64,000 nt of DNA from Acidiphilium acidophilum (GTDB taxonomy: Bacteria > Pseudomonadota > Alphaproteobacteria > Acetobacterales > Acetobacteraceae). Within the stretch, counting starts at the first letter, position 1, and every line of letters begins with the position of its first letter. Below, in pieces: positions 1 to 64,000 of the stretch. A program made the position numbers and the translations under genes. The notes beneath the pieces are model-generated. The model did no database searches, was not told the DNA's origin, and worked only from the letters and a program-made list of their open reading frames with translations. The stretch is taken from NCBI RefSeq assembly GCF_033842475.1, contig NZ_JAWXYB010000018.1, positions 496,001-560,000 of the forward strand, given 5' to 3'.

Positions 1-138
1 TTGTGCAAGCAGCGGTTCGAAGCGTTTGGCACGGCGGGACAGGCCTCGCGGATCAAGACGCATTCGCTGGCGTCGATGGCCAAGCAATATGCGGCCGGTA
101 CTCTCGATCCGGTGTTTTCGGTTCGCGAAGCGGCCTGA
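1..138 (+). CDS. cbbA: C-terminal end of class II fructose-1,6-bisphosphate aldolase (partial)
   Basis: Only the last 45 codons are in the window; the frame is open from base 1 to a TGA at 136-138. The residues RFEAFGTAGQASRIK followed by LASMAKQYAAGTLDP match, from memory, the C-terminus of CbbA/Fba class II aldolases of autotrophic proteobacteria. The enzyme makes fructose-1,6-bisphosphate (and sedoheptulose bisphosphate) in the Calvin cycle. The next gene, ribulose-phosphate epimerase, is also a Calvin-cycle enzyme and starts about 70 bases downstream, so the two probably belong to one cbb cluster extending left of the window. The catalytic zinc residues lie outside the window and cannot be checked. 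Confidence 0.8.
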   Translation: MCKQRFEAFGTAGQASRIKTHSLASMAKQYAAGTLDPVFSVREAA

Positions 139-211
139 GGCGATCATCGTGCGAGGGCGCGCGGACCAGGACCGCGCGGCCTCGATACGTTCGGAATGAG
201 TGGAGAGAGCG

Positions 212-895
212 ATGCTTGAGACAGTCACGACCCGCCCGGTGATTATTGCGCCATCCATCCTGTCGGCCGATTTCTCCATGCTCGGGCAGGAGACCAGCGG
301 TGTTATCGAGGCCGGGGCCGACTGGGTCCATATCGACGTGATGGACGGGCATTTCGTGCCCAACCTCACATTCGGACCGGTGGTGATCAAGTCGCTGCGC
401 CGCCACACCGCCGCGACGTTCGACTGCCATCTGATGATTTCGCCGGTCGATGCGTACCTCGATGCGTTCGCGGATGCCGGGGCGGATATCATTACCGTTC
501 ATGCCGAGGCGACTACTCACCTCGACCGCACGGTGCAGGCGATCAAGGCGCGCGGCTGCAAGGCCGGGGTTGCGCTCTGCCCCGGCACGCATGAGGACGC
601 GCTGACCTATGTGCTCGATCAGCTCGATCTCGTCCTGATCATGACGGTCAATCCCGGTTTCGGGGGTCAGAGTTTCCTGTCCAGCCAGTTGCCGAAAATC
701 CGCCGCGTCCGTGAAATGATCGGCGATCGCAATATCAGCCTCGAACTCGACGGGGGTATTGCGCCGGACAATATCGGCGCCTGCGTCGAGGCCGGGGCGG
801 ACGTGTTCGTTGCCGGCTCTTCGGTGTTTCGCGGCGGGCCCAACCGCTATGCGGAAAATATCGCGGCGTTGCGGACCGGGGCTGCCGGCGGCTGA
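212..895 (+). CDS. rpe: Ribulose-phosphate 3-epimerase
   Basis: Interconverts ribulose-5-phosphate and xylulose-5-phosphate in the cytosolic Calvin and pentose phosphate pathways. The 227-residue protein shows the family signatures [10 protein letters not shown] near the N-terminus, [15 protein letters not shown] with a metal-binding His/Asp pair, [12 protein letters not shown] for phosphate binding, and ELDGGI with the second catalytic Asp. The ATG at 212 is chosen because GGAG lies 6 bases upstream; an in-frame GTG at 200 would overlap that ribosome-binding site. It follows the aldolase gene, so in this context it is likely the Calvin-cycle epimerase (cbbE). It ends 21 bases from the convergent end of the carboxysome operon. 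Confidence 0.95.
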
Positions 896-907
896 TCGTG
901 TGGCGCC

Positions 908-925
908 GGCGACGCGTCAGTCGCC
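908..925. terminator. Candidate bidirectional stem-loop between rpe and the carboxysome operon
   Basis: GGCGAC at 908-913 and GTCGCC at 920-925 form a 6-bp GC-rich stem with a 6-base loop, exactly in the junction of two convergent genes. It overlaps the stop codon of the protease gene. There is no T-run on either strand, so an intrinsic terminator is only a weak proposal. Confidence 0.3.
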
Positions 926-1744
926 TCGCCGCACGAAATAGGCGTCGAGGATTTCGAGCACCGCTTTTGCCTTGATGACGAGGCCGAGATCGACCATTTC
1001 CGCTCCGGTGAAGGTCGCGCCCGTTGCGGCGGCGGGAACCGGGGCCGGGACGATCTGGTTGGTTTCCTCGCGGAAAAACACCGCGGCGATCACGCCGGCG
1101 AACCGGTAGTTCGGCTTGGTGGGCCGCAGCCCGCGGCCTTTTTCGGGCTCGGCGACGAAGACCGGGCTGCCGCTCGATCCTGGAAACACGGCGGCGTCGA
1201 TCAGGAATTCGTCCCGGCCCTCGAAGTTGAGCGCGAGCGGCGTTGCGGTCGTGCCCCGGCGCAGGATGGGCATCAGGTTGACATGATCCCAGATGCCGCT
1301 CGGATAACCGATGAACAGGATCTCCTCGAGCGCGTCGAACTGGTGCATGTCAGACCCGCTCAGGGTCAGGCGCGAGTCGATGCCGTGATAATAAAGCGCC
1401 ACCCCCTGCGCGTGGGCGGCCGCGTCGAGCGGTGCGAGGGGCACGATGGCGAGATCGACCGCGGGATCGGGGTGGGGAAACCAGGCGGCGGAGAAATCTT
1501 CGATATCGAGATGGAAGCGCCGGCCGATCAGCGGCTGGTCGTCACGCTTCTGGGTGAAGACGAGTCCGCCCCGGCGCACATTCTCGACCAGGTGGCGGTT
1601 GGTGACGATGAACTGGCGCAGGCCGGTCCGGTGCATGTGATCGACGATGAAGGCGGTGCCCGAGCCGCTGCTGCCGTCTTCGAGCTCGGTATCCACCCGC
1701 ACCGTGTTGAACAGCAGGCGCTTGATCTGGGAATCGATCTGCAT
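917..1744 (-). CDS. Trypsin-like serine protease at the end of the carboxysome operon
   Basis: A 275-residue chymotrypsin-fold protein with all three catalytic positions visible: His in TNRHLV, Asp in DLAIVPL, and Ser in FPGSSGSPVF. The N-terminus (GSSGSGTAFIV) is the usual first beta-strand region. No signal peptide or membrane segment is present, so it should be cytosolic. Its ATG overlaps the csoS1D stop by one base, so it is translationally coupled to the carboxysome genes and is the last gene of that operon. The substrate is unknown. By position it could act in assembly, turnover or processing of a carboxysome component, but this is inference. It has no PDZ domain, unlike DegP/HtrA proteins. 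Confidence 0.75.
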   Translation of the reverse strand: MQIDSQIKRLLFNTVRVDTELEDGSSGSGTAFIVDHMHRTGLRQFIVTNRHLVENVRRGGLVFTQKRDDQPLIGRRFHLDIEDFSAAWFPHPDPAVDLAIVPLAPLDAAAHAQGVALYYHGIDSRLTLSGSDMHQFDALEEILFIGYPSGIWDHVNLMPILRRGTTATPLALNFEGRDEFLIDAAVFPGSSGSPVFVAEPEKGRGLRPTKPNYRFAGVIAAVFFREETNQIVPAPVPAAATGATFTGAEMVDLGLVIKAKAVLEILDAYFVRRGD

Positions 1745-2397
1745 CAGCGGCCCACGCGGCCTGCGTTGTTGTTGATCGTGGCGATGGCGTGTTCGGCGGC
1801 CTGCAGCGCCGCGTTGGCTTCGGCCTCGTTGCCCATCATGGTGAGACGACCGAATGTGCCGAAGGGACGGACATCGACGAGCGTGATGTTGGCGGCTTTT
1901 TCCGCCTCGTTGGCGGCGTAGACGATGTAGCCGGCGGGTTCGGTTTCCATGATGAACATGGATTTGCCGGGCAGGAGCATGGAGCCCTTGCGCAGCTGGC
2001 GGTTGATCAGCGTTGCGTGGTCCGGGGTGATGGCGCAGATCACTTCCTTCCAGGCGATCCGGCAGGGCATCCGCGCGTCTTCCGTCGTGCGTAGTTCACG
2101 CAACACCACCCGCCCGGCTTCGAGGACTTCGCTCTGGTTGCGGTAGTGGATTTCCATCGAGCCGAAGGCGCGCTCGACCACCTGTTCGCCCATGTGGACG
2201 TTGGTTGCTTTCAGCGCGATGTCGGAGAGGCGGTGGACCGCCATGCCGGGGGCGACCTCGATCCACAGGCAGGCATCGCCGGGGACGGGGAGGAAGCCTT
2301 GCGAGGAGGTCGCGAGATAGGAGGCGAGCTGGGGTTGCAGCGCGTCGATGAAGACGAACGCTCGCAGGGTGATGTCCGCATTGCTGGTCCCGGACAT
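1744..2397 (-). CDS. csoS1D: CsoS1D, tandem-domain (BMC-T) carboxysome shell protein
   Basis: A 217-residue protein with two bacterial-microcompartment domains. The first carries [18 protein letters not shown] and [15 protein letters not shown]; the second carries the BMC-like [18 protein letters not shown] and a TFGRL segment. From memory of the family, CsoS1D forms trimers that stack into a pseudohexameric double layer with a large gated pore, thought to pass larger metabolites such as ribulose-1,5-bisphosphate. The gene lies far downstream in the operon after cbbO, as in other alpha-carboxysome loci. Its ATG overlaps the cbbO stop by one base, which suggests translational coupling. Confidence 0.9.
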
Positions 2398-4754
2398 TAT
2401 TGCGTCAGCCCCATGTAGAGTGATGGCAGCCGCTCGGGCAGCCGCTCGATGTGATCGACCACGGTGTAGTATTTCGCCCCGAAGATTCGCGAGACGTACT
2501 GATCGGCGTGCGGGTCGAGCGAGATCGCGTAGGTGGTGATGCCCTGACGGCGCAGTTCCTCGACCGCGTGCTGGGTGTCGTGCCGCAGATATTGCGGATC
2601 GCGCATGTCGTTATCCGCGGGTTCGCCGTCAGTGATCATGAAGATGATTTTTTTGGCGTGGCGCTGCTGGCCGATTAGGTGGCCGGCATGGCGCAGCGCG
2701 GCACCCATGCGGGTGGAATAGGCGCCGGTCATGCCGGCGAGGCGGGCTTTGACGAGATCGTCATAGGGCTGATCGAAATCCTTGAACCGGTAGTAATGCA
2801 CGTCGTGCCGGCCATCGGAGCAGAAGCCCTGCAGGGCGAAAGTGTCGCCGATCCGGTCGAGAGCGCTGGCCAGCATCACGGTCGCGGTGCGGGTGAGGTC
2901 GAGCACGGTGTAGTCCTGGCCGCGCACCTTGTCGTTGCTTGATTCCGACATGTCGAGCAGCACCGTCACCGCGAGGTCGCGGACGTGGCGCTTGGATTTG
3001 ATCATGACGCGAGGGTCGGGTTGCTGGCCGGTGCGGATGTCGATCATCGCGCGGATCGCCGCGTTGAGGTCGAGTTCGTCGCCGTCCTCGATGTGGCGGA
3101 TCCGCTGCATGCCCTGCGGTGCCATGGCTTCGATCAGGAAGCGCAACCGGGCCATGACCGGCTTGTTGTCCTCGACGATCCGGTCGATCACCGCAAGATC
3201 GCCGGCCGGCGGGTGGCGCTCCAGCACGGCGGCCCAGGTCGGGCGTTCGAGCTGGATCTGGTAATCCCATTCGGGATAATAGACGGGCTCGGCGACCGGC
3301 GGCTTTCCTTCGAGCGTATTGAGGCTCACGCCTTCCTGGTCGAGGATATATTCGGTCGGGAGGGTCCAGATCTCCTGCGCGTCGTCTCCGGCGAACTCGA
3401 CATCGAGGTTGTTGATCATTTCCATCAGCGAGGTCTTCTTGCGGACCTGAACGGTATCCCATGTTGCGGCCAGCGCTTCATCGGTATCGTAGGCTTCGCC
3501 CTTCCAGACGAAACGGTTGTCGTCGCGGTAGATGACGCTCTGGCCGTCGCGGCGCGGATCGTATTCGGGCACCGGAACGGAGAGCAGCCCGTGCACGAGC
3601 GAGACGCCGATGTTCCAGCTGACCTGACTGTCATCCAGCGATTCGGCGGCGCGGAATTCCGCAACGCCTTGCTGGACCCAGGGATGGGGATCGTGCCAGC
3701 CGGGGTCGAGCAGCGCATAGGCGAGGCGGGCGAACAGCGTGCCCATCCGGTCGGGCGGGATGGTGACATCGGGGCGCGGGTGCAGCGCGAGCCAAGTGGC
3801 GCGCATGTTGGGAAACTGCCGGATGGCGAGTTCCTCGACCCGGGCATCCTCGATGATCTCGATGACCGCGACATGGACCGGCACCAGTTCCTGGCGCGAC
3901 AGCGGCGTGGTGGTGAAGGCAAGATGCGCGGCGCAGTGATTGGCCACCGCCCGATAGACTTCGAGGGCCGGAACCTTGGTGATCACTTCGCCCGCGGCAT
4001 CGAGGATCGGCTGGTCGTCGTAGGCGTCGGCGATGTGGATCACGAAGCGTTCGATATAGGCGCGCAGCCCTTCGCGATTTTCGTAATCGCCGGCGGTGGG
4101 GCGCAGGAAGAAATCCCGCCCCCACATGGCGCGGAGATAGATGTTGAGCCGCCGCTGGATGTCGACGAACAGGGTGCCTTTGCGTTCCTGCTGGAGCACC
4201 GCCATCGCATCGGGGCTCTTCAGGCCGAAATAGAGCGCCTGCCCGTCGAAATCGGCCTTGTAGGCCTGCGCGCCCCAGTTCACCCAGCGGCGCAGCCCGC
4301 CCAGGGTGAGCTGGCCGAACAGCCGGTCGAGATTTTCCAGCATGGGCCGCAATCCGCGCGGGGCCTGCGCCAGCACGACGCCGAGCACCGAAAGATAGCC
4401 GCGAAACAGTTCGACATCGGCGAGGCGGTCGGCGGCGAGCGGGGCGGTGGCGCAGATCAGCGCGAGAACCTGGCCCGAGGTTTTCGAGGCCATGCTCAGC
4501 AGGAACGTGGTGATGTCGCCCAACACCTCCTCGCCGAGACTGCGGGCCACGGGGGGCATGTTGTCGATATACGCGACGACCAGTTCCTCCCCGCGCCCGA
4601 GCTGGTGCAGCGCGACGGCGCTGCGCAGATAGCTCGCGAGGCCGCGCGAGGAGAACACCCGGCTCACCTCGGTCCAGCCGGCGCGAAGCGCCTCCGCCGC
4701 AGCTTCCGGCAGGTCGGCGATGACGTCCTGGTAATCGTCGAGCAGAATGGCCAT
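2397..4754 (-). CDS. cbbO: CbbO, Rubisco activase adaptor with von Willebrand factor A domain
   Basis: A 785-residue protein that pairs with the AAA+ ATPase CbbQ to remove inhibitory sugar phosphates from Rubisco. The C-terminal third is a von Willebrand factor A domain with an intact MIDAS motif, DMSES starting near residue 601, and a downstream [10 protein letters not shown] segment. In the known CbbQO system the MIDAS metal site is thought to contact Rubisco. The N-terminal two thirds is the helical CbbO-specific region that docks on the CbbQ hexamer. It lies directly after cbbQ with a 21-base gap. Length and architecture fit the CbbO/NorD family, and carboxysome context favours CbbO over NorD. 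Confidence 0.93.
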
Positions 4755-4775
4755 CAGGCTGGAATCCGGCCTCGG

Positions 4776-5744
<969 letters not shown>

Positions 5745-5792
5745 GGCTACCCTGGTCCTGTTCGTATCAAGAATGTGGTGACTGCTCGCCGG

Positions 5793-6095
5793 TCAGTCCG
5801 GCCAGACGCGGGCGGGGAACAACTCGCCCGCACTCGCGGCCGGTGCGCCGGCCGGTTCGAGAACCGCAGCCAGACGGTGTCGTGCCTTTGGCCTGGGTTC
5901 GGATTTGTGCGCCGGCTCGTGAGCGGTTTTTGGCATGGCTTTTGGCTCGGTCTTCGGCGCTGTCTGCTTGGGCTTCCGGCTCGCGGCCTTCGGCTTCGTT
6001 TTGGGTTCGGGCGTTTCATCCGGCGCGGATTTCGTGTCGATCTGCGATTTCGCCGCCCGCACGCTGGTGGCCAGTCTGGATTTTACGGTGGTCAT
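5793..6095 (-). CDS. mcdB: McdB-like carboxysome positioning adaptor
   Basis: A 100-residue, highly basic, low-complexity protein rich in Lys, Pro and Ala, predicted to be disordered from composition. It ends in a short hydrophobic/aromatic tail, [11 protein letters not shown]. In alpha-carboxysome operons the gene after the ParA-like mcdA encodes McdB, which links carboxysomes to McdA gradients on the nucleoid; alpha-type McdB proteins are known for disorder and an aromatic C-terminal motif. Its ATG overlaps the mcdA stop by 4 bases. Sequence similarity within this family is low, so the call rests mainly on position, composition and the C-terminus. Confidence 0.7.
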
Positions 6096-6727
6096 GTCGG
6101 CAATACCTCCTCGATGATCGCTTGAATTTCCGCCGCGGCATCCTGCCCGCGGCGGCCCATCTGGTAGACGGAAAGTCCCTCGAGGGCGCAGGTCTTGTAG
6201 GCGGCACGCCGCCGCAGGGTGGCATTGAGAACCGGCAGGCCGAATTCGGCCAGGCTTTCGCGCATCGCTGCCGACAGCGCGCTTTTCGGCTCGATCTGGT
6301 TGAGGACGACGAAGGCGCGCAGGGCGTGGTTGGTCTTGCGCGCTTCGGTGATTTCCTGCGGCAGACGCAGGCTGGCCCAGAGATCGATCGGGGACGGCAA
6401 AGTGGGGATCAGCGCGATGTCGCTGGTGCGCAGCGCCTGCTGGGCGGCATGGCTGTCGAGCGCCGGAGGACAGTCGAGCACCACGAATTGCCAGTCCTTG
6501 TAGGTCCGGTGCAGGCCGCGCGGGGTCCATTGTCCGCTGATCTGCTTGACCGGGGCGGGGAAGGGTTCGGTTCCCAGACTCGCCCATTGCCGTGCCGAGC
6601 CCTGCGGATCGAGATCGACGACCAGGGTGGAGCCGCGCTGCACGAGACCGGCTGCGAAGTTCATTGCCAGGGTGGTCTTTCCGGCACCGCCCTTCTGGTT
6701 GATGATCGCGATGATCCGGGTGCCCAT
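6092..6727 (-). CDS. mcdA: McdA, ParA-family ATPase for carboxysome positioning
   Basis: A 211-residue ParA/MinD-type ATPase. The deviant Walker A KGGAGKTT with the signature lysine is at residues 11-18, switch I is DLDPQGSA, and Walker B is VVLDCPP. ParA-like proteins in alpha-carboxysome operons form gradients on the nucleoid and space carboxysomes through McdB. It has no N-terminal DNA-binding domain, so it is the short orphan type rather than a plasmid partition ParA. It sits between acRAF (one-base overlap) and mcdB (4-base overlap) in a tightly coupled run. Confidence 0.85.
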
Positions 6728-6999
6728 CACGGCCCCGCGCGCGTCGCGGCCAGCGCGTTGACCCGTAGCGCGAACGCCAGTTCCGCCTCGCCCGGCTCCT
6801 GCTGGTCCGCGCCCTCGATCGTGATGTTGGCGTGGGTGGTGGCGAAATTGATGTTCTGCGGGTGCAGGCCGAGTTCCTCGCTGAGTGCGGCCACCCCGTC
6901 GAGAAAATCGCGTGTCTCGGCGTATTTCGCGAAGGTGAAGCGGCGGAACCAGCTCGGCGGGCGTCCCCGTGCTTCCCATCCCTCGGGGGGCGTGGTCAT
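6727..6999 (-). CDS. acrAF: acRAF, alpha-carboxysome Rubisco assembly factor (pterin dehydratase-like fold)
   Basis: A 90-residue protein of the pterin-4a-carbinolamine dehydratase-like superfamily. It has [20 protein letters not shown] and [13 protein letters not shown] segments resembling the fold of true dehydratases. Homologues in this operon position are known as acRAF, a Rubisco assembly chaperone, not as pterin enzymes. The dehydratase-like [16 protein letters not shown] stretch survives, so residual enzyme activity cannot be excluded from sequence alone. Start and stop overlap the neighbours on both sides (4 bases with the ferritin-like gene, one base with mcdA), consistent with co-translation. 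Confidence 0.8.
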
Positions 7000-7418
7000 G
7001 ATCCCTGCTCCTCGATGCCGGCCAGATGCTCCATTTCCGCCGCCAGCAGATCCGCGAACAGCGCCTCGTGGTGCTGATCCCTGATCTGTCGGGCATGGGC
7101 CAGAGCCTCACGATACAGCCGCACCGCATCGGCCTCGATCTGGCGGTTGGCGTGGGCGAACGAGTCCGCATCCGGCCCCAGGCGCGGCGGCCTGAGCGCC
7201 CCGGCGGAGGGCGTGACACCCTGCTCGATCAGCGCCCGCATGAGGTGTTCGGCGTGATCGAGTTCTTCCATCGCATCCGCTCCCAGGCGGTCGGCCAACG
7301 CGGCATCGCCCCACAGGCGGGCGAGGACGCGTTGGGCCATATATTGCTGGACTGCGCTCATTTCATGGTTGAGTGCGCGGTTCAGCCAGCCGAGGGTGCG
7401 CGGATCGGTGCGGATCAT
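6996..7418 (-). CDS. Ferritin/bacterioferritin-like protein of the carboxysome operon
   Basis: A 140-residue four-helix-bundle protein resembling bacterioferritin. Candidate metal ligands are Glu in [10 protein letters not shown], the EELDHAEHL segment in helix 2 (Glu plus His), and [10 protein letters not shown] in the last helix. It is shorter than typical bacterioferritin (about 158 residues). Homologues are common immediately after the csoS1 genes in alpha-carboxysome operons, but their role is not established; iron storage or redox control is possible. It lies 12 bases after the third csoS1 copy and overlaps acRAF by 4 bases. Confidence 0.8.
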
Positions 7419-7430
7419 CGGGGCGTGCCC

Positions 7431-7769
7431 TCAGCTCCGAACCGTCGAGATCTCGCCATCGCGGCCGCCGCCGCTTGCATCCGGCTTCTTCGGCAGGATG
7501 CCCTCGACCTCGTTATGGACGCGGGCGATGATGTGGGCGGCAACCAGCCCGTCACCGACGCGCTCGCACGCATCCGCCCCGGCGCGGACGGCGGCGTTGA
7601 CCGCGCCGGTCTCGCCGCGCACCAGTACGGTGACGTAGCCGCCGCCGACGAACTGGCGGCCGATCAGCCGTACTTCCGCTGCCTTGGTCATTGCGTCCGC
7701 CGCTTCGATCGCGGGGACGAGGCCGCGGGTTTCGATCATGCCCAGGGCAATCCCGGTATAGTCAGCCAT
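7431..7769 (-). CDS. csoS1B: CsoS1 shell hexamer protein, long-tail copy (CsoS1B-like)
   Basis: A 112-residue single-domain BMC-H protein, one of three tandem paralogues that tile the carboxysome facets. The core from [11 protein letters not shown] to [10 protein letters not shown] is practically identical to the two upstream copies. It differs by a C-terminal tail of about 15 residues (DASGGGRDGEISTVRS), as in CsoS1B-type proteins, which are slightly longer than CsoS1A and CsoS1C. The pore-lining Phe-Val-Gly-Gly segment ([13 protein letters not shown]) is intact. It is the last of the three copies and precedes the ferritin-like gene. Confidence 0.93.
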   Translation of the reverse strand: MADYTGIALGMIETRGLVPAIEAADAMTKAAEVRLIGRQFVGGGYVTVLVRGETGAVNAAVRAGADACERVGDGLVAAHIIARVHNEVEGILPKKPDASGGGRDGEISTVRS

Positions 7770-7805
7770 TTCTGTGATCCTCTGCGTTTCCTGGAAAATT
7801 GCCGC

Positions 7806-8102
7806 TCAGGCGGTGGCGACCTTGGGCAGGATGCCTTCGACCTCGTTATGGACGCGGGCGATGATGTGGGCTGCGACCAGCCCGTCGCCGACGCGCTCGC
7901 ACGCATCCGCCCCGGCGCGCACGGCGGCGTTGACTGCGCCGGTCTCGCCGCGCACCAATACGGTGACGTAGCCGCCGCCGACGAACTGGCGACCGATCAG
8001 TCGCACTTCCGCCGCCTTGGTCATTGCGTCCGCCGCTTCGATTGCGGGGACGAGGCCGCGGGTTTCGATCATGCCGAGCGCGATTCCGATATATTCAGCC
8101 AT
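7806..8102 (-). CDS. csoS1A: CsoS1 shell hexamer protein, middle copy
   Basis: A 98-residue BMC-H protein. It is identical to the flanking csoS1 copies over nearly all of residues 6-93, including [18 protein letters not shown] around the pore and the edge residues of the hexamer. It starts MAEYIG, where the others have MAEYNG and MADYTG, and ends in LPKVATA. Hexamers of this family pass bicarbonate and phosphorylated sugars through a small positively charged pore. Assignment to CsoS1A rather than CsoS1C is by position only, because the two cannot be separated by sequence. Confidence 0.92.
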   Translation of the reverse strand: MAEYIGIALGMIETRGLVPAIEAADAMTKAAEVRLIGRQFVGGGYVTVLVRGETGAVNAAVRAGADACERVGDGLVAAHIIARVHNEVEGILPKVATA

Positions 8103-8143
8103 TGTTCAGTCTCCTCTGGATTTCGTTGAAATATAGCCGCGGC

Positions 8144-8440
8144 TCAGGCCGTCGGCGCTTTGGGCAGGATGCCCTCGACCTCGTTATGGACGCGGGCGAT
8201 GATGTGGGCGGCAACCAGCCCGTCGCCGACGCGCTCGCACGCATCCGCCCCGGCGCGCACGGCGGCGTTGACCGCGCCGGTCTCGCCGCGCACCAGCACG
8301 GTGACGTAGCCGCCGCCGACGAATTCGCGGCCGATCAGCCGCACTTCCGCTGCTTTGGTCATTGCGTCCGCCGCCTCGATCGCCGGCACCAGACCGCGGG
8401 TTTCGATCATGCCGAGGGCAATCCCGTTATATTCAGCCAT
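8144..8440 (-). CDS. csoS1C: CsoS1 shell hexamer protein, first copy
   Basis: A 98-residue BMC-H protein, nearly identical to the next copy; a visible difference is FVGGGYV preceded by RE rather than RQ. The ATG at 8440 is chosen because GAGGAG lies 7 bases upstream; an in-frame TTG 15 bases earlier overlaps that site and is rejected. The gene is preceded by a 114-base gap with a stem-loop, the largest gap among the shell genes. That fits separate mRNA processing to give high hexamer dosage. The CsoS1C name is positional. Confidence 0.92.
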
Positions 8441-8513
8441 GTTTCCACTCCTCAAAAGATATTGCCGAAAATTCCCCGTAAACTCCTGTGGCGCGCGGGA
8501 TTCGCCCCGTTCT

Positions 8514-8530
8514 GGCGTCGAGCTGACGCC
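8514..8530 (-). promoter_or_regulatory. Stem-loop in the csoS4B-csoS1 gap
   Basis: GGCGTC at 8514-8519 and GACGCC at 8525-8530 form a perfect 6-bp stem with a 5-base loop in the 114-base gap between the vertex genes and the three facet genes. No T-run follows, so it looks more like an RNA processing or stability element than a terminator. The proposed role is inference from position: hexamer proteins are needed in large excess over pentamers. Confidence 0.4.
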
Positions 8531-8554
8531 TTACGCATCGGTTGCCCTTAGATT

Positions 8555-8800
8555 TCATGGCGACCAATCATCGATGATGCCGCAGATCGTCAGATCGGTC
8601 GTCACCGCGATGTCCGGCATCGCATAGCGTGCCGCACTGCCGCTGGTGGTGAAGACCCATTTGCCGAACGGCACACCGACCGGGTCCGTCGCGACGGCGA
8701 CGACCCCCTGCATATTCTCCAGCACCCTGAGCGCGGACATGCTCAACCCCGGAACCCGGCGGGTGCATACGAGATCATCGATGACGCGCATGATTTCCAT
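8555..8800 (-). CDS. csoS4B: CsoS4B, carboxysome vertex pentamer protein
   Basis: An 81-residue bacterial microcompartment vertex (BMC-P, EutN/CcmL) protein that caps the twelve vertices of the icosahedral shell. It begins MEIMRVIDDLVCTRR and contains the family's VAVATDPVGVPFGKWVF and TDLTICGIIDDW segments. The ATG at 8800 has GGAGG a few bases upstream; a longer in-frame opening further upstream lies inside csoS4A and is ignored. It follows csoS4A by one base. Pentamers are low-copy, and the gap that follows may limit its expression relative to csoS1. Confidence 0.92.
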   Translation of the reverse strand: MEIMRVIDDLVCTRRVPGLSMSALRVLENMQGVVAVATDPVGVPFGKWVFTTSGSAARYAMPDIAVTTDLTICGIIDDWSP

Positions 8801-8801
8801 G

Positions 8802-9056
8802 TCAGTCCTCCACTTTCCAGTGATCGATGATTCCGACGATCGTGAGATCGGAGGGATAATCCTTGGCCCCGGCGGCCTCGCGCGCGGCGGAGGAGCCGAC
8901 GCACACGACCCAGTCGCCCGGAATGCAGCCCACCGCATCGACCGCCACGCTGCGCGTGCCGCCGATTTTTTCCTGCACCACCAGCAGGGGCCGGTGGCCG
9001 AATGCCTCCAGACGGTTGGTGGATACCAGGGTTTTCTCGACCCGCATGATCCTCAT
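8802..9056 (-). CDS. csoS4A: CsoS4A, carboxysome vertex pentamer protein
   Basis: An 84-residue BMC-P protein beginning MRIMRVEKTLVSTNRL, with GCIPGDWVVCVGSSAAREA and DLTIVGIIDHW, as in CcmL/CsoS4 vertex proteins. Together with CsoS4B it closes the shell vertices; loss of these proteins in studied species makes shells leaky to CO2. Its ATG overlaps the csoSCA stop by 4 bases and its stop is one base before csoS4B, so the three are translationally coupled. Confidence 0.93.
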   Translation of the reverse strand: MRIMRVEKTLVSTNRLEAFGHRPLLVVQEKIGGTRSVAVDAVGCIPGDWVVCVGSSAAREAAGAKDYPSDLTIVGIIDHWKVED

Positions 9057-10573
9057 GTCCGGTGTCCTGCGCTGGGTCCGTGCCCGGCATCGGGCGGCGG
9101 ATCTTCGATGAGGCAGCAGAGTTCGGTGCCGTTCCGGTCGCTCACCGCCATCTGGCAGTGCAACTGGCCCTGCGTTGCGAGGGCGGTGTAGCGCTGCTCG
9201 ATCGCGGCCTTGACCCGGCGGCAGCGCAGTATGGCGCGATCCCGGCCGCCGGGGACGTTCGAGTCGTGAGTGAAGTGCACCAGCACCGGGATCGCCAGGC
9301 CGTGGGCGAGGTTCAGGCCGGTGAAGATCCTGATCCCGACGTCGAGGTCGGCGGTGCCTTCCTCGACGGTGGAGAGATGGGCGAAATAATACATGTTGCG
9401 GACATGCACTTTGGTCGGCGCTTCACCGGCGCAGATGAAATGCTCGTCGTGGCCGAGCTCCGCGTAGCGCCCGGCGTGATGGTGGATGACGTATTCGATC
9501 TGCGAAAGATTGGCTTCGAGCAGCCGCTCCACCAGCGCCTGCATTCCGGCGGACATGCCGCCCTCGGCCTGGGCCATCACTTCGCGGTGCAGGGCGGCGC
9601 GTGCGGTTTGCGGGTCGGCTCCGTTGGTATCGCGATAGACCGCGCTGGCATCGATGAACCGGGTCGCATCGATCCGCCCCGCCCCATCCGGGGTGTGGAT
9701 GCGGATGGCGTCGAGATCGGTGTCGAGACCGATCAGCAGCGTGTCGGGCGCGGCACCGCGCCCGTAGGTGGCATCGATCGCCGTCCGCAACGCGGCGAGC
9801 CGCTCCAGCGCGGCTTCGCAGGCCAATGCGTCGTTGCTGCCGTGAGCCGCGCAGCCCTGATGCTTCGGCGAGCCGGTACTGAAGTGATAGACCGCGATCT
9901 TGAGGTAATTGCCGCCTTCCGAGCCTTCGGGCAGGCCGCCGCTGAGCCGCAGGATTTCGCGCTTCGCCCAGTCGGTCATGTCGCTTTCGATATCGAACAG
10001 CGATCCGGCATAGGCCTTGACCATGATTTCCGGGCCCGGCGCCATGCGGAACACGAAGGGTAGCAGACCTTGCAGCCGGCCATCGGCGCAGGGCGTGATA
10101 TCGACCGTGTGGAACCCGCAATCGCGGAGAAATTGATCGTCGATCGCCTCATAGGGCAACCACAGGGCCTTATCGACGGCCGCGTGATCGACGGAGGACT
10201 TGAAACTGCGCAACACGCAATAGGCATGCAACCAGCGGATGTCGAGTCCGGCGATCCAGGTCCGGGTCAGCTGTGACTCAGGCAGGGCATAACCAAGGTT
10301 CTGTTCCGCCAAGGCCTGTGCCCGCGGCACGAAATCGGGCGCGTACTGAAGTGCCGATATCGCCTTGAGCGTATCAACGATCGCACCGAACCGGGCGCTC
10401 ACCCGGCTTTCGTAATCGTACAGCGCCGCGTTCAACGCCTGATCGACCAGGGCATGCTCGCAGCGCTGCCCGCTGCCCAGGACACAGGCGGGGTTGGGCA
10501 TTGCCGGCGCGATCCGCAGGGCGGGTCGCTCGACGATGCGCTGCTGGGCAGCACGGCGTTGACGCGTGTTCAT
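9053..10573 (-). CDS. csoSCA: CsoSCA, carboxysomal carbonic anhydrase
   Basis: Converts bicarbonate to CO2 inside the shell next to Rubisco. The 506-residue length matches the family (formerly CsoS3, a divergent beta-class enzyme). The zinc ligands are visible: Cys162 with the Asp164/Arg166 pair in TPCADGRLQG, His230 in AVYHFSTGS, and Cys241 eleven residues later, the same spacing as in the characterised enzyme. The second, degenerate catalytic half follows. The Arg/Gln-rich N-terminus (NTRQRRAAQQ) could be the part that tethers the enzyme to its partners. It lies 10 bases after csoS2. Confidence 0.95.
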   Translation of the reverse strand: MNTRQRRAAQQRIVERPALRIAPAMPNPACVLGSGQRCEHALVDQALNAALYDYESRVSARFGAIVDTLKAISALQYAPDFVPRAQALAEQNLGYALPESQLTRTWIAGLDIRWLHAYCVLRSFKSSVDHAAVDKALWLPYEAIDDQFLRDCGFHTVDITPCADGRLQGLLPFVFRMAPGPEIMVKAYAGSLFDIESDMTDWAKREILRLSGGLPEGSEGGNYLKIAVYHFSTGSPKHQGCAAHGSNDALACEAALERLAALRTAIDATYGRGAAPDTLLIGLDTDLDAIRIHTPDGAGRIDATRFIDASAVYRDTNGADPQTARAALHREVMAQAEGGMSAGMQALVERLLEANLSQIEYVIHHHAGRYAELGHDEHFICAGEAPTKVHVRNMYYFAHLSTVEEGTADLDVGIRIFTGLNLAHGLAIPVLVHFTHDSNVPGGRDRAILRCRRVKAAIEQRYTALATQGQLHCQMAVSDRNGTELCCLIEDPPPDAGHGPSAGHRT

Positions 10574-10583
10574 CGCGCAGATC

Positions 10584-13364
10584 TCACGCCCGCGCGCCGC
10601 CGGAGACGGTCACCAGCGGCCCGCGCCCGCTATTGCCGGACGAACCCGTTACCAGGTTGGCAGCGGCGGGCGGCTTCTCGGCTTCGGGCTGGCTGCGTGC
10701 ATCCATCACCGTGCCGCGCGGATTGCCGCGCTGCGACGGGTTCCGCATCAGGCTGGATCGGCCCTCGGTTCCGGAAACCCGGCTCTGGGCCTTCCAGGCA
10801 TCGCCGGTGACGCGCTCGTGGATTTGCGCTTCGCCGCTGAGGCGTTGCGCCTTCGCGATTTTGGTCAGGTCGATCCGGGCCTGGTCACCCTGCGCATCGG
10901 CATCGCGCGGGGTGCCGCGCCGGGCACCCGGCGCGAAATCGTGGTGGCGGAACTCCGGCGTGCCGGTGATCAGCCCCCCGGCCTTGTTGCCGGGGCCGGT
11001 GATGCGATCGACTGCACTGTAGGCGGTTCCGGTGACGGAGCCGCTATCGCCGCGGGCACGATCGGAGTCCCAGGCGACCCGGGCAGGCGAGCGGATGCTG
11101 AAATCGGTCGGCGCCGCCGGCTTGTCGGGCTCGGGCGGACGTTGACGGGAGAGAAAGCGATTTGCCGTGTCGGGGCGCGTCGCGCAGGAGGATGCCATGT
11201 TGTCGGCACCGATATAGGGCGCGCCGGTCACGGTCAGGCAGGTGCCGCGCTCGTCGCCGGTCATGGTGCTGCCGCCCGCGCCGGGGCGGTCGCCGCTGAC
11301 CATGGTCGCGGGGATGCTCGCCCGGTCGCGCACCCGGGCCGACTGGGCCTGGAGGCTCTCGGGGGCGCAGAACGTCTGGTACTGGCCGCGCCCGATATAG
11401 GACGAGCCGCTGATCGGCGAGCAGGCGCCGTATTCATCGCCGGTGACCTGCTCGGACCGCCCGAAGGCGCTGCCGGTCACCTGCTTGCCGTTGAGGGTGA
11501 GGTCGACGCCGACCTTGCTCACGGGTTTGATCCGGGGTGCGTTGGGACCACACAGCGCTGCCGACTGGTCGGCGCTGAAATAGTCGGTTCCGGTGACGGG
11601 GCTGCACCGACCTGCCTCGTCACCGGACATTTTTGGGCTTGAGGCGGTCTCCGTCCCGCTCATGCCCGCGCCACCTCTGGTTTCGATCCGCGCCACCTTG
11701 CGCGGACCGCCGGTGTTACAGAGGGCGCCGAAATCCTTGGCGTTGAAATACTGGTTGCCGGTGACGGCGCGGCATGAACCGGCTTCATCGCCTGTTACGT
11801 GGTGGGACCGCCCGACATCGCTGCCGGTCATCGTCTGGCCGCCGGGGGTGGACATCACGCTCATCCGGCGCGCGGGTGCAGGCACCTCGCTGCGACAGAA
11901 ATCCTTGAAATGTTCGGCGGACAGATACTGGCTGCCCGTTACGTTGCGGCATGAGCCCGGTTCGTCCCCGGTGACTTTGGAGTCGCGCCCCACGGTGGTG
12001 CCGGTGAGAGGCAGCGCCGCGTGGGTGTGGGTCATGCCGACCTTGGGCGGCGCGGTATCGGCGGAGAGGCGACCGTAGGACGTGCCGGTGATCGCGCGGT
12101 CCGCGCCCATTTCGCCGCCGGTGACCTGCGAGGGCCGACCGACGAGGGTGCCGCTGATGGTCTTGCCCTTGGGGGTCGCTTCGCTCACGACCTTGACGGG
12201 CCCGGCTGATGGGCGGGTCGGGCAGAATTTGTCGTACATATTGGCGGGCAGGTAGTCGATGCCGGTGACGGCGCGGCAGGCGCCGGCCTCGTTGCCGGTC
12301 ATCGAGCGGGCGTAGCCGATCTCGGTGCCCGTGACGGTCAGATCCCGTGCCGTCTGGCTCGAACGGACCTTCAACGGCCCGGGCTCGACCTTGATGTCGC
12401 AGATTTCGCCGTACTGCTCGAAGCCGATATATTCGGTGCCGGTGATCGTGCGGCACGAACCCGGCTCGTTGCCGGTGACTTTGCGGCTGCGCTCGACCAT
12501 GGTGCCGGTGACGGCGGTGCCCGACAGGGTGTGGGCTTCCTCGACCTTCGGTGGCGTTTCCATGAAGGCGGGACGGACGCGCACATGCGCGCTGGGGCGG
12601 GTGGTGGCGCGGTTGGTGTTGCAGGTGCCCATCAGGGCGCGAACCTTGCGGTGCTGCATCGCGACCTGACGCCCGCTTGCGCCTTTGGTGATGGCCATCT
12701 GCCAGTCCTGCCCGGGCAGGGAGGCGGCGATTCGGGTGGCTTGCTCGACGCGCTTGATCCCGGATTTGCCGTCCTGGGAAAGGGCGACGCGGCGGGCACG
12801 GGCGAGTGCCTTGCCGACCGGCTGGACCTCGCGGCGCGGCGCGTCGTTCGAGGTGTGCGTGATGGAGGGATCGGCGTGGCCGGCTGAATGCCCTGCCGGG
12901 GTCTGGCACGCGCAGGTTTGGGCGTCATTTTTGGAGGATGGGGTCGCGCAGCCGCAATCATGTGCGGCGGCTGCGGCCTGCCCGGGACGCGATGGCACCG
13001 GTTTGGTCCGGCCGTGACGGGCCGGCTCGGCGTTCTGCGGCTTCGCGGCACCGGTCAGGGCGGACTTGCCCATCCGGCTCAACGCCTGCCGCCGCTCCAG
13101 CGCCGCGCGTTTCGGCGCGACGGGCGGAGCGGAAGCCGGCTGGTGTTGCGGTGTGCCTGCGGCATGACTGCCGGGCCGGATGTGGGCGCTGGGCATCGAG
13201 GCTGACCGGGTCGCCGTGGTCGCGGCTCTGGCAGGCGAGACGAACGTTGCGGTCGCCAGCTTGTTGAGTCCCGCCTTGCCATGTTGTGTCATGGCCTGGC
13301 GGCGCATCAAGGCGATTTCACGTCCCGAAAGGGTCGCGCCTGCTGGTTTATGGGCGGCTGTCAT
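10584..13364 (-). CDS. csoS2: CsoS2, disordered scaffold linking Rubisco and shell
   Basis: A 926-residue repeat protein essential for alpha-carboxysome assembly. Three regions are visible. The N-terminal region has four Rubisco-binding helices (for example ALMRRQAMTQHGKAGL and ERRQALSRMGKSAL). The middle region has six repeats of the VTGDEPGSC...VTGxxY...C type. The C-terminal region has two more repeats and a tail containing ITGTPEFRH. Paired cysteines are present in most repeats but missing in the third middle repeat. The ATG at 13364 has AGGTG 6 bases upstream; the earlier GTG at 13373 lies in that site. I did not find an obvious frameshift signal of the kind that yields a short CsoS2A. 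Confidence 0.95.
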   Translation of the reverse strand: MTAAHKPAGATLSGREIALMRRQAMTQHGKAGLNKLATATFVSPARAATTATRSASMPSAHIRPGSHAAGTPQHQPASAPPVAPKRAALERRQALSRMGKSALTGAAKPQNAEPARHGRTKPVPSRPGQAAAAAHDCGCATPSSKNDAQTCACQTPAGHSAGHADPSITHTSNDAPRREVQPVGKALARARRVALSQDGKSGIKRVEQATRIAASLPGQDWQMAITKGASGRQVAMQHRKVRALMGTCNTNRATTRPSAHVRVRPAFMETPPKVEEAHTLSGTAVTGTMVERSRKVTGNEPGSCRTITGTEYIGFEQYGEICDIKVEPGPLKVRSSQTARDLTVTGTEIGYARSMTGNEAGACRAVTGIDYLPANMYDKFCPTRPSAGPVKVVSEATPKGKTISGTLVGRPSQVTGGEMGADRAITGTSYGRLSADTAPPKVGMTHTHAALPLTGTTVGRDSKVTGDEPGSCRNVTGSQYLSAEHFKDFCRSEVPAPARRMSVMSTPGGQTMTGSDVGRSHHVTGDEAGSCRAVTGNQYFNAKDFGALCNTGGPRKVARIETRGGAGMSGTETASSPKMSGDEAGRCSPVTGTDYFSADQSAALCGPNAPRIKPVSKVGVDLTLNGKQVTGSAFGRSEQVTGDEYGACSPISGSSYIGRGQYQTFCAPESLQAQSARVRDRASIPATMVSGDRPGAGGSTMTGDERGTCLTVTGAPYIGADNMASSCATRPDTANRFLSRQRPPEPDKPAAPTDFSIRSPARVAWDSDRARGDSGSVTGTAYSAVDRITGPGNKAGGLITGTPEFRHHDFAPGARRGTPRDADAQGDQARIDLTKIAKAQRLSGEAQIHERVTGDAWKAQSRVSGTEGRSSLMRNPSQRGNPRGTVMDARSQPEAEKPPAAANLVTGSSGNSGRGPLVTVSGGARA

Positions 13365-13430
13365 GGCAATCACCTCGACGTTTCATGTCTTCGTAGCAGC
13401 GTCGTTCATCGTGGACCGGTATCGGCCCGA

Positions 13431-13757
13431 TCAGCGATAGACGACGAACGAAAGTCCCTGGCTCTGGGCATAGTTGTCGTAGGCGACGTAGCGAACCAGG
13501 TGATCCGGATAGGCGCGGTGGCAGGCTTCGATTTCGGCCATGACGGCGTCGACCGATTGCTCGCCGAACAACGGCAGTTTCCACATGTACCAGTAGCTGA
13601 CATGGGCGGGGGTGCCGCGCTCGGTGTGCTCGACGGCGGGATTCCAGCCCTGGGCGATCGTGTAGGCCACCTGGCGGCGCACCTGTTCCGGGGTCATCGG
13701 CGGGAGGTAGGAGAAGGTCTCGTATTTCAGTGAGGAATTGTAGGCTTGAACGGACAT
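13431..13757 (-). CDS. cbbS: Rubisco small subunit, form IA
   Basis: A 108-residue Rubisco small subunit. It has [20 protein letters not shown], the conserved [12 protein letters not shown] and an [20 protein letters not shown] segment. Eight copies cap the L8S8 holoenzyme. Length and the absence of an N-terminal extension fit carboxysomal form IA. It lies 101 bases after cbbL, behind a stem-loop and a short tandem repeat, and 66 bases before csoS2. Confidence 0.97.
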
Positions 13758-13773
13758 GATGATATTCCTTGTA

Positions 13774-13807
13774 AAGCTGGCCTTCTGAAGCTGGCCTTGT
13801 AAAGCTG
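13774..13807 (-). repeat. 14-bp tandem repeat in the cbbL-cbbS spacer
   Basis: On the plus strand, aagctggccttctg (13774-13787) and aagctggccttgta (13788-13801) are adjacent copies, followed by a partial third copy starting aagctg. The repeat ends about 17 bases before the cbbS start codon on the transcribed strand. It could modulate translation of cbbS or be a replication-slippage product. Confidence 0.7.
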
Positions 13808-13819
13808 AAAGGAGGACCA

Positions 13820-13849
13820 GCCGGCACCGATCGAACGAACGATGCCGGC
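13820..13849 (-). promoter_or_regulatory. Stem-loop just downstream of cbbL
   Basis: GCCGGCA at 13820-13826 pairs with TGCCGGC at 13843-13849; inner bases can add further pairing (ATCG with CGAT). It begins 10 bases past the cbbL stop codon. There is no T-run after it, so it is more likely an mRNA 3'-end stabiliser or partial attenuator that sets cbbL relative to cbbS and the shell genes. Confidence 0.5.
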
Positions 13850-13858
13850 AAGCGGCGA

Positions 13859-15280
13859 CTATCGGTTGGTGACGTCGAGCTTGTCCACCGTGTCGAATTC
13901 GAACTTGATTTCTTTCCAGGTTTCCATGGCGATCTTGAGCTCGGGAGAATGCGCGGCGGCGGCGGTGAGAATGTCCTTGCCTTCGCGTTCCAGATCACGC
14001 CCTTCGTTGCGCGCCTGAACGCAGGCTTCGACCGCGACGCGGTTGGCGTGCGCGCCGCCGGCATTGCCCCAGGGGTGGCCGAGGGTGCCGCCGCCGAACT
14101 GCAGGACCGAATCGTCGCCGAAGATGGTGACCAGCGAGGGCATGTGCCACACGTGGATACCGCCCGAGGCGACCGCGAAGGCGCCCGGCATCGATCCCCA
14201 ATCCTGATCGAAGAAGATGCCGCGCGAGCGGTCTTCCGCGACGAAGGATTCACGCAGCAGGTCGATCCAGCCGAGCGTCGAGGCGCGATCGCCTTCGAGC
14301 TTGCCGACCACGGTGCCGGTGTGCAGGTGATCGCCGCCGGAGAGACGCAGGATTTTCGTCAGCACCCGGAAATGGATGCCGTGGTGGGGATTGCGGTCGA
14401 CCACGGCATGCATCGCGCGATGGATGTGCAGAAGAATGCCGTTGTTGCGGCACCAGTTGGCAAGACCGGTATTGGCGGTGAAGCCGCCGGTGATGTAGTC
14501 GTGCATGATGATCGGCGCGCCGATTTCCTTGGCGTATTCGGCACGCTTGTACATTTCCTCGGGCGTCGGCGCGGTCACGTTCAGGTAGTGACCCTTGCGC
14601 TCGCCGGTCTCTGCTTCGGATTTGTGGATTGCTTCCATCACGAAATCGAAACGCTCGCGCCAGCGCATGAAGGGCTGGCTGTTGACGTTTTCGTCGTCCT
14701 TGGTGAAGTCGAGGCCGCCGCGCAGGGCTTCGTAGACCGCGCGGCCATAATTTTTGGCGGACAGGCCGAGCTTCGGCTTGATCGTGCAGCCCAGCATCGG
14801 ACGGCCGTATTTGTTGAGCTTGTCGCGCTCGACCTGAATGCCGCACGGCGGACCGCCGCAGGTTTTCACGTAGGCGATCGGGAATCGCACGTCCTCGAGC
14901 CGCAGGGCGCGCACGGCCTTGAAGCCGAACACGTTGCCCACCAGCGAGGTGAACACGTTGACCACCGAACCTTCTTCGAACAGATCGATCGGGTAGGCGA
15001 TGAAGGCATAGAAACAGGTATCGTCGCCCGGCACGTCTTCGATGCGGTAGGAGCGGCCCTTGTAATAATCGAGGTCGGTCAGCAGGTCGGTCCACACCGT
15101 GGTCCATGTGCCGGTCGAGGATTCCGCCGCGACCGCCGCTGCGGCTTCTTCACGATCGACACCGGCCTGCGGGGTGATTTTGAAGCAGGCCAGGATATCC
15201 GTATCGAGTGGCGTGTAGTCCGGTGTCCAATACGTGTGTCGGTATTCCTTGACCCCCGCACTGTATTTCTTTCCGCTCAT
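13859..15280 (-). CDS. cbbL: Rubisco large subunit, form IA
   Basis: A 473-residue large subunit that carboxylates ribulose-1,5-bisphosphate. The catalytic segments are intact: [10 protein letters not shown], the carbamylated lysine in [16 protein letters not shown] (Lys194), the HIHRAMH histidine, loop 6 TVVGKLEGD, and [12 protein letters not shown]. The N-terminus [17 protein letters not shown] is typical of form IA enzymes packaged in alpha-carboxysomes. It is the first gene of the long minus-strand carboxysome operon and is divergent from the interrupted regulator gene cbbR. Confidence 0.98.
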
Positions 15281-15524
15281 TTCAATCTCCCTATGATAGC
15301 AAAAACATTGTTAAACGCGACGATGGGCCTGCCGGCTTTGACAGGCCACGGCGAACATCTTAGGCGACGTACCTTCAGAAACATGGATGGGTGAACACGC
15401 GACGGACCGTTTTCTCTCAACCTGGGGCGGGGCAGACTTTTGTTTTTTGAGTAACCTGATCGCCTCATACAGGGTAAAGATGATCATGGAAAATATGGAA
15501 TTCTTATGCGAGTAATCACTTTTT
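15281..15524. promoter_or_regulatory. Divergent cbbL/cbbR control region
   Basis: This 244-base gap between divergent cbbL and cbbR should hold the operon promoter and CbbR sites. The half near cbbR (about 15470-15524) is strikingly AT-rich for this genome and contains a TTA-N6-TAA dyad at 15504-15515. The half near cbbL has a perfect 6-bp inverted repeat, GGCCTG at 15326-15331 with CAGGCC at 15342-15347, which would lie in the cbbL leader. CbbR sites are known to be loose T-N11-A dyads, so exact boxes cannot be assigned by eye. Confidence 0.6.
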
Positions 15525-15697
15525 ATGAATACTGAGCCCAAGTCCCGCATCAAGACCCCTCGCCGACGCAATTTCACCCTGCGCCAGCTCAAGCTGTTCG
15601 AAGCCGTCGCGCGCACCGGCAGTTTTACCCGCACTGCCGAAGAACTCCATCTGACCCAGCCCGCCGTCTCCAACCAGATCAAGCAGCTCGAAGACCA

Positions 15698-15706
15698 GAT
15701 CGGGAC
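15698..15706. repeat. Target-site duplication, left copy
   Basis: GATCGGGAC flanks the insertion sequence on its left and is repeated exactly at the right junction. A 9-bp duplication is within the range reported for IS4-family elements. Confidence 0.9.
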
Positions 15707-16989
15707 CTCACTCATCCCCTCATTACGTAGCCGGCATGGAATTGCCGAATATGCCGCTGCTGCGCAGCATTTCCGTGAACCGCCGCATCAGGGGCAGTAG
15801 CCGGTGCTTCGGCATGTTCGGGATCAATTCATAGAGCATGCACCCCTGACGGAACAACGAGTGTGAGCGGGTCTTCGAAGTGTTGGACTTGAGCTGTCGA
15901 TCCATTCCCAGGCTCTCGCCTGCCGTCCCGAGCATGGTCAGCAGCGCCATCGCAAACGCGCTGATGAGCAGCAGCCGATCGCGCCGCTCTGGTTCGGCGA
16001 TGCGGATCTCAGCCATCCCCATCCCAAAACGCAAATCCTTGACGTCCCTGAAGCTGGGTTCGATCGTCCAGCGCCGGGAATATTGCTTGATCAATGTCCC
16101 TGCAGACGCCACGGCGTCACTGCTCGCCAGGCACCACGGCTCCTTCATGTCACGCGCATGTACGCACACCACGGCACCGACCTGATAGGCGTGCGAGGCG
16201 GTGACGCGCGCACCACGCAGTTTGCGCGCCCGGCCCGATTTGCCGACCCAGTCCGCCGCGGTTCGCGTCTCGCCTGCGGCATCGGTGACATGGATGTTGC
16301 CGCGGAAGCGAATGATATAGGCAAAGCCAAGCTCCGTAAGATACGCGAACAGCTTGTGGTCACCGAAGCCGCGGTCGGCCAGGATGGTCACGCGGCAGCC
16401 GGGCGGGACAACCTCCGACAGGCGGCGCAGGCAAGTATCCTCGATGGCGTTGCGCTGATCTTTCAATTCCTCTTTCCACATCGACAGCCACAACAGAGGC
16501 ATCGCCCGGCCATGCTTGCTCACCAGGTTGAGCGCCAACGTTGCCTGATCGTCGCCGTCGAAATCCGTCCAGTCCATGGCAACGACGATGTCGGTCTGCG
16601 AACCCACCAGATGCGGTACCCAACGGGCGAAGCTTTCCCAGACGTCGATACTCTCGTTACTGAGCATGCGATCAACCTGCTTGATCGCGTGCTTGGTCAC
16701 CAGCCCGCGCGCCTGTGCCAACGCCTGACCGATCATCGCGACGGCGAGCGACGCGCCGGTCATCACGCCCAGTGTCGCAGCAGACAGGGAGTCAACGCGT
16801 TTGGCGTGGAGATCGTGGGCATACAACTCGTCAATGAATGCGCGGATGTCCTTCAACCGCCCACCATCACGCTTTTTCGATGCTGCAATTCCCATGATCC
16901 ACCCTCATCCATGCATTCCAACGCTTGGTAGAGAATCGCAGCGAATCGGCGCAATACCTGGACCTATGGAAAATGGGGGGATTCCTGAG
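15707..16989 (-). mobile_element. IS4-family insertion sequence, 1,283 bp, inserted in cbbR
   Basis: The element is bounded by the 9-bp target duplication and by imperfect 18-bp terminal inverted repeats. The left end reads ctcactcatcccctcatt; the right end, reverse-complemented, reads ctcaggaatccccccatt, with 14 of 18 positions matching. It carries one full-length transposase gene on the minus strand, opposite to cbbR and therefore pointing towards cbbL. No degradation is visible, so it is probably an active or recently active copy. Confidence 0.93.
15723..16895 (-). CDS. IS4-family DDE transposase
   Basis: A 390-residue transposase. The first acidic residue lies in MDWTDFDGDD, the second in ILADRGFGD, and the third in the family signature YSRRWTIEPSFRDVK, which fits Y-(2)-R-(3)-E-(6)-K exactly. 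The reading frame is intact from start to stop inside the terminal repeats. Transcription runs toward the cbbL promoter region; read-through could produce RNA antisense to the cbbR N-terminal segment or affect cbbL expression. The specific IS name needs a comparison with the ISfinder collection. Confidence 0.95.
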   Translation of the reverse strand: MGIAASKKRDGGRLKDIRAFIDELYAHDLHAKRVDSLSAATLGVMTGASLAVAMIGQALAQARGLVTKHAIKQVDRMLSNESIDVWESFARWVPHLVGSQTDIVVAMDWTDFDGDDQATLALNLVSKHGRAMPLLWLSMWKEELKDQRNAIEDTCLRRLSEVVPPGCRVTILADRGFGDHKLFAYLTELGFAYIIRFRGNIHVTDAAGETRTAADWVGKSGRARKLRGARVTASHAYQVGAVVCVHARDMKEPWCLASSDAVASAGTLIKQYSRRWTIEPSFRDVKDLRFGMGMAEIRIAEPERRDRLLLISAFAMALLTMLGTAGESLGMDRQLKSNTSKTRSHSLFRQGCMLYELIPNMPKHRLLPLMRRFTEMLRSSGIFGNSMPAT

Positions 16990-16998
16990 GATCGGGAC
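16990..16998. repeat. Target-site duplication, right copy
   Basis: Second copy of GATCGGGAC at the right end of the insertion sequence, exactly matching the left copy. It places the boundary between the element and the resumed cbbR coding sequence (ACT CCT TTG, Thr-Pro-Leu). Confidence 0.9.
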
Positions 16999-17800
16999 TC
17001 CTTTGTTCGAGCATATCGGCCGCAAGATTTCGCCCACCGAGGTCGGGCGGGAACTGGTGGCGTTCAGCCGCGACATTTCCCAGCGCATCGATGAATTCGA
17101 GAATCTTCTCGATGATATCAAGGGTTTGCACCACGGGGTCCTCAATGTCGCGGTGGTCAGCACGGCGGAATATTTCTCGCCTTATCTGCTGGCGCGGTTC
17201 TGCTCCCACCACCCCGGCATCACCGTCAACCTCGATGTGACCAACCGCGACGCGGTGCTGAAACAACTGGCCGACAACGCGCCGGATATGGCGATCATGG
17301 GCGTCCCTCCCGATGGTGCGAACCTCGTCGCCCAGTCATTCATGCCCAATCCGCTGGTCGTGGTCGCCGCGCCGGATCATGCGCTGGCCACGATGAAGGA
17401 CGTGCCGATCGAGCGGGTGGTCAGGGAACGGTTCATCATCCGCGAACCCGGTTCCGGCACGCGGGACGCATTTGAGCGATTCCTGATGAAAAGCGGATGG
17501 CGCCTGCAGAATTCGATGGAAATGAGCAGCAACGAGGCGATCAAGCACGCGGTGATGGCCGGGCTCGGCCTCGGCGTCGTATCACTTCACACGCTGGAAA
17601 TGGAATTGAAGCTGGGCCGACTCGCCATTGTCGACCTCGTCGACTTCCCGCTCGAACGCCATTGGTATCTGGTTCATCGTCAGGGCAAACGCTTCAGCGT
17701 CGCCGCCCAGTCGCTCAAGACGTTCATCCTCACCGAAGCCGCGCAGGCGGTGCTGCCCGCCTTGCCGGGCCGCAAAACCAGGGCGAAGGCAAAACGCTGA

Positions 17801-17990
17801 ATGTCGCCGGTTCATTCATGTCACTGAATGGTCACGCAAAAAATTATTAATTTTATTTTTTTTCGTTCTCGCATATAGGACGGGCAGCTTCCGATCCGGC
17901 ATCCGCCCACACAATCAAAATCCGCGCGATATGAGGTCAACAACGAACCGCTTGCACTGATATCAAAAAAGTCAAGGGCAAATAATAAAT
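17801..17990 (+). promoter_or_regulatory. AT-rich upstream region of the dab operon with two inverted repeats
   Basis: The 190-base gap after cbbR contains CATTCA-N6-TGAATG at 17813-17830, then an AT-only inverted repeat AAAATTA-T-TAATTTT at 17840-17854 followed by a T-rich run. The AT stretch is exceptional in this genome. It could be a weak terminator for cbbR, an UP element, or a LysR-type binding site controlling dabB. No strong ribosome-binding site precedes dabB; AAGGGC lies about 12 bases upstream of its ATG. Confidence 0.5.
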
Positions 17991-19664
17991 ATGGAACGTC
18001 TGGTCTTTCTACTGATTATCCTCCCCCTGATTTCAGCGGGCATTGTCGGGTTCGGTCAATTCGGCCGTCGCTCGGCGGCAATAAGCATTGGCTTCAACGT
18101 CGCGGTTTTCGCGATCGCGCTGTTCCTGCTCGCCGCCAGCCTCGATGGCGTGCCGAACGGCGTGCTGCACCTCAACCCGGTATGGGGCAGCGTTCAGTTC
18201 GATCCGCTGGCCGTGCTGATGGCGGCGGTGATTTCGGGAATCGGTCTGATCGTCCATGTCTATTCCCGCCGCTATATGGCTGAGGAATCGGGTTATGCGC
18301 GTTTTTTTGCCTTGCTCGATCTCATGGTGGTGTGCCTGCTGCTGATGGTCTGCGCCGCCGATCTGCTTACCTTGGTCATTGCCTGGAACCTCATCGGCCT
18401 CGTGCTGTTCTGGCTGCTCGATCATCGACTTGCCAGCCCATCGGCCTATCGCTACGGGTTCTGGACCTTCATCACCTACCGTTTCGGCGATCTGCCTCTG
18501 GTCCTCGCCGCGCTCATCCTGCACCGGCTCTACGGTTCGTGGTCGATGGCGGTGGTCTTCGCGAAGGTCGCCGCCGACCCGACCATGACCCTTGCCGGCG
18601 GGCTGCCGGTGGCCGAAACCGTCGCGGCGCTGGTGGCTCTGTCCGCGTTTGCCCGCTCCGCGCAGTTCCTGCTCCATAACTGGCTGCCCTACACGATGGA
18701 CGGGCCCACCCCGGTTTCGGCGCTGATGCATGCCGGTATCGTCAATGCCGGGGCCTTCATCATCAACCGTTTCGCGCCCGTCTTCGTCGCCGCCGGTGTG
18801 GTTCTGCATTGGGTTTTCGTGGTCGGTCTGGTCACCGCGATTGCCGGTTCGCTGCTGATGCTCGCGCAGAACGACATCAAGAAATCACTGGGCTATTCCA
18901 CGATGGGCCAGATGGGCTTCATGATCATGGAATGCGGTGTCGGCGCGTTTTCCCTCGCGATCTTTCATCTGATCGCGCACGGACTGTTCAAGGCGACGCT
19001 GTTCCTCAGTTCCGGCAGTGCCATCAACCAGGCCCGCGCGGATGACGGCGTGCCGAAGAGCGAGTTGTATACCTTCGTCGTCGAACGCCGCCCCACCGCC
19101 TATCGCCAGCCCTGGCAATTGATGGCGCTGATCACGCTGGCGGTGCCCGCCGGCATCCTGCTGATCGCGCACTGGCTGGTCGGCGCCGGAATCCTCGCCG
19201 AGCAGGGGGCGATCGTGCTGCTGTTCTTCGGCTGGATCACCGGCGCGCAGTTGCTGTTCTCGATCCATCGGATGGATTCGGAAAACCCGTGGCGGATGGT
19301 CAGCCTCGCGGTCATTTCGCTCGTGGTGATCGTGCTGGGATACACCTTCATCAGCCACGCGTTCGACCTGTTCCTTTACCCGGATGCCGCGTTCCGCCGC
19401 GCGATTTTCAGCGCCGCCGCGATCAGCCCGGTCGCGTTCGACGGTGTCGTCGTCCTTGTGACACTCGTCATCGTCGCGGGGTGGATTCTTGCCTACCGTG
19501 CCACCCATCAGGACAAGGAAAGCGATGATCGCACCACGCGATCCTGGCTGATCTACTACGCTCTGATCTCGCGGGAGTTCTATATCGCCGATCTGTACGC
19601 CGCCGCCTCACGCGGCGTGCTCAGCGCCTCCCGTCGGGTCAATCTGTGGCTGCGGTGGGTGTGA
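17991..19664 (+). CDS. dabB: DabB, proton-channel-like membrane subunit of the DAB inorganic-carbon pump
   Basis: A 557-residue polytopic membrane protein of the NuoL/MrpA (NADH-quinone/antiporter) family with a dozen or more hydrophobic segments. Characteristic stretches are HNWLPYTMDGPTPVSALMHA, with conserved polar residues in the channel half, and DIKKSLGYSTMGQMGFM. In the known DAB complexes it couples the proton or cation gradient to CO2 hydration by DabA. It has no other complex I genes near it; its partner dabA lies two genes downstream. It starts the operon right after cbbR. Confidence 0.92.
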   Translation: MERLVFLLIILPLISAGIVGFGQFGRRSAAISIGFNVAVFAIALFLLAASLDGVPNGVLHLNPVWGSVQFDPLAVLMAAVISGIGLIVHVYSRRYMAEESGYARFFALLDLMVVCLLLMVCAADLLTLVIAWNLIGLVLFWLLDHRLASPSAYRYGFWTFITYRFGDLPLVLAALILHRLYGSWSMAVVFAKVAADPTMTLAGGLPVAETVAALVALSAFARSAQFLLHNWLPYTMDGPTPVSALMHAGIVNAGAFIINRFAPVFVAAGVVLHWVFVVGLVTAIAGSLLMLAQNDIKKSLGYSTMGQMGFMIMECGVGAFSLAIFHLIAHGLFKATLFLSSGSAINQARADDGVPKSELYTFVVERRPTAYRQPWQLMALITLAVPAGILLIAHWLVGAGILAEQGAIVLLFFGWITGAQLLFSIHRMDSENPWRMVSLAVISLVVIVLGYTFISHAFDLFLYPDAAFRRAIFSAAAISPVAFDGVVVLVTLVIVAGWILAYRATHQDKESDDRTTRSWLIYYALISREFYIADLYAAASRGVLSASRRVNLWLRWV

Positions 19665-19665
19665 G

Positions 19666-20421
19666 ATGTCACTGATCGCCGCCCTGCCTGCCGCGGTTTT
19701 CCTGCCGCTGTTTCCTCTCAGTGCGCTCTTCGTTCTGCTGTTCTGCCGGGTCCGCGACCTGAGCCTCCGCGCTTTGGCCATCCTGCTCTGGCCGCAGATC
19801 GGCCTGATGCTCGCGAGTTTTGCCGCGCCATCGCCGGCACTGCGGATCTGGGCGCTGCTCACCGCCCTGTTATACGCCTGGCGTGCATTGAGCGTGCAGG
19901 AACTCGACCGCTGGATCGCCTTCATCGCGGTCTCGGCTTGGTCGCTGCTGTGGGTCGGCTGGGGGGCGCGGTATGATCTGGCGGGCATGCGTCTGCTGGG
20001 TCTGGAATTCTCGCTCAGCCTTCTCGCGCCGATGCTGGTCAATGCGCTGCTCGGGCGCCGGGTCGGCGTCGCTTATGCCGGATTGAACCACGGCCTGCCC
20101 GACGTCGCGCCACGACTCGCGGGCTTCCTGGTCGTCGGCGTGTTGGCCGCCGTCGCCACGCCGCCATTTCCGTCCTTCTTTGCCGTTCTCGGCATTCTTC
20201 ACACCGCTGCCCCCGGCATGGCGGTGGGGATTTGCGCGGTCTGGCTGCTCTGGTCATGGACGGCGCTTCGCCTGCTCGAAGGGTTCATTACCAGAAGGTG
20301 GACATTGCCCCGCCGGATCGCCGATCTCGAACGCGCCACGAGCATGGCCCTTGCGCTTTTTTTCCTGGTCATCTGCGTGCTGGCGCTGGGGCTCAGCAAT
20401 GCGAGCCTTGCCGCCCTATGA
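19666..20421 (+). CDS. Unnamed membrane protein between dabB and dabA
   Basis: A 251-residue, very hydrophobic protein with about seven predicted membrane segments and no soluble domain. It starts one base after the dabB stop and ends 36 bases before dabA, so it is almost certainly part of the same complex or operon. The segment LAAVATPPFPSFFAVLGIL is reminiscent of the later helices of NuoM/NuoN-type antiporter subunits, so it may be a truncated antiporter-like subunit; this is a weak resemblance judged by eye. It is not needed in the minimal two-component DAB system described in the literature. Confidence 0.7.
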   Translation: MSLIAALPAAVFLPLFPLSALFVLLFCRVRDLSLRALAILLWPQIGLMLASFAAPSPALRIWALLTALLYAWRALSVQELDRWIAFIAVSAWSLLWVGWGARYDLAGMRLLGLEFSLSLLAPMLVNALLGRRVGVAYAGLNHGLPDVAPRLAGFLVVGVLAAVATPPFPSFFAVLGILHTAAPGMAVGICAVWLLWSWTALRLLEGFITRRWTLPRRIADLERATSMALALFFLVICVLALGLSNASLAAL

Positions 20422-20457
20422 TCAGGAGTCGATGACCGAAATGGGACAGGATGAACC

Positions 20458-23400
20458 ATGACCCTACCTCTGGCCGATACTCTCAAACTGCGCGCCATGG
20501 TCTATGTCGCCGGCGAGCCGATCGCGTTTTTCTGGCCGATGCGCAATTTCATCCATCACAACCCGCTTCATGGTCTCGAAGGCCTCGCTTTCGAGGACGC
20601 CGTCGCGCGGGGTGAAACTCTGTTCCACGCGCGCGGTTTTCTCAAGCGGCGCGAATATCAGCGATACGTGGCCGAAGGGGCGATCGATGATGAGGAACTC
20701 CGCCGCCAGATCCGCACGTTCGTAGCGAGCCACGATCTGCCGCCCGGGATCGATTGGGAGCGGGCCTTCCACCGCCTGCTTACCGGCGTTGCCGACCCCA
20801 TCGCTCTCCCGGTCGAGATCGCGACGCCCGCCTGCATTCGGTCCGCGCTGCGGGGCGACGCCATTGCCGATACCCTGGTCGATAAATGGACCCTGATCGG
20901 CCGGATGCAGGCGCAACTGGGTGGCGACACGCCGCTATGCGAGGCGATCGATGCGCTCTACGGCACCCAGATCAGCGCAACCCTCGACGATCTGCTGATC
21001 AAGAGCTGCCTCGATTTTTTTGACGAAGGCCAGTCGACCATGGCGATGCCCGGGCGCGAGCAGGGGTTCTTCCGGGCCTGGAGCCGTCTCTCGCGGCACA
21101 ATCTCAAGATGTTCCTGCGCGGCCTGCACATCGACAAGGTTCTCCAGGGCATCGAGACCCCGGAAGGCATGATTGCGCGCGCCATGCGCGCTCAGGGCGT
21201 GCCGGAGGAACACTGGGTCGGCAATTTCACTCGCGAACTGGCGCGCCTGCACGGCTGGGCCGGCTTCATCCGCTGGCGTCAGAACGCAAGGAACTATTAC
21301 TGGGCGCAGCAATACCCTGCCGATCTGGTCGATTTTCTGGCGGTGCGCGAAGCTCTGGTGCTTGCGCTCCTGAAGGAGGAGCATCAGCCCGGGATGCCGG
21401 CCACCGCGCCTGAACTCGCGACGATGCTCGATCAGCGCCCCTACGAGGTGTTTCTTCGCCTGCAATACCATTCCGGCAACGTGCTGCCCGAACTCGCGCA
21501 TCGCATTCACGACACCATTCTGCGCGGCGACACGCCGGACATCCGGCGGCTGTTCGACCGGTACACCCGGCTTCTGCGGGCGGACGAAGCGCAGCGATCC
21601 GCCGGCGCGTTGAAAACCTGGGGCGATGCCGCCGGGATCACGCCGGCCCTTCAAAATCTTGATGAACCCGCCTTCTCCAAGCTGCTCACCGCGCTGCGCG
21701 CGTTCGAAGCCGGGGAGGGGATGATCTGGCTGCGCGCGATGGAATCCCACGCGATCGGGCAATTCGGCCGGGGCATCGACACCGGCAGCCCCAAACCGCG
21801 GGAGAAGCGCCCGTTCGCGCAGGCGCTGTTCTGTATCGATACCCGCTCCGAGCGCATCCGCCGTCATTTCGAGACCATCGGCGATTACCAGACCTTCGGC
21901 ATCGCGGGGTTTTTCGGCGTGCCGATCAGCCTGCTCGAACTCGGCAAAGGTAACGAGGCGCATCTCTGCCCGGCCATTGTCACGCCGCGCAACCTCGTGC
22001 TGGAAATGCACGTGAGCGAGCCGATGGATGAGACGGTCGCGGGTGTTCTCGCCGAGGCGCTGCACGAGTTGAAGAACTCCATTCTGACGCCGTTTGCGAC
22101 CGTCGAAGCGATCGGGCTGCTGTTCGGGTTCGACCTGATCGGCAAGACGATGGCGCCGGTTGCGTATCAGCGCTGGCGCGGCAAGTTGTTCGCCGACCCG
22201 GCGCCCACGCGGCTGCTGCTGGACAAGCTCAGCCGTGAACAGGCCGATTCGATCCTGCGTGCGGTGCAGCGGGAAATCATCGTCAAGGCGATCCAGCACG
22301 AGCTCGGCCTGCCGCCCGAACGCATCCCCGATGAAATCGTGCGCGATCTGCGTGAAGCCGCGTTGCGCCGTCTCGACCCTGACCAGGCCCTCGCTGTTAG
22401 CCTCGGGCTCGATCCGCCCGGCCTCGACGCCTTCATCGAGCGTCTGCGCCGCGCCTACCGGATCAACCGCCAGTTCAGCCGGCTTCAGCTCGAACGCCTC
22501 GGCCGGATCGGGTTCACGCTCGGCGAACAGGCCCATTTCGTCGGTCAGGCGCTGCGCTCGATCGGGCTGACCGAAGGGTTTTCGCGCTTCGTCCTGCTCG
22601 TCGGCCATGCCAGCGTGTCGGACAACAACCCCTATGAGTCGGCGTTGGACTGCGGGGCCTGCGGCGGTGCCAGCGGCAGCCACAATGCCCGCGTCCTCGC
22701 GCAGATGGCCAACAAGGTCGATGTCCGCCGTCGCCTGCGCGAACAGGGCATCGACATTCCCGAAGACGTCGTTTTCATCGGTGCCCTGCACAACACGGTC
22801 ACCGATGATATCACCCTGACCGATCGCGAACTCATTCCGCCAGCCCACCTGCTTTACCTCGATCGTCTCAACAAGGGGTTGACCGCCGCGAGCCGTCTCT
22901 GCGCCCAGGAACGCATCGCCACCCTCCTGCCCGAGACGGCGAAGCGGCCCGGCACCGGCGCGGCGCGGCGCATGGCCCTGCGCAACGCGGTCGACTGGTC
23001 GCAGGTACGCCCCGAATGGGGTCTCTCGCGCAACACTTACTTCATCATCGGCCGGCGCCACCTGACCCAGAAGCTGAAATTCGACGGTCGCGCGTTCCTT
23101 CACTCCTATGACTGGCGGATCGATCCGAAACGGCGGCTGCTGGAATCGATCATCACGGGTCCGTTGGTGGTCGGGCAATGGATCAACATGGAGCATTATT
23201 TTTCCGCGGTCGATAACGAAGCCTATGGCAGCGGCAGCAAAGTCTATCATAACGTGGCCGGGCGCTTCGGGGTTATGACCGGTAATCTGGGCGATCTGCG
23301 CACCGGCCTGCCGGCGCAGACCGTCCTGCGTGATGGCCGCCCCTATCACGACCCGATCCGGCTGATTGCGGTGATCGACGCACCCGTCGCGCATGCCCGC

Positions 23401-23583
23401 GCCGCCGTGGAGGGCGTTGTGGCGGTGAGGCGGCTGGTCCAGAATGGGTGGATCCGCCTGCTCATCGTCGATACCGAGGGTGATCTCCTCAGCCTTTACC
23501 TCGAAGGCGGCGAATGGCGCGACCAGAGGCTCGACACCAGAACAATTCAATCTCTCGCAACCGGGGAACCGATCACGGCATGA
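20458..23583 (+). CDS. dabA: DabA, carbonic anhydrase-like subunit of the DAB pump (DUF2309)
   Basis: A 1,041-residue cytosolic protein of the DUF2309/UPF0753 family. The predicted zinc site is complete: Cys459 and Asp461 in LFCIDTRSER, His717 in VGHASVSDNN and Cys732 in LDCGACGG. The last two are 15 residues apart, as in characterised DabA. It is thought to hydrate CO2 unidirectionally to bicarbonate, driven by DabB, and so raise cytosolic bicarbonate for the carboxysome. It is much longer than the roughly 830-residue DabA2 type and probably belongs to the long DabA1-like branch. It overlaps the PII-like gene by 4 bases. Confidence 0.95.
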   Translation: MTLPLADTLKLRAMVYVAGEPIAFFWPMRNFIHHNPLHGLEGLAFEDAVARGETLFHARGFLKRREYQRYVAEGAIDDEELRRQIRTFVASHDLPPGIDWERAFHRLLTGVADPIALPVEIATPACIRSALRGDAIADTLVDKWTLIGRMQAQLGGDTPLCEAIDALYGTQISATLDDLLIKSCLDFFDEGQSTMAMPGREQGFFRAWSRLSRHNLKMFLRGLHIDKVLQGIETPEGMIARAMRAQGVPEEHWVGNFTRELARLHGWAGFIRWRQNARNYYWAQQYPADLVDFLAVREALVLALLKEEHQPGMPATAPELATMLDQRPYEVFLRLQYHSGNVLPELAHRIHDTILRGDTPDIRRLFDRYTRLLRADEAQRSAGALKTWGDAAGITPALQNLDEPAFSKLLTALRAFEAGEGMIWLRAMESHAIGQFGRGIDTGSPKPREKRPFAQALFCIDTRSERIRRHFETIGDYQTFGIAGFFGVPISLLELGKGNEAHLCPAIVTPRNLVLEMHVSEPMDETVAGVLAEALHELKNSILTPFATVEAIGLLFGFDLIGKTMAPVAYQRWRGKLFADPAPTRLLLDKLSREQADSILRAVQREIIVKAIQHELGLPPERIPDEIVRDLREAALRRLDPDQALAVSLGLDPPGLDAFIERLRRAYRINRQFSRLQLERLGRIGFTLGEQAHFVGQALRSIGLTEGFSRFVLLVGHASVSDNNPYESALDCGACGGASGSHNARVLAQMANKVDVRRRLREQGIDIPEDVVFIGALHNTVTDDITLTDRELIPPAHLLYLDRLNKGLTAASRLCAQERIATLLPETAKRPGTGAARRMALRNAVDWSQVRPEWGLSRNTYFIIGRRHLTQKLKFDGRAFLHSYDWRIDPKRRLLESIITGPLVVGQWINMEHYFSAVDNEAYGSGSKVYHNVAGRFGVMTGNLGDLRTGLPAQTVLRDGRPYHDPIRLIAVIDAPVAHARAAVEGVVAVRRLVQNGWIRLLIVDTEGDLLSLYLEGGEWRDQRLDTRTIQSLATGEPITA

Positions 23584-23906
23584 ACAATTTCCAGCTCAGC
23601 ACCCTGAAGAAACTCGAAATCATCCTCGAGGGCGAACACCTCGCCTTCGCGACCGACCTGCTCGACCGGGCGAACGTCAAAGGCTACACCATCGTCAATC
23701 ACCTCTCGGGCAAAGGCAGTCACGGCTTCCACGAGGGTCACGTGATGTTCAATGAAGACTCCGTCCTCGTCATGCTGATCACCGCGGTTCCCGAGGAACT
23801 GGTTCAGCCCCTCATCGAAGGGTTCAATCCGTTCTTCAGCCAGCACTCCGGCGTCATTTTCATCTCGGACATCCAGGTGAGCCGCCTGATCAAGTTCAAG
23901 GATTAG
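23580..23906 (+). CDS. PII-like signalling protein of the carbon-uptake operon
   Basis: A 108-residue protein with the ferredoxin-like PII fold judged by pattern (KKLEIILEGEHLAFATDLLDRANVKGYTIV, and SGKGSHGF in the T-loop region). It lacks the uridylylated Tyr of GlnB and is therefore of the CPII/SbtB-like kind, known next to bicarbonate transporters and carboxysome genes, where members bind adenine nucleotides and in one case bicarbonate. Its ATG overlaps the dabA stop by 4 bases. A role in gating or sensing for the DAB pump is inference from this coupling. Confidence 0.85.
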   Translation: MNNFQLSTLKKLEIILEGEHLAFATDLLDRANVKGYTIVNHLSGKGSHGFHEGHVMFNEDSVLVMLITAVPEELVQPLIEGFNPFFSQHSGVIFISDIQVSRLIKFKD

Positions 23907-23927
23907 ACTGATCTCGAAACGTCGTCG

Positions 23928-25463
23928 CTACTGCCGTCGCGGTGCCCGCAGCAGCACCAGCGCCATCAGCGCGGCACCGACGCACAGATAGGCCGAGAGG
24001 CGGAGGGCGTTGTCGAGGCTCCAGGTTTCGGCGACGATATGGGCCTGATGGTCGAGCAAAGCGATGACGCTGTCGTGCGAGAGGCCGTGGTGCTGCATCC
24101 GGTCGATCCAGGCCTGGGTGGCGGCGTGGGGCATGTCGCCGCGCATGTTGTCCTGGATATGGGCGGTTTCGCGCTGCCATAGCGTGGTCAGCAAGGTCAC
24201 GCCGAGATTGGCGCTGGAGACCCGGATGAAGTTCGACGTGGTGGAGGCGATCGCGAGTTCTTCGGGTGCCGCGTCCGACAGGACGATCATGGTGAGGGGC
24301 ACGAACAGCATGCCGACCGCGATACCCTGGATCAGTTCGCTGATGACGGTTGCGCTCAGCCCGACTTCGGGGTCGAAGAAGGCGAGCGCATAGGCGCTGG
24401 CGTAGATCAGGAAGCAGAAGACGGCGAGCAGGCGCAGGCTGAATAATTTCGTCAACCGGCTCATCATCGCCGCCATCGGGATGGCGGTCGCGGCGAGCGG
24501 GACCAGCAGCACGCCGCCCCACCAGCCGTTATAGCCGAGGTCGGTTTCCGACCAGAGCGGCAGGATCGAACTCCAGCCCACGAAGATCGACCAGCCGAGG
24601 CAGAGGAGCAGCAGGCCGAAGCCGAAATTGCGCCGGGCGAGGTAGCGCAGTTGGAGCAGCGGCACCGGTTCGAACAATTCCCAGATCACGAACAGCACGA
24701 GAAGCACGGCGGCGAGCAGGGCGACGTGGCTGATGAAGACCGAGCGGAACCAGCCGAATTGTTCGCCCTGGTCGAGCACGATCTGCAGGGCGATCAGCCC
24801 CGGCCAGAGCAGGATCAGGCCGACGATGTCGAATTTGGGCGGGCGGGATGTCGGTTTGTCGGCGGGGAGCGAGATCTGGACCAAGGCGACCGCGACGGCG
24901 CACATCGGGATCGCGAGCCAGAAGATATCGAGCCATGAGTAGTTGGTCGCGAGCCAGCCGCCGAATGCCGGGCCGAGGAAGAACGGGATCAGCATGATGT
25001 TGCTCCAGAGCGCGGTTGCCAGCGTCTGGTGGCGTTTGGGGTAGTTGGTCAGCAGCAGGGTCTGGACCAGCGGGACGAGGATGCCCGCCGAGATCCCCTG
25101 GATCGATCGTGCGATCAGCATCAGCATGAGCGATTTGACCACGATCGCCATGAAGCAGCTTGCGGCGAGGGTGATCATCGCGAGGATGAACAAGCGTTTG
25201 AGGCCGAATTTTTTGGAGAACCACGGCATCAACGCGATGCCGAGCGCCCAGTGGACGAGGAAATACGTGAGGGTCCAGAGTGCATGATCGCTGCTGGTCG
25301 CGAGCGTGCCGGCGACGTAGGGGTAGATGCTCTGAAGCGCACCGCCGGTAAAGGAGCCCATGCCGAGGCCGAGGCCGAGGCCGAAGGTCATTGGCACCAG
25401 CGCGACTTTGGCGGGCCCTCCGGCGCTGCGCGCTGGTCGGTCGGCGATCGATGAGGCAGACAT
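23928..25463 (-). CDS. MFS transporter, DHA2 (EmrB/QacA) family
   Basis: A 511-residue major facilitator protein with about 14 predicted membrane helices. It has GIALMPWFSKKFGLKRLF (motif A region) and MLIARSIQGISAGILVPLVQTLL (motif B/C region) as in EmrB-type drug exporters. The substrate is unknown. No EmrA partner is adjacent. Candidate starts are 25463 and 25484; the shorter is preferred because a long inverted repeat covers 25477-25487 and would otherwise be inside the coding region. It is convergent with the PII-like gene, with only 21 bases between the stops. Confidence 0.85.
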   Translation of the reverse strand: MSASSIADRPARSAGGPAKVALVPMTFGLGLGLGMGSFTGGALQSIYPYVAGTLATSSDHALWTLTYFLVHWALGIALMPWFSKKFGLKRLFILAMITLAASCFMAIVVKSLMLMLIARSIQGISAGILVPLVQTLLLTNYPKRHQTLATALWSNIMLIPFFLGPAFGGWLATNYSWLDIFWLAIPMCAVAVALVQISLPADKPTSRPPKFDIVGLILLWPGLIALQIVLDQGEQFGWFRSVFISHVALLAAVLLVLFVIWELFEPVPLLQLRYLARRNFGFGLLLLCLGWSIFVGWSSILPLWSETDLGYNGWWGGVLLVPLAATAIPMAAMMSRLTKLFSLRLLAVFCFLIYASAYALAFFDPEVGLSATVISELIQGIAVGMLFVPLTMIVLSDAAPEELAIASTTSNFIRVSSANLGVTLLTTLWQRETAHIQDNMRGDMPHAATQAWIDRMQHHGLSHDSVIALLDHQAHIVAETWSLDNALRLSAYLCVGAALMALVLLRAPRRQ

Positions 25464-25476
25464 GCTGGCATAATCG

Positions 25477-25540
25477 CCGATCATGCGACGCCTGCATAGG
25501 CAGGGCCGCATGATCGGTCAGGATATCACTTATGCAGGCG
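25477..25540. promoter_or_regulatory. Two interleaved perfect inverted repeats upstream of the MFS gene
   Basis: CCGATCATGCG (25477-25487) pairs with CGCATGATCGG (25507-25517), an 11-bp perfect arm. CGCCTGCATA (25489-25498) pairs with TATGCAGGCG (25531-25540), a 10-bp perfect arm. The two are interlaced, so they can form alternative hairpins or a pseudoknot as RNA, or two operators as DNA. They lie 14 bases upstream of the preferred MFS start. Confidence 0.7.
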
Positions 25541-25563
25541 CGACCCCTCGACGGCGCGAATCG

Positions 25564-26328
25564 TCATGGATGCTGGCCACCGGGGCCACCGGGGCCACCG
25601 GGGCCACCGGGGCCGCCTTGGGGACCGCCTTGGGGACCACCATGTCCTTGTGGACCATGACCTTGTGGCCCGTGTCCCTGAGGCCCATGCCCTTGGGGCC
25701 CACGCCCCTGCGGGCCGGGTCCTTGCGGTCCGTGTCCCTGGGGTCCGCCCCGGGGTGGTCCACCCTGCGGACCGTGTCCCTGCGGACCGCCATGCTGGAA
25801 TCCGCCTTGGGGACCGTGCATCGGCCCATGTTGCATCGGACCATGCTGGTAGCCGCCATGCGGACCTGGATGTCCGCCGGGGGGCACGAAGGCCGGACGC
25901 CAGTGCGGAATCGGGCCACCCGGACGATAATGCGGCGCACCGGGGTAGCGGCCGGGCCGTCCGATCCGCAGACCGGAGAAGAACCTGTCGGGCGGCGGCG
26001 GCGGGGGAGCGCCGTAGGGCGGGCGCGGCGGGCGGGGAATGCCGGGCGGCGGCGGCGGCGGCGGCGCATAGTAATACTGGTAATATTGCGAAGGGTAATA
26101 ATACCACATGATATATTGTGCGTAGAGAGACTGCGAATAGTAGCGGCGATAATAGGGCGGCGGTGCCCAGTACCCGACATTGTAGCCCGGGGAGCCGAAA
26201 CTGAAGTTCAATGAAATGCTCTGAGCCGAGGCCTGCGGCACCGGCCCGGCAATGCCTGCCAGAACGGAGCCCGCGAGCGCGATGCTGCCAAGCCAGATCA
26301 CGCGGCGCGAAAGACGATTATTGGGCAT
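25564..26328 (-). CDS. Secreted Gly/Pro/His/Gln repeat protein
   Basis: A 254-residue exported protein of unknown function. The signal peptide (residues 1 to about 35) ends in PQASA before QSISLNF. Next comes a Tyr-rich region (YYRRYYSQ, YYPSQYYQYYY), then proline runs (PPPPPPPG), then a C-terminal half of about 90 residues made of HGPQG-type repeats ending in GGPGGPGGPGGQHP. The composition suggests a disordered, possibly metal-binding or surface-matrix protein; this is inference. Imperfect 15-base and 9-base DNA repeats underlie the tail, so its length may vary by slippage. It is followed on the same strand by the MFS gene. Confidence 0.75.
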   Translation of the reverse strand: MPNNRLSRRVIWLGSIALAGSVLAGIAGPVPQASAQSISLNFSFGSPGYNVGYWAPPPYYRRYYSQSLYAQYIMWYYYPSQYYQYYYAPPPPPPPGIPRPPRPPYGAPPPPPPDRFFSGLRIGRPGRYPGAPHYRPGGPIPHWRPAFVPPGGHPGPHGGYQHGPMQHGPMHGPQGGFQHGGPQGHGPQGGPPRGGPQGHGPQGPGPQGRGPQGHGPQGHGPQGHGPQGHGGPQGGPQGGPGGPGGPGGPGGQHP

Positions 26329-26382
26329 CGGCGTTATCCTTACGGTTATTCGATCGTTACATGGTCAGCCGATATCATGGCA

Positions 26383-27663
26383 TCAATGCGGCTGGCGCCA
26401 GTCGATTTTGGACGTTTCGTGACCCAGTGTAACAGTGCTGTGCCGGGCCGGGGCTTCGGCGACGATCCGGCCGCCGTGGATCACCATGCGTCTCGCGGCC
26501 CGCAGGCGGATCGCTTCGACCGGATCGCCGGCATCGAGCATCACGAGATCGGCCCGGTTGCCGACGGCGAGCCCGTAGCCGTCGAGCCCGATCGCGCGCG
26601 CGGCGTTCACGGTCACGGCATCGAAGCAGGCGCGCATTGCGTCCACCCCGGTCATTTGCGCGACATGCAGCCCCATGCCGGCGACCTCCAGCATGTCGTG
26701 GCTGCCGAGCGGATACCACGGGTCCATCACGCAATCATGGCCGAAGGCGACATTCACCCCGGCTGCCATGAGTTCCGGCACCCGCGTCATGCCCCGGCGC
26801 CTGGGGTAGCTGTCGTGCCGTCCCTGCAGGGTGATGTTGATCAGCGGGTTGGCGATGGCCGAAACCCCGGCCTCGGCGATTAGCGGGATGAGTTTGCTGA
26901 CATAGTAATTGTCCATCGAGTGCATCGAGGTCAGGTGCGAGCCGGCGACCCGGCCCTGCATGCCGTGCCGCACGGTTTCGCTCGCCAGGGTTTCGATGTG
27001 CCGCGAGAGCGGGTCGTCACTTTCGTCGCAATGCATATCCACCATCAGGCCGCGCTCGGCGGCGATCGTCATGAGCTGGCGCACGCTTTCCGCGCCATCG
27101 GCCATGGTGCGTTCGAAATGGGGGATGCCGCCGATCACATCGACGCCCATCGCCAGGGCGCGTTCGAGATTGTCGCGCGAGTTCGGGTATCGCAGGAAGC
27201 CGTCCTGGGGGAAGGCGACCAGCTGGAGGGTGAGGTAGGGCGCCATTTCGGTGCGCAACGCGACCAGCGCCTCGACCGCCAGCAACCGGTCGTCGCAGAT
27301 ATCGACATGCGAGCGGATCGCGCCGATCCCCTGGGCGATCGACCAGGTGCAGAGGCGACGGGCGCGCTGGTGGATCGCCTCGACCGTGAGGCCCGGCTTG
27401 AGTTCGCCCCAGAGCGCGATGCCTTCGAGCAGGGTGCCGCTGCGGTTGAGGCGAGGCAGTCCGAGCGAGAGGGTGGAGTCGAGATGGAGATGGGCATCGA
27501 CGAAGGGCGAGCTGACCAGATCGCCCGCGGCATCGATGATGGTGGCCGCCTCGGCGGCGATGGCGCGTTCGATCGCCACGATGCGGGTTCCGGCAATGCC
27601 GATATCGATGCCGGTCCGGCGATCGGGCAGGGTGGCGTTGCGGATCAGGAGGGTGAGGCTCAT
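26383..27663 (-). CDS. codA: Cytosine deaminase-family amidohydrolase (CodA-like)
   Basis: A 426-residue amidohydrolase. The metal site is complete by pattern: HLHLDS, a mid-protein His in DMHCDESDDP, and GHDCVMDPWYPLG with the catalytic Asp. SGTLLEGIALWGELKP and HVDICD also match E. coli CodA closely. It probably deaminates cytosine or a related pyrimidine or creatinine-like ring in the cytosol; the exact substrate cannot be fixed because CodA relatives vary. The ATG at 27663 overlaps the pdxH stop by 4 bases, so the two genes are coupled. Confidence 0.8.
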   Translation of the reverse strand: MSLTLLIRNATLPDRRTGIDIGIAGTRIVAIERAIAAEAATIIDAAGDLVSSPFVDAHLHLDSTLSLGLPRLNRSGTLLEGIALWGELKPGLTVEAIHQRARRLCTWSIAQGIGAIRSHVDICDDRLLAVEALVALRTEMAPYLTLQLVAFPQDGFLRYPNSRDNLERALAMGVDVIGGIPHFERTMADGAESVRQLMTIAAERGLMVDMHCDESDDPLSRHIETLASETVRHGMQGRVAGSHLTSMHSMDNYYVSKLIPLIAEAGVSAIANPLINITLQGRHDSYPRRRGMTRVPELMAAGVNVAFGHDCVMDPWYPLGSHDMLEVAGMGLHVAQMTGVDAMRACFDAVTVNAARAIGLDGYGLAVGNRADLVMLDAGDPVEAIRLRAARRMVIHGGRIVAEAPARHSTVTLGHETSKIDWRQPH

Positions 27664-28259
27664 GGGTAGAGCCTCGTTGCGGTCCATTCAGTGCCAATCC
27701 TTGTGCCGGTGCGGGTGAACCGGGCGCGGTCGTGCAGGCGGTATTCGCGGTCCTCCCAGAACTCGATGGCGGTGGGGGTGACCTGCCAGCCGGACCAGTG
27801 GGGCGGGCGCGGCACATCGCCTTCGGCGTAGCGCGCGGTGGCGGCAGCGAGGCGTTGTTCGAGCAAAGCGCGGTCGGGCAGGGGGCGGGACTGGTCGGAG
27901 GCCCACGCACCAATTCGTGATGGACGGGGGCGGGTCTGGAAATAGGCGTCCGCCTCGGCATCGCCGACCTGTGCGGCGGTGCCTTCGATGCGGATCTGGC
28001 GGCGGCGGGATTTCCAGTGAAACAGCAGGGCGACATGGGGATTGGCCGCGATCTCGCCGGATTTGCGGCTTTCGAGATTGGTGTAGAACACGAAACCGTT
28101 GCGATCCCAGGACTTCAGGAGCACGATCCGGGCGGAGGGGTGGCCCGCCGGGGTGGAGGTTGCCACGGTCATGGCGTTGGGATCGTTCGGCTCGGTGGCT
28201 TCGGCATCCGCCATCCAGATGGCGAATATATCGAACGGATTGGCAGTGATATCGATCAT
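27660..28259 (-). CDS. pdxH: Pyridoxamine 5'-phosphate oxidase
   Basis: A 199-residue FMN-dependent enzyme that oxidises pyridoxine or pyridoxamine phosphate to PLP, the cofactor of aminotransferases such as the one at 55046-56200. Family segments are PSARIVLLKSWDRNGFVFYT, NLESRKSGEIAANPHVALLF, RQIRIEG and the C-terminal TRLYP. The ATG at 28259 gives the normal length; earlier codons in the frame read into the fabI promoter region. The gene is divergent from fabI and coupled to the codA-like gene. Confidence 0.93.
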   Translation of the reverse strand: MIDITANPFDIFAIWMADAEATEPNDPNAMTVATSTPAGHPSARIVLLKSWDRNGFVFYTNLESRKSGEIAANPHVALLFHWKSRRRQIRIEGTAAQVGDAEADAYFQTRPRPSRIGAWASDQSRPLPDRALLEQRLAAATARYAEGDVPRPPHWSGWQVTPTAIEFWEDREYRLHDRARFTRTGTRIGTEWTATRLYP

Positions 28260-28358
28260 CGGTTGCTCTCTGGTTCGGCTCACCATACTTGATAGGTCAT
28301 GCCGCCTTGTGCCACCACCCCGTGGCGCGGCGCGTGCCGTGATCCGATTGGAGCGTTT

Positions 28359-29198
28359 ATGATGCAGGAATCCGTTCAGACCCTTCCATTGACCGGTAAT
28401 CTGATGCGCGGCAGGCGCGGGGTGATCATGGGTGTGGCGAACAACCGCTCGATCGCCTGGGCGATCGCGCAGGCGGTGGCGGCGCAGGGCGGCGAACTCG
28501 CGTTCACCTATCAGGGCGAGGCGCTGGAGAAGCGCATCCGCCCGCTGGCGGAATCGGTCGAATCCGACCTCGTGATCCCGTGCGACGTGACGGACGATGC
28601 GGCGCTCGATACCGCGTTCGATGCGATCGGGGCGCGGTGGGGCGAGATCGATTTTTTGGTCCACGCGATCGGGTTCGCCGACAAGCAGTATCTGCGCGGG
28701 CGCTACGCCGATACGCCGCGCGAGGCGTTTTTACAGGCGATGGATATTTCCTGCTATTCGTTCACTGCGGCGGCCCAGCGGGCCGGGGCGATGATGAAGC
28801 ATGGTGGCTCGATGGTGACGCTGACCTATCTCGGGGCCGAGCGGGTGACGCCGCATTACAACGTGATGGGTGTGGCCAAGGCCGCGCTGGAATCCTCGGT
28901 GCGCTATCTGGCCGCCGATTTCGGGGCGAGCGCGATCCGGGTGAACGGGATATCGGCCGGGCCGATCAAGACGCTGGCGGCCTCCGGGATCGGCGATTTC
29001 AGCTACATTCTGAAATGGAACCAGTATAATTCGCCGCTGGAGCGCAATGTCGGGCTTGAGGAGGTCGGCGCGTCGGGCTTGTATCTGCTGTCCGATCTGT
29101 CACGCGGGGTGACCGGCGAGATCCATCATGTGGATTGCGGCTACCACATCGTGGGGATGAAGAATCCGAGCGCGCCGGATATCAGCGCGGTGGATTGA
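28359..29198 (+). CDS. fabI: Enoyl-[acyl-carrier-protein] reductase (NADH)
   Basis: Final reductive step of fatty-acid elongation, cytosolic. The 279-residue protein shows the FabI nucleotide-binding start RRGVIMGVANNRSIAWAIA and the Tyr-x6-Lys active site in HYNVMGVAKAALESS, with an additional Tyr in LTYLGAERV. The C-terminus has LSRGVTGEIHHVDCGYH. GGAG lies 5-8 bases before two adjacent in-frame ATGs (28359 and 28362). It stands alone, divergent from pdxH. Confidence 0.96.
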   Translation: MMQESVQTLPLTGNLMRGRRGVIMGVANNRSIAWAIAQAVAAQGGELAFTYQGEALEKRIRPLAESVESDLVIPCDVTDDAALDTAFDAIGARWGEIDFLVHAIGFADKQYLRGRYADTPREAFLQAMDISCYSFTAAAQRAGAMMKHGGSMVTLTYLGAERVTPHYNVMGVAKAALESSVRYLAADFGASAIRVNGISAGPIKTLAASGIGDFSYILKWNQYNSPLERNVGLEEVGASGLYLLSDLSRGVTGEIHHVDCGYHIVGMKNPSAPDISAVD

Positions 29199-29214
29199 GG
29201 CGCGAGGTCCGTCG

Positions 29215-29418
29215 CTACTTCTTCGGGGCGATCGGCTGGTTGCCGCGCTCGATCAGGCGCTTGAGCAAGCCGGGTTTTTTGACGATATCGGGTTTGGGCG
29301 GGGCGGCTTTCAGCTCGGCCTTCGCCTTGTCCTTGAGCCATTGATCGAGGCTCTTGTTCGCCTTGGCGGCGCGTTTGCGTTCGTATTCGAGCTGGGCATC
29401 GGTCATTTTGCGGGTCAT
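29215..29418 (-). CDS. Small basic conserved protein of unknown function
   Basis: About 67 residues, highly charged, with a helical Lys/Ala-rich middle (KRAAKANKSLDQWLKDK) and a basic C-terminus (GLLKRLIERGNQPIAPKK). I do not recognise a named family. The start at 29418 is the second of two possible ATGs; the longer form would begin at 29463. It is convergent with fabI (16 bases between stops). Confidence 0.5.
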   Translation of the reverse strand: MTRKMTDAQLEYERKRAAKANKSLDQWLKDKAKAELKAAPPKPDIVKKPGLLKRLIERGNQPIAPKK

Positions 29419-29483
29419 GGACCGCCTGTGCCAGAGCGGATCGCGGGATTCAAGGGGCGGCATCGTAGCGCCGCAAGGGCGTA

Positions 29484-30251
29484 TCAGGATGCGGCGCCGT
29501 AGCGCCGCAATAGGGCGCGTTCGAACCAGCCGAGCGCCGCGTAGATCAGGATTCCGGCGATGGCGAGCAGGGTGAGGGCGGCGAACATGCGAGGGATTTC
29601 GAGCCGGTAGCCGGCTTCGAGGATGCGCCCGGCGAGACCGGAGGCGAAACCGCCGGAACTCGCGACGAATTCGGCGACCACGGCTCCGACCAGAGCGAGG
29701 GTGCCGGCGATCCGCAGACCGGCAAGGAAATAGGGCAGGGCGGCGGGCAGGCGGAGCAGGAACAGGGTCTGGCTGCGGCTGGCCCCGTTGAGGCGGAACA
29801 GATCGGCGAGTTCGGGCGGGGTCGCGGCAAGGCCGGCGGCAGTGTTCGAGAGCACCGGGAAGAAAGCGACGATGGTGGCGCAGACCACGAGGGCGGCGAA
29901 TTGCTGATCGACCCAGATGATGATCAGCGGTGCGATGGCGACCACCGGGGTGACCTGCAGCACCACCGCCCAGGGCTGGATCGCGGCGCGGGCGAGGCGG
30001 CTTGCCGCCATGGCGAGGGCGAGGATCATGCCGAGGCTGGCGGCGGCGAGCAGGGCGGCGGCGGTGATGCCGATGGTCGAGAGCAGCGAGATCAGCAGGG
30101 AGAGCCGGTCTGACCAGAAGGCGGCGACGATCGCGATCGGGCCGGGCAGGACGTAGGACGGGACGTGCAGAAGGCTGACCGCGCCCTGCCAGAGCAGGAG
30201 TCCGAGCAGGCCGAAGGCGATCGGGGCGGCGCGTTCGAGGCTTGGGTTCAT
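29484..30251 (-). CDS. ABC transporter permease (SsuC/TauC/NrtB-type)
   Basis: A 255-residue inner-membrane permease with about six helices. The EAA-like cytoplasmic loop is visible in DLFRLNGASRSQTLFLLRLPAALPYFLAGL. It belongs with the overlapping ATPase and the NMT1-type binding protein to one importer. Its ATG overlaps the ATPase stop by 4 bases. Substrates of this class include nitrate, sulfonates, taurine, riboflavin and pyrimidine precursors, and cannot be fixed here. Confidence 0.9.
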   Translation of the reverse strand: MNPSLERAAPIAFGLLGLLLWQGAVSLLHVPSYVLPGPIAIVAAFWSDRLSLLISLLSTIGITAAALLAAASLGMILALAMAASRLARAAIQPWAVVLQVTPVVAIAPLIIIWVDQQFAALVVCATIVAFFPVLSNTAAGLAATPPELADLFRLNGASRSQTLFLLRLPAALPYFLAGLRIAGTLALVGAVVAEFVASSGGFASGLAGRILEAGYRLEIPRMFAALTLLAIAGILIYAALGWFERALLRRYGAAS

Positions 30252-30985
30252 GGCATCACCGCGCGGAGGGTTTCGGTGACCTGCGTGGTCAGGGCAGCAT
30301 AGGCGGGGTCGATCCGGCGATCGGCGGCTTCCGGCAGGGCGCAGGTGATTTCGGCGGCGATCCGGCCGGGGCGGGGGGTCATGATCAGGATGCGCGAGGC
30401 GAGGTAGGCGGCTTCGTAGATCGAGTGGGTGACGAACACCACCGTGGTGCGGGCCTCGCGCCAGAGGGCGTGAAGATCGTCCTGCAGGCGGTGACGGGTG
30501 AATTCGTCGAGGGCGGCGAAGGGTTCGTCCATCAGCAGCAGTTTCGGCCGGGAAACCAGGGCGCGGGCGATCGAGACACGCATCCGCATCCCCCCGGACA
30601 AGGCGGCGGGCCTCGCCTGTTCGAATCCGGCGAGGCCGAGGCGGGCGAGTGTTTCGCGGATCAGGGGGCGTGCGGCTTCGAGGCTGGTTCCGGCGAGGCG
30701 GAGCGGGAGATGGACGTTCTGTTCGGTGGTCGCCCACGGCAGGAGGGTCGCGTCCTGAAAGACGAAGCCGATATCGCCGGGGCCGGGCTTGGTGCCGTGG
30801 TCCCAGGCCAGTGTGCCGGTATCGGGGGTGTCGAGGCCGGCGAGCAGGCGGAGCAGGGTGGATTTACCGCAACCGGAGGGGCCGAGCAGGACGACGAATT
30901 CGCCGGCGCCGATCGTCATGGTGATGTCTTCGAGAGCGACGGTGCCGTTGTCGAAACGCCGTCCGGCACCGTTCAGGCTGAGCAT
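30248..30985 (-). CDS. ABC transporter ATP-binding protein (SsuB/TauB-type)
   Basis: A 245-residue nucleotide-binding subunit. Walker A is GPSGCGKST, the Q-loop is GFVFQDATLLPWAT, the signature is LSGGMRMRVSIARAL, Walker B is LLLMDEPFAALD, and the switch His is in VTHSIYEAA. The start at 30985 begins MLSLNGAGRRF and lies just after the binding-protein stop. It energises the importer encoded with the neighbours on both sides. Confidence 0.95.
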   Translation of the reverse strand: MLSLNGAGRRFDNGTVALEDITMTIGAGEFVVLLGPSGCGKSTLLRLLAGLDTPDTGTLAWDHGTKPGPGDIGFVFQDATLLPWATTEQNVHLPLRLAGTSLEAARPLIRETLARLGLAGFEQARPAALSGGMRMRVSIARALVSRPKLLLMDEPFAALDEFTRHRLQDDLHALWREARTTVVFVTHSIYEAAYLASRILIMTPRPGRIAAEITCALPEAADRRIDPAYAALTTQVTETLRAVMP

Positions 30986-30986
30986 G

Positions 30987-31997
30987 TCAGGGTTTGGCGG
31001 CGCCCTTGTGATCGACGAATTGCAATGTGTACGCGGCCTTGTAGTCGAAATGGGCGGGGTACATGCCGGCATCGCGCATCTGGTCGTAGAAGCCTTTCCA
31101 GCGCGCGTTGGTCATGGCGCCGATGCCGAGGGTTTTGGTGTCGCCCGATTCGACGATGCCGTCTTTTTTGAGGGTGTCGTAGCCGTATTTCAGGAGCGGC
31201 ATCGTCATGTCCGGATTGGCTTTGCGGATCAGGGCGAAGGCGGGGGCGGGGTTGCCGTCGAGATAGGATTTCCAGCCGGCAGCAGAAGCGGCGATGAAGC
31301 GCTGGACCAGAGACGGGTCGGAGGCCACGAGTTTTTTCGAGGTCGCGACGAGTTGGGCGTAGCCGTCGAACCCGGCCTTGTCGAGGCGCAGGACCACCGG
31401 GTAGTGGCCGGTCTTCTGTTTCACCAGAAACGGCTCGGAGGTCAGGAAGCCCTGCACCGCTAGGTTCTTGTTGGTGAAGAACGGGGCGAGGTTGAAATCG
31501 TAGGGGCGGAGCTGGCTGTCGCTGTAGTGGTATTTATGGGCGAGGAACAGCCACCAACTTGCCCGTGTATCGGACGAGACCGCGATGGGCTTGCCCTTGA
31601 GGGCGGCGAAACTGGTCTCGCCGGTGCTGCGATGGGCGAGCAGGATGTCGGGGTCTTTCTGGAACATTGCGGCGACCGCGATGAAGGGGATGTGTTCCTT
31701 GACGAAATTGAACGCGAGAAACCCGTTCGAGGTGATGTCGAAATTCAGTTTGCCGGCGAGCAGGAGCTGGGCGTTGTTGACCTCGGGCCCGCCCTCGCGG
31801 ATGGTGACATTGAGCCCGTATTTTTTGTAGATGCCGGTTGCGACCGCCTGATAATAGCCGCCGTATTCGGCCTCGGCGACCCAGTCGAGCCCGAAGGTGA
31901 CTTTCTGGAGTTTCGGCGCGGCATGGGCGATCGGCAGGGTTGCGAGCAATCCGGCGAGGGCGGCGGCGAAGGCAGGGATGGAGCGGATCACGCGCAT
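30987..31997 (-). CDS. ABC transporter substrate-binding protein, NMT1/THI5-like
   Basis: A 336-residue periplasmic binding protein with a signal peptide ending in PIAHA. The mature N-terminus KVTFGLDWVAEAEYGGYYQA and the GPEVNNAQLLLAGKLNFDI segment are typical of the NMT1/SsuA-like fold that binds thiamine-pyrimidine precursors, riboflavin, sulfonates or nitrate. The nearby codA-like and pdxH genes suggest a pyrimidine or vitamin-related ligand, but this is weak context. It is the first gene of the importer operon, divergent from the DUF1491 gene. Confidence 0.88.
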   Translation of the reverse strand: MRVIRSIPAFAAALAGLLATLPIAHAAPKLQKVTFGLDWVAEAEYGGYYQAVATGIYKKYGLNVTIREGGPEVNNAQLLLAGKLNFDITSNGFLAFNFVKEHIPFIAVAAMFQKDPDILLAHRSTGETSFAALKGKPIAVSSDTRASWWLFLAHKYHYSDSQLRPYDFNLAPFFTNKNLAVQGFLTSEPFLVKQKTGHYPVVLRLDKAGFDGYAQLVATSKKLVASDPSLVQRFIAASAAGWKSYLDGNPAPAFALIRKANPDMTMPLLKYGYDTLKKDGIVESGDTKTLGIGAMTNARWKGFYDQMRDAGMYPAHFDYKAAYTLQFVDHKGAAKP

Positions 31998-32065
31998 GAA
32001 ATTTTCCCCATGTTCAGGACATCATTATGGACAGAGTTTGTCCCGTGCGTCGATAGGTCAAGTGC

Positions 32066-32401
32066 GTGAGTGAGGCGCGGGTCAAGGCGGGGATCTGGGT
32101 GCAGGCGGCGCTGCGGATGGGTGGGGCGGATGGGCGGCCCGGCATGGTGATCCATCGCGGCGATGCCGATGCCGGGGGGGTGCTGGTGCTGTTGCGCGGG
32201 CGGATGGGCATTGTGGCGCTCAGCCAGACCCGTGACGGGGCGGGGCAGCCGGCGTGGTTGCGTGCGACCGGGCCCGATCCGGTCGATGAGGCGCGGGCCG
32301 ATGAATATGTCGGCAAGCAGCGCCGCTTCGATCCCGATTTATGGGTGATCGAATTCGAAGCGCCGGATTATCTGCCGCCGTTCGAAGCGAAGCTGTTGTA
32401 G
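32066..32401 (+). CDS. DUF1491 family protein
   Basis: A 111-residue protein with the DUF1491 pattern as I remember it from Alphaproteobacteria: KAGIWVQAALRM at the N-terminus, a central GDADAGGVLVLLRG, and a C-terminal DEYVGKQRRFDPDLWVIEFE. Function is unknown. The start is a GTG, with no strong ribosome-binding site. The 133 bases after it contain no gene or clear hairpin. Confidence 0.75.
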   Translation: MSEARVKAGIWVQAALRMGGADGRPGMVIHRGDADAGGVLVLLRGRMGIVALSQTRDGAGQPAWLRATGPDPVDEARADEYVGKQRRFDPDLWVIEFEAPDYLPPFEAKLL

Positions 32402-32534
32402 GAGGGCCCAGAGCCGAGCCGACCCGAGCCGATGCGTTCGGGCGGAGGCTGCGTCCCGGTTGGTCCGGCTTGTCGCTATGGGCTGGCGCGCTTAGGACGA
32501 CAGCGTCCCCACCCAGACCGATGGATGCTCAACC

Positions 32535-33377
32535 ATGGCACTCAGCAGTTATTATGCGCCGCACGGCGGATTATCGCCCCAGACTGATCTCTTGACCGGG
32601 CGCGCAGTATTCACGACGGCGTATGCAGTCATTCCGAAGGGGGTGATGCAGGATATCGTGACGAGCGCCCTGCCGTTCTGGGATCGGGCGCGGGTCTGGA
32701 TCATCGCGCGGCCTTTGAGCGGGTTCGCCGAGACGTTCGCGCAATACATCGTCGAACTCGCGCCCGGCGGCGGCAGCGACCGGCCCGAACCGGATGACGG
32801 GGCGGAAGCCGCCTTGTTCGTCGTCGAAGGCTGTATCGCCGTCACCGTCGCGGGGCGGACCGAGGTTTTGCAGCCGGGCGCCTTTGCCTTCCTGCCGCCG
32901 TCCAGCGGATGGACCGTGCGGAATACGAGTGGGGACAAGGCGGTGTTTCACTGGATCCGGAAGGATTACGACAAGGTCGAGGGGCTCGACGCACCGCCGG
33001 TCTTGTTTGCCGATGAGCGCATGATCGCGCCGACCCCGATGCCCGGCACCGAGGGGCGCTGGGCGACGACGCGGTTCGTCGATCCGGCGGATCTGCGCCA
33101 CGACATGCATGTGACGATCGTGACCCTGCAGCCCGGTGCGGTCATTCCGTTCGCCGAGACCCATGTGATGGAGCACGGGTTGTATGTACTCGAAGGCAAG
33201 GCGGTCTATCGGCTCAATCAGGACTGGGTCGAGGTCGAGGCCGGGGATTTCATGTGGCTGCGCGCCTTCTGCCCCCAGGCCTGCTATGCGGGCGGGCCGG
33301 GTAATTTCCGTTATCTGCTCTACAAGGATGTCAACCGGCATCCGAAGCTGGGCGGCCCGTTCGGCTCAAGGCCGTGA
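32535..33377 (+). CDS. allE: (S)-ureidoglycine aminohydrolase
   Basis: Hydrolyses ureidoglycine to ureidoglycolate and ammonia in allantoin breakdown. The 280-residue protein is a bicupin: an N-terminal cupin around LFVVEGCIAVTVAG and a C-terminal metal-binding cupin around ETHVMEHGLYVLEGKAVYRL, with Glu/His ligands in the E-x-H-x3-E-H pattern. It begins ALSSYYAPHGGLSPQTDLL, close to E. coli AllE. The stop overlaps the allA start (GTGA), so the two steps are co-translated. Confidence 0.92.
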   Translation: MALSSYYAPHGGLSPQTDLLTGRAVFTTAYAVIPKGVMQDIVTSALPFWDRARVWIIARPLSGFAETFAQYIVELAPGGGSDRPEPDDGAEAALFVVEGCIAVTVAGRTEVLQPGAFAFLPPSSGWTVRNTSGDKAVFHWIRKDYDKVEGLDAPPVLFADERMIAPTPMPGTEGRWATTRFVDPADLRHDMHVTIVTLQPGAVIPFAETHVMEHGLYVLEGKAVYRLNQDWVEVEAGDFMWLRAFCPQACYAGGPGNFRYLLYKDVNRHPKLGGPFGSRP

Positions 33378-33880
33378 GCCGGATTGTCGCGCGCCCGCTG
33401 ACGCGCGAGGGGTTCGCCCCGTTCGGCGAGGTGATCGATCCTGCGGGCGCGGCGCATTACCTGATCAATGGTGGCCAGTGCGAGCGGTATCATGCACTCG
33501 CGACCGCGGAGGCGATCGGGCCGGAGGCGCGGGTGGTGATTTCGGTGGCACGGTCCCAACCTTATGCGCTGCCGCTGGCGCTGGGGATGGTCGAGCGGCA
33601 TCCGCTGGGCAGTCAGGCTTTCATTCCGCTCTCGCCCCGGCCATTTCTCGTTGTGGTCTGTCATGACGGGGCGGCGGGGCCGGCGATGCCGCAGGCTTTC
33701 ATTACCGCGCCGGGTCAGGGGATCAATTATCGGCGGAATACGTGGCACGGGGTGTTGACGCCGGTTGGGGCGGTGCAGGATTTCATTATCGTGGATCGCG
33801 GCGGTGCGGGCATCAATCTCGAAGAGTTTCATTTTCCGCAATCCTATGAGATCGATCTGCCGTCGGATTTCGCGGGGTAG
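33374..33880 (+). CDS. allA: Ureidoglycolate lyase
   Basis: Splits ureidoglycolate into glyoxylate and urea; the glyoxylate can enter the gcl pathway encoded at 45841-50653. The 168-residue protein has the AllA signatures PFGEVID, the MVERHPLGSQAFIPL metal/substrate region, and GINYRRNTWHG. The start is GTG at 33374, overlapping the allE stop. It is followed, after a short repeat, by a LysR regulator gene on the same strand. Confidence 0.93.
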   Translation: MSRIVARPLTREGFAPFGEVIDPAGAAHYLINGGQCERYHALATAEAIGPEARVVISVARSQPYALPLALGMVERHPLGSQAFIPLSPRPFLVVVCHDGAAGPAMPQAFITAPGQGINYRRNTWHGVLTPVGAVQDFIIVDRGGAGINLEEFHFPQSYEIDLPSDFAG

Positions 33881-33899
33881 CAGCAGCGCTGCCGGTTGT

Positions 33900-33955
33900 G
33901 CGCCTGGCGCCCCGCCTTTCGCGCTTGGCGCCCCATCTTTCGCGCTTGGCGCAAG
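33900..33955 (+). repeat. 21-bp tandem repeat, about 2.7 copies
   Basis: Copies begin at 33900, 33921 and 33942. The second reads gcgcttggcgccccatctttc (split here as gcgcttggcg / ccccatctttc), the first differs at two positions, and the third is partial. It lies between allA and the LysR gene, where it could affect regulator expression; slippage origin is equally possible. Confidence 0.75.
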
Positions 33956-33980
33956 GGCATGAAGCCGGTATCGGTTGGCG

Positions 33981-34889
33981 ATGGCGGCGTATCGCGATCC
34001 GATCGATATCTATCTGCTGCGCGTCCTGCATACGTTGCTGGTCGAGGGCAGCGTCACGCGCACGGCGGTGCGGCTCAACCAGTCCCAACCCGCGATCAGC
34101 GCGGCGCTGAAGCGGCTGCGGGCGATCATCGGCGATCCGCTGCTGGTGCGGGGGCGGAACGGCATGGTGCCGACCGAGCGGGGGGCGGCGCTGCTGGAGC
34201 CGACCATGATCGCCCTGCGGGAGATCAGCCGGATCGCCCTGCAACAGGCGGCGTTCGATCCGGAGGTGTCGATCCGGCGGTTTCGGGTCGGCTCGCCGGA
34301 TTACCTGAATATCCTGTTCGTGCCGCGACTGGTCGAACGGTTCCGGCGGCTGGCACCCAATGCGGGGCTCGAATTATATCCGCTCTCGGCGGAGTTGAAT
34401 TTCGAGACCGCGCTGGAGGAGGGGCAGTTCGACCTCGTGATCGGCAACTGGCCGGACGTGCCGGCGCGGTTGCAGCGGCGGGATCTGTTTACCGACAATG
34501 TGGTCTGCCTCGTCGCCAAGACCCACCGGCTGGCCGGGCGATCGATCAGCGAAGCCGACTATCTGGGGGCCGCGCATGTCGCGCCGACGCCCTATTCGTC
34601 GATGCAGCGCGGGCCGATCGAAGCCTATCTGGCGCGCGCGCGGCTCAAGCGCGAGGTTGCGGTGATGGTGCCCTATTTCAGCCTCGCGCCGTCGCTGTTG
34701 CTCAGGACCGACCTGATGTTCACCACGACCCGGCGGTTCGCGGCCTATCATGCGCGGATCCTGCCGCTCGACATCCTGGAATCACCGATCGCGTTTCCGC
34801 CGGTGCAGTATTATGTGCTGTGGCATGCGCGGTCGCATCTGTCCGACGAGGTGCAGTGGCTGATCGGGCTGATCGCGGATGCGATGTAG
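33981..34889 (+). CDS. LysR-family transcriptional regulator
   Basis: A 302-residue regulator. The N-terminal helix-turn-helix covers LLVEGSVTRTAVRLNQSQPAISAALKRL, and the remainder is a substrate-binding-like effector domain. It has the NodD/NahR-like features RVGSPDYLNILFVPRLV and SPIAFPPVQYYVLWHARSH. The ATG at 33981 is preferred to a TTG six bases earlier. Flanked by allA and puuE inside the purine-breakdown block, it is the only regulator gene there and so the best candidate controller of that block. The effector is unknown. Confidence 0.88.
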   Translation: MAAYRDPIDIYLLRVLHTLLVEGSVTRTAVRLNQSQPAISAALKRLRAIIGDPLLVRGRNGMVPTERGAALLEPTMIALREISRIALQQAAFDPEVSIRRFRVGSPDYLNILFVPRLVERFRRLAPNAGLELYPLSAELNFETALEEGQFDLVIGNWPDVPARLQRRDLFTDNVVCLVAKTHRLAGRSISEADYLGAAHVAPTPYSSMQRGPIEAYLARARLKREVAVMVPYFSLAPSLLLRTDLMFTTTRRFAAYHARILPLDILESPIAFPPVQYYVLWHARSHLSDEVQWLIGLIADAM

Positions 34890-34899
34890 CGGCGCGGTT

Positions 34900-35820
34900 T
34901 CAACCCGCAGGCGGGTGCACGCGCCGCCAGTGATCGGCGATGTCGATGCGCCGGGTGATCCAGACATCGGGGTGAGCGGTAATGTGGTCGATGAAGCGGG
35001 CGAGGGCTTCGGTGCGGCCGGGGCGCCCCGCGAGGCGGCAATGCAGGCCGATATTGAGCATTTTGGCCGCACCCTCCTTACCTTCGCGATAGAGGCAGTC
35101 GAAACCGTCGCGCAGATAGGCGAAGAAATCATCGCCGGAGGAAAAGCCCGCGATGGTCGCGAAGCGCATGTCGTTGGAATCGAGTGTGTAGGGGATCACC
35201 AGATGCGGGCCGCGTGGTCCCGCCACGTAATAGGGCAGGTCGTCGGCGTAGCTGTCCGATGAATAGGCGAAACCGCCTTGCGCCATCACGATGTCCCGCG
35301 TGTTCATCGAGCAGCGGCCGAGGTAGAAGCCCTTGGGCGCGGCACCAGTGATTTCGGTATGCAGGGCGATCGCACGGGCGAGGTCGGCGGCTTCGGTCTC
35401 GCGCGGGATGTCGCGGTAGTCGATCCATTTCAGGCCGTGCGAGGCGATTTCCCAGCCGGCCTCGCGCATCGCAGCGACCTGTTCGGGAGCGCGCTGGAGC
35501 GCGGTTGCGACACCATAGACCGTGACCGGCAGGGCGCGCGCGGTGAACAGGCGCCAGAGCCGCCAGAACCCGGCGCGAGCGCCGTATTCATAGACCGATT
35601 CCATGTTCCAGTGGCGTGCGCCGGGCCATGGGGCGGCACCGGGAATTTCCGAAAGGAAGGCTTCCGAGGCGGCATCGCCGTGCAAGATGTTGTTTTCGCC
35701 GCCCTCCTCGTAATTCACCACGAACTGCACACAGATCCGCGCGCCGTCTGGCCATTGCGGGTCCGGCGGGGTGCGGCCATAGCCGGTCATGTCGCGCGGA
35801 TAGGAGGCGAGGGCGGTCAT
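34900..35820 (-). CDS. puuE: Allantoinase PuuE (polysaccharide-deacetylase type)
   Basis: Hydrolyses allantoin to allantoate, using the metal-independent deacetylase-fold enzyme rather than the amidohydrolase AllB. The 306-residue protein has YPRDMTGYGRTPPDPQWPDG at the start and VVNYEEGGENNILHGD, with the family's SHGLKWIDY and GFYLGRCSMNTRDIV. It ends the minus-strand uraH-puuD-uraD-permease-guaD-puuE run and overlaps guaD by 4 bases. It is convergent with the LysR gene (10 bases between stops). Confidence 0.93.
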   Translation of the reverse strand: MTALASYPRDMTGYGRTPPDPQWPDGARICVQFVVNYEEGGENNILHGDAASEAFLSEIPGAAPWPGARHWNMESVYEYGARAGFWRLWRLFTARALPVTVYGVATALQRAPEQVAAMREAGWEIASHGLKWIDYRDIPRETEAADLARAIALHTEITGAAPKGFYLGRCSMNTRDIVMAQGGFAYSSDSYADDLPYYVAGPRGPHLVIPYTLDSNDMRFATIAGFSSGDDFFAYLRDGFDCLYREGKEGAAKMLNIGLHCRLAGRPGRTEALARFIDHITAHPDVWITRRIDIADHWRRVHPPAG

Positions 35821-37145
35821 GAGAGGTCTCCGGCATTGTCCCGATCGTGCCGCTTGCGTCCGGCGACATAGGTTGCCCGGACCAGACGGTCATCACCCAA
35901 CGTCATCATGATGAACAGCTGGTCCTCCAGTGTTTCGGCGTGGCTCTGGCGCTCGGCGAGCAGGGGGGTCGCCCGGGGATCGAGCACCACGAGATCGGCC
36001 TCCTTGCCGGGTTCGATACTGCCGATATGGTCATCCTGACTGATCGCCCGGGCCGAGCCGAGGGTGGCGAGGTAGAAGGCCTGATGCGCCGTGAGCACCT
36101 CGCCGCGCAATTGCGCAATTTTATAGGCTTCGCCAAGGGTGGCAAAGGGCGAGACGCTGGTTCCGGCCCCGATATCCGAGCCGAGCGCGGTGCGGACCGG
36201 ATTGGCCGAGACCAGCGCGCGTTTCAGGTTGAACAGGCCCGAACCGAGAAAGAGGTTCGAGGTCGGGCAGTGGACGATGGTGGCTCCGGCTTCGGCGAGC
36301 CGCGCCCATTCGCGTTCGTTGAGATGGATTGCATGGCCGAACAGGCAGCGCGGCCCGACCAGACCGAACCGGTCATAGACGTCGAGATAGTCGCGGCTGG
36401 CGGGGAACAGGCGTTGCACCCAGGCGAGTTCGGCCTGATTTTCCGCAAGATGGGTCTGCATGTAGAGGCCATCGCCCTCGCGCAGCAGGGTGCCGGCGAG
36501 GTCGAGCTGTTCCTCGGTGCTGGTGGGAGCGAAGCGGGGGGTGACCACGTAGAACAACCGGTCCTGGCCGTGCCAGCGTGCGGCGAGGCGCCTCGACTGG
36601 TCGTAGCCGGTCCGGGCGGTGTCGCGCAGATTTTCGGGTGCATTGCGATCCATCAGCACCTTGCCCGCGCCGGTGCGCAGGCCGAGCCGCGCGGCCTCCT
36701 CGAAATAGGCATCGACCGATTCCGGATGGACCGTGCAGTAGGTGATCGGGGTGGTGACCCCGGCACGGAGTTCCTCGCGCAGGAAGCGGCGGGCGATCAG
36801 GCGGGCGAAATCGATATCGTGATAGCGCGCCTCGGTGGGGAACACGTAATGGTCGAGCCATTCGAGCAATTGCCGTCCATGCGCGGCGATCAACGGCATT
36901 TGCGGGTAGTGGACATGAGCATCGATGAAGCCGGGCAGGATCAGCCCGTCCGGGTAATGATCCGGGACGATGCCATGCGGCACCAGCGCCGGGTCGTAGG
37001 CGCCCGCATGGGTGATGATGCCGTCTTCGATCAGGATGAGGGTATCGGCCTCGTAGCGGTGGCAGATCGATCCCTGATCGTCGAACGGGTTGGCGAAATA
37101 GCTCAGGGACGGGCCGCGCAATGCCGAGATCATGGGGTCATTCAT
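35817..37145 (-). CDS. guaD: Guanine deaminase
   Basis: Converts guanine to xanthine and ammonia, feeding the xanthine dehydrogenase encoded at 40723-45562. The 442-residue amidohydrolase has the zinc motif PGFIDAHVHYPQ, plus MQTHLAEN, LFGHAIHLNERE, HCPTSNLFLGSGLFN and the catalytic Asp in ALGSDIGAGTS. The ATG at 37145 starts 8 bases inside the permease stop region; an alternative Met lies four codons on. It overlaps puuE by 4 bases. Confidence 0.94.
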   Translation of the reverse strand: MNDPMISALRGPSLSYFANPFDDQGSICHRYEADTLILIEDGIITHAGAYDPALVPHGIVPDHYPDGLILPGFIDAHVHYPQMPLIAAHGRQLLEWLDHYVFPTEARYHDIDFARLIARRFLREELRAGVTTPITYCTVHPESVDAYFEEAARLGLRTGAGKVLMDRNAPENLRDTARTGYDQSRRLAARWHGQDRLFYVVTPRFAPTSTEEQLDLAGTLLREGDGLYMQTHLAENQAELAWVQRLFPASRDYLDVYDRFGLVGPRCLFGHAIHLNEREWARLAEAGATIVHCPTSNLFLGSGLFNLKRALVSANPVRTALGSDIGAGTSVSPFATLGEAYKIAQLRGEVLTAHQAFYLATLGSARAISQDDHIGSIEPGKEADLVVLDPRATPLLAERQSHAETLEDQLFIMMTLGDDRLVRATYVAGRKRHDRDNAGDLS

Positions 37146-38517
37146 AGGTGGGGGATGCGCTGGAGGGCAGTTCGGCGTGGGCGGCGGCGTGGCGTGGTGC
37201 GGTGAGCGCCAGATAGGCGAGGGTGGTGGCCGCAGCACCGACGAAGAACGAGATGTCACCGCATTGCGGCCAGGCGCGGGCGAAGGAGCCGACGAAGAGC
37301 GGATACTGGTTGAAGAACGGCACGCTGCACACGACCCCGATCAGCCAGGCGGCGAAGCCGAGATGCCCGACCGCGAGTCCCGGCCAGCGGGCGCGGCGGG
37401 GCCAGAAATGCCCGATGATCATCACCGGCACGCGCGGGAAAATGACGTAGCCGAGAAAGAACAGCAGCAGCTCGTAATGCTTGTAGAAATTATCGTGGCC
37501 GAACAGCGCGAGGGCGAGACCGACCGCGCCGGTGAGCAGGGCAGCCTGATATTGTTTGAGCCGGATGCCGGTGGCGAGGGCGGAGAGCGAGGCGGAATAG
37601 ATGTTGAGGATATTGGGGCTCACCGTGCCGATGATGACCGCGACGATCAGCAGGGGCCGGAACCACGCCGGAATCCAGGCGGTAAACAGATCGGACGGGG
37701 AATTCAACTGGACCGTGGCCCCGATGAACGCGCCGAGACATTCCAGCCAGACGCAGGAGATAAAGGCACCGAGGAAGGTGTTGATGAAGACGCGGCGTTT
37801 CATTTGCGGCCGGTTGTCGCGATAGCACAGGTAGCGGGTGTAGTCCGACGAATACATGATCCAGCCGCCGAGCCAGGAGAGCATGATCGAGACGGTCAGC
37901 AGGAACGCGCCGGAGGCCCCGCCGACTTCGGCAAGGCTCTTCGGGTTGGGCAGCGGCGCGTGGGTGATGTTGAGCCAGGACAGAACGGTGAGGATGGCGA
38001 AGACCGCGATCAGGAAATAGAAAAACCAGCGTTCGGCGGCGACGATGAAATCATGCCCGATCAGGGCGATGAAGACCTGCACGACGGTCAGCGCGACGAT
38101 CGCGGGATCGATTGCAACACCGATGGTCGCGTGCAGTGCGTAGCTGCCGATCACGGTATTGACCGCGAACCAGGAAAATCCGCTGAGGAAGTTGAGGAAG
38201 GACAGGAAGCGGTTGCCCGGCTTGCCGAACCATTCCTGACACTGGATCATCTGCGGCAGTCCGTATTCGACGCCGTAGGTCGAGAACAAGGCGAGCAAGG
38301 TGCAGCCTATCAGGTTGGCGAGCACGATGGCGAGGATGGCATCGCGCGCGGATAGTCCGAACACGCCGGTCGCGATCGCGCCGGTGGTGATGGTCGCGAA
38401 TTCGACGTTGACCGCGGCCCATAATCCGAACAGGGCGCGGGGGGTTCCGTGTGCTTCCTCGGGTTCGACCCGTGCGATGCCCTTCGATTCCACGGTAAGC
38501 AGATCGTTGGATTTCAT
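37138..38517 (-). CDS. NCS1-family nucleobase permease
   Basis: A 459-residue membrane transporter with about 12 helices of the NCS1 (CodB/purine-cytosine permease) family. It has WAAVNVEFATITTGAIATG in the first helix, GVEYGLPQMIQCQEWFG, and DYTRYL after helix 6, a well-known NCS1 signature region. By context the substrate is probably a purine base, or allantoin; cytosine is possible. It sits between uraD (55 bases away) and guaD (8-base overlap). Confidence 0.85.
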   Translation of the reverse strand: MKSNDLLTVESKGIARVEPEEAHGTPRALFGLWAAVNVEFATITTGAIATGVFGLSARDAILAIVLANLIGCTLLALFSTYGVEYGLPQMIQCQEWFGKPGNRFLSFLNFLSGFSWFAVNTVIGSYALHATIGVAIDPAIVALTVVQVFIALIGHDFIVAAERWFFYFLIAVFAILTVLSWLNITHAPLPNPKSLAEVGGASGAFLLTVSIMLSWLGGWIMYSSDYTRYLCYRDNRPQMKRRVFINTFLGAFISCVWLECLGAFIGATVQLNSPSDLFTAWIPAWFRPLLIVAVIIGTVSPNILNIYSASLSALATGIRLKQYQAALLTGAVGLALALFGHDNFYKHYELLLFFLGYVIFPRVPVMIIGHFWPRRARWPGLAVGHLGFAAWLIGVVCSVPFFNQYPLFVGSFARAWPQCGDISFFVGAAATTLAYLALTAPRHAAAHAELPSSASPTYE

Positions 38518-38572
38518 GGTGACGTTTCCTTGGTTGGTTTCCTGTTCTTTTGAATTTCCGGGCGTCGTTGGT

Positions 38573-39103
38573 TCAGCGCTCCGGTTGGCTCAGCCGGTCC
38601 AGCCGGAAGCGCGCGATTTTGCCGACTTCATCGATCGCGGTTGCGGCTTCGGTATCCGGGTCGTTCGCGAGGCGGCGTTCGATCTGGGCGATGATCGCGA
38701 GCGAATCTTTCTGACCGCGCACCGCGACGATGAAGGGAAAGCCGAATTTCGCCCGGTAGGCGCGGTTGAGTGCGGCGAGAGTCTCCGCGATGTCGGGGGT
38801 CAGCCGGTCGAACCCTGCGTAACGCTGTTCGCTGTTGGAGTGGGTGGTGAGGTTGCCGCCCCGGCCGAGTTCGGGGTGCGCACGCAGCAGCTCCATTTGC
38901 GTCTCAGCGCTGGCGCGATGCACGATGGTCTGCATCGTTGCGGCCATCGCCTCGGTTGTTTCGAAGGGGCGCAATGAGGCCGCCTGTTCGGCGACCCAGG
39001 GCGAATGCTCGTAGATATCGGCAAGCGTGTCGATGAAATCGGCGCGGTTCATGCGGTTGAGCCGGTCGATCAGCGCGTCCGCTTCGGTCTGCGCCGCGTT
39101 CAT
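38573..39103 (-). CDS. uraD: OHCU decarboxylase
   Basis: Decarboxylates 2-oxo-4-hydroxy-4-carboxy-5-ureidoimidazoline to S-allantoin, the third step of urate breakdown. The 176-residue protein contains the catalytic-His motif LRAHPELG and the C-terminal KFGFPFIVAVRGQ typical of UraD. The ATG at 39103 overlaps the puuD stop by 4 bases; the larger upstream opening is the shadow of puuD. It has no fused UraH domain; uraH is a separate gene two places upstream. Confidence 0.95.
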   Translation of the reverse strand: MNAAQTEADALIDRLNRMNRADFIDTLADIYEHSPWVAEQAASLRPFETTEAMAATMQTIVHRASAETQMELLRAHPELGRGGNLTTHSNSEQRYAGFDRLTPDIAETLAALNRAYRAKFGFPFIVAVRGQKDSLAIIAQIERRLANDPDTEAATAIDEVGKIARFRLDRLSQPER

Positions 39104-40290
39104 TGCGCGCCGCTCCGGTACCATGCCGCAATCCGGGCGCGTTCGGCCCCGGTGATATGGGTGATGTTGCCGGGCGGCATCGATTTGGCCTGGACCGCCT
39201 GCTGATAGATCAGCCCGGCGTGCTGGTGCACCTCCGCCGGAGTGTCGAACATCAGACCGGCGGGGGCGCTCGCCATCAGGGTCGGGTGAGCGGAATGGCA
39301 TTTCGAGCAGCGCTCTTCGATGATCGGCATGATGGCAGCGGTTTTGACCACCGGGCCATCGGCGGCGCGCGCCGGGCGGGTGATCCCCGCCGGGGCGACC
39401 AGGATGATGACGACGAGGAACAGACCCGCCGCGACCGCAGGCAGTTTCCAATCCTGCCTGCCGGTGTGGCGCAGGACGAAATACTGGCGGATCAGCGCGC
39501 CCGCGATCATCGCGAGCCAGAGATTGATCCAGCTGGCCGACCCCGCATAGAGCATGCCGAAATGGCTGCTGAGCATCGCGAAGACGACCGGCAGGGTGAA
39601 ATAGGTGTTGTGTACCGAGCGTTGCTTGCCGCGCTTGCCGGGCAGCGGGTCCGGGGTTTCGCCGCGCGCGAGGGCTTCGACCATCTTGCGCTGGCCGGGG
39701 ATGATCATGAAGAACACGTTGGCGGTCATGATGGTGCCGAGCATCGCGCCCACGATCAGGAAGGCCGGTTGCGGTGCGAACAGATGGGTCGAAACATAGC
39801 AGGCGATGGCAACGAAAATCGCGATCACCACGCCGAGGACCAGATCGTTCCCGCCCAGCAGGCGGCATGCCGCGTCATAGACGATCCAGCCCACCGCGAG
39901 GAAGGCGATCACCGCGCCGGCTGCGGCGAGCGGAGTCAGATGCGCGATCGAGGGATCGATCAGGTAGGTGCCCGGCTGGAGCAGATACATCACGGTCAGC
40001 AGCGAGAAACCCGAGAGCCAGGTGGCGTAGGATTTCCATTTCGACCAGTGCAGATCGTCCGGCATTTTCGGTGGCGAGACCAGGTATTTCTGCGCGTGAT
40101 AGAACCCGCCGCCATGGACCGACCACATCTCGCCGAACACGCCGCGGCGCTTCGACTCGTCTTCGTGAGGCGGGTGCAGGCTGTTGTCGAGCATGACGAA
40201 ATAGAACGATTCGCCGATCCACGCGATCGCGGCGATCACATGGAGCCAGATCAGCAGGGCCATCGCCCAGCCGGTCAGATATGTCAGCAT
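39100..40290 (-). CDS. puuD: Membrane-bound urate oxidase PuuD with C-terminal cytochrome c domain
   Basis: Oxidises urate to 5-hydroxyisourate, passing electrons to the respiratory chain instead of making hydrogen peroxide. The 396-residue protein has about eight membrane helices (N-terminal GWAMALLIWLHVIAAIAWIG), then a soluble domain with the haem motif CSKCH near residue 320 and a distal Met in QAKSMPPGN. This two-part architecture is known for PuuD-type enzymes of Alphaproteobacteria. The haem domain should face the periplasm. It lies 5 bases after uraH and overlaps uraD. Confidence 0.93.
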   Translation of the reverse strand: MLTYLTGWAMALLIWLHVIAAIAWIGESFYFVMLDNSLHPPHEDESKRRGVFGEMWSVHGGGFYHAQKYLVSPPKMPDDLHWSKWKSYATWLSGFSLLTVMYLLQPGTYLIDPSIAHLTPLAAAGAVIAFLAVGWIVYDAACRLLGGNDLVLGVVIAIFVAIACYVSTHLFAPQPAFLIVGAMLGTIMTANVFFMIIPGQRKMVEALARGETPDPLPGKRGKQRSVHNTYFTLPVVFAMLSSHFGMLYAGSASWINLWLAMIAGALIRQYFVLRHTGRQDWKLPAVAAGLFLVVIILVAPAGITRPARAADGPVVKTAAIMPIIEERCSKCHSAHPTLMASAPAGLMFDTPAEVHQHAGLIYQQAVQAKSMPPGNITHITGAERARIAAWYRSGAQ

Positions 40291-40295
40291 TTGGG

Positions 40296-40634
40296 TCAGC
40301 TTCCGCGGTAGGTTGTGTAGCTCCAGGGCGAGACCAGGAGCGGGATGTGGTAGTGGGGCTGCGCCGGATCGATGCCGAAACGCAGGACGATGTCGTCGAG
40401 AAACGCAGGTTCGGCCTCGTTGATTCCGAAATACGGCCCCACCGCGAAGGTCAGTTCGTAAATACCGGCACGCAGGATGTCCGCGTCGTCGGCCACCAGC
40501 AGGGCGCGACCGCTCGCATCGGTCACCGCTTCGGCGAGCGGTTGGTGCGCGGCGGCTTGGTACAGCCGCACCGTGATGCCCGGCGCGGGGCGGCCTTTGG
40601 CGGTGTCGAGAATATGGGTGGTCAGGCCGGTCAT
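40296..40634 (-). CDS. uraH: 5-Hydroxyisourate hydrolase
   Basis: A 112-residue transthyretin-like enzyme that hydrolyses 5-hydroxyisourate to OHCU. The signatures are GLTTHILDTAKGRPA at the N-terminus, the central PYF, HYHIPLLVSPWSYTTYRGS at the C-terminus, including the invariant YRGS ending. It is the first gene of the minus-strand urate operon; the shared ATAAG-N8-TATGAT element lies about 70 bases upstream. Confidence 0.96.
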   Translation of the reverse strand: MTGLTTHILDTAKGRPAPGITVRLYQAAAHQPLAEAVTDASGRALLVADDADILRAGIYELTFAVGPYFGINEAEPAFLDDIVLRFGIDPAQPHYHIPLLVSPWSYTTYRGS

Positions 40635-40704
40635 GAGCGTCTCCCTTGGTAGGCGCGATCAGATTGAGCCATCGGCGCGCCCGCCGGCAGCGCAAATGAT
40701 GGTC

Positions 40705-40723
40705 ATAAGCGGGCGCGTATGAT
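40705..40723 (-). promoter_or_regulatory. Shared purine-operon motif, uraH copy
   Basis: ATAAG at 40705-40709, eight bases, TATGAT at 40718-40723, on the plus strand. The same spaced pair occurs upstream of xdhA/gcl and of the NCS2 permease. Here it lies about 70-90 bases upstream of uraH on the transcribed strand. The inner core ATAAGC-N4-GCGTAT is a near palindrome, as expected for a dimeric repressor or activator site. Confidence 0.6.
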
Positions 40724-41592
40724 CAATGCCCGTGCGCCGGGCAGATCAGGTCGGGCCCGCAGCCGCTGCACGCGTGCGAGGTGCTCGGCATCGAGGGATT
40801 ACGCGCGGAATCGGGTGTGGGAGCATGGCTGAGCAGTTGCGCCGCGATCGCGACCGCGAGGATTTCGGGTTGTTTGCCCGCGATGCCGGGGAGGCCGACC
40901 GGGCAGATCAGAGACCCGATCGCCTCATCGGAAAGCCTCTGATGCCGCCAGCGATGTTCGAAACGGGCGCGCTTGGTCGCCGAGCCGATCAGGCCGACAT
41001 AGCCGGCATCGCCGCGTGCGAGGGCGGTGCCGGTGATCGCGGCGTCCAGCGCGTGACTGTGGGTCATCACCAGGAACAGGCTGCGGGGCGGGGCGCGACC
41101 GACCCGGGCGACCGGGTCGTCGGTGATATGCGGTTCGATCCGTGCAACGGTGTCGCCTTGCGCGGGCGGAAAGGCGTCGACACGGCTGTCGATCCAGTCG
41201 ATCGTGCAGGGAATTGCGGCAAGGATGCGGACCAGCGCGCGCCCGACATGCCCCGCGCCATGCAGTTGCAGGTGAAACCGTGGGTGCGGCGGCGGCAGCA
41301 CGGCTTCGAACCACGGGCGGTAGGCCAGAACCACCACCCCGCCGCAGCATTGGCCGAGATGCGGGCCGAGCGCGCGGGTTTCGGTGATGTCATCGCGCGG
41401 GGTACCGTGCCGGTGCCAGACTGCCAGCAGGGCGCGGGCCCGTTCGATGGCGACGAATTCGAGCTGGCCGCCGCCGATGGTGCCTTCGATCCCGTCCGCC
41501 CGCACCAGCATCAGCGCGCCCGGCTCGCGCGGGGCGGAGCCGAGCACGGTGCGGATTTCGACGCAGACGCCTGACGGCACCGCCAGACTCAC
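40723..41592 (-). CDS. xdhC: XdhC, molybdenum-cofactor insertion chaperone for xanthine dehydrogenase
   Basis: A 289-residue XdhC/CoxI-family protein that binds and matures Moco before insertion into XdhB. It has VLGSAPREPGALMLV, TIGGGQLEF and CCGGVVVL in the N-terminal domain, and LHGAGHVGRALVRIL for the Rossmann domain. An unusual C-terminal tail, HACSGCGPDLICPAHGH, carries four Cys and three His residues. The start is GTG at 41592, overlapping the xdhB stop by 4 bases. It closes the xdhABC operon. Confidence 0.92.
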   Translation of the reverse strand: MSLAVPSGVCVEIRTVLGSAPREPGALMLVRADGIEGTIGGGQLEFVAIERARALLAVWHRHGTPRDDITETRALGPHLGQCCGGVVVLAYRPWFEAVLPPPHPRFHLQLHGAGHVGRALVRILAAIPCTIDWIDSRVDAFPPAQGDTVARIEPHITDDPVARVGRAPPRSLFLVMTHSHALDAAITGTALARGDAGYVGLIGSATKRARFEHRWRHQRLSDEAIGSLICPVGLPGIAGKQPEILAVAIAAQLLSHAPTPDSARNPSMPSTSHACSGCGPDLICPAHGH

Positions 41593-43994
41593 GGCGCGCC
41601 GCCCTGAACTGCGACGATCGCATCGAGGATCGCCTCCGGGGTCGCCGGGGCGCGCAATGGCGGATCGGCGTCGGTGCCGCCGCAGGCCGCGATTGCATCC
41701 CTGATCGCGAGCAGGACCGAGAATGCCAGCAGCATCGGCGGTTCGCCCACCGCTTTCGAGCGATGGATGGTCGCCTCGGCATTTGGATTGTCGAACAGCC
41801 GCGTGTGCAGCGCATCCGGGCAGTCGTTCGCGGTCGGGATTTTATAGGTGCTCGGCGCATGGGTCAGCAGGCGGCCCGTCGCCGGGTGCCAGACCAGCTC
41901 CTCGGTGGTCAGCCAGCCCATGCTCTGGATGAACCCGCCCTCGATCTGGCCGATATCGATCGCGGGGTTCAGCGAGCGCCCGGCATCGTGCAGGATATCG
42001 GCGCGCAGCAGCGAAAACTCGCCGGTCAGCGTGTCGATGATCACCTCGCTGACCGCCGCACCGTAGGCGAAATAATAAAACGGGCGGCCTTTCAGCGCCT
42101 TGGGGTCCCAGTGCACTTTCGGCGTGGCGTAGAACCCGTCGCTCCAGAGCTGGACCCGCGCTTCATAGGCCTGGCGGACCAGTGCGGTGAAGTCCATCGC
42201 CGTGGTGCCGATGATCACCTGATCGTTGATGAATTTCACGGCGTCCGGCGTGCCGCCATGGCGCGCGGCGGCGAAGTCCGCGAGCCGGTTGCGGATGGTC
42301 AATGCCGCGTCGCGCGCCGCCATGCCGTTGAGATCGGCCCCGGTCGAAGCCGCGGTGGCCGAGGTGTTGGCGACTTTCGAGGTATCGGTCGCGCTGCACC
42401 GCACCGCGTCGAAGCCGATGCCGAGCGCATCGGCCACGACCTGCGCCACCTTGGTGTTCAAACCCTGACCCATCTCGGTGCCGCCATGGTTCACCAGCAC
42501 GCTGCCATCGACATAGACATGGACGAGCGCGCCGGCCTGATTGAGATGCGGCACGTTGAACGAGATGCCGAATTTCACCGGGGTCAGGGCGATGCCTTTT
42601 TTCAGCACGTCATTGTCGCGGTTGAACGCTGCGATGTCAGCACGCCGCCGGTCGTATGCCGCGCTAAGGGCGAGATCGGCGATGATCGGGGCGATCACGT
42701 TGTCCTCGACCGTCTGGCCGTAGGGTGTGACGTTGCGGGTGTGGGTGCCGTAGAGATTGGCGCGGCGCACCGCGAGCGGATCGTGGCCGAGAGTGCGTGC
42801 GATCCGGTCCATGATGATCTCGATCAGCAGCGCTCCCTGCGGGCCGCCGAAGCCACGGAATGCGGTGTTGCTCTGGGTGTTGGTCCGCGCGATGAAGCCG
42901 TGGATCGCGACTTCCGGCAAATAATAGGCATTGTCGAGATGGCAGAGCGCGCGGGTCATGACCGCACTCGACAGATCGGCGGAGTGGCCGCCATTGGCGA
43001 TCAGCGTGGCATCGAGCGCGAGGATGCGCCCGGCATCGTCGAACCCCACCTGATAGTCGTAGTCGAACGGATGGCGGCGGCCGGTGATCAGGAAATCATC
43101 GTCGCGGTCGAGCCGCAACTTGACCGGCTGACCGAGCCGCGCCGCGGCGAGTGCCGCAGCGCAGGCGAACAGGGCGGATTGCGATTCCTTGCCGCCGAAC
43201 CCGCCGCCCATCCGCCGGCATTCGACCAGCACCTGATGGCTGCGCCAGCCGAGGACATGCGCGATCAGATGCTGCATCTCGCTGGGGTGCTGGGTCGAGC
43301 AATGGACCCGCATTCCCTGGTTTTCGGTCGGCAGCGCGTAGGAAATCTGCCCCTCCAGATAGAATTGCTCCTGCCCGCCGAGGCTGAACGGGCCATCGAG
43401 GCGATGGGGCGCGGTTCGCAGGGCCAGATCCAGCGCGCCCGGCGCGGTTTCGCGCACGAGGTGCGTGGGCGGCAGCAGCGAATCCCCGCGCGCAAAGGCC
43501 TCCCGCGCGGTCAGCACCGGGGAGGCGGGTTCGATGGTCAGGAAGTCCTTGATCCGCGCCGCCGCGCGCCGTGCGAGGTCGCGCCCGGTCGCGACGATCA
43601 GGGCGATCGGCTGGCCGAGATAACGCAGATCGCTCTCGGCGAGCACCGGGTCGTCATGGAAGACCGGCCCGCAATCATTGGCTCCGGGAATGTCCGCGGC
43701 GGTGAAGACCGCGACCACGCCGGGCATGGCGCACAAGGCGTCGCGATCGATTCCGAGCAATGTTCCCGCCGCGACCGGGGACAGGCCGAGTGCGGCATGC
43801 AGCGTGCCGGCGAGTTCGGGGATGTCATCGGTATAGGGCGCGGCCCCGGCGACATGCAGATGGGCCGATTCATGGGCGGGACTGATGCCGACCCGATTGC
43901 CCGCCGCCATCGCTTCCGCTTCCGCCGCACCGAGCGCGAGGGGGATATGGCCGGCAAATCCCGGCTGACGCAGGGTACGGACATCCCGGTTCAT
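41589..43994 (-). CDS. xdhB: Xanthine dehydrogenase, molybdenum-binding subunit
   Basis: Oxidises hypoxanthine and xanthine to urate at a molybdenum centre. The 801-residue protein has HVAGAAPYTDDIPE near the start, the Moco loop RMGGGFGGKESQ, RTNTQSNTAFRGFGGPQG with the purine-binding Arg, and the catalytic Glu in KAVGEPPMLLAF near the C-terminus. All segments match bacterial XdhB. Start and stop overlap xdhA and xdhC by 4 bases each, so the three are co-translated. Confidence 0.96.
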   Translation of the reverse strand: MNRDVRTLRQPGFAGHIPLALGAAEAEAMAAGNRVGISPAHESAHLHVAGAAPYTDDIPELAGTLHAALGLSPVAAGTLLGIDRDALCAMPGVVAVFTAADIPGANDCGPVFHDDPVLAESDLRYLGQPIALIVATGRDLARRAAARIKDFLTIEPASPVLTAREAFARGDSLLPPTHLVRETAPGALDLALRTAPHRLDGPFSLGGQEQFYLEGQISYALPTENQGMRVHCSTQHPSEMQHLIAHVLGWRSHQVLVECRRMGGGFGGKESQSALFACAAALAAARLGQPVKLRLDRDDDFLITGRRHPFDYDYQVGFDDAGRILALDATLIANGGHSADLSSAVMTRALCHLDNAYYLPEVAIHGFIARTNTQSNTAFRGFGGPQGALLIEIIMDRIARTLGHDPLAVRRANLYGTHTRNVTPYGQTVEDNVIAPIIADLALSAAYDRRRADIAAFNRDNDVLKKGIALTPVKFGISFNVPHLNQAGALVHVYVDGSVLVNHGGTEMGQGLNTKVAQVVADALGIGFDAVRCSATDTSKVANTSATAASTGADLNGMAARDAALTIRNRLADFAAARHGGTPDAVKFINDQVIIGTTAMDFTALVRQAYEARVQLWSDGFYATPKVHWDPKALKGRPFYYFAYGAAVSEVIIDTLTGEFSLLRADILHDAGRSLNPAIDIGQIEGGFIQSMGWLTTEELVWHPATGRLLTHAPSTYKIPTANDCPDALHTRLFDNPNAEATIHRSKAVGEPPMLLAFSVLLAIRDAIAACGGTDADPPLRAPATPEAILDAIVAVQGGAP

Positions 43995-45562
43995 GCCGCA
44001 CCTGCCAGGGTGAACTGCCGCACGCGGGTGGCCGACGGGGGCCTGCTTCGCTCGGGCCGAGTTTCCAGCCAGAAGCGCCAGAGCAGATTGCGCGCCGCGC
44101 GCATGCGGTAGGCGCTCGATGCCCGCAGATCGGATAGGGGTGCGAACTCCTGTTCCAGCGCCGCCATGGCGGCGCGAACACTTTCCTCGGACCATGGCGC
44201 ATCCTGAAGGATCGCCTCGGTCTTCCGGGCACGCCGGACCGTGGCTGCCATGCCACCGAATGCGATGCGGATGTGGCGGACGGTGCCGCCTTCCAGCACC
44301 ACGGCGAGACCGCAGCTGAGGGCGGAGATATCGCAATCGAACCGCTTCGATACTTTATAGGCGCGGATCAGCGTGCCGGGGGCGGGGAGCGGAATTTCGA
44401 TCGCGCGGAGAAACTCGCCGGGGGCGAGATCGTTGCGCATGTAGTCGTGATAGAACGTGCTCAACGGGAGCGACCGGGTTTCCTCGTCGTGCTGGAGGAT
44501 CAGGCGTGCATCGAGCGCCATGAGCACCGGCGCGGTATCGCCGATCGGCGAGCCGTTGGCGATGTTGCCGCCCATGGTTCCGGCGTGGCGCACCGGCGGG
44601 CCGGCAAACCGCACCGCCATTTCCCTGACGTCCGGGATCAGCGCGATCAGTGCGCCCCAGGCATCTTCGAGCGGCACGCCGGCGCCGATCCGCAGCGTGT
44701 CGCCATCGTGTTCGATCATGCGCAGGTCCGCGACATCGCCGAGATAGAGCAGATCGCCGACATCGCGGAACTGCTTGTTGACCCACAGCCCGATATCCGT
44801 GGCACCGGCCAGCAGGCGCGATCCGGGGGTTCGGGCATAGAGCGTGGCGAGGGCGGCGACGGTGCGGGGTGCGGTGAAATGGTCGATGCGAGAGGGTCCG
44901 GTCGCGACGGTCGGGGTGCCGGAGGCCGCATAGGTGAAGATCTCCGGCGTTTCCGCCGCGATCCGGTCGAGAGACGCTTCGATGGGGGCGGTATCGAGCA
45001 GGGCAGGGGGCAGGGTGAACATGCGCTCGCCGGCATCGAGGATCGGGCGGTAGCCGGTACAGCGACAGAGATTTCCGGCGAGCCCATCGGCCAGCGCGGC
45101 ACGGTCCGGCCTGGTGCCCGCCGTCATGTGGTTCACGTAGAGCGCGAACAGCGACATCACGAAGCCCGGCGTGCAGAAGCCGCATTGCGACGCGTGGCAA
45201 TCGACCATCGCCTGCTGGACCGGGTGGAGCGGCGCGCTGGTCATGCGGCTAAGATCCTCGACGGTCAGCAGCGCCTTGCCGTGCAGGGTCGGCAGGAAGC
45301 GGATGCAGGCGTTGATCGGGCGCAGGATCAGGCCACCGGCCCGAATGCCGGATGTCCGCATAGCTGAAGATGGGGCATCCGGCCCGGCGCGTTCCGCCAC
45401 GATGACGGTGCAGGCACCGCAATCCCCTTCGGCGCAACCTTCCTTGGTGCCGGTCCGGTGGGCGGAGGCGCGGAGCCATTCCAGCACGGTGCGGGTGATC
45501 GGCTGATCATCGACCGCGACGATGCGGCCGTCGAAATGGAATTTGATACGCTGCTGCATCAT
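43991..45562 (-). CDS. xdhA: Xanthine dehydrogenase, iron-sulfur/FAD subunit
   Basis: A 523-residue subunit carrying the electron-transfer centres. The first [2Fe-2S] cluster is in KEGCAEGDCGACTVIV, the second in SQCGFCTPGFVMS with NLCRCTGYRPI. The FAD domain follows, with LLAGATDIGLWVNKQ and AGTMGGNIANGSPIGD. It delivers electrons from XdhB to NAD. The start chosen is the first of two adjacent ATGs at 45562; an upstream in-frame ATG at 45592 would add 10 residues. It is divergent from gcl, with the shared motif between them. Confidence 0.95.
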   Translation of the reverse strand: MMQQRIKFHFDGRIVAVDDQPITRTVLEWLRASAHRTGTKEGCAEGDCGACTVIVAERAGPDAPSSAMRTSGIRAGGLILRPINACIRFLPTLHGKALLTVEDLSRMTSAPLHPVQQAMVDCHASQCGFCTPGFVMSLFALYVNHMTAGTRPDRAALADGLAGNLCRCTGYRPILDAGERMFTLPPALLDTAPIEASLDRIAAETPEIFTYAASGTPTVATGPSRIDHFTAPRTVAALATLYARTPGSRLLAGATDIGLWVNKQFRDVGDLLYLGDVADLRMIEHDGDTLRIGAGVPLEDAWGALIALIPDVREMAVRFAGPPVRHAGTMGGNIANGSPIGDTAPVLMALDARLILQHDEETRSLPLSTFYHDYMRNDLAPGEFLRAIEIPLPAPGTLIRAYKVSKRFDCDISALSCGLAVVLEGGTVRHIRIAFGGMAATVRRARKTEAILQDAPWSEESVRAAMAALEQEFAPLSDLRASSAYRMRAARNLLWRFWLETRPERSRPPSATRVRQFTLAGAA

Positions 45563-45661
45563 GCCCTGCGTCTGTTGACGGTGTTCGCGCATGACCCGAT
45601 TGGGGCACGCGAGTGCCAGGGTAATCAAGAACAATCGGCATGCGGAGGCGAAATTGATCGT

Positions 45662-45680
45662 ATAAGCCGCCGCTTATGAT
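45662..45680. promoter_or_regulatory. Shared purine-operon motif, xdhA/gcl copy
   Basis: ATAAG (45662-45666), eight bases, TATGAT (45675-45680) in the 278-base divergent region. It includes a perfect palindrome ATAAGC-CGCC-GCTTAT at 45662-45677. It lies 100 bases upstream of xdhA and 160 bases upstream of gcl, so one site could control both operons. No other clear element is seen in this gap. Confidence 0.65.
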
Positions 45681-45840
45681 GGTGGCATCCTCCGGGCGCC
45701 ACCACGGGATGGAACAATTTAACCTATTGATCCTGTTTCGTTATTCCCCGTCGATTCCGTATCGTGAAAACGATGTTGCAAATCGGGACTCGGCGCGCGA
45801 GGTTGCGGGACGAGACGAACGACAAGGGTGGAAAACGGTC

Positions 45841-47670
45841 ATGGCAAGAATGAGAGCGATCGAGGCGGCGGTGCGTGTGCTGCGGCGCGAGGGGGTCGAT
45901 ACCGCGTTCGGCGTACCCGGTGCGGCGATCAACCCGCTTTATGCGGCATTGAAGGCGGATGGCGGCATCCGCCACATCCTCGCCCGCCATGTCGAGGGCG
46001 CGTCGCACATGGCCGATGGCTATTCGCGGGCCGCACCCGGCAATATCGGCATCTGCATCGGTACGTCGGGTCCGGCGGGAACCGACATGATCACCGGGCT
46101 GTACGCGGCGCAGGCGGATTCCATCCCGATTCTGTGCATCACCGGCCAGGCGCCCCGAGCCAAGCTGTTCAAGGAGGATTTCCAGGCGGTCGATATCGAG
46201 ACCATCGCCAAGGCGGTGACGAAATGGGCGGTCTGCGTGCGGGAACCGGCGCTGGTGCCGATGGTGTTCCAGCAGGCCTTCCACATCATGCGCTCGGGCC
46301 GGCCCGGACCCGTGCTGATCGACCTGCCGATCGACGTGCAGATGGCCGAGATCGAATTCGATGACGAGACCTACGAGCCTCTGCCGGTCCACCGTCCGGC
46401 GGCCTCGCGGCGGCAGGCGGAAAAGGCGATCGCGATGCTCAACGCATCCCAGCGTCCGCTGATCGTCGCAGGGGGCGGGATCATCAATGCCGATGCCGCG
46501 AACCGGCTGGTGGAATTCGCCGAACTCACCGGTGTTCCGGTGATCCCGACGCTGATGGGCTGGGGCACGATCCCAGACGATCATCCGCTGATGGCCGGCA
46601 TGGTCGGGCTGCAGACCTCGCACCGCTACGGCAATGCCAATTTCCTTGAGTCCGATTTCGTCCTCGGCATCGGCAACCGCTGGGCCAACCGCCATACCGG
46701 CTCGGTCGAAACCTACACCAAGGGGCGGAAATTCGTCCATGTCGATATCGAGCCGACCCAGATCGGCCGGGTGTTCGGCCCGGATTTCGGCATCGTGTCC
46801 GATGCCGGGGCGGCGCTGGACCAGTTCATCGCGGTGGCGCGCGATCTGAAGGCGCAGGGCAAGCTGCCGGACCGCACGGACTGGGCCGGTGATTGCGCGC
46901 ACCGCAAATCGGTCATGCTGCGCAAATCGCATTTCGATCAGGTGCCGCTCAAGCCGCAGCGGGTCTATCAGGAGATGAATGAGATTCTGCCGCGAGATAC
47001 CTGTTATGTCACCACGATCGGCCTGTCGCAGATTGCCGGGGCGCAGTTCCTGCGGGTGTATCAGCCGCGCAACTGGATCAATTGCGGTCAGGCCGGCCCG
47101 CTCGGCTGGACCCTGCCTGCGGCGCTCGGCGTGCGCGCCGCCCTGCCGGACAAGACCATCGTGGCCCTCTCCGGCGATTACGATTTCCAGTTCATGCTGG
47201 AGGAACTCGCGGTGGGCGCGCAGCACAAGCTGCCCTATCTGCATGTCGTGGTGAACAATTCCTATCTCGGCCTGATCCGTCAGGCGCAACGCGGCTTCCA
47301 GATGGATTTCGAGGTGAGCCTCGCCTTCGACAACATCAATGCCGGTCCCGATCAGGACGATGTGCGGGGCTACGGTGTCGATCACGTCGCGGTGGCCGAA
47401 GGGCTCGGCTGCAAGGCGATACGGGTGAAAAGCCCCAACGAGTTCAAGGACGCCTTCGCCCGCGCCCATGCGCTGATGGACGAGTTCAAGGTGCCGGTGG
47501 TGCTCGAATTCATCCTCGAACGGGTCACCAACATCGCGATGGGTACCGAGGTGGATGCGGTCAACGAGTTCGAGGAAATCCTCTGCCTCGATCCCAATCT
47601 GTCGCTGCGTTCGAGCCAGGAGATGGGGCGGACCGACCCGAGACCGCTCGAAACCACCGCAAAATCCTGA
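45841..47670 (+). CDS. gcl: Glyoxylate carboligase (tartronate-semialdehyde synthase)
   Basis: Joins two glyoxylates to tartronate semialdehyde and CO2, with ThDP and FAD. The 609-residue protein carries Val51 in RHVEGASHM, the residue that replaces the otherwise universal catalytic Glu of ThDP enzymes and is diagnostic for Gcl. The ThDP motif is [19 protein letters not shown] with [12 protein letters not shown]. The ATG at 45841 gives that Val the standard number. It leads a plus-strand operon with hyi, glxR and glycerate kinase. Its glyoxylate may come from ureides and also from phosphoglycolate made by Rubisco. Confidence 0.96.
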
Positions 47671-47700
47671 GCGCCCGCGACCAACCAGCACGGAGATCCC

Positions 47701-48489
47701 ATGCCCCGCTTTGCCGCCAATCTGACCATGTTGTTCACCGAACTACCCTTCCTCGACCGGTTCGCCGCCGCGCGCAAAGCGGGATTCGATGCCGTGGAGT
47801 TTCTGTTCCCCTATGCCTTCGGCAAGGACGCACTGAAATCGGCGCTCACCGATAACGGTCTCAGCCTGATCCTGCACAATCTTCCGGCGGGCAACTGGGA
47901 AGGCGGCGAGCGCGGCATTGCTTGCGATCCCGCGCGGCGCGACGAATTCCGCGCCGGGGTCGCGCGGGCGATCGACTACGCCACGGCACTCGGCTGCCCC
48001 AAGGTCAATTGCCTGGCGGGGATCGTGGCAACGGAGAGCGCCGACATCGCCCGCGCCACCCTGATCGAGAACCTGAAATTCGCGGCTGCCGAACTCGACA
48101 AAGCCGGCCTGATGCTTCTGCTGGAGCCGGTCAACACGCGCGATATTCCGGGGTTTTTCGTCAATCGCAGCGCGCAGGCGCTCGCGATCATCGCGGATGT
48201 CGGCGCGCCGAACCTGCGCCTCCAATACGACATCTATCATTCGCAGGTGATGGAGGGCGATCTCGCCCGCAGCATCGAGACCCATTTCGCCCGGATCGGC
48301 CATCTGCAACTCGCCGACAATCCCGGCCGCCACGAGCCCGGCACCGGCGAAATCAACTACGCCTATCTGTTTCGCCGGATCGACGAGCTGGGTTACGATG
48401 GCTGGATCGGCTGCGAATACAAGCCCGCCACCACGACCGAAGCGGGTCTCGGCTGGATCGACCTTTATCGCAAGGAGCATGGCGCGTGA
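47701..48489 (+). CDS. hyi: Hydroxypyruvate isomerase
   Basis: Interconverts hydroxypyruvate and tartronate semialdehyde, cytosolic. The 262-residue TIM-barrel protein begins MPRFAANLTMLFTELPFLDRF, as Hyi proteins do, and has the metal-site residues in LLEPVNTRDIPGFF, LQYDIYHSQVMEGD and GCEYKPATTTEAGLGW. It lies 30 bases after gcl, with GGAG upstream, and overlaps glxR by 4 bases (GTGA). Confidence 0.95.
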   Translation: MPRFAANLTMLFTELPFLDRFAAARKAGFDAVEFLFPYAFGKDALKSALTDNGLSLILHNLPAGNWEGGERGIACDPARRDEFRAGVARAIDYATALGCPKVNCLAGIVATESADIARATLIENLKFAAAELDKAGLMLLLEPVNTRDIPGFFVNRSAQALAIIADVGAPNLRLQYDIYHSQVMEGDLARSIETHFARIGHLQLADNPGRHEPGTGEINYAYLFRRIDELGYDGWIGCEYKPATTTEAGLGWIDLYRKEHGA

Positions 48490-49373
48490 GTAAAATCGGG
48501 TTCATCGGCCTCGGCATCATGGGTAAACCGATGGCGGAGCATCTGCTCGCCGCCGGCCATGAACTGCATGTTCTCAAATCCAGCCGCCAAAGCGCCGCGC
48601 TGATCGCGAAAGGGGCGAAACCCTGCGACGACGCCAAAGCGCTCGCCGCCGCAGCGGAGATCATCATCACCATGGTCCCCGACACGCCCGATGTCGAAAC
48701 CGTGCTGTTCGGCGATTCCGGCGTGGCCGCCGGGCTCGCTCCGGGCAAGATCGTGGTCGATATGAGCTCGATTTCGCCGATCGAGACCAAGGCATTCGCA
48801 AAACGAATCAACGACCTTGGGTGCGACTACCTCGATGCGCCGGTCTCCGGCGGCGAGGTCGGGGCCAAGGCGGCGAGCCTGACCATCATGGTCGGCGGCC
48901 CGGAAAAGACCTTCGAGACGGTGCGGCCGATTTTCGAAAAAATGGGCAGGAACATCACCTTGGTCGGCGGCAATGGCGATGGCCAGACCACCAAGGTCGC
49001 CAATCAGATCATCGTCGCCCTGACCATCGAGGCGGTGGGTGAGGCGCTGGTGTTCGCGTCCAAGGCGGGGGCCGATCCGGCGCGGGTGCGCGCGGCGCTG
49101 ATGGGCGGCTTTGCCAATTCGCGGGTGCTGGAGGTTCATGGCGAACGCATGATCGCCCGCAACGTCACGCCGGGATTCCGGATCGAATTGCACCAGAAGG
49201 ACCTCAACCTCGCTTTGTCCGGCGCGCGCGCACTCGGGGTCAGCCTGCCGAATACCGCGACGTGCCAGGAGTTGTTCAACGCGGCGAGCGCCGCCGGTGG
49301 TGCGGCATGGGATCATTCCGGCATGGTCCGGGTGCTCGAACGCCTCGCCAATCACGAGATCGGCGCGGTCTGA
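48486..49373 (+). CDS. glxR: 2-Hydroxy-3-oxopropionate (tartronate semialdehyde) reductase
   Basis: Reduces tartronate semialdehyde to D-glycerate with NAD(P)H. The 295-residue beta-hydroxyacid dehydrogenase has the Rossmann motif IGFIGLGIMGKPMAEHLL, the substrate loop DAPVSGGEVGAKAASLTIMVGG split around SGGE, and the catalytic Lys in TTKVANQII. The start is GTG at 48486 overlapping the hyi stop. The next gene, glycerate kinase, starts 8 bases downstream. Confidence 0.95.
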   Translation: MSKIGFIGLGIMGKPMAEHLLAAGHELHVLKSSRQSAALIAKGAKPCDDAKALAAAAEIIITMVPDTPDVETVLFGDSGVAAGLAPGKIVVDMSSISPIETKAFAKRINDLGCDYLDAPVSGGEVGAKAASLTIMVGGPEKTFETVRPIFEKMGRNITLVGGNGDGQTTKVANQIIVALTIEAVGEALVFASKAGADPARVRAALMGGFANSRVLEVHGERMIARNVTPGFRIELHQKDLNLALSGARALGVSLPNTATCQELFNAASAAGGAAWDHSGMVRVLERLANHEIGAV

Positions 49374-49381
49374 GGCGCGTC

Positions 49382-50653
49382 ATGGCGCCGGTCGGGCCCG
49401 ACGTACTGGAGCGGATGTTCGCCGCCGCGATCGAGGCGGCGTTACCGGGCCATTGCCTGCCGCCGCATCTGCCGCCCCCGCCGAAAGGCCGCACCATCGT
49501 GATCGGTGCCGGAAAGGCGGCGGCGGCGATGGCGGCGGCGGTCGAACGGCACTGGCCGGAGTCGAGCAGGCTCGAAGGCCTCGTGGTCACCCGCTACGGC
49601 CACGGCGTCGGTCCGCTCGCGCGGATCGAGGTGGTCGAAGCCGCGCATCCAGTGCCCGACGATGCCGGGCAGCGTGCGGCGTCGCGGATGCTCGCGATGG
49701 TCGCGGGTCTCACTGCGGACGATCTGGTGCTCTGCCTGATGTCGGGCGGAGCGTCGGCCCTGCTCGCGCTCCCCGCGCCCGGGATCGACCTTGCGGCGAA
49801 GCAGGCGGTCAATCGCGCGCTGTTGCGCAGCGGTGCCGGGATTCACGACATGAATTGCGTGCGCAAGCACCTTTCGGCGATCAAGGGTGGCCGCCTTGCC
49901 GCCGCCGCCGCACCTGCCGAGATCGTGACGCTGCTGATCTCGGACGTGCCGGGGGACGATCCTTCGGTGATCGGCTCCGGCCCGACCGTGCCGGATGCCA
50001 CCACCAGCGCCGAGGCCAGCGCGATCCTGCGCCGCTACGCGATCGAGCCGCCGCCTGCCGTTGCCGCCTGGCTGGCCGACCCGGCCTCCGAAACCCCCAA
50101 GCCGGGGCATCCCGCGTTCGACCGCGCCCGCACGGTGATGATCGCAACGCCGTTCCGCTCGCTCGAAGCCGCCGCCGCCATCGCGCGCGAGGCCGGGGTC
50201 ACGCCGCTCATTCTCGGCGATGCGATCGAAGGCGAAGCCTGCGAAGTCGCGCGGGTGATGGCCGGGCTCGCCCGCAGCTGCGCCGAGCGTGGTCATCCGG
50301 CATCGCCCCCCTGCATCCTGCTCTCGGGGGGCGAAACCACGGTGACGGTGCGCGGCAAGGGACGGGGCGGGCGCAACGCCGAATTCCTGCTCGCCCTCGC
50401 CGTCGCGCTCGACGGCAACCCCCGGATCTACGCCGTCGCAGGCGATACCGACGGGATCGACGGTACCGAGGATAATGCCGGCGCGCGCCTCGATCCCGAC
50501 ACACTGACCCGCGCCCGCGCCGCCGGGATCGATCCGGTGGCGGCGCTGATCGATAATGACGGATATGGTGTGTTCAGCCGGCTCGACGATCTGATCGTGA
50601 CCGGCCCGACCCGCACCAATGTCAATGATTTCCGGGCGATCCTGATCCGCTGA
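49382..50653 (+). CDS. ttuD: Glycerate 2-kinase (MOFRL family)
   Basis: Phosphorylates D-glycerate to 2-phosphoglycerate, returning ureide- and glyoxylate-derived carbon to central metabolism. The 423-residue protein has IVIGAGKAAAAMAAAVE, VLCLMSGGASALL, LISDVPGDDPSVIGSGPTVPD and the MOFRL-domain C-terminus AVAGDTDGIDGTEDNAGA. It belongs to the TtuD/GckA class, not to GlxK. It closes the gcl operon and is convergent with the 8-oxoguanine deaminase gene. Confidence 0.93.
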   Translation: MAPVGPDVLERMFAAAIEAALPGHCLPPHLPPPPKGRTIVIGAGKAAAAMAAAVERHWPESSRLEGLVVTRYGHGVGPLARIEVVEAAHPVPDDAGQRAASRMLAMVAGLTADDLVLCLMSGGASALLALPAPGIDLAAKQAVNRALLRSGAGIHDMNCVRKHLSAIKGGRLAAAAAPAEIVTLLISDVPGDDPSVIGSGPTVPDATTSAEASAILRRYAIEPPPAVAAWLADPASETPKPGHPAFDRARTVMIATPFRSLEAAAAIAREAGVTPLILGDAIEGEACEVARVMAGLARSCAERGHPASPPCILLSGGETTVTVRGKGRGGRNAEFLLALAVALDGNPRIYAVAGDTDGIDGTEDNAGARLDPDTLTRARAAGIDPVAALIDNDGYGVFSRLDDLIVTGPTRTNVNDFRAILIR

Positions 50654-50663
50654 TCGCGGGCGT

Positions 50664-52004
50664 TCAGATCGCCGATTGCACCTGCCGCGCCGCCTTACGG
50701 TGGTCCGCGATCAGCCCGGCAAGGTCGAGTCCGGGGATCGCCCCATCTATCACCCGCCATTGCCCGCCGATCATCACCCGGTCGGCCCGGTGGGCGCCGC
50801 AGACGATCAGGGCGGCAAGCGGATCGCCCGCGCCGGAGAAGCGGGTTTCATCGAGGGTGAACAGCGCGAGATCGGCCTGCATCCCCGGTGCGAGCCGCCC
50901 GAGATCGGGCCGCCCGAGGCAGTTCGCCGAGCCTTCGGTTGCCCAGCGGATCGGGTCGGCGAATCCGGCGGCACCGATGCCGCCGCGCGCGCGTTGCAGC
51001 AGCAGGGCCTGGCGCAATTCCTGGATCATGTTCGAACCGTCATTCGAGGCCGAGCCATCGACCCCGAGCCCCATGGCGACGCCGCGCCGCTCCATCGCAC
51101 AGACCGGGCACAGGCCCGAGCCGAGCAGCATGTTCGAGGTCGGGCAATGCGCGACACCCATTCCGGCGCGGCCCATGCGCTCCTGTTCGGCGGCGGTGAA
51201 ATGGATGCCGTGGGCGAACCAGGTGTGGTCGGTCAGCCAGCCGAGTTCCTCGACGTAATCGAGCGGGCGCTTGCCGAACCGGGCGAGGCAGAATTCGTTT
51301 TCATCCTCGGTTTCGGCAAGATGGGTATGGAGCCGGACGCCGAGTGCCGTGGCCTGACGGGCAGTCTCGCGCATCAGATCCGCCGAGACCGAGAATGGCG
51401 AACAGGGGGCGAGTGCCACCTGGGTCATCGCGCCCGGGCCGCGCCGATGCCAGCGCTGCACGAGGCGTTCGCCGTCGGCGAGGATGACGTCGATCCGCTG
51501 GGTGACCGATTTCGGCGGCAGGCCGCCATCCTCCTCCGAGAGATCCATCGAGCCCCGGCACAGCACCACCCGCATGCCGAGTGCGGCGGCTTCCTCCATT
51601 TCGATATCGATCGCATCAGGCAGGCTCGCGGGGAACAGATAGTGATGATCCGAGGCGGTGGTGCAGCCCGAGAGCATAAGTTCGGCCAGCGCGATCCGGC
51701 AGGCGAGGCGGAAGGCATGCGGGGTGATCCTCGCCCATACCGGATAGAGCGCGACCAGCCAGTCGAACAGTTTTTTATCGAGGGCGGGGGCGAAGGCGCG
51801 GGTCAGGGTCTGGTAGAAATGATGATGCGTGTTGATCAGTCCGGGCAGCACCACGTGACGGGACGCATCGAAGACTTCATCGACCGGTGCTGCCGGAACC
51901 TCGCCGGGCGCGATGAGTTCGGCGATGATGGCGTCTTCGATGACGAGCCCGGCCTCCGCGCCCTGCGGCATGCCGCCCAGCGGCGTTTTGATCCAGCGGC
52001 GCAT
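50664..52004 (-). CDS. 8-Oxoguanine deaminase-like ATZ/TRZ amidohydrolase
   Basis: A 446-residue amidohydrolase with zinc motif PGLINTHHHFYQTLTRAF, then LCRGSMDLSEEDGGLPP, HTHLAETEDE, WFAHGIHF and VGVDGSASNDGSN-like GLGVDGSASNDGS. This combination marks the 8-oxoguanine/isoguanine deaminase branch within the TRZ/ATZ family and differs from the GuaD at 35817. The product, urate from 8-oxoguanine, would feed PuuD directly. It lies two bases after the porin gene, so it is cotranscribed with the porin and the NCS2 permease. Confidence 0.85.
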   Translation of the reverse strand: MRRWIKTPLGGMPQGAEAGLVIEDAIIAELIAPGEVPAAPVDEVFDASRHVVLPGLINTHHHFYQTLTRAFAPALDKKLFDWLVALYPVWARITPHAFRLACRIALAELMLSGCTTASDHHYLFPASLPDAIDIEMEEAAALGMRVVLCRGSMDLSEEDGGLPPKSVTQRIDVILADGERLVQRWHRRGPGAMTQVALAPCSPFSVSADLMRETARQATALGVRLHTHLAETEDENEFCLARFGKRPLDYVEELGWLTDHTWFAHGIHFTAAEQERMGRAGMGVAHCPTSNMLLGSGLCPVCAMERRGVAMGLGVDGSASNDGSNMIQELRQALLLQRARGGIGAAGFADPIRWATEGSANCLGRPDLGRLAPGMQADLALFTLDETRFSGAGDPLAALIVCGAHRADRVMIGGQWRVIDGAIPGLDLAGLIADHRKAARQVQSAI

Positions 52005-52005
52005 C

Positions 52006-53370
52006 TCAGAAGCCGAAATTCAGCTGGGTGCCAACCGCGACCGCGTGGCGGATGTTCGGGTTCGGCACCGGAATGTCGAACAGGAACTGGTCGGGGTTCA
52101 GCGTCACATCGATATAGGGTTTCAGCGCGATGCCGTGCCACAACGCGATGCCGTAATTGGCCTCGAAGATCTCCTCGGTGTTAGACATATGTTCGGCCCC
52201 GCCATGCGCCGCGATCGTATCGTCGAGCGCACCGGTCACGCGCGGATTGAACACGTAATAGGCCGCCGAAATCCCCGCGGTATCATGGGGCCGGCCGGGA
52301 AACGTGCCCTGCATCACCGCGCCGATCTGGTAATAGGCAGTGACCGGAGCGTGGCCCTCGACCGCGAACTGACCGGCCGCGAACCCCCAGAGCCGCCGGG
52401 CCGCGCCATCCCGCCACAAGACCTGCTGCGCCTGCAGATAGATGACGCTCTGCGCGCCGTCGAGCGCTGGATTGCCACCGGCGAACGCCAGTTTGCCGCC
52501 TGTTGCGGTGTACCGGGCATCGGCGAAGTCGGAGCTGTCGTAATAGAACCCGACATCGTAGCGCCCCGGCATCGAGCTGCCATCGGCCTCTGTGGTGTAA
52601 CCGAATTCGACCGGTACGAACGCTCCGGTGGCACCCTGGAACGACCAGCCATCGTTCCACGGAAAGCCGCCGCCGCCATACTGGCTCGGGTTGGATTCCG
52701 AAACGCCGAGTTTCATGTAGGTCCGCGGCGTCGGGTCAAGCTCCATTTCTCCGCCCCAGACCGCGATCGGGTAGAACGGCTCGTTGCTGTCGGCAGACCA
52801 GTTGAACGGAACCAGATTGCTGCACAGCGAGGATTCGAACTGGCAATACAGCGAGGAGGTTCCGAAGTAATTCGCCAACGTGGTCCGGCCGACGACGTAG
52901 GAGAACGCCCCTCCGGCAAGTTTCTGGCCGAAGGTAAGCTGGGTCAGCCGGGTATGATTGTCCGGCCCGGCGCCCCCGAGGAAGCCGACCGAACTGCCGG
53001 TGAGGTCGTTCACCCCCTGCGGAAAGCCGCCGAACCTGGAGTCGATCGAGAAATCGATGGTGGCGCCCGGGATGTCGGCGAGCTTCGCGAGGTCGAAATT
53101 CGCCCCGAAGGCGAGATCGCTGAAATAGACATTGGCGCGTTTCATGCCACCGCTAACGTTGGCGTAGAGATTACCTTCGTAATAGCCGGTGATGTCGATA
53201 CCCGACTGGTGCAGGCTCTGTTCCGCCGCCGCGATGGCGTGGAGCGGTCCGACTTCGGACTGCGGCGTGGTCTGCGGCGTGGTCTGGGCGGAAGCGATCG
53301 CGGGCAGGATGCCGACAAGGGCGGCAGCGAGCGCAAGGGCGCGGGGATGCCGCTGATGAAAGACGATCAT
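52006..53370 (-). CDS. OprB-like outer-membrane porin
   Basis: A 454-residue carbohydrate-selective (OprB) porin-family protein. The signal peptide ends in PAIASA before QTTPQ. The mature chain has many alternating beta-strand segments and ends in VAVGTQLNFGF, with a terminal Phe as expected for outer-membrane insertion. OprB relatives usually take up sugars. Because it is cotranscribed with a purine permease and a purine deaminase, uptake of purines or ureides is a reasonable inference here. The longer upstream opening reads into the permease and is ignored. Confidence 0.87.
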   Translation of the reverse strand: MIVFHQRHPRALALAAALVGILPAIASAQTTPQTTPQSEVGPLHAIAAAEQSLHQSGIDITGYYEGNLYANVSGGMKRANVYFSDLAFGANFDLAKLADIPGATIDFSIDSRFGGFPQGVNDLTGSSVGFLGGAGPDNHTRLTQLTFGQKLAGGAFSYVVGRTTLANYFGTSSLYCQFESSLCSNLVPFNWSADSNEPFYPIAVWGGEMELDPTPRTYMKLGVSESNPSQYGGGGFPWNDGWSFQGATGAFVPVEFGYTTEADGSSMPGRYDVGFYYDSSDFADARYTATGGKLAFAGGNPALDGAQSVIYLQAQQVLWRDGAARRLWGFAAGQFAVEGHAPVTAYYQIGAVMQGTFPGRPHDTAGISAAYYVFNPRVTGALDDTIAAHGGAEHMSNTEEIFEANYGIALWHGIALKPYIDVTLNPDQFLFDIPVPNPNIRHAVAVGTQLNFGF

Positions 53371-53408
53371 GATCTGGCTTTCTCGATGATGAGGGCTGAA
53401 CGGGACGA

Positions 53409-54794
53409 TCAGGGCAGCGGAGTGACGGCGGGTTCGGCAGCCGGTACGCCGGCATGGCCCGCGGCTTCGTGCCCGGCCGGGCGCGGCCCGCGCGGTGCTC
53501 CGTTGAACCACAGATTGCTCAGCACGGCTGAGATCGCCGCCAGAAAAATCCCGCTCTGGACGAAGGGTTGCAGCCCGATCGGCACGGCATGAAAAAATTT
53601 CCCGGCGACCACCGGGATCATCGAGATGCCCAGGCTGATCGCGACGATGTAGGAATTATGCTGGTGTTTTTCGAAATCGACCGTATGCAGAATCCGGATG
53701 CCGGTCGCCATCACCATGCCGAACATCACGATCCCCGCGCCGCCGAGCACAAATTGCGGGATCGACGCGATGATGAACGACATTTTCGGAATCAGCCCGA
53801 GCGCCAGCAGAATCGCCCCGGCGGTCGCGCACACCCAGCGGCTGCGCACCCCGGTGATCCCGACCAGCCCGATATTCTGCGAGAACGAGGTATGGGGAAA
53901 CGAATTGAACGTGCCGCCGATGACGGTCGCCAATCCGTCCACCAGAAGCCCGCGGCGGATATCCTTGTCATTGACAGGTTTGTCCACGATCATCCCGAGT
54001 GCCATGAACATGCCGCTCGACTCGATGAACGTGACCATCATGACCACCACCATGGTGGCGATGGCGACCGGATGAAACGTCGGCAGCCCGAAATGGAACG
54101 GTGTGATCACCCCGAACCAGCCGACCTTGCCGATGCCGTGCAGCGACACCCGCCCGAGCAGCACGGCTTCGATGAACCCGAAGATCAACCCCAGCAGCAC
54201 CGCGATGTTGGCAATGAAACCCCTGCCGTATTTCGCGAGCACCATGATGAACAGCAGCACGCTGAGCGAGACGATCAGAAACACCGGTGCGCCGTAATGC
54301 GGATTGCCGACGCCCCCAGCCGCCCAGTTGATGCCGACCGGAATGAGATTGAAGCCGATCGCGGTGATCACGATGCCCTGCACCAGCGGCGGGAAGAACC
54401 GCAGCAGCCGGCTCGCGAACGGGGCGAGTCCGATGGCGATGAAACCGGCGGCGATGGTCGCCCCGTAAATGCCGGGCAGACCGAGCGCCGGATCGCCGAC
54501 CATCACGATCATCGGCCCGACAGCGGCAAAGGTCACCGCCATGATCACCGGCATGCGGATGCCGAACGGGCCGAGCCCGACCGATTGAAGCAGCGAGCCG
54601 ATGCCGCAGCAGAACATGTCCGCACTGATCAGATATCCGGTCTGAGCCGTGCTCAGATGCGCAACGCCCGCAATGATCAGCGGCACCGCGACGGCACCGG
54701 CATACATCACCAGCACGTGCTGCAGGCCGAGGGTCAGCAGGCGGCCCGGCGGCAGCCAGGCATCGATGGCGTTGCTGGTCGCGTTATTGGACAT
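53409..54794 (-). CDS. NCS2-family xanthine/urate permease
   Basis: A 461-residue nucleobase:cation symporter with about 14 helices. The NCS2 signatures are GLQHVLVMYAGAVAVPLI in the first helix, the conserved His included, then GTFNSFPHTSFSQNIGLVG with the NxS/T segment near helix 10. This close match to UacT/XanQ/PbuX proteins supports xanthine or urate as substrate. It leads an operon with the porin and 8-oxoguanine deaminase. The shared motif lies 169 bases upstream. Confidence 0.93.
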   Translation of the reverse strand: MSNNATSNAIDAWLPPGRLLTLGLQHVLVMYAGAVAVPLIIAGVAHLSTAQTGYLISADMFCCGIGSLLQSVGLGPFGIRMPVIMAVTFAAVGPMIVMVGDPALGLPGIYGATIAAGFIAIGLAPFASRLLRFFPPLVQGIVITAIGFNLIPVGINWAAGGVGNPHYGAPVFLIVSLSVLLFIMVLAKYGRGFIANIAVLLGLIFGFIEAVLLGRVSLHGIGKVGWFGVITPFHFGLPTFHPVAIATMVVVMMVTFIESSGMFMALGMIVDKPVNDKDIRRGLLVDGLATVIGGTFNSFPHTSFSQNIGLVGITGVRSRWVCATAGAILLALGLIPKMSFIIASIPQFVLGGAGIVMFGMVMATGIRILHTVDFEKHQHNSYIVAISLGISMIPVVAGKFFHAVPIGLQPFVQSGIFLAAISAVLSNLWFNGAPRGPRPAGHEAAGHAGVPAAEPAVTPLP

Positions 54795-54962
54795 GAATTC
54801 CCTTTCTCATCCCGTTGAAGCCGTGTTCGATCGACGAGCCGGGTAACGGGTTTCCTGTAGAGACGCAGCGATATGTCGCCGTTTTATTGATGAGCGCTTT
54901 GAGCGGCGCCATGCGCATGGTCTATGGGCGATCGCGCCCGCGCCACAGCGGAAATAGACATT

Positions 54963-54981
54963 ATAAGTCAGATCGTATGAT
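54963..54981 (-). promoter_or_regulatory. Shared purine-operon motif, NCS2 permease copy
   Basis: ATAAG (54963-54967), eight bases, TATGAT (54976-54981), on the same strand and with the same spacing as at 40705 and 45662. It lies in the 251-base gap upstream of the NCS2 permease; I saw no other structure or gene in that gap. Confidence 0.6.
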
Positions 54982-55045
54982 CGTTGCCCAACGGGTCGCC
55001 ACCGGGTCGGCGATCAGGCGACGGGGATCGATCTCCCGCCGGGGC

Positions 55046-56200
55046 TCAGCGGCAGATCCGCGCCACGGCTTCGGTGATATCGGCCTCGCTCGCGCAATAG
55101 GAAAACCGGACGAAATCCTCCCCGTGCGCCGGGTCGAAATCATGGCCGGGAGTCGCCGCGACATGATGATCGTAGAGCAGATGGCGGCAATACGCGGTGC
55201 TGTTCCAGCCCCTGGCCCCGATATCGGCATAGAGATAGAACGCGCCATCCGCCGGGGAAATCCGGTCGATCCCGGCGCGCGGCAGGGCTTCGAGCAGGAT
55301 TTCGCGCGAGCGCGAGAACCGCTCCCGGCGGGCCTGCAATTCGTCATGGCAGTCGAACGCCGCGAGCGCGCCGATCTGCGAGATATGCGGCGCACAGATG
55401 AAAAAATTCTGGGCGAGGCATTCGACCGGGCGGATCAGATCCTCGGGGAGTACCATCCAGCCGATCCGCCAGCCGGTCATCGAAAAATACTTCGAGAACG
55501 AATTGATCACGATGGCGGAAGGGCTGTAACTCGCCGCCGTCGCCGCCGGTTTGCCGAAGGTCAGCCCGTGATAGATCTCGTCACTGATCAGGCGGATGCC
55601 CGCGTTGTGGCAGTAGCGCGCGAGGGCGGCGAGATCATCCGGTGCCAGCATCGAGCCGGTCGGGTTGGCAGGGGAGGCGATCAGCAACCCATCCGGTGGC
55701 GGGTCCAGCGCCTCAAGCATCGCGACGGTCGGCTGAAATCCGTTCGCGGCGGTCGCCGGCAGCAATTGCGGGCGCAGGCCCAGCGCTGTCATGATATTGA
55801 GGTAGGGCGGATAACAGGGGATCGTCAACGCGATGGTGTCGCCCGGTTCGAACGCCGCGAGAAAGGCGAGCGGAAAACCCGCCGAGGCCCCTGCGGTGAT
55901 CGCGATCCGGCCAGCATCGACCGCGAGCCCGTACCAGTCGGCGTAATGGGTGACGATGCGCGAGCGCAGATCCTCGCGACCCCGCGCCTCGGTGTAGCCA
56001 AGGGGAACTCCGCTCGCGAGGGAACGGGTGACGGCTTCACGCACCAGCTCCGGCGCGCCTTCCGCCGGTTGGCCGACCTCCATGCGGATCACCCGCCGGT
56101 CCGCCGCCGCCGGACTCGCCGCCAGCGCATTCGCCGCCGCGATGACATCCATCACCAGGAACGGCGGCACCCGCGCCCCCACGCCGGCTTTCAGCGCCAT
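55046..56200 (-). CDS. Class I/II PLP-dependent aminotransferase
   Basis: A 384-residue aspartate-aminotransferase-fold enzyme. The PLP lysine is in INSFSKYFSMTGWRIGW, the cofactor Asn/Asp region is in SPANPTGSML and LISDEIYHGLTF, and the substrate Arg is in EDFVRFSYC. The substrate is not determined. Its position suggests amino-group handling near purine catabolism, but it is not a class V ureidoglycine aminotransferase. It ends 8 bases downstream of the GGT-like gene stop on the same strand and may be cotranscribed. Confidence 0.88.
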   Translation of the reverse strand: MALKAGVGARVPPFLVMDVIAAANALAASPAAADRRVIRMEVGQPAEGAPELVREAVTRSLASGVPLGYTEARGREDLRSRIVTHYADWYGLAVDAGRIAITAGASAGFPLAFLAAFEPGDTIALTIPCYPPYLNIMTALGLRPQLLPATAANGFQPTVAMLEALDPPPDGLLIASPANPTGSMLAPDDLAALARYCHNAGIRLISDEIYHGLTFGKPAATAASYSPSAIVINSFSKYFSMTGWRIGWMVLPEDLIRPVECLAQNFFICAPHISQIGALAAFDCHDELQARRERFSRSREILLEALPRAGIDRISPADGAFYLYADIGARGWNSTAYCRHLLYDHHVAATPGHDFDPAHGEDFVRFSYCASEADITEAVARICR

Positions 56201-56207
56201 GACGCGG

Positions 56208-57578
56208 CTAGTTCGATCCGATCGCGAGGCCGAACCCGCGCGGGTCCGCCGCGGCGGCGCAGGTTTTCGGTGCGCCCGGCAGCAGGCCGGCGCAGCCGAT
56301 CACGTTCGCCCGTCCCGGTGCCGGAACCGGCTGAGGCATCGGCTCGTCGCTCCGCACCGCATTCGCCAGCCCGGCGGCGACCGCCATGGCCGCGCCCTGC
56401 TGGCCGGACCCGGTCGCGATCGCGCGGAATTTGCCGTCGCGTGTCGCGAGTCCTGCGGCAAGCAAGGGCGGGGTGATGCCGGTGGGCGATGCCGCCAGCA
56501 AAATGCCGGTGCCCGGTGCGATCCGCCCGGTGCCGAACAGATTGTTCATCGTGGTGGCGCAGCCGACCACCCCACCTCGCGAATCCAGAGTCGCGAAACT
56601 CGCGGAGGCCGGCAGCCGGTCCATCGCAGCGCCGTGGCGTGCGGCCTGGGCAGCGGCGAGCGCGCTCTGTTCCGCTTGCGCGAGCGCCGCTGGATCGGCG
56701 GCCAGCGCCTCGATCCCGGCTGCCGCGCCGAGCCCTCCGGCATCGGGGATGAAATCCATGTGATAGCCGAACCGCTCCAGGGTCACCGGTCGGGCATATT
56801 GCGGCTTCAGGGCGGCCAGATCAGCCATGGTCAGCCCCCCGCCCGCCTCATCGGCCCCGGCGACGAATTTTTCGGCAAGCCGGCCCCGATACAAGCCGAG
56901 CACGCCGCTCGACTGCAATTGCGTCAGCGTCGCCGCGAGGTCGGGCTGGTGCATCACGTCGCCGGCGGCGAGCATCTGGCCGGATGGACCGGCGAACACC
57001 GCCCGCGCGGCGGGATCGGCGACCAAGGCCGTGCCGACCACGCCGAGATCGGCGGCGAGAGCGCGGGACACCGCAACGCCGCCGCCCGCCATCGCTTCGG
57101 CGGGGGCGAGGTCGGTCGCCAGCGGCAGCCGCCCGTAGCGCGCCTGCATCGCGATCAGGCCGCGCGCCATCTGCGGCACCGCCGCCGGACGTGATGCCGA
57201 TGCATTGCCGCCCGGAGGCGCGCCGGGCGGGAACAGCAGAGACGTGGCGATGCCGGTGCCGCCATCGGATTTCGGCAGATCGATCAGGCAGGCGCCACCG
57301 CCGCCGAGACCGGCGCGCGACGGCAGGGTGACCGCGAGGGCGAACCCCGCCGCCGTCGCCGCATCGGCCGCATTGCCGCCTTCCGCGAGGATACGCCGCG
57401 CCGCGAGCGCCGCCTGCGGCACCGGGGCCACCGCGAACCCGATGACGGGTTTCGCCGGCGTTGGTTCGCCGAGTTTGGGATGGCCGCCGCCGAAGATCCC
57501 CTGGGTCACCCCGCAGCCGGATAACAACAAGCCAAGCGCAAGCGGAGCCGTGCGACGCAGATCGAACAAATTCGCCAT
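56208..57578 (-). CDS. Gamma-glutamyltransferase-like lipoprotein
   Basis: A 456-residue protein with a lipoprotein signal (LALGLLLSGCGVTQG, Cys at about residue 22), so it is likely anchored in the periplasm. The N-terminal part resembles the GGT large subunit (AARRILAEGGNAADAATAAGFAL, GLGGGGACLI). It is shorter than usual GGT (about 580). At the autoprocessing site the family has Thr-Thr-His-x-Ser-x-x-Asp; here the aligned stretch SASFATLD puts Ser at the nucleophile position. Activity is therefore uncertain: Ser can serve as an Ntn nucleophile, or the protein may be a non-processed relative. Confidence 0.75.
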   Translation of the reverse strand: MANLFDLRRTAPLALGLLLSGCGVTQGIFGGGHPKLGEPTPAKPVIGFAVAPVPQAALAARRILAEGGNAADAATAAGFALAVTLPSRAGLGGGGACLIDLPKSDGGTGIATSLLFPPGAPPGGNASASRPAAVPQMARGLIAMQARYGRLPLATDLAPAEAMAGGGVAVSRALAADLGVVGTALVADPAARAVFAGPSGQMLAAGDVMHQPDLAATLTQLQSSGVLGLYRGRLAEKFVAGADEAGGGLTMADLAALKPQYARPVTLERFGYHMDFIPDAGGLGAAAGIEALAADPAALAQAEQSALAAAQAARHGAAMDRLPASASFATLDSRGGVVGCATTMNNLFGTGRIAPGTGILLAASPTGITPPLLAAGLATRDGKFRAIATGSGQQGAAMAVAAGLANAVRSDEPMPQPVPAPGRANVIGCAGLLPGAPKTCAAAADPRGFGLAIGSN

Positions 57579-57700
57579 CCCTCGTATGCTGGAACCAGAA
57601 CCTCGACAGGGCTTAACCGCGATCCCCCCGCCCGGCAACCAACGGCCATGACCCCGGCGCATGTTGCGCTGCGGTATGAATTGCAGTAGCCCCGCACCTC

Positions 57701-58855
57701 ATGCTCGTTCATGTCACAGAGCGGCCGCAGACCGATGTGATGTCGGCCTACCGTGCCCGGATCGACGAAGGTGTGATCCAGCCCGACCCGGTACAGCGGC
57801 GGGCGGCGGAGCGGTTGCATGAATTATGGGGGCGGTTGCGCGGCTACGACCCGCATCCCAAGGCCCCGCCAAATGGCTGGCTCGGTCGCCTGCTCAACAA
57901 AAAGCGCGTCGATGAAGTGCCGGAGGATTATCCCTCGGGCCTCTACCTCGTGGGAGATGTCGGGCGCGGCAAGTCGATGCTGATGGACATGTTTTTCGAC
58001 GCGGCGGACGTTCCGCGCAAGCGGCGGGTCCATTTCGACGAGTTCATGCAGGAAGCCCACGCGACCCTGCACCGGATGCGCACCGATCATCCCGGAACCG
58101 ATGCGCTGACCGCTCTGGCCGGCATGATTGCCGATCAGTCGGCTCTTTTGTGCTTCGATGAGTTCCAGGTCCACGATATCGGCGATGCGATGATCCTGGC
58201 GCGGCTGTTCGAGGCATTGTTCAGCCGCGCCGTCGTCATCGTCGCGACATCGAACACCCTGCCGGACGATCTCTACCGCGACAAACCCGGCTACGAGAGC
58301 TTCGCCCCGTTCATCGCCCTGCTCAAGCGCCATCTCGACGTGCTGGTGCTCGATGGCGGGCGCGATTATCGGCGCGAACGGGTGCGCGGCGTGCGTAACT
58401 GGTATGTTCCGGCCAACGGGATGGCCGAGCGCGCGCTCGACGATGTGTTCGCCCGCCTCACCGACGGGGCGACACCCCAGCCCGAAAGCCTGACCGTGTT
58501 CGGGCGCAAACTGCCGGTGCCGTGTGCCGCCAACGGGGTCGCCCGCTTCGATTTCGCGGCTCTGTGTGCACAGAATCTCGGGTCGGGCGATTATCTGGCG
58601 CTCGCGACCCACTACGAAACCGTACTGATCGATGCGATTCCCGCCTTGTCGCCCGATAATTTCGACGAGGCGCGCCGGTTCATCACCCTGATCGACGCGC
58701 TCTATGAACATCGGGTCAAACTCTATGCCTCGGCGGCAGCGGAACCTGCGGCGCTGTACACCGCCGGGGAGGGCGCATCGATTTTCGAGCGCACGGTTTC
58801 GCGACTCGAGGAAATGCGCAGCGAGGCCTATTTCGCCCTCAGTCACCTGACATGA
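57701..58855 (+). CDS. zapE: ZapE/AFG1-family ATPase
   Basis: A 384-residue P-loop ATPase of the AFG1/LACE1 family, linked in bacteria to cell division (ZapE acts on FtsZ) and in mitochondria to respiratory-complex quality control. Walker A is GDVGRGKSML near residue 85, Walker B is LLCFDEFQVHDIGDA, and the conserved TSNTLPDDLYRD follows. The ATG at 57701 gives the family length. It is divergent from the GGT-like gene and 126 bases upstream of sucC, a neighbour it has in many Alphaproteobacteria. Confidence 0.92.
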   Translation: MLVHVTERPQTDVMSAYRARIDEGVIQPDPVQRRAAERLHELWGRLRGYDPHPKAPPNGWLGRLLNKKRVDEVPEDYPSGLYLVGDVGRGKSMLMDMFFDAADVPRKRRVHFDEFMQEAHATLHRMRTDHPGTDALTALAGMIADQSALLCFDEFQVHDIGDAMILARLFEALFSRAVVIVATSNTLPDDLYRDKPGYESFAPFIALLKRHLDVLVLDGGRDYRRERVRGVRNWYVPANGMAERALDDVFARLTDGATPQPESLTVFGRKLPVPCAANGVARFDFAALCAQNLGSGDYLALATHYETVLIDAIPALSPDNFDEARRFITLIDALYEHRVKLYASAAAEPAALYTAGEGASIFERTVSRLEEMRSEAYFALSHLT

Positions 58856-58981
58856 CCAAGGCGGTTGCGCGGCGTCGCGGCTTGGTCTAGGCCGCTTTCC
58901 GACGGGTCCAGGACATGAGCAAGCATAGTAAAGCGCGAATGTTTTTTGATGACAGGCCAATGACCACCGTACAGGAATCCC

Positions 58982-60177
<1,196 letters not shown>

Positions 60178-60178
<1 letters not shown>

Positions 60179-61053
60179 TGGCCATTCTCGTCAATGCCGA
60201 AACCCGCGTGATCACCCAGGGCTTCACCGGGGCGCAGGGCACGTTCCACTCCGAGCAGGCGATCGCCTACGGCACCAAAGTGGTGGGCGGGGTGACGCCG
60301 GGCAAAGGCGGCAGCCGGCATCTCGATCTGCCGGTGTTCGACACCGTCGCCGAGGCGAAGCACGCAACCGACGCCGATGCCAGCGCGATCTATGTGCCGC
60401 CGCCCTTCGCCGCCGATGCGATCCTCGAAGCGATCGACGCCGAAATCCGTCTGATCGTGTGCATCACCGAAGGGATTCCGGTGCTCGACATGGTGCGGGT
60501 GCATCGGGCGCTGACCGGCTCGAAATCGATCCTGGTCGGGCCGAACTGCCCGGGCGTCATCACTCCGGATGCCTGCAAAATCGGCATCATGCCCGGTCAC
60601 ATCCACCGGCGCGGCAAGATCGGCATCGTCTCGCGTTCCGGGACACTGACCTACGAGGCGGTCGCCCAGACCACTACGGCCGGGCTCGGCCAGTCCACCT
60701 GCGTCGGAATCGGCGGCGATCCGGTCAAGGGACTCGATTTCATTGACGTTCTGGAAATGTTTCTGCGCGATGATGAAACCGAAGCGATGATCATGATCGG
60801 GGAAATCGGTGGGCAGAGCGAGATCGAAGCGGCGGAATTCCTGGCGCGGCACAGCGTGAAAAAGCCGGTGGTCGGTTTCATCGCGGGCGTCACCGCCCCG
60901 CCGGGCCGTCGCATGGGCCATGCCGGTGCCGTGATTTCCGGCGGGCGGGACACTGCAGGCGCGAAGATCGACGCGATGAAACGCGCCGGAATCCATGTCG
61001 CGGACAGTCCGGCATCGCTGGGCAGCACGATGGTGAAGGCTTTGCAATCCTAG
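60178..61053 (+). CDS. sucD: Succinyl-CoA synthetase, alpha subunit
   Basis: The 291-residue partner of SucC. The CoA-binding motif is [20 protein letters not shown], the phosphorylated active-site His is in [11 protein letters not shown], and [20 protein letters not shown] is conserved. The ATG at 60178 overlaps the sucC stop. It is 156 bases upstream of sucA; that gap holds no clear terminator, so one suc operon is likely. Confidence 0.97.
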
Positions 61054-61209
61054 GGGAGGCATTCATGCGCCGAAAGCATTCCAGCCCGTTGCGGTTACGG
61101 TGCACCGCCAAGAGAAAGTGCACTATGTCAGTCTGATCTATTGTGAAACCCGCCCTTGAGCGCCAGGGGTGACTATTGCCGGGCCGGTCGCGGCCGAAGG
61201 ATTTCTGAT

Positions 61210-64000
61210 ATGGCTGGTGTGGATATTCTGGCAACGGCGATGAACGGCGGCAACGCGGCCTTCATCGCCAATCTCTACGCGAAATGGGTTTCCGCACCTG
61301 AGAGTGTCGATCCCGATTTCGCGTCCCTGTTCGCCTCGCTCGGCGATGACACCCGATCGGTCCTGACCGATGCCGTCGGAGCGTCCTGGGCACCGCGCCC
61401 GACCGATTTCGATCGCGCGAGCCCGGCCAGCACCACGCCGCAGCCACCGGTCTCCCGCCAGGCAACGATCGATTCCCTCCGCGCCCTGATGTTCATCCGC
61501 GCCTATCGCGTCCGCGGCCATCTCGAAGCCGATCTCGATCCGCTCGGCCTGAAAAAGCCCGGCCATCACCCCGAGCTCGACCCGGCCAGCTACGGCTTCA
61601 CCGAAGCCGATCTCGATCGCCCGATCTTCATCGATATGGTGCTCGGTCGCGAAACCGCGACGATGCGGGAGATCATCGCGATCCTGCGCCAGAGCTATTG
61701 CGGCAAGATCGGCGTCGAGTTCATGCATATCCAGGACCCCGAGCAGAAATCCTGGATCCAGCGCCGGATCGAGGGTGCCCCATGGCGCGGCGCGTTCTCC
61801 GCGTCCGAGAAGCGCACCATTCTCCAGCATCTGACCGAAGCCGAAGGGTTCGAAACCTTCTGCCAGCGCCGCTACGTCGGCACCAAGCGATTCGGTCTCG
61901 AAGGCGGCGAGAGCACCATCCCGGCCCTGCAGGCCATCATCGAAACGGGCGCGCGGGCGGGTGTCGCCGAAATCGTGATCGGCATGCCCCATCGGGGCCG
62001 GCTGAACACGCTGGTCAACATCGTGAAAAAGCCGTTTACCGCGCTGTTCTCCGAATTCGGCGGCGAGAGCTTCAAGCCCGATGCCGTCCAGGGCTCCGGC
62101 GACGTCAAATACCACCTCGGCACATCGACCGATGTGATGATCGCGGGGCATCAGGTCCATCTCTCGCTGCAACCCAATCCCTCCCACCTCGAAGCGGTCG
62201 ATCCGGTCGTGGCCGGCAAGGTCCGCGCCCGGCAGGACAGCGCCGGCGACACCCGGGACCGCCGCTCGGTCATGGGCATTCTGATGCACGGGGACGCTGC
62301 CTTCGCCGGCCAGGGCCTCGTGTACGAAACCCTCGCGATGAGCCAACTCATCGGCTACCGCACCGGCGGGACCATTCACATCGTGGTCAACAACCAGATC
62401 GGCTTCACCACGCTCCCGGCACACGCCTATTCCGGCATGTACTGCACCGATGTTGCCAAATCGGTCCAGTCGCCGATCTTCCACGTCAATGGCGACGATC
62501 CCGAAGCCGTGGTGTTCGTCGCGCGTCTGGCCACCGAATTCCGCCAGAAATTCGCGGTGGACGTCGTGATCGACCTCGTCTGCTACCGCCGCCACGGCCA
62601 TAACGAGACCGACGAACCCGCCTTCACCCAGCCGCTGATGTATCAGGCGATCCGGGCGCTCAAGACCACCCGCAACCTCTACGCCGACCGGCTCGCCGCC
62701 GAGGGCACGCTGAGCATCGCCGAGTCCGACCGGATGCATCAGGATTTCGTCGCAACGCTCGAAGCCGCCTATCAGCAGGCCAACGGCTACAAGCCGAACA
62801 AGGCGGACTGGCTCGAAGGTCATTGGGCCGGCCTCAACGCCTCCCGCGATGAAGAGGGCGAGACCGAGGAACCCACCGCGATCCCGCTCGAAACCCTGCG
62901 CGAGATCGGGCGGGCGCTGTCTACCCCGCCGGAAAACTTCGATCTCAACCCCAAAATCGCCCGCCAGCTCGACACCAAGCGCGACATGATCGAGTCCGGC
63001 ACCGGGATCGACTGGGCGACCGGCGAGGCGCTCGGGTTCGGCTCGCTCCTGCTCGAAGGCCACCGGGTTCGCCTGTCCGGCGAGGATTGCCAGCGTGGTA
63101 CCTTCAGTCAGCGCCACGCCGTCCTGATCGATCAGGTCAACCAGAACGAATACGTTCCGCTCAACAACGTGCGCGACGATCAGGCCCGGATCGAGATCTT
63201 CAACTCCCTGCTGTCCGAGGCCGGCGTGCTCGGTTTCGAATACGGCTACTCGGTGGCCGACCCGCGTACCCTCGTGCTGTGGGAAGGCCAGTTCGGCGAT
63301 TTCGCCAACGGCGCGCAGGTGATCATCGACCAGTTCATCGCGGCCGGCGAAAGCAAATGGCTCCGCATGTCGGGCCTCACGCTGCTGCTGCCGCATGGTT
63401 ACGAAGGGCAGGGGCCGGAACACTCCTCGGCCCGTCCCGAGCGGTTCCTGCAACTCTGCGCCGAAAACAACATGTCGGTCTGCAACATCACGACCCCGGC
63501 GAATTATTTTCACGCCCTGCGCCGTCAGATCAAGCGCAATTTCCGCAAGCCGCTGATCATCATGACCCCGAAATCGCTGCTGCGCCACAAGCTCGCGGTC
63601 TCCACCCTCGATGAAATGAGCAACGGTTCGGCGTTCCGCACCGTCATCGCCGAAATCGACCCGATCGCGCCTGCCGAACAGATCCGGCGTGTGGTGCTGT
63701 GCGCCGGCAAGGTCTATTACGATCTGCTGGCGGAACGGCGCGACCGCGGCATGACCGATGTCGCGATCGTCCGGCTCGAACAATTTTATCCGTTCCCCAA
63801 AAAGGCCCTGAAGGCGGCGATCGAGAGCTACACCAATGCCGAAATCATCTGGTGCCAGGAGGAGCCCGAGAATATGGGGGCCTGGCATTTCCTCGACCGG
63901 CGGATCGAGCAGGTGCTCGAGTGCACGGGGGGGACGATGACGGCAAAGCGCCCGGCCTATGTCGGGCGGAAATCGGCGGCGAGCCCGGCGACCGGGTTGG
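61210..64000 (+). CDS. sucA: 2-Oxoglutarate dehydrogenase E1 component (partial, runs off the window)
   Basis: About 930 residues of the thiamine-dependent E1 subunit that decarboxylates 2-oxoglutarate and feeds succinyl-CoA to SucCD. The frame is open to the right edge, so the final tens of residues are missing. Family segments include ALMFIRAYRVRGHLEADLDP, IGMPHRGRLN, the ThDP motif MHGDAAFAGQG with VVNNQIGFTT, and LLPHGYEGQGPEHSSARPER. The start at 61210 (MAGVDILATAMNGGNAAF) lies after AAGGA-like bases about 10 upstream. sucB is expected just beyond the window. Confidence 0.97.
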   Translation, partial: MAGVDILATAMNGGNAAFIANLYAKWVSAPESVDPDFASLFASLGDDTRSVLTDAVGASWAPRPTDFDRASPASTTPQPPVSRQATIDSLRALMFIRAYRVRGHLEADLDPLGLKKPGHHPELDPASYGFTEADLDRPIFIDMVLGRETATMREIIAILRQSYCGKIGVEFMHIQDPEQKSWIQRRIEGAPWRGAFSASEKRTILQHLTEAEGFETFCQRRYVGTKRFGLEGGESTIPALQAIIETGARAGVAEIVIGMPHRGRLNTLVNIVKKPFTALFSEFGGESFKPDAVQGSGDVKYHLGTSTDVMIAGHQVHLSLQPNPSHLEAVDPVVAGKVRARQDSAGDTRDRRSVMGILMHGDAAFAGQGLVYETLAMSQLIGYRTGGTIHIVVNNQIGFTTLPAHAYSGMYCTDVAKSVQSPIFHVNGDDPEAVVFVARLATEFRQKFAVDVVIDLVCYRRHGHNETDEPAFTQPLMYQAIRALKTTRNLYADRLAAEGTLSIAESDRMHQDFVATLEAAYQQANGYKPNKADWLEGHWAGLNASRDEEGETEEPTAIPLETLREIGRALSTPPENFDLNPKIARQLDTKRDMIESGTGIDWATGEALGFGSLLLEGHRVRLSGEDCQRGTFSQRHAVLIDQVNQNEYVPLNNVRDDQARIEIFNSLLSEAGVLGFEYGYSVADPRTLVLWEGQFGDFANGAQVIIDQFIAAGESKWLRMSGLTLLLPHGYEGQGPEHSSARPERFLQLCAENNMSVCNITTPANYFHALRRQIKRNFRKPLIIMTPKSLLRHKLAVSTLDEMSNGSAFRTVIAEIDPIAPAEQIRRVVLCAGKVYYDLLAERRDRGMTDVAIVRLEQFYPFPKKALKAAIESYTNAEIIWCQEEPENMGAWHFLDRRIEQVLECTGGTMTAKRPAYVGRKSAASPATGL

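Follow-up and report, generated by a model that had tools for sequence, protein, structure and literature searches.

What becomes of the control of a carboxysome operon when the regulator gene beside it has been split by a mobile element? The question is raised by the window analysed here (a stretch of 64,000 nucleotides from Acidiphilium acidophilum), in which the LysR-type gene cbbR, lying between RuBisCO and carboxysome genes on one side and DAB genes on the other, is interrupted by an insertion sequence (IS). A preliminary description had concluded that the carboxysome operon is left without its normal activator. We consider it highly probable that a recently multiplied IS4-family copy broke the cbbR of this module and that, most likely, the module lost its own CbbR control. 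That an IS should inactivate a regulator is nothing new in kind, and we take the present case to be an ordinary insertional knock-out, to which the setting lends moderate interest. Our literature search found no published IS-broken cbbR (PMC2890560, in the part available, describes two CbbRs and not such an insertion), no paper on an Acidiphilium carboxysome, as judged by title, and no paper joining cbbR, carboxysome and dabA.

A carboxysome and DAB module at the place of a red-type operon

The genes that surround cbbR in the window are as follows.

200-895, plus strand: rpe-like gene, last of an fbp-prk-fba-rpe string whose fbp, prk and fba lie mostly upstream of the window
2397-13757, minus strand: carboxysome genes (cbbO/cbbQ-like genes, shell proteins, csoSCA, csoS2, cbbS), named by order and by eye except for csoS2
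13859-15280, minus strand: cbbL, form I RuBisCO large subunit, divergent from cbbR (NF003252, 802 bits, over cut-off; PF00016)
17991-19664, plus strand: dabB, first of the DAB genes (17991-23906)
19666-20421, plus strand: membrane protein between dabB and dabA (DAB genes)
20458-23583, plus strand: dabA (DAB genes)
23514-23906, plus strand: small PII-like protein, named by eye (DAB genes)

The csoS2 gene matches PF12288 over cut-off, with the NCBIfam CsoS2 models below their cut-offs. In the genome as a whole, cbbL is the only PF00016 match and there is one PRK-family match; soxB and pufM matches, both over cut-off, show that the genome encodes electron sources for CO2 fixation. Among 60 genomes, CsoS2 was found in three (this one, G034 and, as a weak short match, G031) and DabA in 13.

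Six of 11 same-genus relatives have a full-length form I match, and their cbbL, which we take to be form IC, red type, is 88-100% identical to that of relative G004 and 56-57% identical to that of the window. In relative G008 the gene order is fbp-prk-fba-cbbL-cbbS-cbbX-rpe (cbbS and cbbX were identified by eye), and codA-like, fabI-like and ABC genes come next; here (window positions 1-28300 and locus L133) it is fbp-prk-fba-rpe, carboxysome genes, cbbR and DAB genes, followed by the same codA-fabI-ABC string. Compared with the red-type cbb operons of the genus (G004, G008 and G011), the fbp-prk-fba genes are thus the same, as is, for G008, the rpe-codA-fabI-ABC flank, whereas here there is no cbbLSX and the module sits between rpe and codA. 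Synteny shows that the carboxysome, cbbR and DAB module has taken the place of the red-type cbbLSX of the genus, next to unchanged Calvin-cycle genes; the regulator struck by the IS would be the module's own. With the fbp-prk-fba-rpe genes still alongside, this exchange of a red-type RuBisCO for a carboxysome module is a clear instance of pathway swapping within a genus.

The interrupted cbbR

The split gene and the element inside it are arranged as follows.

15525-15706, plus strand: cbbR 5' part, residues 1-60, LysR helix-turn-helix (HTH; PF00126, 73 bits)
15698-15706, no strand: left 9-bp target duplication GATCGGGAC (direct-repeat comparison)
15707-16989, minus strand: IS4-family insertion sequence, 1,283 bp, ends matching at 14/18 positions (sequence and NF033591)
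15723-16895, minus strand: transposase, 390 aa, reading towards cbbL (PF01609, 50.6 bits; NF033591, 226 bits)
16990-16998, no strand: right 9-bp target duplication GATCGGGAC (direct-repeat comparison)
16990-17800, plus strand: cbbR 3' part, residues 58-327, linker and effector domain (PF03466, 175 bits)

The preliminary description had given the length of the insertion, its 14/18 matching ends and its exact 9-bp duplication, and these coordinates are right to the base. Its assignment of the element to the IS4 family also holds: the transposase scores 226 bits against the NCBIfam IS4-family model NF033591 (cut-off 152), the other eight NCBIfam transposase models listed all fall below their own cut-offs, and YSRRWTIEPSFRDVK in the translation, read by eye, fits Y-x2-R-x3-E-x6-K, the IS4-family signature. 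Elements of this family have terminal inverted repeats and target duplications of 9 bp or longer. The window element shares with the IS4-family insertion sequences (NF033591) the transposase model, a DDE domain, a length of about 1.3 kb, short imperfect terminal repeats and 9-bp target duplications, and no feature in which it differs from them was found.

The 5' part of cbbR runs on into the IS as a 91-aa frame with a stop at 15800, and the 3' frame, in its listed form, begins with a TTG (16925) inside the IS and encodes 291 aa with no HTH. The LysR HTH (PF00126) and the LysR substrate domain (PF03466) are both present, in two separated frames, so that neither piece would be likely to work alone, and we infer that the cbbR product is dead. 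If the element and one repeat are removed from the whole span (15525-17800), an open frame of 327 aa is restored, as had been claimed, and it is 89% identical to an uninterrupted orthologue, a 337-aa frame lying between the same cbbL and dabB in Rhodospirillales bacterium 20-60-12 (locus L023). The dN/dS of the rejoined gene against this orthologue is 0.07 (0.02 to 0.17 for five other module genes in the same comparison), a sign of purifying selection from which it follows that cbbR was kept by selection until recently; the earlier suggestion that it had been functional until recently agrees with this. The divergent arrangement of cbbR and cbbL recurs in loci L023-L026, and cbbR falls in a clade of carboxysome-linked CbbRs (eight rows, support 100/99) with csoS2 at 8/8 loci. 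Against the NCBI CbbR equivalog model NF045990 (Rhodobacter type, cut-off 450 bits), the 3' frame alone scores 230 bits, below the cut-off.

The sequence shows that a recently multiplied IS4-family copy jumped into cbbR and gave rise to the 9-bp target duplication, and that it inactivated the gene by parting its DNA-binding part (residues 1-60) from its linker and effector part (residues 58-327). The gene so broken would be the regulator of the carboxysome-RuBisCO-DAB module, at the place of the genus's red-type cbbLSX.

A recent burst of the element

At least 27 near-full copies of the element occur in the genome, that of the window included (40 of 151 candidates scored). Both element ends were located at 25 of the 26 other loci fetched, the exception being a 98% copy (L167). 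All 25 are identical to the window copy, base for base over 1,283 bp, and 24 of them are flanked by an exact 9-bp direct repeat. These copies exclude a chance insertion-like pattern in cbbR, and the complete identity of 26 copies points to a very recent burst of the element. At least eight of 60 genomes, this one included, match the element at E <= 1e-100 (best six or fewer candidates scored per genome), and the best matches outside this genome, among the candidates scored, were one 99% full copy (G003) and fragments. The plasmid sequences searched contained no match to the IS, and to the C1 stretch they gave partial hits only, most of them transposase genes.

Two further features of the copies may be mentioned. 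The sole copy among the 25 without a target duplication (L165) may mean a rearrangement between copies. Three pairs of copies, at about 297-300 kb (L142/L143), 3342-3346 kb (L150/L153) and 3554-3559 kb (L149/L155) of contig C18 of this genome (G000), have members no more than about 3 kb apart and in opposite orientation, each copy with its own 9-bp repeat.

With 27 near-full copies, short reads could probably not have spanned the element, and an assembly artefact or a minority variant at this repeated element would be one way to account for the split gene. We hold this to be very improbable: the 9-bp repeats are exact, and a mis-join is made unlikely by the two flanks, which together give back a single conserved frame, and by the position of the site within a contig of 3.64 Mb.

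Insertion into cbbR has parallels elsewhere in the genome. A mechanical scan found a frame of at least 70 codons spanning the insertion at 21 of the 25 other sites, some of which may not be genes. Of four spanning proteins checked against Pfam, three had matches, namely FliP, D-glutamate cyclase (in whose frame the insertion is early, ahead of the matched domain) and pyridine nucleotide-disulphide oxidoreductase; the fourth was without a Pfam match. As cbbR is one casualty among several, no special benefit of the insertion need be assumed, and the cbbR insertion is one event of a very recent IS burst that also split other frames. At locus L156 the same IS splits the FliP-type flagellar gene, and the strain may be non-motile.

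Splitting of the fliP frame and at least two others by the same IS is also what might be seen if autotrophy had been lost in culture, heterotrophic growth having made the regulator dispensable. Growth of IS numbers in cultured Acidiphilium is reported for an IS1634-type element, which rose from one to three copies in Acidiphilium sp. PM (PMC4549789, in the portion available), and loss of cbbR was neutral on fructose and succinate in Cupriavidus necator (PMC8591527, likewise in part). Against this, the other module genes compared are open and conserved with L023, and we regard a loss of autotrophy as possible, on the unlikely side.

Other CbbR-type regulators in the genome

The preliminary description had proposed a search for a second cbbR as a check on its own conclusion, and the outcome goes part of the way against it. 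A search of the genome with the rejoined CbbR protein gave 15 matches, two of which are the halves of the broken gene, and two others are whole CbbR-type LysR genes: L010 (C18:3601148-3602044), 41% identical to the broken CbbR, and L011 (C18:3224714-3225592), 37% identical. Thus the cognate cbbR of the sole RuBisCO found is indeed broken, and two intact CbbR-type genes remain. NF045990 is the best model for both (338.7 bits for L011, 232.7 for L010), with neither at the 450-bit cut-off. Across the 60 genomes, ten (this one included) had a CbbR match at E <= 1e-45. Two trees were used to place these genes: a quick tree of 93 rows, into which only ten of the loci L069-L102 were taken and from which rows below 90 bits were dropped (below 30 for six outgroups from this genome), and a careful tree with 40 of the 93 rows.

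The 19.5 kb read around L011 contain no cbb gene. The neighbours of L011, by eye an FAD oxidoreductase and genes of glycosyltransferase type, are those of its counterparts in G007 and G008, and at least the oxidoreductase neighbour is common to the G004 counterpart. L011 groups among CbbRs of the genus with 99 SH-aLRT in the quick tree and in a six-row clade (100/100) in the careful tree. The wider eight-row clade (100/99) includes a G011 gene that is divergent from fbp-prk-fba-cbbL-cbbS-cbbX; the exact branch of this gene is weaker (90/67). Given the place of the G011 gene in this wider clade, L011 is best read, by tree and neighbourhood, as the probable resident CbbR of the genus.

L010, on the other hand, directly precedes a second dabB-dabA pair, whose DabA is confirmed by PF10070. 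It forms a long branch in a 12-row clade (100/99), its exact sister being weakly placed (85/59). This clade contains Thiobacillus-type LysR genes that lie by a second cbbL (L031, L034, L044) or are divergent from dabB-dabA (L032, L033), together with marine LysR genes (L072, L083) without marker genes in the fetched flanks. As regards L032 and L033, the carboxysome-linked cbbR and DAB locus of a bin named Rhizobium sp. groups tightly with the one in a Thiobacillus bin; the name is probably wrong.

The second pair and its own CbbR-like LysR gene lie at L131:9131-14377, and its DabA is distant from the sister-species DabA proteins compared. In the five same-genus DabA genomes fetched (of six, with G010 left out), DabA is just 32-41% identical to the DAB2 copy here.

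These two genes raise the tentative possibility that the resident CbbR (L011), the DAB2-linked LysR protein (L010) or both control the module in trans, so that the knock-out has little effect. Both are whole and score best to the NCBI CbbR model, the relatives of L010 in Thiobacillus-type genomes sit beside a second cbbL or dabB-dabA, and C. necator offers a precedent in which one cbbR copy is dead and the other serves (PMC8591527, in the part available). They are, however, only distantly identical to the broken CbbR and short of the model's cut-off, and the clade of L010 also holds the marine genes, with its sister weak. Nor did the comparison of upstream regions described below bring out a shared operator.

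Candidate regulatory sites

Two intergenic regions flank cbbR in the window.

15281-15524, no strand: cbbL-cbbR intergenic region, conserved with L023; candidate site TACTCGCATAAG, minus strand, at 15503-15514
17801-17990, no strand: cbbR-dabB gap; second copy of the candidate site, TTCTCGCATATA, at 17866-17877

The window has two copies of the 12-base pattern TWCTCGCATAWR, one ahead of cbbR/cbbL and one ahead of dabB. Two copies were reached in 0/100 shuffles, a figure that overstates the case because the pattern was built from those same two sites. The 8-base core of the pattern, CTCGCATA, has a third window copy inside dabA (20936) and is conserved in L023 at the two corresponding regulatory places. 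As a general CbbR site the core is ruled out by its presence in 0/11 other cbbL-cbbR regions. Were TWCTCGCATAWR, a motif found after the fact, the site of the broken CbbR, carboxysome and DAB genes would both be without control.

Upstream of fbp, the block AGAAAATTTATCTTTACTTA is the same in this genome and G008. Part of it is conserved in G004 and G011, in the interval separating the LysR gene from fbp; this conservation and position make the block a candidate site of the resident CbbR. A shared operator between the fbp element and the cbbL promoter was looked for and none was found: the best 10-mer matched at 9/10 positions and 39/150 dinucleotide shuffles were equally good, as were 130/150 at 12 bases and 106/150 at 14 bases. 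The CbbR motif TNA-N7-TNA, taken from PMC2942843 (seen in part), was also scanned. It occurred once in the cbbL-cbbR region, with 1.28 expected, a count that carries no information there, and two, two, two and three times before fbp in this genome, G008, G004 and G011, with 0.50-0.91 expected; three other stretches scanned had none.

The fbp element finds no match ahead of cbbL beyond what chance would give, which argues against the resident CbbR having simply taken over, although lost induction does not follow from it. A regulatory hand-over, in which the resident CbbR belonging to the lost RuBisCO type (or else the DAB2-linked regulator) has taken charge of the module and has brought the older and newer parts of the pathway under common control, appears doubtful.

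Consequences for the module

The most likely consequence of the knock-out would be a module no longer governed by a CbbR of its own. For the older fbp-prk-fba-rpe string, continued control by the resident CbbR is to be expected; the gene of this regulator (C18:3224714) and the conserved fbp element are still in place. Three sources could account for what cbbL transcription is left: a basal promoter, either of the two other CbbR-type regulators, or read-through from the transposase.

The last of these sources had been raised by the preliminary description, which correctly saw that the transposase points at cbbL: it is a minus-strand frame whose stop lies 16 bp from the cbbL-side end of the element. 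Transcripts of the transposase might pass this short left end and enter cbbL, so that cbbLS and the cso genes would be expressed constitutively. On the transposase strand between the transposase (15723) and cbbL, a consensus scan detected no terminator-like site, and with the stop so near the element end such read-through is possible. Transposase genes, however, are usually poorly expressed, and a consensus scan, a weak test, found no sigma-70-like promoter in the element. We therefore consider IS-driven expression improbable.

Returning to the loss of the module's own control as the preferred reading, the cluster may have lost this control without being silenced, and loss of CbbR could also derepress cbbL. 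If the culture still fixes CO2, it lends itself directly to the question of whether a carboxysome operon can do without a CbbR of its own, and of whether a host regulator of another RuBisCO type can run such an operon. If it does not, the genome serves as a warning, with the parts list present and the switch broken.

Comparison with known systems

Rhodospirillum centenum, like the genome described here, has two CbbRs, which are there associated with RuBisCO of forms IAq and IC. That organism has both RuBisCO operons, whereas here only one RuBisCO remains (PMC2890560, in the part available).

The cbb1 operon of Acidithiobacillus ferrooxidans has the same arrangement as the locus in the window, a LysR gene divergent from carboxysomal cbbL, followed by cso genes, and its carboxysome-linked CbbR binds the cbb1-3 upstream regions (PMC2942843, in part). 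In contrast, cbbR is here split by an IS, and an unlinked resident CbbR and a DAB-linked one are present in the genome. In A. ferrooxidans CbbR rises with CO2 as cbb1 transcripts fall, and it can act both ways (PMC6458275, excerpted), so that CbbR need not be a plain activator; it is therefore uncertain that CbbR acts purely as the activator of which the preliminary description had spoken.

In C. necator, according to the sections available of PMC8591527, loss of cbbR cuts cbb expression 100-fold and RegA/B gives basal cbb expression. Its paired cbb operons resemble the present case in that one of two cbbR copies is naturally inactive; there the lesion is a 26-bp deletion and the pair are two copies of one cbb operon, whereas here it is an IS and the remaining genes are distant paralogues (PMC8591527). 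To judge from A. ferrooxidans and C. necator together, reduced expression, derepression and rescue in trans would each be a plausible outcome for the carboxysome module.
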